Of a DNA stretch of 64,000 bases, positions 1 to 64,000 are shown one piece after another (the first letter of the stretch is position 1; each line of letters opens with the position of its first letter). The notes under the pieces were generated by a model. The model saw only the letters and a list, made by a program, of their open reading frames with translations. It was not told the DNA's origin and searched no databases. The DNA is taken from the NCBI GenBank assembly GCA_002245135.1, contig NGBS01000876.1, positions 124,001-188,000 of the forward strand, given 5' to 3'. The translations under genes were made by a program, and so were the position numbers. Source of the stretch: Proteromonas lacertae. Its lineage: Eukaryota; Sar; Bigyra; Opalinata; Proteromonadidae.

Positions 1-25
1 ATTAATTGTTTTATTATTTGAATAG

Positions 26-694
26 AAAATCGATGTTTCTGTAATAAAAGAATCTTTGCAAGAACTTATTAAAACTCGTGAAATATTACGAAATTCATTC
101 GTTTATGAGTTTTACAATGATGAAATTAAAGAAAAGAAATTAATATTTGAAGAATATTTGGAAAGTTTACAATCAATTACTGAACAGTTAAGTGATGCAA
201 TTGCGCGTGATCATTGGAGCGTTCCTATCAGTACAATGGTGGAATTAGCTGCCAAAGCAAAAAGAAAACGAATAGATTTTTTACAAACAATCAAAAATGG
301 AATTTTACCTGATTATATTATTGAAGAAATGAGAAATAATGAAAATGGTAGAAACCGTAATGGTGATGAAATGTTGATGCGTCATCATCATCGTCATCAT
401 CATCATAATAGAAATCAGTTACACCCTGAACGAAGAGGTGCTATTATACTACCAGATAATACTGATAATAATAACAATACAACCAATACTACTGTAGCAA
501 CTGCTAATAATAATAATAATAATAATGTTGCTGAGAGTGATAATGATGATGATGATGGTGATGGTGATAATAGTGATAATAGTATTCTTTCACATGCTAA
601 TATAGATTCAAATTTTATTGTAGGTATGCTCAGGCTTAGAGAAGATATATCACCACGCATAACAGCTATTCAAGAACCACCACCTCCTTCGTAA
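26..694 (+). CDS. C-terminal exon of an Ariadne-like RBR E3 ubiquitin ligase (partial)
   Basis: The gene enters from the left edge. An intron end (TTTGAATAG) finishes at about base 25 and the exon is open from 26 to the stop at 692-694. The first 95 or so residues resemble the helical Ariadne domain that follows the RING2 of HHARI/ARIH1: an aromatic-rich helix (RNSFVYEFY), an EEYLESLQSITEQLSD helix, and a Lys/Arg-rich helix (AKAKRKRIDFLQTIKNG). In that family this domain masks the RING2 cysteine and is released by neddylated cullin. The tail is low complexity: a His run near base 380, Asn runs and an acidic Asp/Gly stretch. The RING domains lie outside the window, so the assignment rests on the helical domain only. 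The opposite-strand Ser/Leu-rich reading frame here is a shadow. Confidence 0.5.
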   Translation, partial: KIDVSVIKESLQELIKTREILRNSFVYEFYNDEIKEKKLIFEEYLESLQSITEQLSDAIARDHWSVPISTMVELAAKAKRKRIDFLQTIKNGILPDYIIEEMRNNENGRNRNGDEMLMRHHHRHHHHNRNQLHPERRGAIILPDNTDNNNNTTNTTVATANNNNNNNVAESDNDDDDGDGDNSDNSILSHANIDSNFIVGMLRLREDISPRITAIQEPPPPS

Positions 695-881
695 TAAAGG
701 TTATAGTGTATTAATTTACTTGATTTAAGTTAAATATACTATTTATTTATGTTTACGTATGTGTAAATGATGTAATGAAAACAATATTAATTATCAAATA
801 TTGGTTGATGCAATTTTATTCACTTTTCTAAAAAAACTTGGCTTGATATTTGTTCTTCAAATTATTTTTTTGCTTTTATTA

Positions 882-2420
882 ATGGACGAAAAGATCATTT
901 TAGTATATACATTAAGAATTGTGTATCTCTGTATATTTTTTAATTTATATAGTGATGTTGCTATTGCAATTTTTGTTCTTTTAGCTGCATTATACTACAT
1001 AATGAGATATTTGTATCAAAATAAGGTGAAAAAGAATAAAAATGATGTATTATAATTCAAAATATAATATAGAATTCATTGGTGCTAGGGTTTTTTCATC
1101 CTTACTGTAATTCAGGAGGAGGTGGTGAAAGAGTGTTGTGGTGTGCAATTAAAGCTATTGATGAAATGAGTGCTGATTTAAAAAGAACATTTTCTATCAT
1201 TATTTACACTGGAGATGCTGATGATAAAGAAAAAATCATCCAAAAAGTAAAAAATGTATTTGGAATAGAATTTAGTAAGAATTTAAAAATCGATTTTATC
1301 AAATTAACTAAACGTCGTCTAATAGAAGACAAAAACTACCCTCATTTCACCATTTTAGGTCAATCAGTAGGTTCAATGTTTTTAGCATTAGAAGGAATAG
1401 GACAAATAACACCAGACATATTTATAGACACTACAGGATTAGCATATACCTACCCAATAGCGAAATATATTGGAGATTGTAAAGTAATCAGTTATACTCA
1501 TTATCCAACAATAACAGATAATATGGTAGGATTAGTAAAAGAACAAAAGGTGAATTATAATAACAATCCAATAATAGCCAATAGTCCAGCATTAACAAGA
1601 ATGAAATTAATATATTATAAATTATTTTCATATATTTATAAGATATGTGGAAGATGTAGTGATTTGACATTTGTGAATGGAAGTTGGACTGAAGGACATA
1701 TAAAGAAATTATGGAATTTACCTCCTAATAGTATATTATATTATATTATATTATTTATAAATAGAATTAATAAAATTATATCCACCTTGTGATTGTAGTG
1801 AATATGGAAAATTATCACTTAATAATAAGCGAAAGAATTGGATTTTATCAATAGGTCAATTTAGACCTGAAAAGAATTATCCACTCCAATTGGAAGCTTT
1901 TCGTTTACTATTAGATAAATGTAAAGAAAATAAAAATGAAGAAAAATACAATGATTTGATGTTAATATTAGTAGGAGGAACAAGAAATGAAGATGATGTA
2001 AAGAGAGTGGAAAGTTTGAAGTTAGTTTGTCAAGAATTACATATATCAAATAAAGTAGAATTTAAAGAGAATTTACCATTTAATGATTTGTTAAAATTAT
2101 GTGGAGAATGTAAAATCGGTTTACATTCAATGGTAAATGAACATTTTGGTATTTGTGTAGTTGAAATGATGAGTTCTGGATTAATTACAATTGCTCATAA
2201 TAGTGCAGGTCCAAAGATGGATATAATCAAAGAAAATGGTGTAAATGGTTATTTAGCTGAAAGTGAGAAAGAATATTGTGATAGGATATATGAAGTGTTA
2301 GAGATGAGTGAAGATAAATGTATTGAAATGAGGAAATTAGCTAGGAATCAAGCTAATGAATTTAGTCAAGAAAAGTTTATTATGAATTTTAAAGAATATT
2401 TTAAAGGATTTTTGATATAA
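882..2420 (+). CDS. ALG11: ALG11-type GDP-Man:dolichol-linked oligosaccharide alpha-1,2-mannosyltransferase
   Basis: Adds the fourth and fifth mannoses to the dolichol-linked N-glycan precursor on the cytosolic face of the ER. Three exons (882-1046, 1073-1730, 1765-2420) join in frame to 492 residues, about the usual family length; the introns are 26 and 34 nt. The N-terminus has a hydrophobic anchor (residues about 15-45). The ALG11 signature follows: GFFHPYCNSGGGGERVLWCA, then IDTTGLAYTYP, SYTHYPTIT, and YPPCDCSEYG just after intron 2. The GT4 C-terminal domain carries SIGQFRPEKNYPLQLEAF and the nucleotide-sugar motif HFGICVVEMMSSGLI. I chose the ATG at 882; upstream in-frame codons lack an ATG. 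All key motifs are intact. Confidence 0.95.
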
Positions 2421-2487
2421 TATTGAGTTTATGTTATTTGTTTTTGCTTTTCCTAACATAAAGAATGTTAAAATTAAATTTGAATTT

Positions 2488-3705
2488 TTAGAAGGGTGTT
2501 ATTTGAGAGTTACTTACACAACAGCTATATTCTTTTTTACACCATATATAGTTTAAAACAATAGAATATATGAATGAGATAATTACAAGTAAGCATAAAT
2601 AAGCACATACTGTATATAGGTGATATAAAAATATCAACTTCATATTATCATCAAAGTTATCATATATTTTCTCAAATGAAGGAATTGAAAAACATATTAC
2701 ACCAAAAATACATGTCCATATAAAACAACATCCTAATCCATATAGTCTAGTAATATCTCTTTCAAATATTTTTGGATAGAGCAAATCTACAGTAATAATA
2801 TCACGACGAAATGAAGCTGTTATACCATTTCTAATAGGTATAACACCTTTTTCTCTTTCAAGTCTTTTATAATTCTCTTCTTCCATTTCTATTTCATATT
2901 TATCACCAGTACCCCTCATAATTATTATTAAATGAACGTATTGATAAGATTTATATTCAATGCAAGGACCACGATATTTTACCCAACTCACAATAAATCC
3001 AATACTAACAACAGAAGCGATTGCTACAAAAGGTAATTGAAATATTATCATTCCTATTATATATAACAAAAATAAATTAAAAATTGACAATAGAAAAGTA
3101 ATAAACACTAAAGTTATAAATTCGCAAGGACAAAAACATTGATAAAGTGATAAATAACTTCTTAAAGTGTATTGAAGTATAGTACAATCTTTATATGGAA
3201 TTATTTCTTTGCCTTTATACAATCTATAAAAATAAATTGGATAGACTATTCCTTGAGAAATAATGCTATAGATTGTTGTAAGTGTAAACCACATAACATT
3301 ATTTTCGTGAAGTATAAATTCAAATTTGTGAATAAATTTGTTATTATCATATTCATATTCCAATGTAATATAACATTTTTTATCTTTTATAACAAGAGGA
3401 TGTACTCCATCAAATTTAAAACAAATTCTTCCTGATTCTTTATATCCACTAATTGCTAATGAATGGTAATAATTAATTGTAGGTTCTCTTCCGAAGTATT
3501 TGAATTTGGTACGAATACAATATTCCTTTCCATCGTTTGAGTAAATATCTTCAGGAAAATCACTGTATATGACATAGGGATCATAAACTTCTAATTCTAC
3601 TTGATTTTCTTTTTCAGCTGAATTTAACTGAGAAGCTCCTCTCAGAATACTCTCACAAGATGAATGAAATAATATCATTATCATTATAACCTTATAAGAC
3701 ATCAT
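2488..3705 (-). CDS. Orphan multi-pass membrane protein with signal peptide
   Basis: A single open frame of 405 residues that I do not recognise. It begins with a short hydrophobic signal (YKVIMIMILFHSSCES). A mainly beta-looking ectodomain of about 110 residues follows, containing two cysteines in the contexts KEYCIRTKF and GRICFKF. Then come at least five hydrophobic segments: about 145-160, 200-250 (two helices, after a CFCPCEF motif), 325-345 and 365-390. A cytosolic-looking charged stretch (EMEEENYKRLEREKG) separates the middle and last helices. It is transcribed toward ALG11 (3' ends 67 bp apart). Function unknown; it could be a lineage-specific surface or vesicular protein. Confidence 0.7.
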   Translation of the reverse strand: MMSYKVIMIMILFHSSCESILRGASQLNSAEKENQVELEVYDPYVIYSDFPEDIYSNDGKEYCIRTKFKYFGREPTINYYHSLAISGYKESGRICFKFDGVHPLVIKDKKCYITLEYEYDNNKFIHKFEFILHENNVMWFTLTTIYSIISQGIVYPIYFYRLYKGKEIIPYKDCTILQYTLRSYLSLYQCFCPCEFITLVFITFLLSIFNLFLLYIIGMIIFQLPFVAIASVVSIGFIVSWVKYRGPCIEYKSYQYVHLIIIMRGTGDKYEIEMEEENYKRLEREKGVIPIRNGITASFRRDIITVDLLYPKIFERDITRLYGLGCCFIWTCIFGVICFSIPSFEKIYDNFDDNMKLIFLYHLYTVCAYLCLLVIISFIYSIVLNYIWCKKEYSCCVSNSQITPF

Positions 3706-4096
3706 ATTATCACTAAACTTTTTATCTCAAAATTTGAATATGTCAACGAAAAATATGAAAAACGACTTTTTACCCAAAAACTTGTTTTGTTTTAATGTTT
3801 AATATTCTATTTCAATTAAATTTTGCTATTAATTGTCAATAGTCCAGAATTGACAAAACGACGTTTTATCCCAAAATTAACAGAATTCATTTAATGTTAA
3901 AATTAAATTCATTTATATTTTCAATATTAAAACTAAATATTACCATTTTGCACAATTCTCTTTTTTTGCAATTTAATCTTTTTTCTCTTCTTGTTGGATG
4001 TTATTTTCTTCAATCCACCATCTTCTTATTTCACTTAAATCTTCACATTGATTTTCCCACCAACAACATTGAGATAGCTTATATAAATATTTTCGT
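3706..4096. other. Intergenic stretch, nothing supported
   Basis: AT-rich sequence with homopolymer runs. A short plus-strand frame at 3894-4100 is open but consists of Leu/Phe/Ile/Asn from low-complexity DNA and is not supported as a gene. Confidence 0.4.
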
Positions 4097-4972
4097 TTAA
4101 TTCCTGAATGATCCTTCTACTTCTCTTAAATCCAAATGCTCAAAATCAGGTTCTCCAATCACTGATAATAAATTGGGATTATTTTTCTTTGGAATGGTGA
4201 AAATATTTCATCAAATAAATCGTTTAATCCAACAAAATATACAAAGAATTTGATTGTCTTTAATATTTTCTAAACTGAATCTTCATCAAAATGGCTTATA
4301 AGAACTGAAAAGTTTCTTCAAATCATCTGAATATTCATTATTTCTATTCTCCAATTTTGTAAAATCATCTTCACTAAATGGTGGAATATCTTGATAAATA
4401 GCAGGAAATATCATATTTGCATAATCATTTTTCCAATACTGATTAAATTCTTCTTGATTAAATTTACAAATATCTTCAATTGTTTTTCCTGCAATACCTT
4501 CATTATATAAATAAAAACCAACTGTTATATTATAAACCACAAATGAATAATCTGACCAACAGGAACATAATGTTACTTTTGGTATTGAGAAATTATCTAA
4601 TTCTTTTTTTATTAATTCTATCCACTCTTCAATACTGTTTAAATATGGTCTTATTCGAGGATCTTTAGCAACTATTATCTCTATTAAACTCTCCATTGAT
4701 AAATTTCTATCTAAATTATTTCTTTTAAAACAAATATCATTCTTATTCTTTATTTTAGCTTTGATCTTTTCTTTGTCTTTTCCAGCATATAATTGTTTTA
4801 AGGTATAGATTTCATAAAATATACAACCCAAAGCAAGTATATCACTTGATTCTGAATAAGGAGGTTTTTCTTCATTTTCATACAGTTCTAGAGCTATATA
4901 ATACAAGATATTACAATGTAATTTATCATACTCTTTCTGATAAGATTTTAGAAAAAAAAAGAATAGAATCAA
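4097..4972 (-). pseudogene. Broken protein-kinase C-lobe fragment
   Basis: The frame from 4972 to 4286 carries the second half of a protein kinase: an APE-like ALELYENEE, the subdomain IX helix SDILALGCIFYEIYT, and an RIRPYLNS stretch like subdomain XI. There is no glycine loop, lysine, catalytic loop or DFG; upstream (to the right) the sequence runs directly into the next gene's promoter. After the TGA at 4286-4288 the frame continues one base shifted with an in-frame TAG (DEDSV, stop, KILKTIKFFVYF). It needs another base shift to reach a plausible C-terminus (VIGEPDFEHLDLREVEGSF) ending at 4097. I read it as a 5'-truncated and frame-broken relic; a short functional remnant is less likely. 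Confidence 0.55.
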
Positions 4973-5029
4973 GCCAAAAGTTTGATTTAAATAACGAATT
5001 AATTTTTATTAATTCAAACCATTGCCTAA

Positions 5030-7174
5030 ATGCTTAATAAAATCCGTATATTTTTTCAAATATTGTTTAGTAAAAGATAAAAATGGATCCAAACCACAAA
5101 AAACATTTTATAAAGAAGGAATACGTCATAAAATAATAGACGATGGAATAGCCTTTGTGAATATGATAGCTTCAGATATCAATGCAATAAAAGCATTTGG
5201 AGATGATATTATTCAATTTTTTTATGATATATCTATTTCTTCTAATGCTCGAGATAGACAAAAGCCTTTAAAGTTTGCAGAAGCTATGTCACATAAATAT
5301 CTTGAATTATTAAATCGAACAGTATATATATTCAAATAGATTTATACTAACTAGGGTTGGTATGGAGATAAAGAACCATATGGTGATGACATATTGCAAA
5401 TTATATGTGGAATATATAGTATGGATAGAACAGGTATTTTTACCAGGTTGAGGTATGATTTAACAAATATATTCAAAGAAAAGTATGATTTCTATATATT
5501 TATATTGTATTTAAAATAGAAATCATTTTACGCTGCATGATTTAATAGGATGGGATCCACGAATAGAGTCTCCACCACTTAATCAGTATGATAGATGTAA
5601 ATACTGTCGATATATACCAAAAAGAGGTATAAAAACATGTAAGTGTAAGAATAATCCAAAGGCATTAGATGAAATGGTATTACTAACACCATTTCGTCAC
5701 TTATCTGTAGCATTAACTTATTCATTTTACATAACAACCTCAGGTATTGAAATCGAAGGATTAGATTATAATTCAGTATTTAATCATGTAAAAGAATTCC
5801 ATCCTTATTTATCAAGAGAAGAATTGAATCACTATTATAACGAATATTATGAAAGTGATGATTGTTTTAAAGCTGAATGTTATTTAGTAACTCATGTTTT
5901 ATTTACATGTAATAATTGGTGTGAATTAAGATTAAGAAAGAATATGTTTCCTCATGAATATTCATTTTTGATTAAATATACTGATACTGTGATTGAAATG
6001 AATGATGCTCATTTAGCTGGAGAATTTCTCGAAGTATAAATATTTATTTTTTTATAATATTAATGAATAGTGTTTGTATAGTTTTGGATTATCAGATGAA
6101 GAAGTAGTAATAAGAAAATTAATAGATTATATAATCTCCCATCAGAATAAAGATGGTTCATTCTCCAGTAAGCAAGATGAAGATGCATATTCACAATATC
6201 ATGCTACAATGACTTGTTGTCAAGGTTTGACTCATCACAAATATCGTGGATTTGGTCCAGGAATAGTGTCTGTATTACCGTTGATAAAGGAACAAATTGA
6301 AAGAGATACATTGAGAATAAAAGATAGATATGAGATGTATTTTAATAATAATAGAGAGGTTGTATGTGATAGTAGATATAATGATTTATTGATGTTATTT
6401 GGTGATAATGATAAGATAAAGATTCCTGATATAAAAGAGATTGAGGAAAAAATAAAATTAGAAAAAGAGGAGATTAGAAAAGAGAAATTATTGAATAAAA
6501 AGAAAAAAGAGAGTGAAAAGAAGAAAAAGAGAAAAGAAAATGAAGAAAGTGATGAAATAGAAGAAGAAAATGAAGAAAATGAAAATAATGTGAATGAAAA
6601 TAACAAAAAAGAGAAGAGGAAATTGAATGAGAATGATGAAAATGATCTAAGTTCAGAAGATGAAAAGATTACCATACATGTATAAATATAATATAATATA
6701 ATGGAATAGAAAAGGATAAAGAAGATTGAAGTTGATGATGAAATAGAAAAGAATAATAACAACAACAATAATAAAGAAAATGAAATGGAAGAAGAAGAAG
6801 AAGAAGTAAAAGAAAATAATGAATTAAATAAGAAACCTGTCTTTTATATTAAAACTAATATTCCAAGTTCATTTACAATGAATAAAGAGAATGAAATATC
6901 TCCAAATTCACCATTCCATCAAAGTAGAAATAGTTTAAATACATCAATAAATGATAATAATAATAATAAATCTCCACCAGATATATTTAAAGAAATAATA
7001 AAGAAAGAAGAAGAGATTAAAGTCCAAAATAATGATAATAATAATGAGAATAATAACAGTGACATAGAAAAGAAAAAGAATGAAGAAAAAGATGGTGATG
7101 ATGAATTATTTAAGATGTTTGAAGTATAATTATATATAACTTGTTTTTTGTTTTTTTTGTTTTGTTTTGTTTTG

Positions 7175-7233
<59 letters not shown>

Positions 7234-8635
7234 TTTTTTTTTTTTTTTTTTTTTGTTTTGTTTTGTTTTGTTTTGTTTTGTTTTGTTTTGTTTTGTTATT
7301 ATTATTATTATGTATATAGGTTGAATATCAATCAGATTACATACAATATCTTTCTGAAACAAAAATAAAGAATATTCCTGAGACAAAGTTTCCAGTGTAT
7401 GGAAGTACAACTAGCAATTATTTTGGAGATTATAGTGAAGATGAAGATGGAGAAAATGAAAGTAAAGATAATGAGAGTAAGAAGAATGAGGATGATAATG
7501 ATGAAGATGTTAGAAGTGTACAGATAATTGACAATAATATAACAGTAGGAAGATAAAAGGAAGAATAGTATTTCACAAGCTGCAACTGATGTAATGGAAG
7601 AAGATGGAGGAGATAAAGGTGATGAAAGTAGAAAAGATTGTGATAATAATAGAAGTGTAAATATATATAATGAGAAATCAATTATAGACAAAAGGAAAGG
7701 TGAAAGTAATAATGAAAAGAAGAAAGATGATGTAGATGAAGATATAAATGACATTCAAGAGAATAATCAGATTAATAAACAAAGTAATAGAATGGAAATA
7801 GAAATAGAGACTGATGCAGAAACAGAAATAGAATCAGAATCATCACAATCTCAACAGGAGAGACAAATAGAAGATAATAATGATGAAACAAGAAGATCTA
7901 CTCCAACAATGTCTGAGCTAGAAAAGGATAATAAGGAAAATGAAATGGAGATGGAGATAGAGAAAGTAAGTGATAAAGATGAAGAAAAAGAGAAGAAAGA
8001 AAATGAAAAAGAAAATGAAGAAGAAAGAATTAGAAAAGAAATATTGGAAAGAATTGAAAGAGCTAAAAGGAAAATATCAGAAACACAAAAACAAAACCCA
8101 CTTTCACCTAATAATTATACTAAACCACAATTGAAGCAATTAAAACCAAAAGCTAATTAAATTGAATAATGTTAATAATGAAAGTTCAACTAAACCTTGT
8201 GTTACCTTTACAGAAAGAGATCTAAAAATTATAAACGATTTACAGAAGATCAGTACAATTGGAAATACAATAGAAAGAGATGTAAATCCAATTACTAGTG
8301 AAAAAGATGATGATGTTGTTAATCAACCATTAACTGCAATTCAGAACAAAGAAATAGAAAATACTATTAATCCTATTATTTCACCTTTAAAAATATTGAA
8401 AGGTATGAATAAAGAAGAAATAACGGTTGGTAATAAGAAGAATGAATTAGAAAAAGGAAATACAGAAGTAATTAACGAAAATAATACATGTAACAGCAAC
8501 AGTAATGATATTAATCCTGTAAAAAGACCTTTTAATGAAGAAATAATAGATATTTCTGATGATAGTGAAGAGGAGAGTGATGATGATGATATTTCCCTTG
8601 TATCATCACCTGCTAAGAGATATAAAACTAGTTAA
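5030..8635 (+). CDS. Orphan multi-exon protein with conserved-looking N-terminal half and a very acidic, low-complexity C-terminal half
   Basis: The proposed start is the ATG at 5030 (MLNKIL), followed by a 25-nt intron at 5046-5070. Further introns fall at about 5322-5354, 5483-5519, 6034-6070, 6680-6709 and 7124-7319. The first 420 residues look globular: a DAFVNM/FGDDIIQFFYD helical part, a Cys-rich patch (RCKYCRY then TCKCKNNP) that could bind zinc, and a segment (ISHQNKDGSF, YHATMTCCQGL) reminiscent of alpha/alpha-toroid repeats. I do not recognise the family. The rest is Lys/Glu/Asn-rich coiled-coil or disordered sequence ending in a Ser/Asp tract. Two single-base frame breaks (near 7550-7560 and 8144-8160) must be bridged; the acidic composition continues across both. 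The acidic and basic tracts suggest a nuclear protein. Confidence 0.55.
7142..7310 (+). repeat. TTTTG pentanucleotide / poly-T microsatellite inside an intron
   Basis: Roughly nine TTTTG units, about 30 T, G, about 22 T, then about nine more TTTTG units, followed by (ATT)n. It fills most of the intron at 7124-7319, which starts GTATAATTATATA and ends TGTATATAG. The flanking exons join in frame (FKMFE then VEYQSDY). The array is nearly symmetric about the poly-T core. Confidence 0.9.
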
Positions 8636-8732
8636 CATTATTTTAACGTTATTTGGTCATAATTTACATATTTTTTTTGTAAAATTTGATTCACATTTTT
8701 TTCGTTAACCATTCTTTTAATTTCTTTTTTTA

Positions 8733-10788
8733 ATGGGTGCTACTGCTTCTACAGCAAATCCTTTTCCTCCAAACTACGATATATTGGAGCAAAGACATCA
8801 TTCAGGTAATTTTTCTACCTATTTAGTGAGAGATCATAACACTAAAAAGGAAATGATGATGAAAATGGTATTTGTAAAGGATTATACACAGGAATGCGTT
8901 GAAAAATACAAAAATGGTGTTCTAAACATATGTAGATTAAAAATAGCCAGCATAGTTGAGAATACTTTTGTTCCAAGCAATGCTGATAATTTAGTCCTAG
9001 TTATGCCACTATTTCCTAAGTCATTACTATCAATTGACCCTTCAACTGAACTTAATGAGTCAAATCGTCTAGACATAATCTGCAAACTCTGTGATGCTTT
9101 AAAAACATTGCATGATAATTCATTAATCCACAGTAATATCAAACCATCGAATATTTTGATATCTAAGACTAATGAGTATTATTTAAGCGATTATTGTGAA
9201 AATTTGTTTTGTCAAGGATTATCTGATAATAAGGATATAAATTACAAGAGTATAGAGGCGATAGAAAACAAAGAACTGGATTGTAGTAGTGATTGTTGGA
9301 GTTTTGGTTGTTTAATATATTACTTACACACAGGAACAGCTCCATTCAAAGGTAGCGACATATTTGAAATAGGTAACAATATAAAAATGTATTTATATGA
9401 AGAAAGAAACCGCGAAAATGAAAAAATCAATAATCATCCACATGTTAAGAAAATATTACAGAAAATATTCTGCAAAAGAGAAGAAAGATTATCAATGGCA
9501 ACAATATTAGATAAAATAAATAGAATTCCAAGAGATAGAGTATCAATACACAGTAATGAAGGAGATAATGAAGAAGAAAAAGAAAAAGATGATGATGTAA
9601 ATGACATGACAATTGTAATACCAAGTACTATGGGAATAGATAGAAAAATAAGAAGAAAATTAGACGAATTAATAGAAAATTGTACAACTGATTTAAAAAT
9701 GGAAGATTGTGCTCATGGTGATGAGAGATTGAGATATTTATGTCAATATTTCCCTCAGTTCAAATTATTAGAGAATGTAATATTCAATAGTGATGGTATA
9801 AGTGATGTTAGTATAAATGATTTGTGTTTAAAGTTAAAATGTGTTCCAAACTTAAAGAAATTAGAAATTTCTCATAATAATGTTACAAATGTAGGAATGA
9901 GTATGATATCTAAAAACCTTAGTAATATTTCTCAATTAAATGAATTGAATGTAAGTTATAATAGAATAAGAAGTGAAGGGATAATTGAATTATCACATAA
10001 TTTATCATTCATTTCAAATTTGAGAGTAGTTGAACTTAAGCAATAACAATATTAATGATGATGGATTAATAGAGTTAAGTAATAATTTTAAATATACAAG
10101 CCATTTGACTATTTTGAATTGTAATGAGAATGGAATTTGTGATAGAGGATTTAGTTATTTTAGTAGTCATTTAAAAGATATTTCTGAAATAACAGTTTTA
10201 GAATTTAACAATAATAAGATCAATGAAATAAGTGCTGAGGAATTTAGTAAGAATATGAGTTATATAACAAAATTAAGACATTTAAGTTTAGATAATAATA
10301 ACATTTCTGATTTAGGTTTGAAATGTATAAGTGATAATTTGATGTTTGTGAGTGAGTTACAACTATTAGATTTATCTGTTAACAATATTAATGATACTGG
10401 AATTAATAATTTTAGTAATGAAATGAGATATTTAGGTAATTTAACAATGTTAAATTTATGTCATAACAATATTACTGATGATGGATTTAAGAATTTTTGT
10501 AATAATCTTAGTTCACTTACAAAATTAGTTCAATTGAATATTGGATATAATAAAGTTGGTAATTTTGGTTTAGATAGTTTAGGTGATAATATGAAATACT
10601 TGAGAGAGTTAGGATGTTTGGCTTTGGATGGAAATGAGTTTGATGATGATGGTGTATTGAATTTATGTAAGAATTTCCATTATTGCGACAAATTACAGTA
10701 TTTATATTTAAGAAACAGTCATATTAATGAATATACTGTTGGTAAAATTCAATCTTATAAACATTTAAGTGTTAATTATAGATTATAA
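8733..10788 (+). CDS. Pseudokinase-LRR protein D, probably N-myristoylated
   Basis: An N-terminal protein-kinase fold (residues about 14-260) is followed by an acidic linker and at least ten leucine-rich repeats of the ribonuclease-inhibitor type, of about 28 residues. The ATG at 8733 gives MGATAS, matching the MGxxxS N-myristoylation pattern. The kinase keeps a lysine in MMMKMVF and a clear subdomain IX (SDCWSFGCLIYYLHTG), but the catalytic loop is HSNIKPSNIL (Asn in place of the HRD Asp) and the magnesium loop is SDYCE rather than DFG. I therefore infer a pseudokinase. The LRR frame breaks at about 10038: removing one A restores VVELSNNNIN, and the repeat register then continues to the stop at 10786-10788. 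Related genes lie at 17.2-20.5, 28.0-31.3 and 31.3-35.9 kb. Confidence 0.8.
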
Positions 10789-10894
10789 ATTATTATTATT
10801 ATTATTTAAATTCATGTTTTATTGGGATTATTGGAAAATAATAGTTTAATACTATCTACATCAAAATTTTTGAGTTTTAAAAAATAGAGTGGTT

Positions 10895-12491
10895 ATGGGG
10901 ATTATGAAATTTTATTTTCTTGTTTTTTCTGTTTTGTGCATACCATTTGTGATATGCGTTTGTCCAAATAATTGTAGAAATAATGAAATACCTCCTAAAG
11001 GACAATGTGGTGGTCCAGGTAAACAATGTACTTGTGGTCCTCAATTTTCAGGACTTGACTGTTCAGAATGTATTATTGTACTTATAATATTAAAAATATA
11101 TAGTGTCATGTAAAGAGAATTATGGTGAAAAGGATTGTAACGATCATGGTGTTTGTGATCATAGTAAAGGGGTATGTACATGTTATCCAGGATATACTGG
11201 AAGATATTGTAAGCAATTGACATGTCCAGTTGATGAAAGAAACAAAGTTTGTAGTAATCATGGTATTTGTGTTGGAAGTAAAGATTATAATAAGCATTTT
11301 ACTACAGAAGCTCCAACATCTTCTGCTGCTGATTCTAGTTCAACATATACTATTGCTTTTCCTGCTATTAAAAATCCTACTCTTTCATTCCCATCTAATA
11401 GTTATGGATGTTTGTGTAATAGTGGTTATAGTGGATATGATTGTAGTGTTAAAGAATGTCCAAAAGGTGCAGTTGATAATAAAGTAAATAAGAAAAAAGT
11501 AATATATACTGTAAGTGGTTCTTTTTCAGATAATTTTGAGATATATTTGCTTAATAAAGTAGAGGATGGAATTTATAGATATGAATCTGTTAGTATCAAA
11601 CCTACTTATACAAAAGATGATGTAGAGAGAGTGATAATGCAATCAGGAGTTACAAATTATGTAAAAGTTGAATTTGTTAGTAGTGATAAGAATACAGTAA
11701 AAGAATCAAGTAGTATTACTTTATATTTTCCAGGTGATGAGTATAATGTTATTAATAATGTTATTATATAGCACAATTGTATCTACAAAAACAGATTCTG
11801 CAGTAAAAGTGAAGGTTTCAATTAATATACTTGATGCAAACTATAAAAGTTCAACATATAAGGAATGTAGTGGATTAGGAAATTGTGTAGATGGTGAATG
11901 TCAATGTTGTATAATTGTAATTATCATTATTATTACTTAATAGTTGAAAAACCCCAGTTACTTATTTTGATCCTATTATATGTCAAATTGATAGTTCATC
12001 TAATTCAATATTCACAGATGGCAAATTCAGAAAAGGCAAAAACATGTGCAAAACATGGAGATATATTTTCTGATTCAATTACTAATTCAGACTCTGATAA
12101 ACATCAATATTGTAAGTGTTTTGATGGTTATGAAGGTGCATTATGTGATAGAAGTATTGATATTATTATATATATATATATTGAATAGAATTATGTAGTA
12201 AATTACCATCATGGTTTGGCTATCCAAAGTTAAGTGAATGTAATAATAGAGGATTATGTGATGAAAATGGTAATTGTAAATGTTTGAATAATGGATTTAT
12301 TAATGCAAATGGCGGTTGTTCTACAAGTATTATCATTATTTTTGTTATTATTGTAGTAAAATGTCCAAATGATTGTAATAATCATGGAAAATGTGTTTAT
12401 GATAGTTATAATCACTTCACTGGATTATATGAAGGTAAATGTGAATGTAATGAATTATGGGAAGGAGTTGAATGTAATAATAGTATATGAA

Positions 12492-12522
<31 letters not shown>

Positions 12523-13254
12523 GGAAAATGTCCTTATGGTCCAGATCCAGCAGTTGATTATTTAAAAGAAAGTGATGCCGATGGCAGTGGTCAGAGTTAT
12601 ACAAAAGTAACAATTACATTTGATTCTCCAGCAGATAAGAAATATAGATTAGTGTATAGAAACAGAGTTGCATCTGAAATAATTGAAATAAAGAAAACTG
12701 ATACGACTACTAATCCAAGTATTGTTATTCAACTATATTTAAATAATTAGGTTATGAAGAATTTATTGGGTTAATTACAAGAAAGAATGTATTAAAAGGA
12801 AAAATAGTGAAAGGCGAAGATAAAATATCACCAACAGCAGATAGTAATAAATATACTTACATTTTAAAACTATATTATGTATAATGAATATAATTATTAA
12901 TAATAGTATTGTCTTTCAAGATATAACAGAGATACTGGTAAAGATGAAGGACCAGAAATTGATGAAAATAATCTCATATTAGAATATTATGATGATACAA
13001 CTAAAGATGAAAAAAAATGGAAAATAGTAAAAGAAATTAAAGTAGAAACTGTTCCAAAGAACTTAAATGGTGTTTATGATTGTTTCAAGTGTAGTAATGC
13101 TGGTAAATGCAATGAAAATACAGGAGAATGTGAATGTTTTGATGGTTATACAAGCAGTAACAGATTATATGGAGATAATGGATATACCAAAGGTTATAGA
13201 GCTGATTGTTCTGCTCCAATACTATCAGCTAATCCAGAAGAGGATGAATTATAA
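10895..13254 (+). CDS. Secreted EGF-repeat protein ending in EDEL
   Basis: The start ATG at 10895 (or 10904) opens a signal peptide (FYFLVFSVLCIPFVICV). About eight short exons follow, each separated by 28-50 nt introns. They encode EGF-like modules with the usual spacing, for example NDHGVCDHSKGVCTCYPGY, NNRGLCDENGNCKCLNNGF and NNHGKCVYDSYNHFTG. Two longer modules without cysteines (from about 11490 and about 12560) look like beta-sandwich domains. One single-base frame break lies near 12020: dropping the C of GGC gives TDGNSEKAKTCAKHGD in frame. The protein ends NPEEDEL, similar to KDEL-type ER retrieval signals. The next gene is another secreted Cys-rich protein in the same direction. Confidence 0.75.
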
Positions 13255-13624
13255 TATAATATAATATAATATATATTTACTTTTTATTATGATTATTTAA
13301 AACATTTTAATTTTATGGTTATTGAAAATTTATTTGGTCATTGAAAACTTCTCATTTTTAAAATTCTATTTTTTCATGTTAATCATTTGTAACACTAATT
13401 ATTATCCATCAAAGATAGTTATTAGATAATGTAGATGTGGATATTACCAATAAAATAGAATAAACTCTCAATTTAGTAAGAATTGTGTTCATTCGTTGGA
13501 ATATTAGTAGTTATCAAACTTGAATTTGTCATGTAGAAGATTTTTATTCATATCAGAATATTCTTGGAATTGAAGAACAACTTCGTCAATATTTTATTCT
13601 CAGTTTTCTTCATTGTTCAAATCA
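13255..13624. other. Intergenic region between two secreted-protein genes
   Basis: AT-rich. It holds the 3' end of the EGF gene and the presumed promoter of the deacetylase gene. No ORF, RNA or repeat could be supported. Confidence 0.4.
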
Positions 13625-16600
13625 ATGATAAACAACAAGATTATCTTAATACTATCTTGTTTATTCATCTACTCATCAGCTAACCAAATCAATGGATTTG
13701 TTGTAGTAGATACAAGATCAAATAAAGAAGTAATGGAGATGGTTGATAAGATGGCTATTGATTTAAAGCACAACCCAGCTATTGGAATAATCGTCAAAAC
13801 AGATGATGATACAAAAACAGTCAAATTTACCTTAGATGGAATGAATCCCTATAGAATAGAGACAGCAGCTCCATTCTCTTTAGCTGGTGATAATAATGGT
13901 CAAATATTCCCAGTAAATCTAGTACCAGGAACACACAAACTGACAGCAATACCAACATCCAAAACAACATCATTAGATGGTAAAGAAGTGATAATAAATT
14001 TCGAAATTGTTGATAGTTTAGGTAAAGGATTGCTAAGAATTGGATACTTTACTTATGAATTAGTCAATTCTGAAGATCAGAAGGTGTATAAGCAATTATC
14101 AAATGCTGATTTTACATCTGCACCAGAAAGAGTATATAATATATATTTATTTATGATGATATAGTATAATATTCAAATTAATCCTTCTTTACCAGCAACT
14201 ATCAATAGCTGTATGTCTATAAAATTCACTACAACCAAAGCAATTAGAGTTGTTTATGAATATCCATTCACAGTATTCAGTGAAAAAGGATATTACAATG
14301 ATTCTGGAAAATATGAGATAGAAGTGAAGTATTTCTTGAATTGCAATAGTGATGAAGCAGATATAGAAGAAACATTTACATACATACTAGTAGAAGAAGG
14401 ATCCACATGTGGAAATGGAATTTGTGATAAATCAGAAACATGTTTAACATGTCCAAATGATTGTGGAAAGTGTAAGCAGATATGTGGAGATGGTGTATGT
14501 TATGGAACTGAAGATTGCAACAACTGTAAGCAAGATTGTGGAGAATGCAAACCTGTTTGTGGTGATGGTGTTTGTTCAATAACTGAAGATTGTAATACAT
14601 GCGCAAAAGACTGTGGAGAATGTAAATATTACTGTGGTGATGGTACTTGCAGTGATTTTGAGAATTGTACAATTTGTTCAAAAGATTGTGGTGAATGTCC
14701 TGCAGAGTGTGGAGATGGTATTTGCTCATCCACAGAATCATGTTTACACTGTCCAGCAGATTGTGGAAAATGTCCAGAAAATGTATGTGGAGATAAAGTA
14801 TGTAATGGTGAAGAAAGTTGTTCAACATGTCCTAAAGACTGTGGTTATTGTATTACTGAAGATGTAGTAGAAGTTAAAGGAGATGGTAAATGTAATGGAT
14901 TAGAGAACTGTAAGACAGCTCCAGAAGATTGTGGACCATGTAACGATGAGTGTAAATCAGAATCTGATTGTTATGGAAATAGTCAGTTAAATTGTCAAAA
15001 TTGTATATATTGTTCCTGTTTGAACGAATGTGGTAATAACATCTGTGAAATGGGTGAAAATAGTAAAAACTGTCCTGAAGATTGCAGTGTAATCAAAACA
15101 CCAGTATGTAACAATACAATGTGTGAAATTACCGAATCTTGTAGTAATTGTCCAGAAGATTGTGGAGAATGTCCATTAGAATGTGGTGATGGTGTTTGTA
15201 ACAATGGTGAAGATTGTAAAACATGTTCTAAAGACTGTGGTGAATGTAAATCAGTTTGTGGAGATGATATTTGTTCAAGAGATGAAGATTGTAAATCATG
15301 TCCAGATGACTGTGGAGAATGTCAAACATATTGTGGAGATAAACAATGTAATGGTAAAGAAACCTGTAAAACATGTCCAATTGATTGCGATGCCTGTCCA
15401 GCAGAGTGTGGTGATGGTGCTTGTAATGGAAATGAAGATTGTAAAACATGTGAGAAGGATTGTGGTGAATGTCCAGCTGAATGTGGTGATGGTAAATGTA
15501 ATGGAGATGAAACCTGTAGAACTTGTGTAAAAGACTGCGGAGAATGTCCTGTAGTCTGCGGTGATCGATATTGTGATACAAATAATGGAGAGAATTGTAC
15601 AACTTGTACTAAAGATTGTGGTATTTGTCCAACAACTTGTGGTAATGGTGTATGTGAAGAAAGTGAGAGTTGTTATAATTGTCCTAAAGATTGTAATACT
15701 GAAAGTTCAAAATGTCCAACTAAATGTGGTGATGGCCAATGTACAAGTGATGAATCGTGTAGTAATTGTCCTCAAGATTGTGGATTATGTGCAACGTATA
15801 TATATATTAATATTAATTAATATTATTTCTTTATAGATATACCTGTGATCCAATATATTGTTCACCTCCTCAATGTACATGTGCTCAATATCATGGTCCT
15901 TCATGGATTCCTATTGATGAAACACCTCAATTCGTTACAGTCACTTGGGATGATGCACAAACTGTAGTTACCTTCCCTGAAATTATTAAAGTTTCAAAAG
16001 ATAGAAGTATTACTGATGCACTAGGATGTAATATTAAATATACATTCTATGATGTTCCATATAATACAAATTATAAATATTTAACTGAAGCTTATGCTGA
16101 TGGACATGAAATAGCTCAACATACTGTTTCTCATGAAAATTTAATGTATGCAACAAAAGAACAATGGGAAAAAGAGCTAACAGAAGGAAGAAGAATAACC
16201 TCTGAATTATCAGTAATTCCTCCAAATGAAATAGTTGGTTTAAGAGCTCCATATTTAGTCTATACAAATGCTCAATTTGAAGGAATGTTAGCTGCCAATT
16301 ACAAATATGATAGTTCTATGACAACTGGATTCAAAGGTGGTGATAATTATCACTGGCCATTTACCTTAGATTTTGGTTCAAATATGGAACATTGGACAGG
16401 TGAAAAGCCAAGTAAATCTTATCCCGGATTATGGGAAATTCCAATGCATACAATTGTTAGAAAAGATGGAACTCCAATGGATTCAATGGATTATACTGGA
16501 ACTTATGATGAATTATTAGAAATATTAAAATATAATTTCGATTTACATTATAATGGAAATAGAGCTCCCTTTGGTATGTTCTTTCATGGTGCTTGGATGA

Positions 16601-16938
16601 AAACAGGTGAAAAGAGAGTAGAGTTATTACAAGAATTATATAGATATTTTGGTAGTAAAAGTAATACTGTATTTGCCACATCAAAAGAGATAATCGATTG
16701 GATGAAAAATCCAACTCCTTTATCTCAAATGAGTTCCAAATCTGAATTTCAATGTGCTAAATCTTGGCCAACTACTAGTAGTAAAGAAATCTGTGATGGA
16801 ATTGATAATGATTTAGATGGAATTGTTGATAATGGTGATGTTCTTACGAAATGTTATTATCCATCTATAAATTTCGAGACATGTAATCCTAAATGTCCAC
16901 AAAATCCACCAGGTGAAGATTTAGTAAAGAAACATTAA
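13625..16938 (+). CDS. Secreted CE4 polysaccharide (chitin-type) deacetylase with cysteine-rich tandem repeats
   Basis: Three exons; introns at about 14111-14145 and 15797-15838. The signal peptide (KIILILSCLFIYSSA) is followed by an Ig-like beta-sandwich module with APFSLAGDNNG, then about 18 copies of a 28-residue repeat of the form CGDGxC-x4-E-x-C-x2-C-x2-DCG-x-C (14406-15790). The C-terminal catalytic domain is a NodB/CE4 fold: motif 1 FVTVTWDDA, motif 2 GHEIAQHTVSH (metal histidines), motif 3 GLRAPYL, then WEIPM and MFFHGAW. It ends with CDGIDNDLDGIVDNGD, a MopE-like putative metal-binding motif. All expected catalytic residues are present, so activity on chitin or a related N-acetylated polymer of a cell or cyst wall is likely. 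The ATG at 13625 is the first that starts the signal peptide. Confidence 0.88.
14406..15790 (+). repeat. About 18 tandem CGDGxC...DCGxC protein repeats
   Basis: About 75-84 bp units encoding CGDGVC/CGNGIC, ExC, xxC and DCGEC. Two units in the middle (about 14880-15050) are degenerate and longer. This cysteine frame is known from secreted bacterial and protist proteins; the six cysteines per unit suggest disulfide-linked mini-domains that hold the enzyme away from the surface or bind polymer. Confidence 0.9.
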
Positions 16939-17155
16939 ATCAACTCGATTTAAGATATATTCTTTTTCTATCTCTAATTGTGTTTATATATAATTTACTA
17001 TACAATGATTGTATGTACATAACTCTTTACTAAAAAGAATGTAGTGAATTATATTAAATCGACGATTATTAGTTACATCAATAGATCCTTAATTACCTCA
17101 AGGTAAAAATACAGAAACAATAGATTTATTACAATAATATTAATTTTCTTATCAA

Positions 17156-20100
17156 TTATTCATCTTTAGATAATTCATTCTTTTTTTCTTCTGATATTCC
17201 ATCTAATATTATTTTTCTGATTGATGAAAATGTTTTAAGAAATGATTTTAATTCTGATTTATCTATATTTTCTTTCACTGTCATTGATAATTCATCATAT
17301 CTATAAAATACTTCTTTGTTTTCTTTCATTAATCTCAACCCTTCTTCATTTAATTCATTTCCTGATATATCCACATAACTTAACTTTCCATACTTTTTTA
17401 TACTTTTTATTAACATTTTTAATCCTTTCTCACTCATTCCAACATCTATTTATAACATAATATTATATTATATTCATAAAATACTTGAAAGATTTAATGA
17501 ATTATTATTAGCAAATTTATCAAAATATTTACATATTATCTCTATTCCTTCATCTCCAATTGGATTGCCATATATTGAAATATATTCTGCTGTTTTAGGC
17601 AAAAACTCTATTAATTCTTTCAATCCTTTTGAAGTAATTTGATTATTGGATAAAAAAACTTTCCAATAATTAATCTTCTTTATTAATGGAATAAAAGAAT
17701 CATTCAGATTCAAATCTATTTCATAACATATTTATATTATATACTTGATAAATCACATGAATATCTTTTCTTAACACAATAATTCAAATAATATTTCACT
17801 TCTTCATTTGTCCATGATGAATTTTTCATTTCTATAAATGGATATTCTTCTTTTTCTAATGATTTTGAACAAATTGATTTTAATCCATTCATTTTGATAT
17901 TATTTCCTTTCAGATCTATTATTTTACATCCTTTTATTGAATCTAATGCATTTGATAATAATATCACACTTTCATCATCAATTAATGTATTACTCAAAAA
18001 TATTTGATCTATATAACCTTCCAATAAAATATTTAAATGGTTTAGTAATACCTTAAATCCATTATTACCAATTGGATTATCTAAAAATACATTATAAAAA
18101 TTATACTATAAATTCTCATTTTACATACACTCCATCTTCTATTTTTTATCAAATATTCCATTCCTTCTGAATCAATATTATTATCATATAAATATAGTAT
18201 ATCAATGTATTTTTGAATATTCTTTAAACCATCAACCAAATATTTCAATCCAATTGAAGATAATCCCATTCCTATAACACAATAAATGATTATAGTAATA
18301 CTTGAACAATCAATATAATCTTTCCGATCACAACATATTAACAAATTCATATGTGGAGATAATATTTTCATTCCTTCATCTCCTATTTCATTTCCTTTTA
18401 CACTAAGATATGTAAGTCTTGTAAAATAAGACATATTGTTCATTAATACTTCCACACTTTTGTCTGTAAGTTTATTATCTAATCAATAGAAAAGCATCAA
18501 ATTATACTATCTAAATTTAGATATTGCATCTCTCTAAGTTCATTTAATCTAAATGAAATGAATGATGAGAAAAAAACATCATCAATATCTAAATCGCTAA
18601 GATGCAATCCATTACTATATCTGATGAATTTCATCAATTCAGGAATGTCTTTATCTATCAGCAATTCTTTATTTCTTTTAACATCAAAATCAAAATCAAT
18701 TTTTGAAATAGGAAATTTAGAGAATATGGCTTTCAATCCTTTTGAATAAATTCTATTATTATTTCTAATATCTATTCTTCTGAGATTTGGATATTTATAT
18801 AATTCTTTTGATAATAATATCATTGATTCATCATTCAATCTCATTTCAGAAAGGATTAATTCATTTTCTTTGCTGATTAACAAATACAAATATGGAATTA
18901 ACAGTTTAAATCCCTTATTATCAATTACATACTCTATTTCATAATAATCAATAATAAAATAACTAATACGATTAAGACAAACTTGTTTTAATTTCATGAA
19001 TAGAATTGATTTAACAAATGATTCAATAAAATCAGATGTTAGATTATATCCAGATAAATCTATTTCTTGAAGGTTTGATAACTGTTTTAAATATGATATA
19101 AATGATGAATGATGTTGAATTGGAATATCAACACTATCTAATTAAATATAAATTATAAAAATAATACAAAATCTGAGTTTTGTTGGATTGATTAGTTTTA
19201 TTATTCTGAAGAAATAATCTATTCCTTCTTCATAACAACAAATACTATTTGATTTAACATTCATTCTTATTTCATCTCTTTCAATATAAATAGATAAATT
19301 TAATATCATTTTATCTAAATAGCAACTTTTGCCATCTTTGCACTTATGATATACTTGTGGTATTATCATTTCTTTGATTCTTTCATCTAATGATTTTGTT
19401 AATAATATTGATAGAATTTCATCATTACATTTAACATTATAAATTGATAAAAGATATTTATGTATAACTATATTTCAAAAATTATAATTAATATACTATC
19501 ATCATTTCTATTGTAATATTTCTTTGGAAATAATATAGGAAAATGAAGCAATTTATTATCATCATTATATAACACTTCTTTTCTTTTATTATCTATCATT
19601 AATAAATAACTTTCATTTCTTCTAATTGTCTTTTTCAATAATAGAACTTTCAATTCTTTTAAACTCAATCTATCTTCACTCTTCACTTTCAACATTCTTT
19701 CTATCATTTCTTTCATTTTCTTGTTACTTTTTCTTTTAAACTGTATTTACATATCAAATATTATTCATTCTTTTATTCATATTATTATCTTCATTAAATG
19801 GTAATTTCTTGTTTATTATCTCATATAAAATACATCCAATTGACCAAATCACACTTTTCTCATTACATTCTAATCCATTCAACTCTTCTGGAGTTTTGAA
19901 ACAAATATCATATATTCTCAAATCTTCTTCTTTTCTTAGTAAGTTCAAGAATAAATCACATAACTTCATTTCACCATCATCTTTATATATCACATTAGAA
20001 CCCTTCAAATTACTTATCACTATTCCATATTCATTGAATATCATCAATATATCACAAATTGATAGAATAATTTTACATTTATCATCACTAGAAATGGTTT

Positions 20101-20487
20101 TATTTTGAATTAACCCCTCTAAATCTCGCATATAATACTCTCTTTCCAACATCATCATATTACACCCGATGATCTGTATTTCTGAAGGATAGGTACAAAA
20201 TGAACAATAATCTAACAGAAAACAATTATTTTCACTGAATTTCAATATCTTCTTCTCTTTAATTCCATTGGTATTCAACATTTTAACTACTTTGCAGTTA
20301 TTTTCATGTTTAATTACCAATTCTACTTCATTTTCATTCTTTTCTTTTCTTTCTTTGATCTATTACATATATAAATTAAGCATACTTCTAATTTCGGTAA
20401 TTTATATTTCAATATCTCTTCTATGTGATGATTTAACATTTCTGAAATTTGAGTCGTTTCAATTTTCTTTTTTCTTTCTTTTTTCAT
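17156..20487 (-). CDS. Pseudokinase-LRR protein A
   Basis: Minus-strand gene of about nine exons with 25-40 nt introns. The proposed start at 20487 (MKKERKKKIETT) leads into a kinase fold whose catalytic loop is ISNLKGSNVI and whose metal loop is CDLFLN, so both catalytic aspartate motifs are lost. Subdomain IX is intact (KSVIWSIGCILYEI). Leucine-rich repeats follow across several exons, with phrases such as GNEIGDEGMKIL, DNNIDSEGMEYL and NNQITSKGLKEL. Near 19720-19760 two single-base deletions are needed to match its paralogue at 28.0-31.3 kb (LICKYSLKE, then MKEMIERML), so it may be a recently damaged gene or carry sequence errors. Intron positions match the paralogue. A degraded copy of its 3' half lies at 62.3-64 kb. 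Confidence 0.65.
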
Positions 20488-20992
20488 TCATTTTACCATT
20501 TTTATTTATCATTCATCAACATTCATGATCACAACAACACTAATATCGTTACTGTGATGTATAACCACTTTTATTGATTTTTGCTGTTCTGATGTTTCTA
20601 TTCTCAGTTAATGTAAACTACATAGAATAGTTGGATTTTATATGATAATATTCAGAGTTTTAAACCATCTAGCTGTAAATTTCAGCAAAATATTTTCAAA
20701 CTTGTTTGATGTTTCAAAATAAATAGTCGTTTTTTGATTCAGTTTTTTTCTTTTTAAAAATTCAAGATTATAGAAGTTAAAAAACATGTATAAGTAATAT
20801 AAATATATTAAGATGTTGTGTAATTATTTTATTCAGGAAATATTTCAAAATAATATGAATATTTTATGTGATATTGTTATTTTATTAGTAATATCATTTT
20901 ACAAACAATGATTATGAGAATATTCTCAATTCTATTATTTTCTTTTTTTAATCATCAACTATTAAGAAACAATTCAAAAAACAACGATATTT
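20488..20992. other. Intergenic region, nothing supported
   Basis: Presumed 5' flank of pseudokinase-LRR gene A and 3' flank of the SMPD4-like gene. AT-rich, with no ORF or repeat worth calling. Confidence 0.4.
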
Positions 20993-23221
20993 TTATAATA
21001 TTAACTTGAATAACAATATTATTACTAATATAAATAACATATTTCGATAATCACCAAAAATTCGCAAATTTATTATTATATCTTCATTCTCTTCATTTCG
21101 AATATCACATATTATTCTAGTTATATATTCAGATATTATTATCAGAATTTCAACTATCATTTTATTCTCATATATTGTTATTGGCTTATATAAAGGATTA
21201 TTATGATATTTTATATTCATATTTCCTCGAATATATTCTCCATTTATCAACTTTTCTCTTTCATTCTCATTCATTTCATTATCTTCTTCATCATACAATA
21301 GATTCTCTTTATTTATTATACAATTTTCACTTTCTTCTTTTACTCTTCTTATTTCTTCTTCACTTATTTCAAATATATCATTTAAACAATTTGTTGATGG
21401 CTTTTCTTTTCTATCACTATTACGAATTAAACAGATTATTTTTATTGCCAATGATTTGTATTTACTTATTTCACACAAAAATTCACTATTCAAATTCAGT
21501 TTTTCATAAATTGAATGTAAATCACCAATTTTTTCATTCTCATTTCTTCTTATCATTTTTCCTATTTCTCTCAACATTTTCACTAAATCTTTGGTATAAA
21601 TCAAAGAAATATGCTTAAAAAATATAAAATAAAATATTAATATATACTTTTAAAACTACATCAATCATATTATAAGATCGATTATAATCTAATTCTCTTT
21701 TAATTCCTTTCAAACATTGACCTAATAACAAAATATAAAACTATTCGATAAATAAATAACACAATATACTGGATAATGATTCTCAATATAATATTCCCAT
21801 TCATTATTATATGATTTTCTTTCTTTTCTCATTATTTTCTTTGATAATACGGAAGCAGCTGATTGTAATGTTTTGGTTGGCGATGTTTTTATTGTTGAAG
21901 GAGAGGAAGATGGTTTTGATATTGTTTCAAAAGCATTTTTACTATATAATCTATCATTACAATTCCATGGTTCTAATAAAGATAACCAAATATCAACCAT
22001 CTATTCATAAATATTACAAGATGATGTATATAAAATACCATTAAATAGGAAATATTATCATTAAATTCACAGAATTCTAAACCCAATGAAAGAAACTCAA
22101 ATAATGGTTTTTCGATTAATTCTAATAACATATTCTCATCTATTCATTTATATATATATATATATTATAATTAACATAATAATACTCTTTTGACTTGTTA
22201 TTGTGTCAGATAATAAAAACACTATTAAACCAAATAAACCTTTTAATAAGTTCAAATTGGGACTATTGTAATTCTAATTCATTATATATAACAATTGTAT
22301 ATACATACACATAATGTGAATTTTTCATCAAAATATAAACTATTCTTATTATAACGATATATATTGTTTTTATTTAACCAAAATTCCATTATTCCATTTA
22401 TTAATTCGATTGAATATCGATATTTTTCATCAATATTTCTCACATCTGGCATATTCATATTTAACTTCAATTCTCGTCGGTTTTCAAATAAACTATTATA
22501 ATATTCTAAACACAAATTCGAATATATATCATTACAGATCATTGATACACTCAAATTATATTGACTTTTGATTTTTGAATCTTTATTTGAACAACATATT
22601 ACACTTCTATTACAATTATCACTTCCAAAATGTAAAAATGAGAATAAATAATATTCTATCATATTTAATGATAAATATTCACATCTTCCAGAATAAATCA
22701 ATGGAGGATTTGTTAAATAATAATATAATGAAGGTAATGGATTATTACTGTTATTCTCAAATATTTCTCTTGTTTTTAATGGTAAATTCTCTACATTGTA
22801 ATTGTAGCTAACAGAAGGAATTGAATTACTGTGTAATAAAGTGGATAATAAAGAGCTATCTTCATTATTCTTCAATAAACTAAACAATCTTACAAAATGA
22901 ACTGCATTACTCACATGATCACTCTTTCTTCTTTTTGAATCACATACACATTCACATTTATCTTCACTGATTCGATAATAAAAAGGAACATCACTATAAT
23001 CACACAAACGACCATTTCTATTCAACATTACATCTACAAATTCGGCATAGTATGTGTAGAATTGATAACTTGCATTTATTGAGCCAAAATAACCTAAAGG
23101 AGAGCTAAAAACTAGAAACTACACACTTATACGAAAATTCTTCTTTCATATAATCATTTATCTCTCGACAAATATCACCAACAGATTTACTTGATACAGG
23201 GATTGAAAAATCGTAAGGCAT
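20993..23221 (-). CDS. SMPD4 (neutral sphingomyelinase 3)-like protein
   Basis: Minus-strand gene of about seven exons starting at the ATG at 23221 (MPYDFSIPV). The clearest family marks are LSLNMIEYYLFSFLHF, like the L-N-x-x-EYYMF segment of SMPD4, then DIWLSLLEPWN, matching the conserved DIW-x-x-x-L-x-PW, and NHYPFYILLLGQCLKG across an intron. The last exon ends in a hydrophobic anchor (MLFILVIILLFKLIL), as expected for this C-tail-anchored ER/nuclear-envelope protein. Animal SMPD4 has been linked to sphingomyelin hydrolysis and nuclear-pore insertion. The sequence is divergent and some intron ends (for example GTGTATGTATAT at about 22300) are my reading. A Ser/Thr/Pro-rich linker (SKPSSSPSTIKTSP) follows the DIW segment. 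Confidence 0.65.
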
Positions 23222-23336
23222 TTTATTTTGAATTTTTCAATGTCAATAATTGGTCATTATTACACAGTTTTGGTAATTTTCATTTTTAACATCAACAATA
23301 ACAATTTAGATGATACAAATATTATTATTTAACTCT

Positions 23337-24384
23337 TCATTCTAATATTTTCAATTCACCCAAATAACTCTGATGATATCTTTTGAGAAATTCACTAACA
23401 TTTTCATAATCAAAGGTTTTCCAATGAGGAAACTATGATATAAATATATTACACACATCAAATATATACATATGGTTGTAATCCATTCATATTATCAGGA
23501 TCTAAAAGTGGGAATTTGTTTCTATAAAAAGAATATAAAATGATGATGAAATACTTTATTATTGATATTATTTCTTTGTAAATATATTCATTCCCTTTGC
23601 TGTCTGGATGAAGACCATCTCTGAGATAACTTTCCCAATTCTCATTCTGTTGCATTCCATTAAATAAATCAACCATAAAAACATTTTTGTTATTTGAGAT
23701 TGATTTTCTTAATTTCATTACTCTTTCAGCATAAACACTCATTACATCATTACTTCTTAATTGTTCTTCATTCATCTATTCATTTTTATATATTATATTA
23801 TACACTTGCACAATGGTTCTTATAAGCAATATCATCAACTGGAGTTGGAGTTAAAACTATTATTCTCATATCACATTTTAGTTTTAATAAATATTCGATT
23901 ATTTCTTTCATATTATCTTCAAATTCATCAATATTTATATGCTGAATTCTATTACATTCAATTGAACCATCATTTGTACCACACATTAATATCGTCAATA
24001 TAGGTAAATCTTCACTATTCTCTGGATATAACAATTTCAAACTTTCTAATAAGAATCTAGAATTATAGCCAGAAAAACCACGATTCAATATATCAGCTCT
24101 ATGACGATATATATAAGCAAGAGAAGCACCCCATCCTTTATACTCACTATCAAAACTATTGAATATATCATCAATTAAATATGTAAATACGAATATTCAG
24201 TTATGCTATCACCTAATAGTAATATATATGGTTTCTTTTTAGGTAAAACAGTTGAAATTGTTTTTTCTTTTGGTCTTTGATGTATTCTTAGGGGAATTTT
24301 CTTTTCTATTCTAGATAGCCAATATCCCAAACCCATCAATACACCTCCACCTATCACTAATGTGAAGATTTCTTTATTTGACAT
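23337..24384 (-). CDS. IAH1: IAH1-like SGNH esterase with N-terminal membrane anchor
   Basis: Four exons. The N-terminus has a hydrophobic anchor (FTLVIGGGVLMGLGYWL) that typical cytosolic IAH1 lacks. The SGNH blocks are in order: LLGDSITEYS (Ser nucleophile), GWGASLAYIYRHRADILNRG with GFSGYNSR (block II Gly), CGTNDG (block III Asn), and RDGLHPDSKGNEYIYKEI (block V Asp-x-x-His). IAH1 homologues hydrolyse short-chain esters such as isoamyl acetate. The last exon ends NVSEFLKRYHQSYLGEL with a TGA stop at 23337-23339. Introns have GTATTT, GTGTAT and GTATAT donors and ATAG acceptors. All catalytic residues are present. Confidence 0.88.
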
Positions 24385-24455
24385 ATTTTTGCGTAATTTA
24401 CATAGTTATTTACATCTTACTCTTTTTTTTTTTATACATTACATATTAAAATTTG

Positions 24456-26945
24456 ATGGGGAAATTTGGTGATTTCGTTAAGATAATTGGTTTGGATATA
24501 GCTAATAGTGTTGAAGACAAACAATTTGCAGAAAAGTTTTTCAAAGAACATTTATTCAAGATTGATGAGTATATGGATAGTAGTATATATTAATAGATCC
24601 ATAAAAGATTATAATGCAGGGGGGTTTAAAGAAAAGCAACGTAGATATGCTTATCTACACCCTTCAAACATAATTATAGATGAGGATGATAGTGAAGATA
24701 GTGATGATGATCCTATGGATGGATCAAGAGGAGGACAGGAAATTGAACCAAAAGATAAAGTGAGAAAGATTAATCAAAGTAATTTTGAAGCTAAATGTAA
24801 ATACATACAAAATAAAGTAGTTAGTTTACAACAAGTGATAGAACAAGATGTTATGATAATCAAAAAATTAGCTCCTCGTATAATTATTTCATTTTTTTTA
24901 TTAATATTTTTACATAGAGTATGAATGTGAGTTTTTAATTTATTCAAGAAATGAAAAAGGCAGTATTAATGATAAAGCATTTAAAGATAACTGTCTTACA
25001 ATATGTTTCATTCTTGATCCTCGAAGTATTTTCGAGGATCCAAAAATCGCATATTGGCATGATATAGATTTTAGTAGAAAGATATGTATATTGATATCTT
25101 TCATTTATTCAATGAATATTAATCCAACTGGAAGCAAACCCATTGCTGATACAATGGTTCGTAGTCAGCTTGTCAGTAGTTTAAACGAAGCAAAAGCATG
25201 TGAAGTGGTTGGATTTCAAACAAATACCTCTAATTCATTTGAAATATTGAATAATTATGCAAACGACCCAAAATACTATCCTAAAGACAGTGCTATATAT
25301 CCAATAGCCCAATTTATAAAAGAAGCAATAAGTCAAAAAGGTAATAGATGGATAGATGATGAAGTATCAAATGTTCTTAAAAAAGTTCAGAATATCAGTA
25401 TTGAAGATAAGTTTTATAACATTTATGAAATTGGAAGAACATTAAATAATGATATTTGTGCATTATTATTAGTAAAATTATGTGGTTTATATCCTGATAA
25501 ATTTGATGTAGAAACTGCAGTTAATTATTTCGTAACAATGGAGGAAAGTAAACATACTGCAGTATACCATGATGAGGTATTTGATGATTTTGCAACAATA
25601 AAGTTATATGGTGAATATAAGATGTTTAATTTCACTAGTTTAAGGTCTATTTATGTTGAAGAATGTAAGAGAGATTTAGCAAGCGCTTATAAAAGATGTG
25701 ATGAGTTATTCAATAATTGTGATCCATCTGTGAGAGATTTTTATCTCAAAAGTAGTTATTTAAACAATACAATTAGTGAAAAAGAAGAAATAAATGTGGA
25801 ATTTGAAAAGATACTAATAGAGAACAGTCGTTATTATTTTGTTATACCTCTCTTTTTATTTATAGGAAGAGAAATAAGTCATCGATGCAGATATTGCTGT
25901 ATATTATTAATATTATTATTTATAAATAGTTAAGAACTTGAATGAAGTTAGTGAAACATATAAGTGTTGTAATGATCCAACATGTAAACATCAACAGGAA
26001 AGATTGAATGGATATGGTTTAGAAGATTATATAATTCTACATAACTACGAATTCGAATTATTACTTAGTTATTATGTAGCAGCATCTTACAATGAAGGAA
26101 GAGGTTTTATGAATGCTCCAACTGTTGAATTACCTAAACAAATGACCGAAGAAGAAATTAAGAAATTAATTGATGAAGGAGATTTGAACAAAATAAAAAG
26201 CACATTTGAGAGTGTTGTTCCTGAACAGTATATGAATAATCCAGAAAAATATCAACAGCAAGTGAATGAAGCAATGAATAAAGTAATTAGGCAATTACCA
26301 TCAATGGATGAGTTAATAGAATTAAGTCAAAAGCATACATTAAGAAAAGTATTAAATTCAAGAAATCCATTGTTATATCCATTATTAAGATGGATTGCTT
26401 TTAATAGTGAAAATATGATAGTTCATGTACCTGATCATATGAAATGGAATGGATGTGATGCAACTCATGTCTTCTTAATAAGGAAAGGAATATATAAATA
26501 TGAAGATATATATTCTAGATTGAAGAACAGTGGTAGAACTTTTAGAAAATTCTTTCATGGTTCTCCATATGGTTGTTGGCATTCAATTGTAAAGAATGGA
26601 ATAAAGAATATGAGTAACACTTCATATATGAGTACAGGTGCTGCTTATGGAGATGGTATTTATATGTCTGATAGTATGGGTGTAAGTAGTGGTTATAGTC
26701 GTCATGTTAATTTAGGCAGTATATGGAGAAATAGATTAGGTGATAATCTCAGTTGTAGTGCAATTGTTGAGGTTAATGAAGGTACCTATACCACAAATGG
26801 AGATATATTTGTTGCACAGAAAGAAGAAGAAGTATTTTTGAGATATTTATTAGTGTGGAGTAATGGCAGATCAAATAATATGAGTGTAAACGGAACACCT
26901 GATGATGTTGATAGTCTTTACAACAGCATTCCATTGAATGAATAA
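24456..26945 (+). CDS. PARP6/8-like ADP-ribosyltransferase
   Basis: Starts at the ATG at 24456 (MGKFGDFVKIIGLDIANS). The frame must shift by one base at 24590-24600 to join YMDSS to SIKDYNAGGF. Introns follow at about 24880-24920, 25830-25865 and 25900-25931. After a helical N-terminal region with an acidic DEDDSEDSDDDP tract and a Cys cluster (HRCRYC, YKCCNDPTCKHQ), the last 200 residues form an ART domain: KFFHGSPYGCWHSIVKNGI, GAAYGDGIYMSD, VSSGYSR and EEVFLRYLLVW. Spacing and the AIYG-x-GIYLS-like block resemble PARP6/PARP8 rather than PARP1. The His and Tyr of the triad are visible and the third position looks non-Glu, so mono-ADP-ribosylation is the likely activity. Confidence 0.85.
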
Positions 26946-27158
26946 CCTTATAAACATAAATATTGTTTTTTATTATTAAACATATTTTATTATGAAAATA
27001 CTATAAATAATACATAATTGAAAGATTCTAGAAGTATAACTATCCCTAAGAACCTTTGTAGCTAGAGAAAAAAGGATTAATAAATTTTCATTTTGCTTGA
27101 CAAATCAAGCCTCAAGTTGATTGGTTTAAATTATCATTAACATTCTAGGTTTTTAATT

Positions 27159-27727
27159 ATGTCTAAAAGAGGTATATATAGTTGTCTAATTAGTCTTTTT
27201 AATTATATGTTTATGATATTTGCTCTTTTGCTATGTTTCTTTATGTTATAATACATTTTTTATAACCAATCACTTAATTATTATTGTATAGGTCGTGGTG
27301 GTGCTTCAGGAAGCAAATTCCGAATTACTCTTGGTTTACCAGTAGGTGCTGTTATTAACTGTGCTGATAATACCGGAGCTAAGAATTTATACATTATTGC
27401 AGTAAAACGTTTTGGTGCTCTCTTAAATAAACTTCCAGCTGCTGGTATATTATTTTATTTTATGTTTTAGCCGTTGGTGATATGGTAATGGCTACAGTAA
27501 AGAAAGGTAAGCCAGAACTTCGTAAGAAGGTTTTAACAGCTATTGTTGTAAGACAAAGAAGAACATTCCACAGAAAGACAGGAAATTTCATCTATTTTGA
27601 AGATAATGCTGGAGTTATAGTAAATCCAAAAGGAGAAATGAAAGGATCTGCAGTAACTGGTCCAATTTCAAAAGAATGTGGAGATTTATGGCCAAGAATT
27701 GCTTCAAATGCAGGATCTATAGTGTAA
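27159..27727 (+). CDS. RPL23: 60S ribosomal protein uL14 (L23)
   Basis: Three exons: 27159-27171 (MSKRG), 27292-27444 and 27471-27727. The introns are 120 and 26 nt; the first is the longest ordinary intron I see here. The product of about 140 residues is nearly textbook: [59 protein letters not shown] and [18 protein letters not shown]. It sits at the subunit interface and contacts 28S rRNA. Codons here contain more C/G-ending forms than neighbouring genes, as expected for high expression. Confidence 0.98.
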
Positions 27728-27987
27728 AAATGTATCATGTTAAACCTAAGAATGATAATATTTGTGTTTTGTTTATTGTTACATCCATAATCAATTATTA
27801 ATAGTTAATTAATATAAATTTGAAAGATATTGATAATTTCTTCACAAAAATCCATGAAATGATTTAATGTATTGAATAGAAAAAGATTTAGAAAAAATAT
27901 ATTTACATAGTTACGTATATAACAAGAAAAAGTATAATGAATGTAATTGAAACGACTAATATTTTGGAACACAAACAAGTTTGAAAT

Positions 27988-30900
27988 ATGTTTTTCTTAA
28001 ATTCTTTTGCAGATGATATAATATCTTCAATATTATCTTCTGATATGAAAGTATTTTTGTTGATTTATTATTTTAGATAGTAGAAATAATTGAAAAGAGA
28101 GATACTGAAATTGATTTGCTAATAGTAAATAAAAATGATATGAAAATGATGAAAATAGTTAATATAGATGAAGTAGACATAATTACTATATTTAGGTTTT
28201 GTGAAAATAACTTATTATTGTTAGATTGTTGTAATTCTCTCATGTACATATCACAAATACAGTTTATCATGTGTAATATGATGGTTATAGAACAAAATTA
28301 CTATGTTAGAGATTTAGAGGACTTAATAAAGAGTGAATGTTCATTAAATGATGATATTTGCAGTATGATATTTTCATTGTGTAATAATTTGATGGTATTA
28401 AATGAATATGATGTAATGGTAGGTAATTTGAAGAGTAGTAACGTAATAATTGAGAATGATGGTGAAATAAAGATATGCGATCTATTCTTGAATGAGTTGA
28501 AAAAAAATGAAGATATGAGTATTTATGATATATGTTTCAAAAGTTCTGAAGAGTTGAATGGGTTAGAATGTGATGAGAGAAGTGTAATTTGGTCAATTGG
28601 TTGTATATTATATGAAATGATGTTTAAGAAATTACCATTTAATGAAGATGATAATATGAATAAAACCAAAGACAATATTCTCAGATGTAAATACAGTATT
28701 GATGTAGAATGTGACAATTCTATGAAAGAGATTATAGAAAGAATGTTGAAAGTGAAGAATGAAGATAGAATGAGTTTGAAAGAGTTGAGAAAAGAGATTA
28801 TAAAAATGAGTGAGATATTGAGAGATGAAAATGATTATCTAATTATATGTAAATCAAGAAAAAAATCATTCTTTAAAAACGATAAAATGATACTCACATT
28901 TCCTATTATATATCCACAAAAGTATTATCTCCAAAGCAATGAAAGAGGAAGTATATATATGTAATATGAAATTCTATTTTTAACATTTGAATAGTAATTC
29001 GAGATGCTTTTATACAATCTTATAACAATCAACCAAATGAAAGAAAACTGTCATTACTGTTGATGATGAAATTATACAATGAAGATTATGCAATATACAA
29101 TAAGATGAAATTTCAAATTAACCACAAATGTAATGAAGTACAAGAATGCTATTTAGATGAAAAGGTGTTTAACATTTCTTCTAATGTTAATGACAAAGAA
29201 ATAATCATAGTTAGTAAAGAGTCTATTTGTTTCTGTGAAGAAGGAATAAAATATTTCTTTAGAATCTTGAAATTAATCAATAAACCAAAGCTCTTATTTA
29301 GTATTTTTTCTTATCATTTACATTGAATTAGGTATGGTTGATATACCATTCAAACTTCAGTCATTTTTTTCATCATTTTTTTCACATTTATCTAATCTTC
29401 AAGTATTAGATGTTCAGAGAGGTGGTTTAACTTTTCGTTTTGTTGAAACATTTGTTAAGTCAATTCCATTTATGAAATTAGAATATGTTAATCTTTCAGG
29501 TATATATTTTACATTTAAATACTTTCTTTAGCTAATCCAATAGGTCCAGAAGGATTTAGATTATTACTTCCATATTTGCATTTGTTAATTAACAAAGATA
29601 ATAAAATGGATCTTTATGGAATGAGATTAAATGATGGATCAATAATCTTATTATCAGAAGAATTATGTAAATATCCAAATCTTGACAGAATTGGGCTTAA
29701 ACAAAATAGTAATATACAATGGAAAGGATTAAAAACCTTATTCTCCAAATTCCCAATTTCAAAAGTAGAATTTGACTTCAGAGGAAATAAAAAGTTATTG
29801 AATGATAAACACATACCTAAACTAGTTAAATACATTTATGAATTAAATGAATTAAATCTGAGCGATTCAGAAATTGATGATGAAACGTTCAAATCATTCA
29901 TGTCATTAAGATTAAACGAAATGAAAAAGGTCAAAAAGCTTGACTTGAGTTGTATATTTGATATTTCTCTATTATTATTTAGATAATAGATTAACAGATC
30001 GAAGTGTGGAAATACTAATTGACAATTTATCTTCTTTATCGAGTCTTACATATGTTAAACTTAATGAGAATGAAATACGGAGATTGTGGAATGATTATAT
30101 TATCTCAGCATTTACATTTAATAAAAGATTGCTATAAATGCGTTTACTGTTCAAGTATTATAATATTAATAATAACGTAATATTAAATAGATATGGGATT
30201 AACTTCAATAGGATTAAAGTATTTAGTGGATGGATTAAGGAGTATGAAAAGTAAGTATATCACACTTGATATAAGTGAAAATGATATTGATGAAGATGGA
30301 ATAGAATATTTGATGGATTATCAAAAAGAGAATGACTGTATTAGAAAGTTAGAAATTGATAGTATTATTATATTTTGTTTATTATTAACAGATAATCCAA
30401 TTGGTAATAAAGGATTAAGAATGATTTTAAACAATTCAAAGGTGTTAGTTTTCTTTACTTTAAATGTGAGTAATACTTCAATTAATGATGATAGTGTAAT
30501 GATATTAACAAAAATGATAGAAATGATTAAAGGATATACTTTTACAATAAATCTAAAAGGAAATAATTCAAAGATGAAAGGATTAGAAACCATTTGTTCA
30601 AAGTCGTTAGAAAAAGAAGAATACTCGTTTATAGAAATGAACAATCCCTCATGGACAAATGAGGAATTGGAATATTATCTTAATTATTGTATAAAAAAGA
30701 CTATAGGAGATTATAACTACGATTTTTCAAGTATATATAATAAATCATTTCTAATAAAATAGATTTAAACATTAAAGATTCTCAAATTTCACTGATTAAA
30801 CAGATTGATTATGAGTATCTTGATCTATCAAGTAATAGAATCACATCAGTAGGATTAAAGGAATTAACAGATTCTTTACAAGAAAGAGTAAAATATATAT

Positions 30901-31313
30901 CGGTATATAATAATCAAATTGGAGATGATGGAATAGAAATAATATGTGAATACATAGAAAAGTTTGTCAATAATAGTCTGTCAATAAATCTATCGAGTAT
31001 AAATATGATTTCTATAGTTTAAATAGATATTGGGATGAGTGGAAAGGGATTAGCAATGTTATTAGAAAGATTGGAATATTATACTCCAATAAAATCACTT
31101 ATTCTTTTAGAAAATATGCTTGATGAAAGAGAATTGAGGTTGATGAGAGAAAATCATAAGATTCTTGAGTATTTAGAAGAATTATCAATAACATTGAAAG
31201 ATAATATAGATAAATCAGAATTTGAGTTATTTTTGAAAAGATTCTCTTTTATTAGAAAGATAAAACTAAAAGGTGTGAAAGAAGAAGGGAAAAAAGAAAA
31301 GTATATAGAATAG
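27988..31313 (+). CDS. Pseudokinase-LRR protein B
   Basis: Paralogue of gene A in the opposite orientation. First exon from the ATG at 27988 (MFFLNSFADD), then a 26-nt intron ending at about 28077. The kinase domain has VGNLKSSNVI in place of the catalytic loop and ICDLFLN in place of DFG, with an intact RSVIWSIGCILYEM. At least eight further exons encode LRRs (MRLNDGSIILLSEEL, NNQIGDDGIEII), with introns at the same positions as in A. One inserted base near 30077 breaks the frame: without the C the exon reads NEIGDCGMIILSQHLHL, matching NEIGDEGMKIL of gene A. The stop at 31311-31313 lies 22 bp from the stop of the convergent gene C. Confidence 0.75.
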
Positions 31314-31335
31314 ATATTATATATTCTTGTATTAA

Positions 31336-33621
31336 TTATTGATATACAACCTTACAGTTGTTGATTAATCTATCTTTCAATACATTCCTCCATTTTTCAT
31401 TCATATTCTCTTTATAAATAATTAATTTCTTTAATTCATCTAAATGATTCACAATTTCAATAAATTCATCAATATTTGAAGATATTAAATGAATATCTAA
31501 AACAATATATACTAAACAACTATACATCTCAATTCTAGAATAAATGGATCTGTAATACAATAAAATAAATCTCTTTTCAGTGTATTTATTGGTAGAAGTG
31601 ATTTCTTAATTATTAAACCGTTTAACTTCGGTTTTTCTAAAGCAATATTAAAAAGAATGCAATAACTATTTATGTCAGAATTTAAATAGTATTCTGAACA
31701 TATTTCTATAAGAAACGAATAGTTATGTTTTATTTCATTTTTCATCTCTTTATCTTTTATACAGTATTTATTACTCTTCATCATATCCTTCACTTTGTTC
31801 ATCATTAAATAGTTTGGATGTTTGGAAATGATAAAATTCAATACTTTATCTGGAGAATTACATACTATTCTATTTCCAGATAATCGAATTTCCTTAAAGA
31901 AATGGTTAGATTGAATTAATTTTTCAACTCCATTTTTGGATATGAAATTATCTATATTTAATTAATTCAATAAACTATACTCTTTATGTACAATTCTGAT
32001 AAATTGTTGTTATAATATAAAGTTTCAACAATATAATCAATTGAATTATCAGTAAGGTTATTCTCTATAATATAAAAAAGAGTACATATTACACAGTTTT
32101 GACTGTATTTAAACCTAAATTTCTTAGGTAAAGTAGTTTATTCAATCCATCACACAAATATTCAACGCCATCATCGCCTATGATGTTTCCATGAAGAATA
32201 ATGTATCTCAAATAGGGAGTAGAAGAGAAACATCTTGATAAAGCCATCATATGATCAGATGTTAGATTATTCTCTATAATACATATATTAACATAGTTAG
32301 AATATACTTTGCATATATAAACCTCTTAAATTATGCAATGGTATGATTGATCTAATAAACTCTAACAGCGAATTACGATTTGCTCTTAAATCTATATTAC
32401 ATAATACAATATATATATATATATATATATATACATGGAAATGTTAATGAGTCTATTTTGTTCAATCTGTTTAAGATATGTGATATATTGTTAAGACTGT
32501 TTTCTGTTATTGGATTTTCTGAAACTCCAAATGATTGTAAATTAGTCAAACTACTAACAAATGGTAATAATTCATTCATATATTCATCAGAAAGATCATT
32601 ATCTATATTAATCAATGTATAATATTATATATATATTATACTAGATAAAGAAATAGTAACAATATCACTATATGAATGCAAAACAGTCTTTAACAAATCA
32701 ATAATCTTTCTATCATTCAAATTCACATCATCAAGTATCAATTGAGTTAAATTTACTGAATTAGAAAGACATGTATTAATAATACTATACACTGTATTAC
32801 AAGAGAAATTATTAACTATATAACAATAATAATGATATATATATACCACAATAATAGCAATATTTTAATTGTTTTTCATTCAATAATACCAACAAATCAT
32901 CAAGTACATCATCTGTTAAATCACAATTTTCAATTGACAAATCATCTAACTTTCTAAAATTGTGTTTATACTTCACCATATATTCAATTCCTTTATTTTT
33001 AATTGGATTTGCTATATAGATATATAAATATATGAAATAATACAATGAATTGCAAGAGAAGTAAATGACTTTAAACACGAAATATTTTCACAAAAGTTAA
33101 GTAATCCACTTTCTGTTATATTATTCTCTATTTTTTATATTATATAAAAAGAAGAAATATACCTGAAACAAACAATGAAGATAAATCTGGTAACTGTGAG
33201 AGATTATCACTAAAATCAATAAAACCATAATCACTAATATAATTTGAATCTAATTTCAACAACAATAGTCTAGATAAACAAGATAAATATCTATTTAGTC
33301 TAATCAAATTATTATCATCTAAACCAATTTGATTCAAATACAACTCATTCAAATTTGGAATGTTACTAAAATTCTTACATAATAATTCAATATATTTCCC
33401 AATTTTATTCTTATTTAATGATAATAGCTTTAAGTCTGGTAATTGATAATTATAAAAGAGTAATGAGATATTGTCTTGGGTAAGATTACAGTCTATTTAT
33501 ATAAAGTAATTAGACAATTATACCATCAATTTTTAAGTGTTTCATATGCTTATAATCTAATCCAATAAGTAGTTTATTCATATTTTTTGAATCACATAAT
33601 ACATCTATTTGTATATACAAG

Positions 33622-33658
<37 letters not shown>

Positions 33659-35874
33659 ATTAGTATTAAGGTTTCGATATTATGTAGATTAGTTAATACA
33701 TGGTAAAATATTAAAAATGAATTATTATCACTACATTCATAATCACATATATCAATTTCTTGACCATATACTGAATATACTAGTTTTAACAACCATTTAT
33801 CATTAACTGTCGTTAAAGAATGTAATAAATGAGTTTGAAATCTAACATAAGGACAAAACAAAAACATATTCATTAATAAAATGAAAATATTTATATCTTT
33901 CTTTGTATTAAACATTTCTATTATTTCTGTATACACATCATAGTTAAACATATTCTTCATTACGACTTTTGATGTTATTGGGTATGGAGAGTAGAAAAAT
34001 AATTTAAAAATATCAAATGATTGTATATCATTATTCCATATTTTTATATTCGGTAATTTGGTTATTATTCTTCTTAGTTTTAATACTCCTTTTATTGATA
34101 GATCATTCTTATACATATTTAAATGTTCAAGAGAATTAGTCTTTTTCAATAACCATGTTAAATAACAAACTGAAGAATCATCAATATGTGAATCTACATT
34201 ATATAAATAAATAAATAAATCACAATATATATATATATATATAATACTAGAGATATATAATTTCTGTAGTTTATCTAAATATCGGTAAAGTATTAATTAA
34301 GTGAATTAATCTTTTTACAGTCAAACCACTGTTTGAGATTTTTAATGACTTTAAACTGTAGAGTACTATTGAATGACACTTCATTATTATTCTTAAAAAA
34401 AGTTGATAAATAATACACACTATTTGAGAGATTCAATTTAACTAAACTAGAAAATCCACCTATTATTTCTATATCTCTATCATTAGATATTTTAGTATTA
34501 TAAAAATTCATTATTTCTGTCTTTTCTGTATTGATTAAATTTGGTAATATCAAATCTATTGGATAATTATTACTATTTTGTATTGTAAGGTTTTCAATTA
34601 TTCGTTTAACAATTGATATTTGTTTAATATTCTTCAAATACTTTACAGATTTCAATTCTATACTACTACTATCATGTTCATCTTTTTCATTGGTAGTTTC
34701 TAGTGTAATTGAATAAGGTGATTTATTAGTAGATATATAATCATAATAGTATAAACTATCTTCATCAAATATCTTTGATATAAATGTATTGATTATATTA
34801 GAATAATGATCATAATAATCCCAACTTAATTGTATTATAAAGCTCATTACTAAATCGTTATAACAACGAGATTTCCATTTATTAAGAAAATCTAATAATG
34901 AATCTATTAATAATAATAAGAAGAAGATGATATACTTTTATTATTAATTATGTTTTTGTAATATATTCCATTGTATACATCATAGTAATTATTACCTAAC
35001 AGTAATGCAAATCTTGGTGAATATTCTATATAATAATAATAATAATAATAATATACTTGGTTTATATTCATTACTATAGAGTCTATATCCAATTTTTTGT
35101 AATTGAATTATAAATTCATTGATTGAACCTATTCTTCTCTCATTATTCTCTATTAAATTCTTTAAAAAGATATAAAATGGGGAATATTTATATTGATTTA
35201 TTATATCATTAATTTTATCATTAAATACTGGTGGATTTCCAGTCAAAAGTCTATAAACAATACAGCAAATGCTCCAGATATCATCTTTATCACAATATTC
35301 ACCATTTTTAATAATATTTAAACTGCAGTAAAACAGAGAATCAAAATCTAAATTTATAGTATCTTCTATTAGATATTGACTGTAATCTGTGATTTTGTAG
35401 GTATTATCATTAGTTAATAGGACATTATTTGGAGTTATTCTACCGTGATAGAGACCTATATCATGTACTGATTGTAATTGTGAAGATATATCCTTCAAAA
35501 TGTGAAATAATATGTAAGAATCTTCTTCTTTTGATATTTTATCAATACATCCAAATGAGTAGTATGGTGAAATGATTTGTAATTTGTGATTTATTACCGT
35601 AAAATAATCATTTTCAAGAAATCCACTATACTCTTTTATTTTATTCACATTTTCAAACTATATATGTATTATATTTGATAATACTAATATTATATAATAC
35701 AAATTCTTCTATATTTTGTTTTATTTCTATAATTTTGAGAAATCTAATATCATCAGCTTCAATTGAGGATATTTGAAATGATCGTTTGTTCTTATTAGTA
35801 TTTAAAACGTTTAAAACCTATGACTAGATGAATTAGTGATATACTTCGTAATTCGGAGGTATTAGCATCTTCAT
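31336..35874 (-). CDS. Pseudokinase-LRR protein C
   Basis: Minus-strand gene with many short exons. Start proposed at 35874 (MKMLIPPNYEVLNVLN), where PPNYEVL parallels PPNYDIL of gene D. The kinase C-lobe is clear: LYHGRITPNNVLL (His kept, but Arg where the catalytic Asp should be), ITDYSQYL in place of DFG, DDIWSICCIVYRLLTGNPP. LRR exons run leftward to the stop at 31336-31338, with repeats such as LSCLSRLLLLKLDSNYISDYG. Introns include long (TA)n tracts at about 32404-32434 and 33627-33657. I have not resolved every exon between 31.8 and 34.3 kb; frame joins there are uncertain. Confidence 0.6.
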
Positions 35875-36005
35875 CTATAAATAAAATATAAATAAATACA
35901 TTCAATTCATCAACATAATTATTATACATTTGAATAAGAATATACAGAAGAAAAAACAAAAATCAAATAAATGAAACGAATAGAATTTTAAAAATACTAT
36001 ATATG

Positions 36006-37568
36006 CTATAATGTTATGTTTCTTGTGATAAAACTTCCATCGTCCATTATTTCATTTGTTTTTATATGATATATTCCACTTACATCACATGTCACATGAA
36101 AATCAACTCTACATTCGCCTTGCTTCCTTTTTGTTATGGGTATTCTTTCAAATCCTATCAGATTTATTTCATCTTTATCAATATCACCTTCATATAAATC
36201 AGCATCCATAACTTCTTGGTTATCCATATAATTAACTACAGTAAATGATTCATCCACTTCATCCAATGGAGTATTCTTTTTTATAATACAATAATATTTA
36301 TCTTTATCATTTTCAACATCATAAAACTTTGAATATATATTCTTTGTAATAATATCTTTGAATTTCATATTCATAAATCTTTTTTCATTTGCAAGTATAG
36401 TTGCTCCATATGCAACTGCTTCTTGAGCTCCTATATCACTCATTATTTCAGTATCAGGAAATTCTTTTTCTAATTTTGGTCTTATAGATGATATTGCACT
36501 AGATCCACCAACTAATATTATATAATCTAACTTTGGTATTTTATGTTCAACTTCCTTATAGACTTTCTTTGTTAAATAAATTGTTCTTTCAATTAATTCT
36601 TCAATAATATCATTAAATTCAGCTAATGATATTTCTACATCAATATCATTATCTTCAAATATATCTAACTCAACATTTGCGCTAGTAGATTTACCATCAG
36701 TTAATATTTTTTTTGCTTCTTCACAACGAGTTCTACATTTTATGATATTTTTTTCATTCATTTCTTTCTTCATTTCTTTTTTATATCTCTTCTTATAGAA
36801 TTCAACCATAGCTTCATCAATATCTTCTCCTCCTAAATGCGAATCTCCTTCAGTTGCAATTACATCAATCTCTGGATGTTCATAATTCAACAACAACTTT
36901 ATAATCGACACATCAAAAGTACCTCCTCCAAAATCATACACTAATATGTATTTATATTCGTCACTCTTTGCATTCTGTTGAATAACTTGATGTGCATATG
37001 CCAAAGCAGCAGCTGAAGGTTCATTGATGATTTGGATTACTCTTAAATTTGCATTTTCTGCTGCTATTCTTGTCTTTTCTCTTTTAGTACATGTAAAATA
37101 AGCTGGAACAGTTATAACAGCTTCTAATGTAGTATTTATGTCTACACCAATACATATACAACATCTATCATGTATTTCTTTCAATATTGCTGAGGATATT
37201 TCTTCAGCTGTCCATAACTTTTTACCTTCCTTATTCCAATAATCTGTCTCAACCATGGGAATACCATTAATATTTTTTACTCTATCTTTAAACTGCCATC
37301 TTTGTAAGTCAATTTGGAACTGTTTACTATCATATTTCATACCTATGAATCTCTTTGAGTCATATACTACTTGTTTACTTTTGTTAACATCATATTTACA
37401 TCCTGCACCGACTATTATTTTTTTCTGTTTTATATCAGGGAATATAACTGATTCAAGCACATGATTACCTCCATTTTCTGTTATGATCTCTATTCTATCT
37501 GATTTATATATTCCACATGCTGAAAATGTTGTACCTAAATCGATTCCAATTTTAAATGTTGCAGTCAT
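36006..37568 (-). CDS. Short, divergent Hsp70-family chaperone
   Basis: Intronless 520-residue frame. The nucleotide-binding domain is well kept: FKIGIDLGTTFSACGIYKSD (phosphate 1), INEPSAAALAYAH, LVYDFGGGTFDVSII (phosphate 2) and IILVGGSSAISSIRP (adenosine). The substrate-binding beta domain is shortened and divergent, and the helical lid and any EEVD or ER-retrieval tail are absent; canonical cytosolic Hsp70s run about 640 residues. No signal peptide. It may act as a specialised or Hsp110-like co-chaperone. Introns are common in this window, so the uninterrupted frame is notable. ATP-binding residues look intact. Confidence 0.93.
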   Translation of the reverse strand: MTATFKIGIDLGTTFSACGIYKSDRIEIITENGGNHVLESVIFPDIKQKKIIVGAGCKYDVNKSKQVVYDSKRFIGMKYDSKQFQIDLQRWQFKDRVKNINGIPMVETDYWNKEGKKLWTAEEISSAILKEIHDRCCICIGVDINTTLEAVITVPAYFTCTKREKTRIAAENANLRVIQIINEPSAAALAYAHQVIQQNAKSDEYKYILVYDFGGGTFDVSIIKLLLNYEHPEIDVIATEGDSHLGGEDIDEAMVEFYKKRYKKEMKKEMNEKNIIKCRTRCEEAKKILTDGKSTSANVELDIFEDNDIDVEISLAEFNDIIEELIERTIYLTKKVYKEVEHKIPKLDYIILVGGSSAISSIRPKLEKEFPDTEIMSDIGAQEAVAYGATILANEKRFMNMKFKDIITKNIYSKFYDVENDKDKYYCIIKKNTPLDEVDESFTVVNYMDNQEVMDADLYEGDIDKDEINLIGFERIPITKRKQGECRVDFHVTCDVSGIYHIKTNEIMDDGSFITRNITL

Positions 37569-37715
37569 TATGAGAATAAAAGAAAAAAATAGAGTGTAAA
37601 TTTGACATTATTTGACTTAATATTTTTACACTATTTTTAAAAACACAATTCTAACATCTTAATATAATGAATTATAAAATTAAATTAAACTAGACTTCAA
37701 TTATAAACACACACA

Positions 37716-38502
37716 TCAATTTGGTCTAGGTATAAGAAAAGGATTTTCGCCAGTTTTACGTGTAGGAATCATAAAATATCTACCATATTGTTTAATAATA
37801 TATTTAACTGCATTCTCTAAACAATAAGTTTCTACTCCACAAAAATTACATCTGCAAATATCAATCTTATCATAAACATATTCATTTGACATTATTAACC
37901 AAAAATCTAAGAATGGATTACCATGAAATATCCATGTATTTAAACTATAGCCATGGAAATAAATCTTCTTATAATCTATACTTCTATCTAAATATCTTAT
38001 AAATCGTTTGAAATAATGTCTTCTTCTTCTTCCACACAGCTTATATGAATGATCTAATAAAACACTATTGAATTTATATTTCTTTCTGTTTATTGGAATA
38101 TAATCTGAACAGTTAAATAAATGATTATTCATCCATATTGGAATTATTATATCAATATCATGATCATTGTAAAAACCATTATTTCGATATGCTTGTAACT
38201 CACTTCCAAAAGCAAGAAAATATGTAATGTTCAAGTAATTTGCTGCTTTTATTATACCTTTACATTGAGCATCCTTTCTTAAATTATATGTAGCAGTAAA
38301 ACTTCTTTCACTCCAAGAACACTTTTTCACTTTTAATGGCTGAAATGGAGTTTTACTATAATCTGGGAACAGTTCATCAGGAAAATGGTTTGTAATCAGT
38401 TAAAACATCTTCAATATGACTCTGTGGATAGCATATAAAAGGAAATAGCAATGCAAATATCAGCAAAAAATGCAGTAATAGTAGAACTAAAATATAATTC
38501 AT
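37716..38502 (-). CDS. LicD/fukutin-like nucleotidyl- or phosphotransferase, type II membrane protein
   Basis: The ATG at 38502 opens a signal-anchor helix (NYILVLLLLHFLLIFALLF). A lumenal domain follows with the LicD/FKTN active-site pattern: YFLAFGSELQAYRNNGFY, then NDHDIDIIIP. In this family (LicD, fukutin, FKRP) such Asp motifs transfer phosphocholine or ribitol-phosphate to glycans in the secretory pathway. Cysteines occur in pairs near the end (CRCNFCGVETYC). The anchor and the main frame are offset by one base near 38385-38400 (TDYKPF then DELFPDYSKTPF), one of the recurrent one-base breaks. Ends FLIPRPN. Confidence 0.75.
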
Positions 38503-38610
38503 TTGAAATTAATAGAATTATGAAACGGACAAAATTTCAATATTTTATATTTGATTAATAGAGATGCTTACTAGGGAATTTATAACATCGCAATACAATA
38601 AATTTTAAAA

Positions 38611-39012
38611 TTAGATTAAATTACACTTCAACTTTTCATAGATATTCTGTGGATCTAACAGTTTATTTATCATTACTGTTTTATCATGACTTTTACTCCC
38701 TTTTATTAAACTAATCTCACTATTTTTAACACCGAGAATATCACTAAAATACTTCAAAAAAGCTTCATTTAGCTTCACCTTTCACCGGTACAGCTGCCAC
38801 CTATTAATTTTTATAATAATGATGATTATTACTTGTATTGTTAACTCATTATCATCTATGAAACTAACTCCTTCCATTTTTGAATTTGGTTTACCTGTAA
38901 ATTCTATTTTTATTCCTTTATCACATTCTATCATCCACAATGGCAATTTATATGTTTTTTTCTCTTCTATACATAGCTTATCTTTTTTATTAGAAGTTTT
39001 TGGAAAAGGCAT
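38611..39012 (-). CDS. DUF167 (UPF0235, YggU/C15orf40) family protein with one-base frame break
   Basis: Two exons; the 32-nt intron at about 38800-38832 ends ATTAATAG. Exon 1 begins MPFPKTSNKK and contains IKIEFTGKPNSKMEGV. Exon 2 reads VAAVPVKGEA and then needs removal of one A (AAA to AA) to give NEAFLKYFSDIL and KGSKSHDKTVMI. This matches the family core A-x-P-x-x-G-x-AN-x-AL and the terminal G-x-x-S-R/H-x-K segment. About 125 residues, normal for the family; the function is unknown. It is divergent from the Fn3/WW gene, with only 83 bp between start codons. Confidence 0.82.
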
Positions 39013-39095
39013 CGTTTCATTTTCATATGGTGCATCTATTCAAAAATATTTCAAACCCCACTTTTTCAAATTTATTTTTTCTTTTTTCTCTCAAT
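39013..39095. promoter_or_regulatory. 83-bp divergent intergenic region, presumed shared promoter
   Basis: Lies between the start codons of the DUF167 gene (minus) and the Fn3/WW scaffold gene (plus). It is AT-rich with T-runs on the plus strand. No defined element recognised. Confidence 0.4.
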
Positions 39096-42000
39096 ATGGA
39101 TAGTATGTCAATGATTTTATTATGTTTATAGACGAATCAGAGTCGTTTGAATTGTCTGATAACGATTTTGGTATAATGTATTACTCATTACACACTTTTA
39201 GAATCAGAAGGCAATGAAGAAGAAAGCAACTCAAAATCTCAATTTAATGATGAGAGTATTATGATATTTAAATTATATATATAGCCTTTCAAAGTGATAC
39301 AAACAAAGTGAATAAATCAGAAGAAAATGAACTTGTTGAACAACCGAAAGAGAATAATGGCGTAATTCCAAGTGATACTGAAAATAATATAGAGAATAAT
39401 CCTTTATCTAGAGAATCAAAACCAGAAAATGCACTTAAGTCTGAAGATGAAGATATTCAACCATCATCAAACAATATACAACCTAAATCTCCTAATATTT
39501 CTCCAAAAGAGAATCCTTCTGTAAATGAATCAAAATTTTCAGATTCACCAACCAAACTACCAACAATAAATGAATCAAAATTTTCAGAAGATTATACACA
39601 GCCAAATACAAGTAATGAAAGTAAAATGAATGATGTAACTGAAAGTAAATTCTCAGAAAATATTACATCAGGTTTTAAACCTGTAGATAGTGATAATAAA
39701 ATGTTATCATCTTTATCTGATAATGATAACAAAGATAAGAGTAGAAAAGAAAGTAAAGAAGAAGAAGAAGATAATAATAATAATGAAGTAAAACCTGTTG
39801 AAGAAATTCTTCCCCAATCTACCACTCCAAAATCAGAAGGTAAAGAAGATAATAATGAAGATATAAAACCAAAATCAATAGATAAACCAAATACTCCACC
39901 ACCTCCAGAAAGCAAAGATGATGGGAATAATGAAGAACAATGTAAACCTATTGAATTAGAAAATCCATCAAACATACCTAAATCAGAAGGTAAGGAAGAG
40001 GAAAATGAAGAACCAAAACCAATAGAAGTAGAACCACTTCCTTCTTCATCATCAGATGAACCAAAATCGGAGAGTAAAGAAGATAATGAAGAAATGAAGC
40101 CAATAGAAATGGATAAACCAAATTCTCCAAAATCAGAAAGTAAGGAAGAATATAACAGTAATAATGAAGATGAATTCATTATTCCTCCAAATACAATAAA
40201 ATCAGAAAGTAAAGATGATTATATAAGTCCATCAAATAGTGTAAAGACAGAATCACCGCATATCGATGAGTCAATTTTTAATACAGAGAATTCAAATGTA
40301 AATAGTATTAAACAACCTTCATCACCACAATCTGATAGTGAAATAAATACAACAACTACAAATGAACCTAAACGAACTACAGTTATAGTACATTTATCAG
40401 AATCAAAATCAAATAATGAAAGTGATGAAGAGAAAGATGAAGATGAGGATGATAGACCAGTTAATCACATTGTTGAGATAAATCCATTAGAAGAAGAGGA
40501 AGAAAAATCAAATAATGAAAACAAACCAGAATCAAACCTACATGTAATCAAAAATAGAAATGATGTTGAAGATTACAATGATATTCATATGCCAATAGAT
40601 CCATACACTATACAACAAAAAATAAAAACAAAAATAGCAAGAGTCCATAACTGTTTAATATCTTTACAAAGAGTAAAGGTATGTAAGTTATATGGAGAAA
40701 AAAATATTCATTTCTGCCCAGCTAACTTTAAAATTGAAAAAGAGCATGAACAGTGTGGAATGTTGGATGTTTATGAAGGATTGTCAGGAGATGATAAAAC
40801 ATATAGACATGTAGCAATTGCTTGTAAAGTATAGATATATAATATATATTAATTGTTTAATAGAGAGTTCAAAAAGAGATAGATGATTTAGAATCTCAAT
40901 TGCACAAAATTGAAAAAGAAGGAGAAGAAGAAGAAGAAGGAGAAACAACCAATAAAAACAAAATATCAATATTAGAAACTGAATTTGTTAATTGGTCAAT
41001 AGCTTGTGAAAAAGAATTTCCAATAGTTTTAACAGAAAAGCAAAAGGATAGAATTGATAAAGATTTAAATAGTAATAATTATACGTTAAAGTATAATTTA
41101 AATCCCAACAAAGTAAACGAAACAACTGCAACACAAAATCCAATTGTAGTTAAAAAACAGAAAGAAAGAGAAAAATATTTGAATAGATTATATAAATATC
41201 ATATTCATAAAGTATATTGGAATGGTTTAAATATTGATGAGTATAACTTTGGTTTAAGTGATTTAATAAAATGGAGTACTATTGAAAGAGATAAAAAAGA
41301 ACAAATTAAAAGGAAGTATATAAAAGATAAAGAAGCAGAAAAGGAAAAAGATAAGAATAAGTTGTTTAATGGTTGGTTAAATAATGCAAAACGAAATACA
41401 AGGAAAATACCATTAACATTAGCTAAAAGTACAGGAATAATTGATGATTTATATCTTCATAAACTACTGCCGCAAAAAGAAATCTTACCAACTAAAACAA
41501 TAAGTGCATTTATAAATGATAAACCATTAATAATTGGAGGAGAAGATAATGTAAATATGATTAAAAATATGAAAAGATTGGATAAATCCTTAAAGAATTA
41601 TATGAACGAAAGACAAAAAGAATCAAATGTTCATTATGAACAATGGTTAAATAAGAAAAGTAAAATACAATCATTTTTAAATACACTTGATAAAATAGAT
41701 ATAAAATATTGGAATGATAGAATAATACAAAACTCTAATGTTTATCTATTGGGAATGGCTTTACACTCATTATCTCCACAGTTACGAGATAGATGGATTA
41801 ATATAATAAAATCAAGTAAAAATAGAATTACTTTATTAGGAAGATGCATGGTAAAAAGAGGAAGTTATGAAATAGTAACTGAAGATGATTTAAGTAAAGA
41901 AATCGATAGAGGAGATATGATAGAAATAGATAATAATAAATATTGTGTTGATTTTAGAAAGCCAAGAGAGAAATATCGAATAATTATCTCTGATCCATAT

Positions 42001-42533
42001 ACTGGAAGATCTTTAACATCTATTCCTATTTATAAAGTGAATATTTTTAATGATGAAAACATATATATTAAAATGTGGAATAGTTACTATATGAATATAA
42101 ATGTTGATAATGAGAGATTATTAGATATAATGAGAATTAGAAACTTTATAAATGGAGAAAAAGAGAAGTTTAATAGAATAAAAGTATTAGGATTAAATAA
42201 TGAAAATTATAGAATATGCAAATATAATATTAGTGAAGCAAAGAAAGCTCTTGATAGACTTAGTGAAGTTGAAGATATTATTTTTTGTGATTTGAATAAT
42301 AAAGAAATAGATGTAAATAAATTAGATAATAATGGTGAAATAAATGAGGATGAATATAGAACATTCTCTTTAGCTTTAAAAGATAGTGTTTATATTGATA
42401 ATGATGAGATGTGGTATAATATTACTAAAATATCAATATATAAACATTCTGTGTATTTAGTACCATCTAAATTAAGATCATATGGAAGTGGGAAATTGAA
42501 ATTTAAAGTATATGAAGAAAATGATGATGAAAA

Positions 42534-42582
<49 letters not shown>

Positions 42583-44834
42583 ATAGTAATATATGTGTTT
42601 GGAGGGATAAATGGTTATATTTCAATGAATTATGTGGTATGGTAATAAGAAAAGGAACAAGTGAAGTGAATGACAATGATTGGTTTATAATGCCAAGAGA
42701 AGATGATAGTTGGACGTATATATATATATATATTATTTATATTTATAGTATAAAATATATAAATTTTGTTTATAATACTCAATTACAGAATGAACTTTTA
42801 GCAAAAGAACAACAATATGAATTAGAAAAACAACAAATGGAAAAAGATCTTAAAGAATTAATAGAAAAAGTGAAAAGATTAATGTTAAAGTTTCCATTTG
42901 GAAGAACCAATACGTTTGAAAGAAGTTTAGATGTTGGTAGATTGTTATTTGCTATTAGTGATTCAACTGATTTTTTAGATACATGGATTAATGTATATAT
43001 ATATATATATATATAATTATATAATTTTGTTGTTATAATAGTGGTTGGCAAGAAGTCCAAAATGGGAAATTGATATTAAAGCAAATGGTTTTACTATTGA
43101 AGATTTAAGAGAGTTATGTTTTGAAGAATGGTGGAAATTTAATGATATAAAACCAAACTTACCAACAGGTCCACAAGCTTATCAAACCTTATTGAAATGG
43201 AGTAAAGAAGATCAATTAGTGGATAATTTAATAGAGTTAAGGAAAAAAGAAAGAGAAAAGAGATTATACAGTGATATACCTGAATTATATTGTAATGTAT
43301 TTTAATTTACTATTATTATGTATATAAATATATAGAAAATTGGAACAAATACAGCTGAAATCTGTTGGTCATATCCAATCAATGTAAAAGTAGAAGAAGA
43401 TAAGCCAATCTGTTGGTTATTGGAGCTTATAGAGAATAAAAGATATATACCACTCTTCAATGGTTATGACACTATATATTATATGAATGATTTAAAACCA
43501 AATACACAATATTATCTTCGAATATGTGGTGTTGATATGGAGAATAAATATAGAACAAAATATGGAAGAATGACTATTTGTACATTGCCATTACCACCTT
43601 CTAAACCTGTAATATCAAAATTCTATATAACAAAAGAACATAAATTAGCTGAAGTTAGTTGGAGAAGTAATGATACAGGTTATTCATTATATCAACTACA
43701 AATGAGATGTAATGATGAAGAAGGATGGAAAATAATATATGAACATCATACGCCTAAAACAAATATATATAATTTAGTACCAGATACAAAGTATATATTA
43801 TTATTATTATTATTATTTGAATAGTATACTGTTAAGAGTTAGAGCCAAGAATATTCAAAATGAATATGGTGACTTTAGTGAAACAGCAATGGTTCATATT
43901 CCATTAGAAACTCCTGATCCTCCAATAGCTATTGATATTCGTCATAATAGTGTATTAATTGAGTGGAAAGTACCATTTCTATCTTCACTTACATTTGCTC
44001 AAGATGATTGGTTAGAATTAGTGAAAAGAAAAGAGAAATGTTGTAAAATATTGTACAATTTGTGGAGAAAGAAACAATTAGAAAGAGAAATGAATGCAAT
44101 GAATCAATGGTTAGATTATATCAATAACAAATCAAATAAAGACAAAATGAAAATATTATCACAAAGTCAGAACAACGGAAAAGAGTGGATTCCTCATTAT
44201 ATAAAGATATCCAACAGAGAAGTAGAATGTTTTTATGTAAATAAAATAACGAAAGAAAGAAGATGGGCTAGAAATAGATACACTGATAATTGGAAATATG
44301 ATGAATGTCCACAGCATTGGTATGATCCAGTAACAAAGAAATGCTATTTATGGGATCGAAATGAACCATCTCACCGTGAATGGGCTGTAGGATGTTCAAT
44401 GATGAATAGTTCATTGGAAAATGATAAGCCAATAGAATTGATTCATCCAAATCACATTAAACCACCATTTCCTGAAGAAAATGATAATGATGATTTTGAT
44501 AAATCTTATAATAATAAATGTAAAGATAATAAATATGATGTATTTCTTCCTGATGGATTTATATTGGTTAATGGTGTGATTCAACAGAATAAAACCCTTG
44601 TGAAGAGTATAATTGAATATAAAGAAGGAAGAACAGGTAAATATAAAAAATGTTACAAAGGAAGTGGAAGTGGTGTATTTATAAAAGATTTAAGAGCAAA
44701 TACATTATACAAGTATATTTATCAGGTTATAATTTATTAGATTTCGATTAAGATACTACGATCCTGTTAGTGGTGTGTATAGCATGTTTAGTAAACCACT
44801 GTGTATAGAAACTCCTGATTATCCTATTCCATAA
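39096..44834 (+). CDS. Large cytosolic scaffold with acidic Ser/Glu/Pro-rich N-terminus, coiled coils, Fn3 and WW-like modules
   Basis: About eleven exons from the ATG at 39096 (MDNESESFELSDNDFESE) to the TAA at 44832-44834, joined by 27-70 nt introns, two of which are long (TA)n tracts (about 42533-42586 and 42994-43041). The first 450 residues are disordered with repeated KSESKE/PKSEGKEE units. A globular and coiled-coil middle follows (QLHKIEKEGEE, LEKQQMEKDLKELIEKVKRL). The C-terminal part has Fn3-like modules (GTNTAEICWSYP with NTQYYLRICGVD; AEVSWRSND with TKNILLRVRAKN; NSVLIEWKVP with YKFRLRYYDP). Inserted in the last are WW-like strands (CFYVNKITKERRWA, HWYDPVTKKCYLWDR). No signal peptide or helix, so I infer a cytoskeletal or signalling scaffold. 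Confidence 0.8.
42533..42583 (+). repeat. (TA)n microsatellite forming an intron
   Basis: A TA dinucleotide tract of more than 20 units fills the intron between DDEK and NICVWRDKW; the intron ends TTGTATAG. Similar (TA)n or (ATT)n introns occur at about 12488-12523, 32404, 33627, 42716 and 42994. Confidence 0.85.
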
Positions 44835-45066
44835 CTTGAATAATTAATGATTTATTGTTTATAATTTGTAGAATATATACAGTTTTATTCAAATATAGAT
44901 TCAGCTTATTAATTATAATGATTATTTCCTTTCAGTAAAACCTATCTGTCGTAGGTTTTTAAAATTGCGCAAACCGACATTGACATTTAGTAACTATTAA
45001 CTGACCTCTTTTGTATTATGTGTTTCTAATCATAAACTCATGAACATAAACAAAATATAAACCTAT

Positions 45067-45397
45067 ATATTTCGATTTTATTAGAATGATTAAAAAAGTG
45101 TTAATAAGTGTTTTTAAGCTATGTTAGTTAAAAATTACTTCAAAAGGATTGAAATTGATATTTTAAATACTATGATAATTTGTTACTGTGATATTAATTT
45201 CATTTAATAATAAATTAGTATTAGAAAAGAAGAGAATATGAGATTATATGATTTATACTTCACAACACTATAAGAATTTAATGAATTAGAATGTGATTAG
45301 AGAAGTGTATTATCAATATAGATAATAAGAAATTGTTATTCAATGAAGATAATAATATCAATAAAACAAAAGAAAATATTAATATATATTATTATAG
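45067..45397 (+). repeat. Left arm of a 331-bp inverted repeat (kinase relic)
   Basis: Pairs with 46063-46393 in inverted orientation. The arms are the same length, with no indel and one mismatch found by eye. Translated, the arm is a decayed piece of a pseudokinase-LRR kinase domain: IRKEENMRLYDLYF and NELECD, stop, RSV, compared with LRKEEDLRIYDICF and NGLECNEKSV of gene A. Multiple stops show it is not coding. Confidence 0.9.
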
Positions 45398-45525
45398 TTT
45401 ATATGAAGAATATAAATACATGATAAAAGAATGAATAAATGATAAAATATTGATAGTATAATTGTGTAGTATTTGAATAGATATTCAAGATAAAATGATA
45501 AAATCGTATAATATAACCAATATAC

Positions 45526-46117
45526 TTATATAATATAATAATTAAAATTTAGTTTATTTTCTTTCTTTTTTTCGTATGAACATTCCATCCTCTTTGACAT
45601 ATAAATTGTTCTTTTTGTAGAGATATTATTTATATAGTTTAAAGTAGCATCATCTTGAATTATTTTATATCCTTCCTCAGAATTACTTATGAATAAATAT
45701 ATTGCTGTTATTATTATTTCTGATGCTTCTTTTTCAATATTGATATAATCTTTTGCTATGAATTTTTTAAATTCATTTTCTGCTATTTTATCATATATAT
45801 AATTTATTAGTGATTGGTATATTTCTGTTATTGTATCATCTTTAATACTTTGTAACATAGATGACAAATTCTTCTTCATCAATGTTTATGTTTTCATAAT
45901 TAATGATGTTATTATATACCTCTTTTTTATTTAAATTTTTTTCTGTACTATCTACTACTTCTGTTGGATAATGAATTTTACTGAAATAACAATCTGTAAT
46001 TGGTATACTACTAAAAAAGTAACTTTTAAAACATTCGTTGCATATTAATTTATAAGTATCCACTGTAATAATATATATTAATATTTTCTTTTGTTTTATT
46101 GATATTATTATCTTCAT
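45526..46117 (-). CDS. Hypothetical ORF in the loop of the inverted repeat
   Basis: Two overlapping minus-strand frames (46117-45842 and 45882-45526) offset by one base. Joined, they give an exon of about 170 residues beginning after an acceptor-like TATTACAG at 46063 inside the right arm. The composition (Ile/Glu/Lys/Asn, NIDEEEFVIYVTKY, DDTITEIYQSLINYIYDKI) looks like a coding helical protein, but I recognise no family. It may be a leftover middle exon of the same decayed pseudokinase-LRR copy or an unrelated captured gene. Confidence 0.35.
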
Positions 46118-46393
46118 TGAATAACAATTTCTTATTATCTATATTGATAATACACTTCTCTAATCACATTCTAATTCATTAAATTCTTATAGTGTTGTGA
46201 AGTATAAATCATATAATCTCATATTCTCTTCTTTTCTAATACTAATTTATTATTAAATGAAATTAATATCACAGTAACAAATTATCATAGTATTTAAAAT
46301 ATCAATTTCAATCCTTTTGAAGTAATTTTTAACTAACATAGCTTAAAAACACTTATTAACACTTTTTTAATCATTCTAATAAAATCGAAATAT
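46063..46393 (-). repeat. Right arm of the 331-bp inverted repeat
   Basis: Reverse complement of 45067-45397. The intervening loop is about 665 bp. The flanks (AACCTAT on the left, TCAGTTAT on the right) show no target-site duplication. Confidence 0.9.
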
Positions 46394-46555
46394 TCAGTTA
46401 TAGCTTCTTAACTTTAAATCAATTATGCAACATCCTTATATAGCAATAAACTATAAAATATTATCATAATAATCTAATGGCTATTAGAATAAGTAATTAA
46501 GTTTATTACTAGAGTTGTTGTTACTGTTATTTTTCTTTCCTTTGCTAAATAACTA

Positions 46556-46820
46556 AAAGCCAGTGGGTGTGTCAGATTCACCATTTAAATTCCAATAAAT
46601 CTTCTTCTCAAACATCTTTCCTAATTCTGCTACAATTCTCGATGTTTATCATCAACATTGTTAGTTTATTACTTCATCTACATATTCAATTTAATTGAAA
46701 CAACCAAAAACATTATTCTCTTTCATATTTTAATTAAATTATCCATAATGACTAGCACCACTGTGTCTTTGTATATTAATCATAAAACCACATAATAATA
46801 TTTCTTATTCATCTATTGAA
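46556..46820 (-). pseudogene. Decayed ubiquitin-specific protease (USP/UCH) C-terminal relic
   Basis: Read on the minus strand: CGFMINIQRHSGASHYG, a stop, then MKENNVFGCFN, a stop, then IEYVDEVIN. This matches the His-box of USP deubiquitinases (V-x-x-HSG-x-x-x-GHY, W-x-x-F-x-D-x-x-V). Several stops and shifts occur, and the catalytic Cys half is absent. Confidence 0.4.
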
Positions 46821-47086
46821 TAAGGAGCTTAAAAAATAAATAATTTAAAATCATTCAAACTTGAGGTTTGCTTTGTGAAAATGTTTTGTTTATTTTTTCA
46901 TTAAATAAACAAACATATATTTATGAAAATAATTGGAGGTCCTAAATTACAGATATTATGAACTTTTGTTTGGATCTCAATTTTAAAACTAATGTCAAAA
47001 TGAATTAATCATAAGTAAACGAAATTCACAGATAGTTTCAGAAACTCTTAATTACTTATCTATATCTAGAAGAAATTTTATATAAA

Positions 47087-47131
47087 GGCTGTAACACCAC
47101 TAGAAATAGGGTGTTAAAAATTTGAACAGCC
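47087..47131 (+). other. GC-richer hairpin upstream of MRTO4
   Basis: GGCTGTAACACC at 47087-47098 can pair with GGTGTT (47110-47115) and ACAGCC (47126-47131), giving a 12-bp stem with a 10-nt bulge on the 3' side. It stands out in AT-rich DNA. It could be part of a small RNA, a 5' UTR structure or chance. Confidence 0.3.
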
Positions 47132-47370
47132 GTTCTAAAAAAATGTCCTCATTTCATATACTCTACAACTTTATCTTTTCTTAGAGAAAATGAAGGTATT
47201 TTATCTTTTCTCATGCACTACAATATAAATTTAAAAATAATACGAATTTAGATTATATTTAGCTAATGAAATACAAAATGTAGAATATTTATATTAGCTA
47301 ATCATCTTTATATTGATTTTTTGATTTAATTGTAGTAATAAAAATATATCCGTTTCAAAGTCATTCAAAA

Positions 47371-48083
47371 ATGCCAAAATCAAAAAGAGCAAAACTAGGT
47401 ATTTATACTCATCAATATAATTTGCAATAGTTAGTCTAACACAAACCAAGTCAAAAGGAAAGGAGCATAAGGAAGAATTGGTTGGAAATGTCCGAGATTC
47501 ATGTCAAGCATATTCTACAATCATGATAATATCCTATTTGAATATGAGGACGAACTTATTAAAAAATATGAGAATAGAATTGAAGGATAGCAGGTATATA
47601 TTTAATTTCTTATTTACTAGATTTTTCCTTGGTAATAATAAAGTAATGCAAGTAGCATTAGGTAGAAAACCAGAAGAAGAAGTATTACCAAACATATCAC
47701 AATTCTCAAAATTATTAGAAGGACATACATGTTTGCTATTCACAAACAGTTCAATAGAAGAAATATTGAAATATTTTAAAGATCACATAACAATGGACTA
47801 TGCAAGAGCTGGATTTGTCACAGAAGAGACAATATCTGTACAACAAGGAGAGTTGAAGTTTCCGCACAACATGGTAGAGACACTACGTAAATTAGGAATG
47901 CCTGTTGATTTAAAAGCCGGAAAAGTAACACTAACATCTGATTATACAATTTGTACTAAAGGTCAAACTTTAACACCAGAGCAGTGTAGATTATTGAAAT
48001 ATTTTGAACATAAAATATCACCATTTGAGTTAAAGCCATTGGCTTACTACAAAGATAATAAAATGACCACAATTAAAAGCTAA
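47371..48083 (+). CDS. MRTO4: MRTO4 ribosome-assembly factor (P0-like)
   Basis: Nucleolar factor that occupies the P0 site on pre-60S particles before P0 replaces it. Three exons: 47371-47398 (MPKSKRAKL), 47431-47593 and 47621-48083, with introns of 32 and 27 nt. Family marks are SLTQTKSKGKEHKEELV, NMRIELKDSRFFLGNNKVMQ, VALGRKPEEE, DYARAGFVTEETI, KFPHNMVETLRKLGMPVDLK, SDYTICTKGQTLTPEQCRLL and the ending FELKPLAYYKDN. Length of about 217 residues fits the family. Confidence 0.96.
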
Positions 48084-48230
48084 GTGTATGTAATGTTCTA
48101 ATTTTTTCTTCTATCCATTTAATACTAATTAATAATATCTATTGTTGTTGTTATTACAATTATTTGTTTAAGAAAATATTTATGAATAATAATCCCTTCA
48201 AAAAAAAGAATAATCAAAATATAAAATTAC

Positions 48231-49200
48231 CTAAACACATGTTGTTGCTTTTCCAACTACATTCCCACAGTTATAGCAATAATGTACTCTAGAATTAATA
48301 ATATATACATTCAAATATACGGTGTTTTAAATCGAGGAATACATAGTAGAATAAATGCAATAATTGAGAAGAAAAACATCACAATAATAGTGATAAGAAT
48401 CAACAACCATCCAGGTCTGTATTTAATATCTGTAGGACCAATACAATGACAATAAGGACATTCAACAACAACTGGACTATTCATATATATAATATATATA
48501 TACGTATTTCCAAATAAGCAAGATGGAATAACAGAACCATTTAATTGAACGAAATCACCTTGTTGAAAATGAATGACTTGAGTTTGACTTTGAATAGAAG
48601 ATGAAGATGATATTCCACTATTTGATATATCAAAAGTTTTAGGGATGTTTGAATTATTACTGTTCAAACTATTCACACTATTTACACTGTTATTTAAATA
48701 AACACCTGGTTGTAGACTACCACCACTATTATTGGAACTACTACTTGAATGAAGACTATTATAATTCTTATTGGAAAATGCACTGCTGTTTAAACTATTT
48801 GCATAACTTGGAGGAAGATTAACATCATATGCACTGGTATAAACATTTGGTAGATTATAGTTTGGATAGGCAGGTGGTTGATTATCACTTAAATTAACAC
48901 CCAGTTCAACATCTTTGTCAGTAATATTGCTTGAATAAAGACTAGCATCGTGATTGCTTGAGTAGAGATTAGGCAAATAAGCATTTGACTGTACATTGGC
49001 AGTACCATTATTTGAACTAATGATATTATGATAATTATTTGAATAAACAAGAGACTGGTTATTATTTGCATAAATATCAGGTTGGATTTCATTATCTAAC
49101 AGGTTTTGATTAATGCTATAATCAACTGGATGAATGTATTTTTCATATGAATCTATGAGTAGAAATAACACAATATACCTTCAGGCATATGAACTTTCAT
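48231..49200 (-). CDS. LITAF-domain protein with Asn/Ser-rich PPxY N-terminus
   Basis: Four exons from the ATG at 49200 (MKVHMPEDSYEKYIHP). A long low-complexity N-terminal region contains PPAY and PPSY, potential ligands of Nedd4-type WW domains, as in human LITAF. The C-terminus is a complete LITAF zinc domain. VVVECPYCHC supplies the first CxxC. A hydrophobic membrane-dipping helix follows (WLLILITIIVMFFFSIIAF), then LLCIPRFKTPVHYCYNCGNVVG with the HxCxxC half restored after splicing the last intron. LITAF proteins sit monotopically on late endosomes and act in sorting. Introns of about 26 nt. Confidence 0.9.
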
Positions 49201-49403
49201 TTTGATTTTTTGAAACGAATATATTTTATTAAACAATAATGTTTAAACATTACACACTTACTACTTTATATTATGCCAACATTAATTGCTCAAAACTATT
49301 TACATGTATTATTCGTTAAAATTATACTATAGCAGTAACATTACAGAGTGATTATTTATAAAACACAACTATATATAATAAAAAAGTGATTTTAAGATTA
49401 GTG

Positions 49404-49815
49404 TTACTTAGCTTGTGGATGAGATGCAACAAAATCAATAGCATCCTTGACACGAATGATTTTTTCAGCAACATCATCAGGAATTTCAATACAAAATTCT
49501 TCTTCAATAGCCATAAGTAATTCAACTGCGTTTAAGGAATCTAAACCAAGATCATTAACAAAGTGGGCATCTTTTGTTACCTATATTTATCAGTATAACA
49601 GAAAAAAATACAAGCTTTGGGTTGACTGCATCAAAATGGGTTACAACATCAACAACTCTTTTTTCTACATCTTCTCTGGGTAAGAATGACTACGAACACT
49701 AATTAAATACACGATATACTTGAGTGGCTGCAAATGCTCTAGCAAATACAGTTGGACGCATAACTGGTCTAGCGAGAGAAGGTAAACGCATGGCAATTCT
49801 TCCAAGAAAACTCAT
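49404..49815 (-). CDS. Mitochondrial acyl carrier protein
   Basis: Three exons. The N-terminus ([20 protein letters not shown], then ARAFAATQ) is an Arg-rich targeting presequence without acids. The ACP body has [33 protein letters not shown] with the phosphopantetheine Ser in DSL, and [20 protein letters not shown]. It feeds mitochondrial type II fatty-acid and lipoate synthesis and stabilises LYR-protein complexes. Introns are about 30 nt. Divergent from the giant receptor gene, with about 377 bp between start codons. Confidence 0.96.
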
Positions 49816-50192
49816 TTCGATTTAAAAAATAAAAAAGAATTTTAGATGCTGAAAACTGAAACGATCAAATTTTCATCTTATTTTTGGAATTAATAGAGAT
49901 TGCTGTACTCAAATTAGCATTGTTAATATTATCTACTAAGAAAGAAAAGCCAAGCAAAAGTGAATAAAAACTATATATTGTTAAGTTTGAAGAAGAAATT
50001 ATATTGTAATTATATTTCAAAAATGTGTTGATATAAGAAAACTTGATTGTATTCACTACAGTCTGAAGTTTAATAACTTCATTCTCTGTTTATTTCAACG
50101 ATTTAATTTTTAATAAAGCTTGGTTTGATGAATCGGTTATTAAACTTGACAAACATTCGTTTGATTTAAATTGCTATTTATTGCATTAACTA
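49816..50192. other. Divergent intergenic region, ACP and giant receptor promoters
   Basis: AT-rich. One short minus frame (49865-50056) lacks coding character. No element recognised. Confidence 0.4.
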
Positions 50193-53100
50193 ATGAATAA
50201 GATAGCATTTATATCGTTTTATTTGTTTATAAATTGTATTTTTTGTTATAAAATTGGGTATTTATATGAACAGAATAAACCAGAAGTAAATATTTTGGAA
50301 TTGGATACAGATTATAATAATTACTTAAATACTGCTAATCCAGATAAAGTTCAAATAGAAATCGTAGGACATGAATATGATGGAAGTGAAAATTCTATTA
50401 AAGAGAGTTTAAAATTCTTTCATGATGAATCTATCACTGTAATATATGTGTATTGCACTGAGAATATTTATAAAACAAATGAGACGGTGTTGCAGAGTTA
50501 TGGAATTTTATTTTGGTGTTTAAATCCATTAGGAACAGGAGAATGTAGAAGATCAATAGTAGCAGGATCTTCATATGCTGCAACAATTGAATCATGTATA
50601 ATAATTATTCTATATATATATATATTTTTTTTTTTTTTAATTAGTATCTGCATTATTGATTTACTATGGAAAGCCAAATTTAATATTCTTAGGATATTCT
50701 GAGCAGTTAATAGATGATTATTATGAGAGTCACATATTCGAAATGGTTAAACAATATGGTTTAAACATTGCATTAAATGAAAGAATTAATGATGCAAATA
50801 AAACAGATTTTGATAATTACATTGATACATATGTATTTAAACAGGAATATGTAGATGAAGGTATGTTTATATTAACCAGTATCAATGATATTACATTAAT
50901 TAATAAATTAATTGCTAAAAGAAACAATAATCATGATGTAGAAATCATTTTGATGACTGGAAGTGTTACTCAAAAAGACATTAAAGATAGTATTGTTTTA
51001 GATGATTATTTTGTGTATTATATGACTAATTATTGGCCAGGAGTTGCTCCTAATAACCCAGATGATTATTATAATGATCATTACACTACTGCTGCTGGTA
51101 ATACAAACACTGCTATTTCAGATGTTAAACCAGAAATTGCTGTTATTTCGTATAATTATATTATTATTTATGTATAGAATGGGTATTTTAGATATGCTTC
51201 ACCAAGTAACCAATCAAATCGATTCAAAAGATGTGTTTTCTTACATGTCTATATCTTATAACAATGAATTTGATTATCCAGGAGGGAAAATAGTATTAAG
51301 TGAAACTCAATATTTGTCAACATCAATGTATATTGTTGAAATGCATAATGATGCTGGTAATAAAAAATATTCACAATATTCTCCAATTGGAATGAATATT
51401 AAAAGTCAACCGATGGAAGTTTATGGTGTTATTCCACTGCAAGAATGTTCATTTATATCTAATCCAATTGATGGCTTAGTTGATAATGATATAATTACTG
51501 TTCTATTGATTAATAATATTCATAATTCAATGAAATATAGAGGAATTCATACAAGATTGGCATTTAAACAATTGATTTCTTATATTAATAATAATGAAGG
51601 TGGATTATTAGATAAACAGATTTATGCATTGTTTTTGGATGATGATGATAATAATATGTTAGAAAAAGTATAAATTTCTTCATAATTCTATGTTTTTTTC
51701 TTTTCTTTTATAGTTGAAGAATATGATTGAACAATATTCTCTATCGGCAATATTTATATCTTCAGAAAATGATATTAGAAACACAATTATTAACTGTGAT
51801 GGAATAAAAAATAATAATAACATCATGTTCTTTGATATTGAACCAAATGAAGGTGAAAACTGTAATCATGATATTATATTTGTATCTATATTTATATATT
51901 ATATATTATATATTATATAGGGTAATATGATGAATAATAATTTCGCACATGAAGCACTTCGTTATTTTCAAAAGACTAATGTTGATAGTGTTTTCTTAGT
52001 TGGTTCAATAGAAACATTTGGAAAGAACACAAAGAAGATATTAAATGATTTATTCATAAAGAATGGAATGAAGATAATAGGTAACTATGATATGACTAAA
52101 ACGAATGATTCATCTTATTTAATTCAGACTTTAGAGTATTATGCTGGTAATTATACGAATGGAATGTATGTGCTTATAACTGCAGAACAGAAGTACAATG
52201 ATAATATATTTAAAGCACTAAAAGCTGCTAATTTTACAAAAACAAATGGTTGGTATATAATGTCAGTTACGTTGGATGATATTCAAATACATGAAATTGG
52301 AGGAGAATATGTATTAATTTTGATATATATATGTATATATATTAATAGTTAAGTGGTTATATGTATTTGGCTCACTATTTTGATTCAATGAAAAATTCAC
52401 TTTTAGAAGGAATAAAACTTTCAATAAAAGAACAGACAGGTGTAGATGAAAAGCCAATATCCAATCATATTGCAGTATTATGGAATATGATGAATGTCTG
52501 GAAAGAAGTATATTTTATTTATTTATTTTATTTATTTAAATTAGTCTGTTGATTTATGTAGAAACTCAACTCCAGCAGCTTATAAAGAATTTATCTATCA
52601 TCATCCGCTTTCTATTAGTCCTGGAGGTGTTTATACTGTTAATTATAATGGTTATACTGATTTCATGGCAAGAGAAGCAATAATTACATATAATCCTACA
52701 TCAAAAGAAATAGGTAATATTATAGTATATGAAACTTCATTTACACAGTCATCCAATATATTTTCAAATAATTCAATCACTTGCAGTTGGAAAGATCCAA
52801 GTAATCCAATAAAACCCATACATAATTACAAGATTGGTATATTATTTGATATTCAAACTACACAAGGATTTATTCATTACGAAAATGTGCAAATGATGGC
52901 TGAAATACTGAATGAAGAAGGAGGTATAAATGGTGTAAATGTTGAATTAATCACTCCCAATACATCAATGAGTAATTATTTAGAGAATATAACAGCAATA
53001 ATTGAAGAAATGAATAGTGATCCTGATTTAATTGCATTTATTGGTACATCTTCACCAGAAGAAAGAGAATTAGTAAATCCAATATTAAAGGATATTGATA

Positions 53101-56100
53101 AATTATTATATGTGTTTCTAAGAGGAGAAGGTGAAGTTAGTTACTCTAATATTGTATTTATGAATACTATTCCATCTCAATTAATTGAATATCCATTTAC
53201 TGTTATTGCAGGTAGATCTATTGGAGCTAATAAGATATTATTATATGATGAAAATATACCATTTTCTAATGCAAGTTATGTTTATCTCAAAGCATTAGCT
53301 GCTCAATTGAATGTTCAATTTTCTGAGACAATAAAAGTAACTGATACTACAGATTATGATGTTTTAGTTGATGGTTGGAAGAGTGGTACATGCAAAGATA
53401 ATAAATGTTATATATTATTGTTAATTAAACAAAATACTGAGAAACTATTCAACTCTTTTTATACTAAAATGGATGCTGATAAACATAAAATTGTAACATT
53501 TGATATGATCAAAAGTGATATTAATGATGTAGCTAATCCATTAGTTCTAGATAAACATTATTATATCAGTAGTTATTTATCAACCAGTAAACTTGCTGCA
53601 AATACAATCATTACAGATTTAGTGAAGAAATATAAAGGAGAACCTTCTAAACTGTTAAACGAAGAAACTGTAAGTGTGTATAATATTTTAAATACATTAG
53701 TGTCTGTATATGAGGAGATTGATGTGAAATCATCAGCAGATAACGTGAAATTGGTATTATATGCTACAAATATTGATTCACCACAAGGAACAATGAAAAT
53801 AAATGAGAATAATATTGCTTATTCATACAGTAGTATTATTTTATTGGATGATAAGAGAGGTGGTAGTACTTATTCAATTTATCCATTATCAATTGAACCA
53901 GTTGTTTATTCTTCATTAGTATATTATCATATATTATTTTTTAATTATTTATTTTTTCAATAGTTGAATGATAATGTTTATTATGAAGTAAATTATGCCT
54001 TAGGTCTTGTAAAAACTGAAGAACAAATCATTGGAGTTGCTTATATATTGGATCTATCATCAGAACAAGGTTATAATAACTATCTAATTGGTAAATATTA
54101 CATTGATAAGAATAACGCATTAGGAAGAATAAAGAATAGAAAAATAGTAAGTGAAATTCACAATTGTCCAAGTGATTCAGATAAAGCTGCTGGTTTAATA
54201 ATTAATTTACATCAAAGAGGATTTGATATTATCATAGGTGGATGTAATCCAACAGTTAGAAAATATATCAGAACATCAATTGAATCTTTAAACATGATAT
54301 TGATTTATACTGGAAATAACAATGGTAGAGAATGTTCTAAGAATATATTTTATGCTTCAAGTTCACCATCTCAACAAATATATAATTCTATTTTACACTT
54401 TTATTGGAAAGAAAATAGAGACTTTGTTTTTTTATATCAAAATAGAGATATTTGGTTGGATATGATTAATTTAGTTAAGACAATGTCAGTTGCTCATAAT
54501 TACAATATCAAATATGAAAAGGTATTATCATCTGGATTGACTAGTCAAATAATCACATTAATTATAGATGAAATAATGTCAATATATTCAGAGGGAATTC
54601 CTATCTTCATTATTGTAGAAGCTGATTATATTGATATGATAATGAAAGCTTCCAATAGTGGTGAAAAGAGAGATTTATTTCCAGTTTATGCTTTCCATCA
54701 AGATGGTGTTAAATATAGTAAAGGAACAGAGAATAATTATGTTTATACAGCCTATATTTCAGACGATACAAATAAAGAATTTGTGGATGAATTTCATACA
54801 TTAATGGGAAAGGACCAAGATCCAACTTATTTTGATGTATTATCAGCATCAGTAGTAATTTGGTTGTGTGAAACATTAGGAAATTCAAAATCACTTAGTA
54901 TAGATGATATTAGAAGTGAATTCTATAAAACAGAAACAGATACACCTTTAGGTAAAGTCATATCAAGAAAGTGCAATCATATTTCACAGAAACAAGTGTT
55001 TGGTGTAGTTGATGAAGATGGTATTATCAGATTGAATGAAATAATTGCACAATCAGCTCCAGGTGATCCTTGGAGAACAGATTCTGATTTTTATCCATAC
55101 ACATTATGTGATTGGTTATCTGAAACAAATCCAGGTGAAAAAGTAGTATTAGATACTTATTATATTGGTATTTTATTCCCTGATAAATCATATTATAAAA
55201 GAAACGCTTTATTAGTGAATCAAGCAATTAGAGCAACAACTGAAGCTATTGATTCTTATAGTAAAGACTTCTTATTATCTTCAATTATATTACCTTTAAC
55301 ATCGAATTATAGTAAAATACCTGAATTAGTGAAGAGTTATATGGATAAATATAATATATCTTTATTTGTAGGTGGTTGGGATACTGAATCAAGAAATGCG
55401 ATTGATTATGAAATGAAAGAAATCAACAGATTGTTAGTATATCCCTATAATTATGAAAGTAGAGAGTGCTTAAGTCATACTTTATATTTAGGAACACCGT
55501 TTTCATCTTATTATGTATTTGGCAATTGGATTTTAGACTATGATTCTTCATCTGTTATTATATTATATTCAAGTTCTACAACATCTAGAAAAATACATGA
55601 ATCTTTGTTAAGTCAATTTGAAGTATATTCAATAACTACAACTTATGAAGCTGAAATTCCCTTAGAAATTGATAATTTAGAACCAATCATCTCGTTAATT
55701 GGTAAAATATGTCCAGATGGTGCTTTGATAGTGAATTTAATGGAAGGAACTTCCAATGAATTATTATTCACGGCTTTAACAAGTTTGAAAATGAAACCAC
55801 CAACATATGTTACAATTAATTTTAATATAGATGCATTGATGTTGAATAAAGAGTATGTAGGTCATTATTATTGGTTTAATTCTGATACCGTAACTGATGA
55901 AGCTTTTATTAAGCAATATAATGATTTAAATACATATCACAAAGGTGTAATGGTGTCTGTAGTTGTTCAGTCAGGAATGTCTGTAGATATATTCTATAAG
56001 TGCATGAGAGATATTGCAGATCCATCCACTATGAAGATGTTACAATATTTCATTGATAATTCTATTGACACTTATACAGGAACAGTGAAATTTGAATTAA

Positions 56101-59100
56101 ATAATCACTTGCCAAATACAGTGAATGTTAAACAGGTTATATTGAATGATGATGGTTCTATTAGTACAACTATAACTGGTCATGATACAATGACTTATAC
56201 ACCAGATCCATTTATGTCATTAGCAAATGATGAATCTTATTATATTTGTAATTTTGATACAAATTATGAAAAGAAAGAAGTTGAATATTTGTATTTAGGA
56301 GTTTTGTTAAGTATGACTGGTATTTATTCAAATTTGTATAAGTCAATGTTAGCTGGTGTATTAGTAGCTGTTCGTAAGTATTATGATGATAGATTATTGA
56401 CACTGAATAAGAAATTACAAATCAAAATATCAGATTATAGAAATGATTTGTCCAATATTGAGCCAATAGCAACAGAATTATATTCTGATGATAGTGTAAT
56501 AGGTATTGTTGGCTGTGTTTATGCAGAATGTAAAGATATTGTCCAACCAATATCTACTAAATATGGAAAACCATTCTTATATCCAAGATCAACAGCTGGT
56601 CAAGAGTGTAACAATGACACAATTTATGGTGGAACTGTTCCAGGTCAAGTAAATCCAAGATTATTATTGTATTTAATTAGTTTAGATTATAATCAAACTA
56701 TATTCTTTATTGGTGATACAACAGCAGAAACTGAAATAAGATATCAAATCTTAGAAGATACAACAAGTGGTTTATTAGCTAAAGGTGATAGAATTAATGT
56801 AACATCTGATAATGATATAAATATAGGAAATCTATCTGAAATATTGAGTAATAATTATGGTGGTATTATTGTCACATCTTTATCTGTGTCTTATATGAAA
56901 GTATTGTTAGAGAGATTAACAAATCTGTTAATGGATACTACAAAGTGGGTAATCGTCAATTTGAACTTAGAATATGAAGAGTTTAAAGATATACCCAATA
57001 GTAGCAAGTTAAATTTGAAGATATTATCCAATTATTTCAATGATATTGATGTAAAATATAATGATGATATAAAACTACTATGTGATCATTATTCTTTATC
57101 ACAATATATCACTTCTACTATTGTTAATACATATATTATTACTTCATTATATGTAAATGCAATTGAAGATACAAATTCAACAGAATGGGATAAAGTTCGT
57201 TTTAATATGTATAACAAAAACATAGATAGTGGTACAACAGAAGTTACATTTGAATCAAGTCATTATCTTACTTCACCATTCTTTGTTGCTTCTTATAATA
57301 ATGATATAAAAGACTTTGAAACTATTTATTTCAAATATGATACACCATCACCAAATCCTTGGAGTTGGAATATTAAAGAGACTGATGATTTAAGATGTGA
57401 TTTTAGTGATCCATCCCATGGTGAAAAATATCATGTAAATGTTAGAAAGATCTTATTATTAGCTGAAATAACAGGAGCAAATTCCTTATATAGTGATGGA
57501 GTTATTGAAAGTTTTCAATTAGCAATTGATGACATTAACAGTGAAAATGGAATACAAGGTAATACTATAAAAGCTGATATTTATGATACACAGTCTAATG
57601 CAGATATTTGTGATAGTTATGTGAGTGATTATATAGCAAAGAATTCTCCTTTAGTTATTGTTACATCAGTTACTCAAAAATGTATGTCAAATATATTAAG
57701 AACTTTAAAATCAACAAGTACAATGCTGTTGAGTGTAAATGATCCAGATTTTGACTTCTGTAGTAGTGTTATTAGTTTTGGTAGTGCAAATCCAAGTTTA
57801 TATATGAATATATTCAATATAGTAAGAAATAGATTAGATTATAAACAACATTTATTGATTTATAGCACTCAATTCAGAGTAGGTGAATTTTTATCGTTTT
57901 ATTATGATCATTATGTTTCATTAGTCTATTCATTTAAATATACAGTATTAGATGAAAATGAATTACATAAATTCTTATTAAGAGCTGATATGGAATTAAC
58001 TACAATCATATATATTGCAGCATCAGCTGATGAATATGAAGTAATTCATAAACATTTAGATGGAATGAATATGATTGAACCAATATTTAGAAGAATAATT
58101 TTAATCAACTTTGATGTTATTAGAAGTAGAGGATTTAGAGAAATTGAAGGAGTATATTTCTATAACTCTCAAAATCCTGATAATGATGAAATAAATTATC
58201 AATATATAACAAATATATATCAAAGAATAGATAAATCATCACCAATCACTGATTTAATGGAAAGAACTTATTCAATGATAATGTTATGGTTTAACGCGTA
58301 TAGAAATGCAGATTCATTAGGTTTAACTCCAATGAAAAATCAAATGTATATCACAAAATACCATTCCCCAGAAGGAAGTATTTATTTTGGTAAAAACCTA
58401 TTCATGGCTCGAACACCTAATTTGAAATATATTGATAAAGATGGTAAAGAAATTATAGTTCATAGAAGTTATGAACCAATAATTCCAGATCCATATATCA
58501 TGCAGGATGATGCAGAGAGTAAGATAATATGTGATATATCCTCAGGAGGTATTGGTGAGAAAGGTTATTATGAATCTTATTTAGTTGGTATTATTTTAAG
58601 CATAACTGGTGATTGGGCTGAATATGAAATGCCAATTTTAGATTCAGTTATTTTAGGGATTAATTATATGAATGAGAATGATATGTTGTTAGGAAAATAT
58701 TTAAGTTTTGCTTTATATAATGCCAATTCAACCAATGATAATTATGTTAAATTTATCAATCAAATTATTGATGAAGGAAAAATCACTTTTGTGTTTGGAG
58801 GATATTTTAAAGAAACTTATGAAGTAGTCGAACCATTAGTATTTAATTCACCAATTTTCTTCTTTTACACTGGTTTAAATTATAATACAAGTTGTTCTAG
58901 CTAATGTAATAGTAGGTAATATTCATCCAACTCAAATGGCTGAAGCTGTATTAAGAAGGATTATTACCAAATACAAACACTGTAGTAATGTTGTCAAGTA
59001 CTGATTATTATTCAAAAAACTTTTCAACTGCTATTGCTAATAGATTAAGAAGTGTGTCAATAGTTGCTGATGATATTACATTCTTAGATAACACACAACA

Positions 59101-62015
59101 GATTGTACAAAGAATAAAAACAACATTAAGAGAAAGTGGTTATATTATTAATATAATATCAAGTGAAGAAGAGAATATAAAGTTTTATAATTTAATGTGT
59201 GAGAATGAGATTGTTAGTCCAAATTATATAATTATTAACATATTAATGGATGAAACTATAATGAGGAAATTGCCAATCAAGTGTGTGAAAGGTCATTACA
59301 TGATGTCTAGTTATTTTGAGAATTTAGGTTCCTCCTTATACAATACAAAATCTGTTATATCTATAGCTGATTCTTATAATCAAAAATTGCATGATAGAAT
59401 TGGAGATAAGATATATATTAATAATATAATAGAGAATGGTTATTCCATAGTAAGACTTTGGTCTGTAATTATACAAAAAATGAATACTTTTGATGTAAAG
59501 AGTTCAAAATCAACAATTTATGGAATTCCAGTAGAAGTTCCATCAGGTTCAATAGAATTGACAACTAATAATATATTAAGTAGAAAAATATACAGTGGAA
59601 CAATAGATAGCAATTATAATATAGTGATTGATTGGGCAATAAGTAATGAATATGAAGCTTCAATATATGATCAATATGACAGTAATAGCGAGTTTATTAA
59701 TTATTATTGTGACATTACTATTAGTAATCATTCTGTTTTGTATAGAAATCCAATTAGGATTGCATTTATTCATCAAAAAGATGATGGATTCTTTACTGAA
59801 ATTTATAACAGTATTATTCAAGATATGACACTTAAAGAAATTAATAATAATGGTGGAATTATTAATAGATATATATATGGAAAACATTTCTTTGTTTCTA
59901 ATTCACAGATTTATATTACATTGAAGAAAATATTAGAATCAACTGAAGAATATAAATTAATTATGGGAGGTTTGTCTCCTCAAGCCAAAGAAGAAATTAG
60001 TCGTTATATAGTCAGTAACAACATATTGTATATGTATACTGGAAGAGATGATGGTAGTGAATGTACAGTAAATACAATACATACTGGTAGTAGTATTACT
60101 CAAAAAGTGCCAAGTTTAATTACTTATTTAAAAACAATTGGATTGTCTAATGTTTTGGTGATTGGTGGATTAACAAATAGTACTTCAGTAGAAGCTGATT
60201 ATTATAACACACAAGCGAAGAAAGCTGAATTTGATGTAAAACAACCCATATTTATAAGTCCATATTTAGAGAGTAATATACAGAGATTTTTAGATGAAGT
60301 TGCTGATATTTTAGATGTTCAAGGTAATTTAGTTATTATTAACTTGTTTAATCCTACAGAAAATAATGTATTTTTAAAGCCTTAAATGAAAATGGATTTA
60401 TATTCAATAGTGTTACAATGGTATTAATTAAATATGATCCATATGACATAGATTCATCATTAACAAGTTCATTATTTGGTTATTATATAGCAACAAGTTA
60501 TTCAAATACAATATCTAATACACAATCCAATACATACCAATACAGTGTACAAGCTGAGTTTAATAGTGAGATAGAAATATCAGAGACGTTAGAAAACAGT
60601 TATTCGTCAATTTATTTCTATAAAAGTGCAGTGGAATATGCTAGAGATCAAACTGATGAAGAATGGCCTGGAACAAATTATATTCGAATATCAATGAAGA
60701 ATGTTATAACTGATGGTCCAAGTGGTACTTATAGTTTAGAAACTAACAATTTTGTTACTAAGAATATATACATATTTCGAATAGGAAATGGATTTATGTT
60801 ACAAGTTTATCCAAAGAATGGTAAAATCGAAAGTGTAGAAGCTCCAATGGTATATAAATCTGAATCTGAATGTACATTTGGAAAAGAATTGAAGTATTAT
60901 GATTTTGATTCATCTGTAGTAACAGTGGTTTATACATTGATGATAATAAATGTTATTTTAATAAGTGGAATATGTTTCTTTGTAATCTATTTCAGACATT
61001 CTCGAATAATCGTTAGTTCTAGTCCGATATTTTTAGTTTATACTTGTTTTGCATTAATATTACTATCAGTCGAAGGTATAGTATTTACATTTCGCCCAAC
61101 AAATGATATAATTTGTGGATTAAGAAACTGGGGCTTAGCTGTTTCGGTGTTATTTTTATTCAGCATATTATTTAGTAAAGCTTGGCGAATTCATAAATTA
61201 TTTAATAACAAACAATTACAAAAAGTAAAAATCTCGAATTGGATGTTACTAAAGATGATAGGAATGATGGTAGGTGCAGAGATAGTATATTTAGTAATTT
61301 GGTGGGTTGTTAAACGAAGTGAAACTGAACTAAGATACAGTGTTGGCTTATCATCATTTTTAGAAGATGTTTATATTTATCAATGTACAACAAATGATGT
61401 GTTTATGTATTTATATATTTTTTCTATATTATATTATTTAATAACAATAGAGGAATTCAATTAGCTGCATTTTTCATGTTGTTCTTATGGGGTGCGAAAT
61501 TAGCTTGGGGTGTAAGAAATGCAAGTTCTGATTTTAATGAATCAGTTTCATTAGCTTCAACAATTGCTGTAATGTGTATTTATAATTATATTATTTTATC
61601 ATAAATAGTATTAATTGGAATAGTATTTGTTCCGTTAGATTTTTTAATGGAAAGTGAGCCATCATCATTGGTAATATTTCGATGTTTTGGAATAGAAATA
61701 GGTTGTTTAGCAATTCAAATATTACAATTTGGTTCAAAAATCACTTACATTTATCATAATGAAATGACATCTACTACTGGTTCAGCATCAATGGGTAGTG
61801 GAAGTGGAAGTGCTAGTAGAAGTGGAAATAGTAAAGGAAAGAGATCTCAATCAGTGAATTTAGCTAATAAAGGTAGATTTGTAGTTAGTCCTGATTTATT
61901 ATTTGAGAGTGATATGGCAGTTTGTTCAATCTCTTTACCTGAGTTATTTTATGATGAAGGTGGAGCTGGTCACAGTGCTGCTAATTCGATGGTAAAATCA
62001 GTAACAAAGATTTAA
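50193..62015 (+). CDS. Giant class C (GABA-B-like) GPCR with nine tandem UrtA/AmiC-type Venus-flytrap domains
   Basis: About 3,820 residues in ten exons; introns near 50596-50644, 51150-51177, 51668-51713, 51883-51920, 52311-52348, 52508-52544, 53919-53963, 61407-61450 and 61576-61608. Exon 8 alone is 7.4 kb. A signal peptide (NKIAFISFYLFINCIFC) precedes nine ligand-binding domains. Each opens with a YxIGxLx strand and closes with a P-x-G-x-x-x-x-x-x-N segment. Residues about 3480-3740 are a 7TM_3 domain with ICGLRNWGLAVSVLF, the GABA-B-like KAWRIHKLF after TM3, GAKLAWGVRNA after TM5, and FGSKI after TM7. The Gly/Ser-rich tail ends SMVKSVTKI. Three one-base frame breaks (about 58902, 58975-58999 and 60378) interrupt the last part, but homology continues across each. 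Likely a plasma-membrane nutrient or amide sensor; ligand unknown. Confidence 0.9.
50250..60900 (+). repeat. Nine tandem periplasmic-binding-protein-like domains
   Basis: Approximate domain starts: 50250, 51490, 52828, 54030, 55157, 56283, 57451, 58582 and 59755, a period of 1.12-1.25 kb or about 385 residues after splicing. Domains 4 and 5 show the UrtA pattern best: IIGGCNPTVRKYIR with LIYTGNNNGRECSKNIFYAS, and FVGGWDTESRNAID with VYPYNYESRECLSHTLYLG. Closing motifs include DSPQGTMKINENN, TPLGKVISRKCNH, YTGTVKFELNNH, SPEGSIYFGKN, VPSGSIELTTNN and GPSGTYSLETNN. Sequence divergence between units is high, so the array is old. Confidence 0.88.
60914..61750 (+). other. Seven-transmembrane class C domain of the giant receptor
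   Basis: Seven hydrophobic segments begin with VVTVVYTLMIINVILIS, SPIFLVYTCFALILL, LAVSVLFLFSILFSK, LLKMIGMMVGAEIVYL, LAAFFMLFLWGAKLA, STIAVMLLIGIVFVP and IFRCFGIEIGCLAIQIL. Two introns fall inside: before TM5 and in TM6. The pattern resembles GABA-B rather than mGlu receptors; there is no long cysteine-rich domain before TM1. Confidence 0.88.
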
Positions 62016-62297
62016 TGTTTATTTTCTTTTTTTATTGTATAAATTGATTTGTATTATTGTTTATTGTTTGTTTGTTATATTCTTTATATTCAATATTTAA
62101 AAAAAAGAAAAAGAAACGAGTAAATATTTTGAAATATAATCAAACAAGTTTGAAAATGTATTGTTTAAAATCTTTTGTAAATGATGTATTTACATGAATA
62201 AATTTTGTAACAGTAAATATAAACTACTTAAAAATGATTACCGCTTGCTTATAAATTTTGTTCTATTTGTAGTTTTATTTTTATATTTAAAATTAAA
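62016..62297. other. Intergenic region with a relic of a pseudokinase-LRR first exon
   Basis: Plus-strand 62130-62185 (CAAACAAGTTTGAAAATG then CTTTTGTAAATGATG) resembles the 5' end of gene B at 27971-28020 (CAAACAAGTTTGAAATATG then TCTTTTGCAGATGATA). No open frame follows. Confidence 0.4.
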
Positions 62298-64000
62298 GAA
62301 TTCTTTAGATAATTCATTTCTTTTCTTCTTCTGATATTCCATCTAATTTTATTGTCTGAACTGATGAAAATGTTTTTAGAAATGATTTTAACTCTGAATT
62401 TATCTATATTTTCTTTTACTGTCATTGACAATTTAACATATCTATAAAATACTTCATTGTTTTCTTTCATCAATCTCAACCCTTCTTCATTTAATTCATT
62501 TCCTGATATATCCACATAACTTAACCTTCCATACTTTTTTATACTTTTTATTAACATTTTTAATCCTTTCTCACTCATTCCAACATCTATTCATAACATA
62601 ATATCATATTATATTCATAAAATACTTGAAAGATTTAGTGAATTATTATTAGCAAATTTATCAAAATATTTACATATTATCTCTATTCCTTCATCTCCAA
62701 TTGGATTGCCATATATTGAAATATATTCTGCTGTTTTAGGCAAAAGACTCTATTAATTCTTTCAATCCTTTTGAAGTAATTTGATTATTGGATAAAAAAA
62801 CTTTCCAATAATTAATCTTCTTTATTAATGGAATAAGAGAATCATTCAAATTCAAATCTATTTCATAACATATTTATATTATATACTTGATAAATCACAT
62901 GAATATCCTTTCTTAACACAATAATTCAAATAATATTTCACTTCTTCATTTGTCCATGTTGAATTTTTCATTTCTATAAATGGATATTCTTCTTTTTTTA
63001 ATGATTTTGAACAAATTGATTTTAATGCTTTCATTTTGATATTACTTTCCTTTTAGATCTATTATTTTACATCTTTCTATTGAATCTAATGCATTTGTTA
63101 ATAATATCACACTCTTCATCATCAATTGAGATATTATTCAACTCAATGTTGTATATATAACAATCCATCCTTTAACATATTTAAATGGTTTAGTAATATC
63201 TTAAATCCATTATTACCAATTGGATTATCTAAAAATACACTATGAAAAAATACTATAAATTCTCATCTTATTAAAGCTTCTCTTATTTTTTATCAAATAT
63301 TCCATTCCTTCTGAATCAATATTATTATCATATTAAATAAAGTGTATCAAAATTCTTCTGGATATTCTTTAAACCATTAACCAAATATTTCAATCCAACT
63401 GAAGATAATCCCATTCCTATAACATAATAAATGATAATAGCTAATAGCTAGAACAATCAATATAATCTCTGCAATCACACCTACATATTAACAAATGTAT
63501 ATGTGGAGATAATATTCTCATTCCTTCATCTCCTATTTCATTTCCTTTTACACTAAGACGTGTAAGTCTTGTAAAAATAAAACATATTGTTCATTAATAC
63601 TTCCACACTTTTGTCTGTAAGTTTATTATCTAATCAATAGAAAAGCATCAAATTATACTATCCTAAATTTAGATAGTTGTATCTCTCTAAGTTCATTTAA
63701 TCTAAATGAAATGAATGATGAGAAAAAAATCATCATCAATATCTAAATCGCTAAGATGCAATCCATTACTATATCTGATGAATTTCATCAATTCAGGAAT
63801 GTCTTTATCTATCAGTAATTCTTTATTTCTTTTAATATCAAAATCAAAATCAACTTTTGAAATAGGAAATTTAGAGAATATGGCTTTCAATCCTTTTGAA
63901 TAAATTTTATTATTATTTCTAATATCTATTCTTTTAAGATTTGGATATTTATATAATTCTTTTGATAATAATATCATTGATTCATCATTCAATCTCATTT
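62298..64000 (-). pseudogene. Decayed second copy of pseudokinase-LRR gene A (3' half, cut by window edge)
   Basis: Closely matches 17163 to about 18850 in the same orientation, including intron positions (NELNEEGLRLMKEN, then SWTNEE and MRLNDESMILLSKELYKYPN). Compared with gene A it carries several one-base changes in length: an extra A near 62400 (CTGAATTTATC against CTGATTTATC), an extra G near 62747 and an extra C near 63050. Some LRR exons also have stops or altered splice sites. I read it as a recent segmental duplicate that is decaying; error-prone sequence is the alternative. Confidence 0.75.

What the first reader, a model, noticed from the sequence alone, without database searches (positions are those of the whole stretch)
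50193..62015. A GPCR with nine tandem bacterial-type Venus-flytrap domains
Seen: one gene encodes nine consecutive PBP-like domains at a regular period of about 385 residues, followed by a single GABA-B-like 7TM domain. Known: class C GPCRs carry one flytrap per protomer and signal as dimers. Inference: a chain of nine binding modules of the UrtA/AmiC type (urea or short-amide binders in bacteria) could sense several ligands, raise avidity or act as a long stalk. I know of no described receptor with this architecture.
Basis: partly seen in the sequence, partly recalled or inferred. Interest (0 to 1): 0.92.

Follow-up and report, generated by a model that had tools for sequence, protein, structure and literature searches.

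The report
Receptor family with nine flytrap modules
This protist gene encodes a cell-surface receptor that carries nine bacterial-type binding modules in a fixed order in front of one GABA-B-like membrane domain, where known relatives carry one, and many related genes in the same genome share this layout.

Summary
Confirmed, and larger than reported. The gene at 50193-62015 (ten exons) encodes a likely signal peptide, nine flytrap modules at a 375-393-residue period and one GABA-B-type 7TM. Three single-base frame breaks interrupt this copy; assembly error and decay cannot be told apart. The architecture does not depend on it: an intact 3886-residue ORF from a public assembly has the same nine modules plus 7TM. 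All 11 paralogous arrays that I extended 5' fit nine: eight by position-matched modules, one by a generic profile, two with eight detected plus a module-length stretch. Module i matches module i of other family members, not its neighbours. Of 122 7TM loci, 81 have a flytrap match within 1.5 kb upstream. Modules resemble bacterial urea-binding UrtA in sequence and predicted fold, but 0 of 129 keep more than two of its four urea-bonding residues. G-alpha and RGS genes are present; an RNA-polymerase tree groups the host with Blastocystis. Best reading: a GABA-B-like receptor with a fixed nine-slot sensor chain. Ligands, dimerisation and signalling are untested.

The parts
50193..62015 (+). whole gene: nine-module class C GPCR
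50193..50246 (+). hydrophobic N-terminus, read as a signal peptide (by eye, no predictor run)
   Evidence: translation; similar starts in P0001 and paralogues
50596..50644 (+). intron 1 (GT..AG, 49 nt)
51150..51177 (+). intron 2 (28 nt)
51668..51713 (+). intron 3 (46 nt)
51882..51920 (+). intron 4 (39 nt)
52311..52348 (+). intron 5 (38 nt)
52508..52544 (+). intron 6 (37 nt)
53919..53963 (+). intron 7 (45 nt)
61407..61450 (+). intron 8 (44 nt), inside the 7TM
61576..61608 (+). intron 9 (33 nt), inside the 7TM
50247..51487 (+). flytrap module 1 (contains introns 1-2)
   Evidence: no Pfam match of its own
51488..52820 (+). flytrap module 2 (contains introns 3-6)
52821..54020 (+). flytrap module 3 (contains intron 7)
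54021..55151 (+). flytrap module 4
55152..56282 (+). flytrap module 5 (most UrtA-like pocket, altered)
56283..57437 (+). flytrap module 6
57438..58571 (+). flytrap module 7
58572..59746 (+). flytrap module 8 (two single-base frame breaks near 58903 and 58954)
59747..60870 (+). flytrap module 9, next to the membrane (one single-base frame break near 60373)
60871..61740 (+). 7TM domain (7tm_3 match 60901-61434, rest in the last two exons; 3' limit approximate)
61741..62015 (+). Ser/Gly-rich cytoplasmic tail and stop (5' limit approximate)

Best explanation
A real class C GPCR whose ectodomain is a chain of nine flytrap modules of the bacterial UrtA (urea-binding protein) type, one of a large receptor family in an unnamed protist that groups with Blastocystis. 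SHOWN: nine modules in order, one GABA-B-type 7TM, the same number and order in the 11 paralogous arrays that I extended 5' (two of them with the first module inferred from length), dN/dS below 1 between three pairs of copies, G-alpha and RGS genes in the genome. INFERRED: it works like a GABA-B receptor. Module 9, joined to the 7TM by a short linker, couples module closure or rotation, probably in a dimer, to the 7TM and a heterotrimeric G protein; the outer modules form an ordered chain of sensors whose closure states are relayed to module 9. Several modules probably bind different small molecules; urea is unlikely for any of them.
For: Long ORFs and module counts. Collinearity: window module i against P0001 module i 21-38% identity, off-diagonal 11-19%. 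Of 20 stretches of up to 10 kb, 18 show position-matched modules in chain order before the 7TM, unclear only in weak matches. Eleven arrays extended 5': eight with pos1-pos9-TM7 (seven, C356a), C283 with nine by a generic profile (first two weak, 12 and 14 bits), C139 and C244 with eight plus a module-length stretch after a hydrophobic start. 122 merged 7TM loci: 81 with a module-9-query match ending within 1.5 kb upstream, 70 with a match to either unit query's module-6 list 2.6-5.2 kb upstream (mode 3.5 kb = three modules), 88 with any match within 11 kb against 4, 1 and 5 when positions are shifted by 20, 40 and -20 kb. Module relatives: UrtA E=1e-45 to 1e-48, TM-score 0.82-0.84; 7TM relative GABA-B2 E=2e-29. 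Window against P0001: module 1 22%, module 9 38%, 7TM 53%. dN/dS 0.06, 0.31, 0.47. G-alpha: 12 matches, five loci with strong ones, two of them alike in score; RGS: 85 matches.
Against: No ligand, dimer, expression or signalling data. Pocket sites exceed the column background only for position 5 (random sets reaching it 0.033) and position 2 (0.011, four rows); for positions 1, 3, 4, 6, 7, 8, 9 they do not, so several modules may bind nothing. Nine positions were tested without correction. Alignment around UrtA Y190, F192, N246 is unsure at 13-22% identity. The window copy has three frame breaks. The module 8-9-7TM model is of low confidence (pLDDT 68, pTM 0.52), and its match to whole GABA-B chains superposes poorly (TM-score to target 0.42, rmsd 28). 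Some matches lie out of chain order in C244, C139 (one of 5 bits) and L028. The 11 arrays were chosen by me, not at random.
Confidence: 0.6

Rival explanations
1. The eight outer modules are mainly a spacer or adhesive rod: the flytrap fold is reused as a rigid repeat that carries module 9 or a distal adhesive tip away from the surface, and most modules have lost ligand binding.
For: 0 of 129 modules keep more than two of the four UrtA urea-bonding residues; pocket sites no more conserved than the rest in seven of nine positions; distal modules diverge most.
Against: A plain spacer would be expected to vary in copy number and to exchange units; here number and positional identity are kept in the 11 arrays extended 5'. 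Position 5 keeps a conserved altered pocket.
Confidence: 0.25
2. An avidity device: all nine modules bind the same ligand, urea or a short amide as in UrtA/AmiC.
For: UrtA and AmiC are the nearest solved relatives.
Against: Pocket residues differ between positions; 94 of 129 modules keep none of UrtA S122, Q144, Y190, N246, 32 keep one and 3 keep two; position 5 has D/N for Q144 and E/D for N246 in 16 of 16. AmiC contacts were not compared.
Confidence: 0.04
3. The window copy is a decaying pseudogene of the family, with three real frame breaks.
For: Three single-base breaks in the last third; no second copy without them.
Against: The other exons are open and the introns clean; C830a shows two frame changes without room for an intron where its relative P0001 is intact.
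Confidence: 0.15
4. Artefact: separate flytrap genes and a 7TM gene read as one.
For: No transcript data.
Against: Nine modules plus 7TM in one 3886-residue ORF; most of eight modules plus 7TM in one 3196-residue ORF; C283 has an open frame of 3645 residues that holds nine generic module matches and the 7TM.
Confidence: 0.01

Closest known systems
GABA-B receptors (GABBR1/GABBR2; class C GPCR)
   Same: 7TM is the nearest by sequence (E=2e-29 for GABBR2); flytrap, short linker, 7TM; the module 8-9-7TM model aligns with GABA-B chains over 714 columns, E=1.2e-22, though with poor superposition.
   Different: Nine modules instead of one; modules are UrtA-type: one search listed no GABA-B chain among its 16 hits, and the flytrap fold match is weaker (TM-score about 0.65 against 0.84).
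UrtA urea-binding protein and AmiC amide sensor (bacterial type I periplasmic binding proteins)
   Same: Sequence, predicted fold, and two UrtA cysteines: 116 of 129 modules keep the first, 94 of 129 the second.
   Different: In tandem, fused to a 7TM; urea-contact residues not kept as a set.
Class C GPCRs of anaerobic gut fungi (Seppala et al. 2016, PMC5168858; passages seen)
   Same: Large sets of class C GPCRs with bacterial-type binding domains.
   Different: Type II sugar-binding domains or pectin-lyase folds, N-terminal domains of 200-1600 residues; the authors found no ANF domain. Tandem flytraps are not described in the passages seen.
Dictyostelid Grl receptors (PMC10445921; passages seen)
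   Same: Lineage-expanded class C GPCRs of a protist group.
   Different: ANF or BMP-type domain, or none recognised; no tandem array described in the passages seen.
Bacterial sensors with tandem flytraps (CdgH with two PBPb domains, EvgS; PMC5431781, PMC8174306, search listing only)
   Same: Tandem flytraps that feed one signalling module.
   Different: Two modules (for EvgS recalled); bacterial cyclase or kinase; PBPb is a type II fold (recalled).

Membership tests
Class C GPCR | 7tm_3 seven-helix domain | tested here: met
   E=4.7e-25 in the window; P0001 E=5.6e-37; seven long helices in the L012 model, low confidence there
Class C GPCR | large extracellular flytrap N-terminal to the 7TM | tested here: met
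   nine, where one is usual
Class C GPCR | obligate dimer | not testable with these tools
   no complex prediction on offer
Class C GPCR | G-protein coupling | not testable with these tools
   only the presence of G-alpha and RGS genes was seen
GABA-B subfamily | 7TM closest to GABA-B | tested here: met
   GABBR2, GABBR1 and GPR156 rank above mGlu receptors among solved chains; no tree of 7TM domains was built
GABA-B subfamily | no cysteine-rich NCD3G domain | tested here: met
   not among Pfam matches at E<=0.001 of L012 and P0001
GABA-B subfamily | a single GABA-B-type (ANF) flytrap | tested here: not met
   nine modules, nearest to UrtA; so it is not filed as a GABA-B receptor
UrtA / AmiC binding proteins | type I two-lobe binding-protein fold | tested here: met
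UrtA urea binders | urea residues S122, Q144, Y190, N246 | tested here: not met
   0 of 129 modules keep more than two of the four (residues from PMC10392092, passages)

The most novel reading that the evidence does not exclude
A position-coded nine-slot chemoreceptor: a protist lineage fused bacterial urea-binding-type flytraps into a chain of nine with separate slot identities, then expanded it into a sensory family of perhaps 80 or more loci, so that one GPCR protomer integrates several different ligands and a dimer holds eighteen sites.
Probability: 0.35. Interest if true: 0.92.

Novelty: new variant of a known kind. Interest (0 to 1): 0.83.

Why it matters
Class C GPCRs are understood as one flytrap per protomer in a dimer. 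A family with nine, kept in number and order while same-position modules fall to 20-40% identity, asks how closure signals could pass along a chain of flytraps and whether one GPCR protomer can integrate many inputs. It also suggests that a bacterial transport-type binding protein became a eukaryotic receptor domain separately from the ANF type (inference, no module tree made). Single modules can be expressed for ligand screens, so the question is testable.

Tried and rejected
Urea or amide sensing as the ligand reading: rejected on pocket residues. Recent tandem duplication: rejected, since modules within the gene are 11-18% identical while same-position modules of P0001 are 21-38%. Separate genes: rejected for the family by single long ORFs. 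Anaerobic gut fungus as host: first guess, dropped after the 18S sequence and the RNA polymerase III tree. A search for single-flytrap relatives gave only two distant proteins, P0005 and P0006 (Podila, 24% identity over 48%), so the origin of the fusion is not resolved; that search reaches only proteins sharing short exact words. Structural rows that span residues 1-641 of the module 4-6 model would mean lobes shared between neighbours; I treat this as a likely modelling artefact, unchecked. Seven literature searches with receptor terms found no eukaryotic tandem-flytrap receptor; two searches were for the host and for UrtA.
Full report
OBSERVATION. The region 50193-62015 reads as one gene on the + strand: ATG at 50193, nine GT..AG introns of 28-49 nt, stop at 62013-62015. 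The spliced protein is about 3.82 thousand residues long, with X at three single-base frame breaks near 58903, 58954 and 60373. It starts with a hydrophobic stretch that looks like a signal peptide (by eye). Nine modules follow with spacings of 388, 391, 385, 377, 377, 385, 378, 393 and 375 residues, then the 7TM. Pfam gives Peripla_BP_5 at E=1.2e-100 in the uninterrupted ORF 53964-58901, and 7tm_3 at E=4.7e-25. Of the ten pieces scanned, five have no Pfam match, among them module 1 and the first part of module 2; these are recognised by position-matched comparison with P0001.

THE ARCHITECTURE DOES NOT HANG ON THIS COPY. A protein search returned four relatives. P0001 is a 3886-residue intact ORF on a 13.8-kb contig of an unnamed public assembly, with nine Peripla_BP_5 stretches and 7tm_3 and nine position-matched modules in order (the position profiles were built from the window and P0001, so this match is by construction, while the Pfam count is independent). 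Over residues 557-3833 it is 77-87% identical to paralogue C830a (L023) of the window's genome, so it is a close relative from another assembly: an orthologue of a related organism or a further paralogue. Paralogue L012 has part of module 2, modules 3-9 and the 7TM in one 3196-residue ORF.

FIXED NUMBER AND ORDER. Window module i is closest to P0001 module i: 21-38% on the diagonal against 11-19% off it; modules within the window gene are 11-18% identical. I scanned 20 stretches of up to 10 kb around 7TM hits with one profile per position. In 18 of 20, position-matched modules precede the 7TM in chain order; L022 and L025 show only the 7TM, L010 and L028 miss some positions, and one weak match in L028 is out of place. 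I extended 11 of these loci 5' by 2.5 kb: seven and four. Eight show pos1 to pos9 and the 7TM in order (seven, C356a), pos1 sometimes only in weak pieces. C283, the most divergent, shows nine modules by a generic profile (the first two at 12 and 14 bits), and its only two position matches fall in slots 5 and 8. C139 and C244 show eight modules plus an upstream stretch of module length that begins with a hydrophobic segment; some weak matches there are out of order. So 11 of 11 fit nine. L025, not extended, is a class C receptor without a detected flytrap.

FAMILY SIZE. The genome (50.2 Mb, 1181 contigs) has 132 matches to 7tm_3, which merge to 122 loci. Of these, 81 have a match to a module-9 query ending within 1.5 kb upstream, 70 a match to a module-6 query 2.6-5.2 kb upstream with a mode at 3.5 kb (three modules), 64 both, and 88 at least one match within 11 kb. 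Shifting the 7TM positions by 20, 40 and -20 kb gives 4, 1 and 5 of 122 for the last measure. Some loci look like duplicates (for example C134 and C1000) or fragments, so the gene number is lower than the locus number. Match lists were capped, so counts are lower bounds. The 34 without a match include C283, which does carry an array, and L025 (C994).

LIGANDS. In UrtA of Prochlorococcus, nine residues line the urea site, and S122, Q144, Y190 and N246 hydrogen-bond urea (PMC10392092, passages). Of 129 aligned modules, 94 keep none of these four, 32 keep one and 3 keep two. Position 5 comes nearest in its surroundings: W120 in 14 of 16, S or T at 122 in 12 of 16, Y or F at 141 in 12 of 16, E146 in 13 of 16, but D or N for Q144 and E or D for N246 in 16 of 16. 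That suggests a cationic or polar ligand other than urea. Other positions have residues of their own, but only positions 5 (0.033) and 2 (0.011, four rows) have pocket sites more conserved than random columns, without correction for nine tests; the other seven do not. This is evidence against a strong claim that all nine bind ligands.

HOW IT PROBABLY WORKS. Conservation rises from the tip to the membrane: for the window against P0001, 22, 25, 26, 29, 24, 34, 28, 34, 38% for modules 1-9 and 53% for the 7TM. Three pairs of copies, each over part of the gene, give dN/dS of 0.06, 0.31 and 0.47, so the genes look constrained. G-alpha (12 matches, five loci with strong ones, two of these alike in score) and RGS (85 matches) genes are present. 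I infer a GABA-B-like mechanism in which module 9 acts on the 7TM and the outer modules form an ordered sensor chain. The main rival is a rod with few working pockets. The constancy of the number nine argues for a defined assembly in either case.

HOST. The 18S gene lies in tandem rDNA repeats of about 7.65 kb. In a 30-row RNA polymerase III RPC2 tree the genome groups with Blastocystis, an unnamed NCBI record and a EukProt record without an organism name in the listing (100/100), with long branches; within that group the place beside Blastocystis is weak (81/47). An Opalinata-like stramenopile is my best guess (taxonomy looked up); the start of the 18S gene resembles what I recall of Blastocystis.

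LITERATURE. Seven searches with receptor terms in an open-access library led to class C GPCR repertoires in gut fungi (passages), choanoflagellates and relatives (PMC12716839, passages) and social amoebae (passages), none with tandem flytraps in the passages seen; tandem flytraps appeared only in bacterial sensors (listing). Most subscription journals are not in that library.

Noticed in passing
G000 C371:35555-37924, C85:159889-162376, C633:46605-48155, C36:15317-17545: Clusters of several RGS-domain matches, partly in one open frame (for example five in the 939-residue frame of C371), as if RGS domains were also arrayed in tandem in this genome.
   Followed up: no
G000 C1118:51837-52937 (-): A weak 7tm_3 match (below the cut-off) and an RGS match are both listed in a 687-residue open frame: a possible class C 7TM-RGS fusion.
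   Followed up: no
L025 (G000 C994:250751-260750): Class C 7TM receptor with a different ectodomain, no flytrap found, filamin-like and EGF-like by eye.
   Followed up: partly
window 8721-10788; also 18497-21649, 28077-28964, 33592-35657: Protein kinase domain followed by leucine-rich repeats at 8721-10788, and several similar-looking kinase or LRR frames along the window; only 8721-10043 and 28077-28961 were scanned.
   Followed up: partly
window 14165-16938: Long run of Cys-rich CGDGxC repeats (no Pfam match) followed by a polysaccharide deacetylase domain.
   Followed up: partly
L030: Stretches on both sides of the 18S gene read as N; the 18S gene itself matches its Rfam model end to end.
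   Followed up: no
window 58903, 58954, 60373; C830a modules 2 and 6: Single-base frame breaks in two family members; sequencing error or real lesions not resolved.
   Followed up: partly
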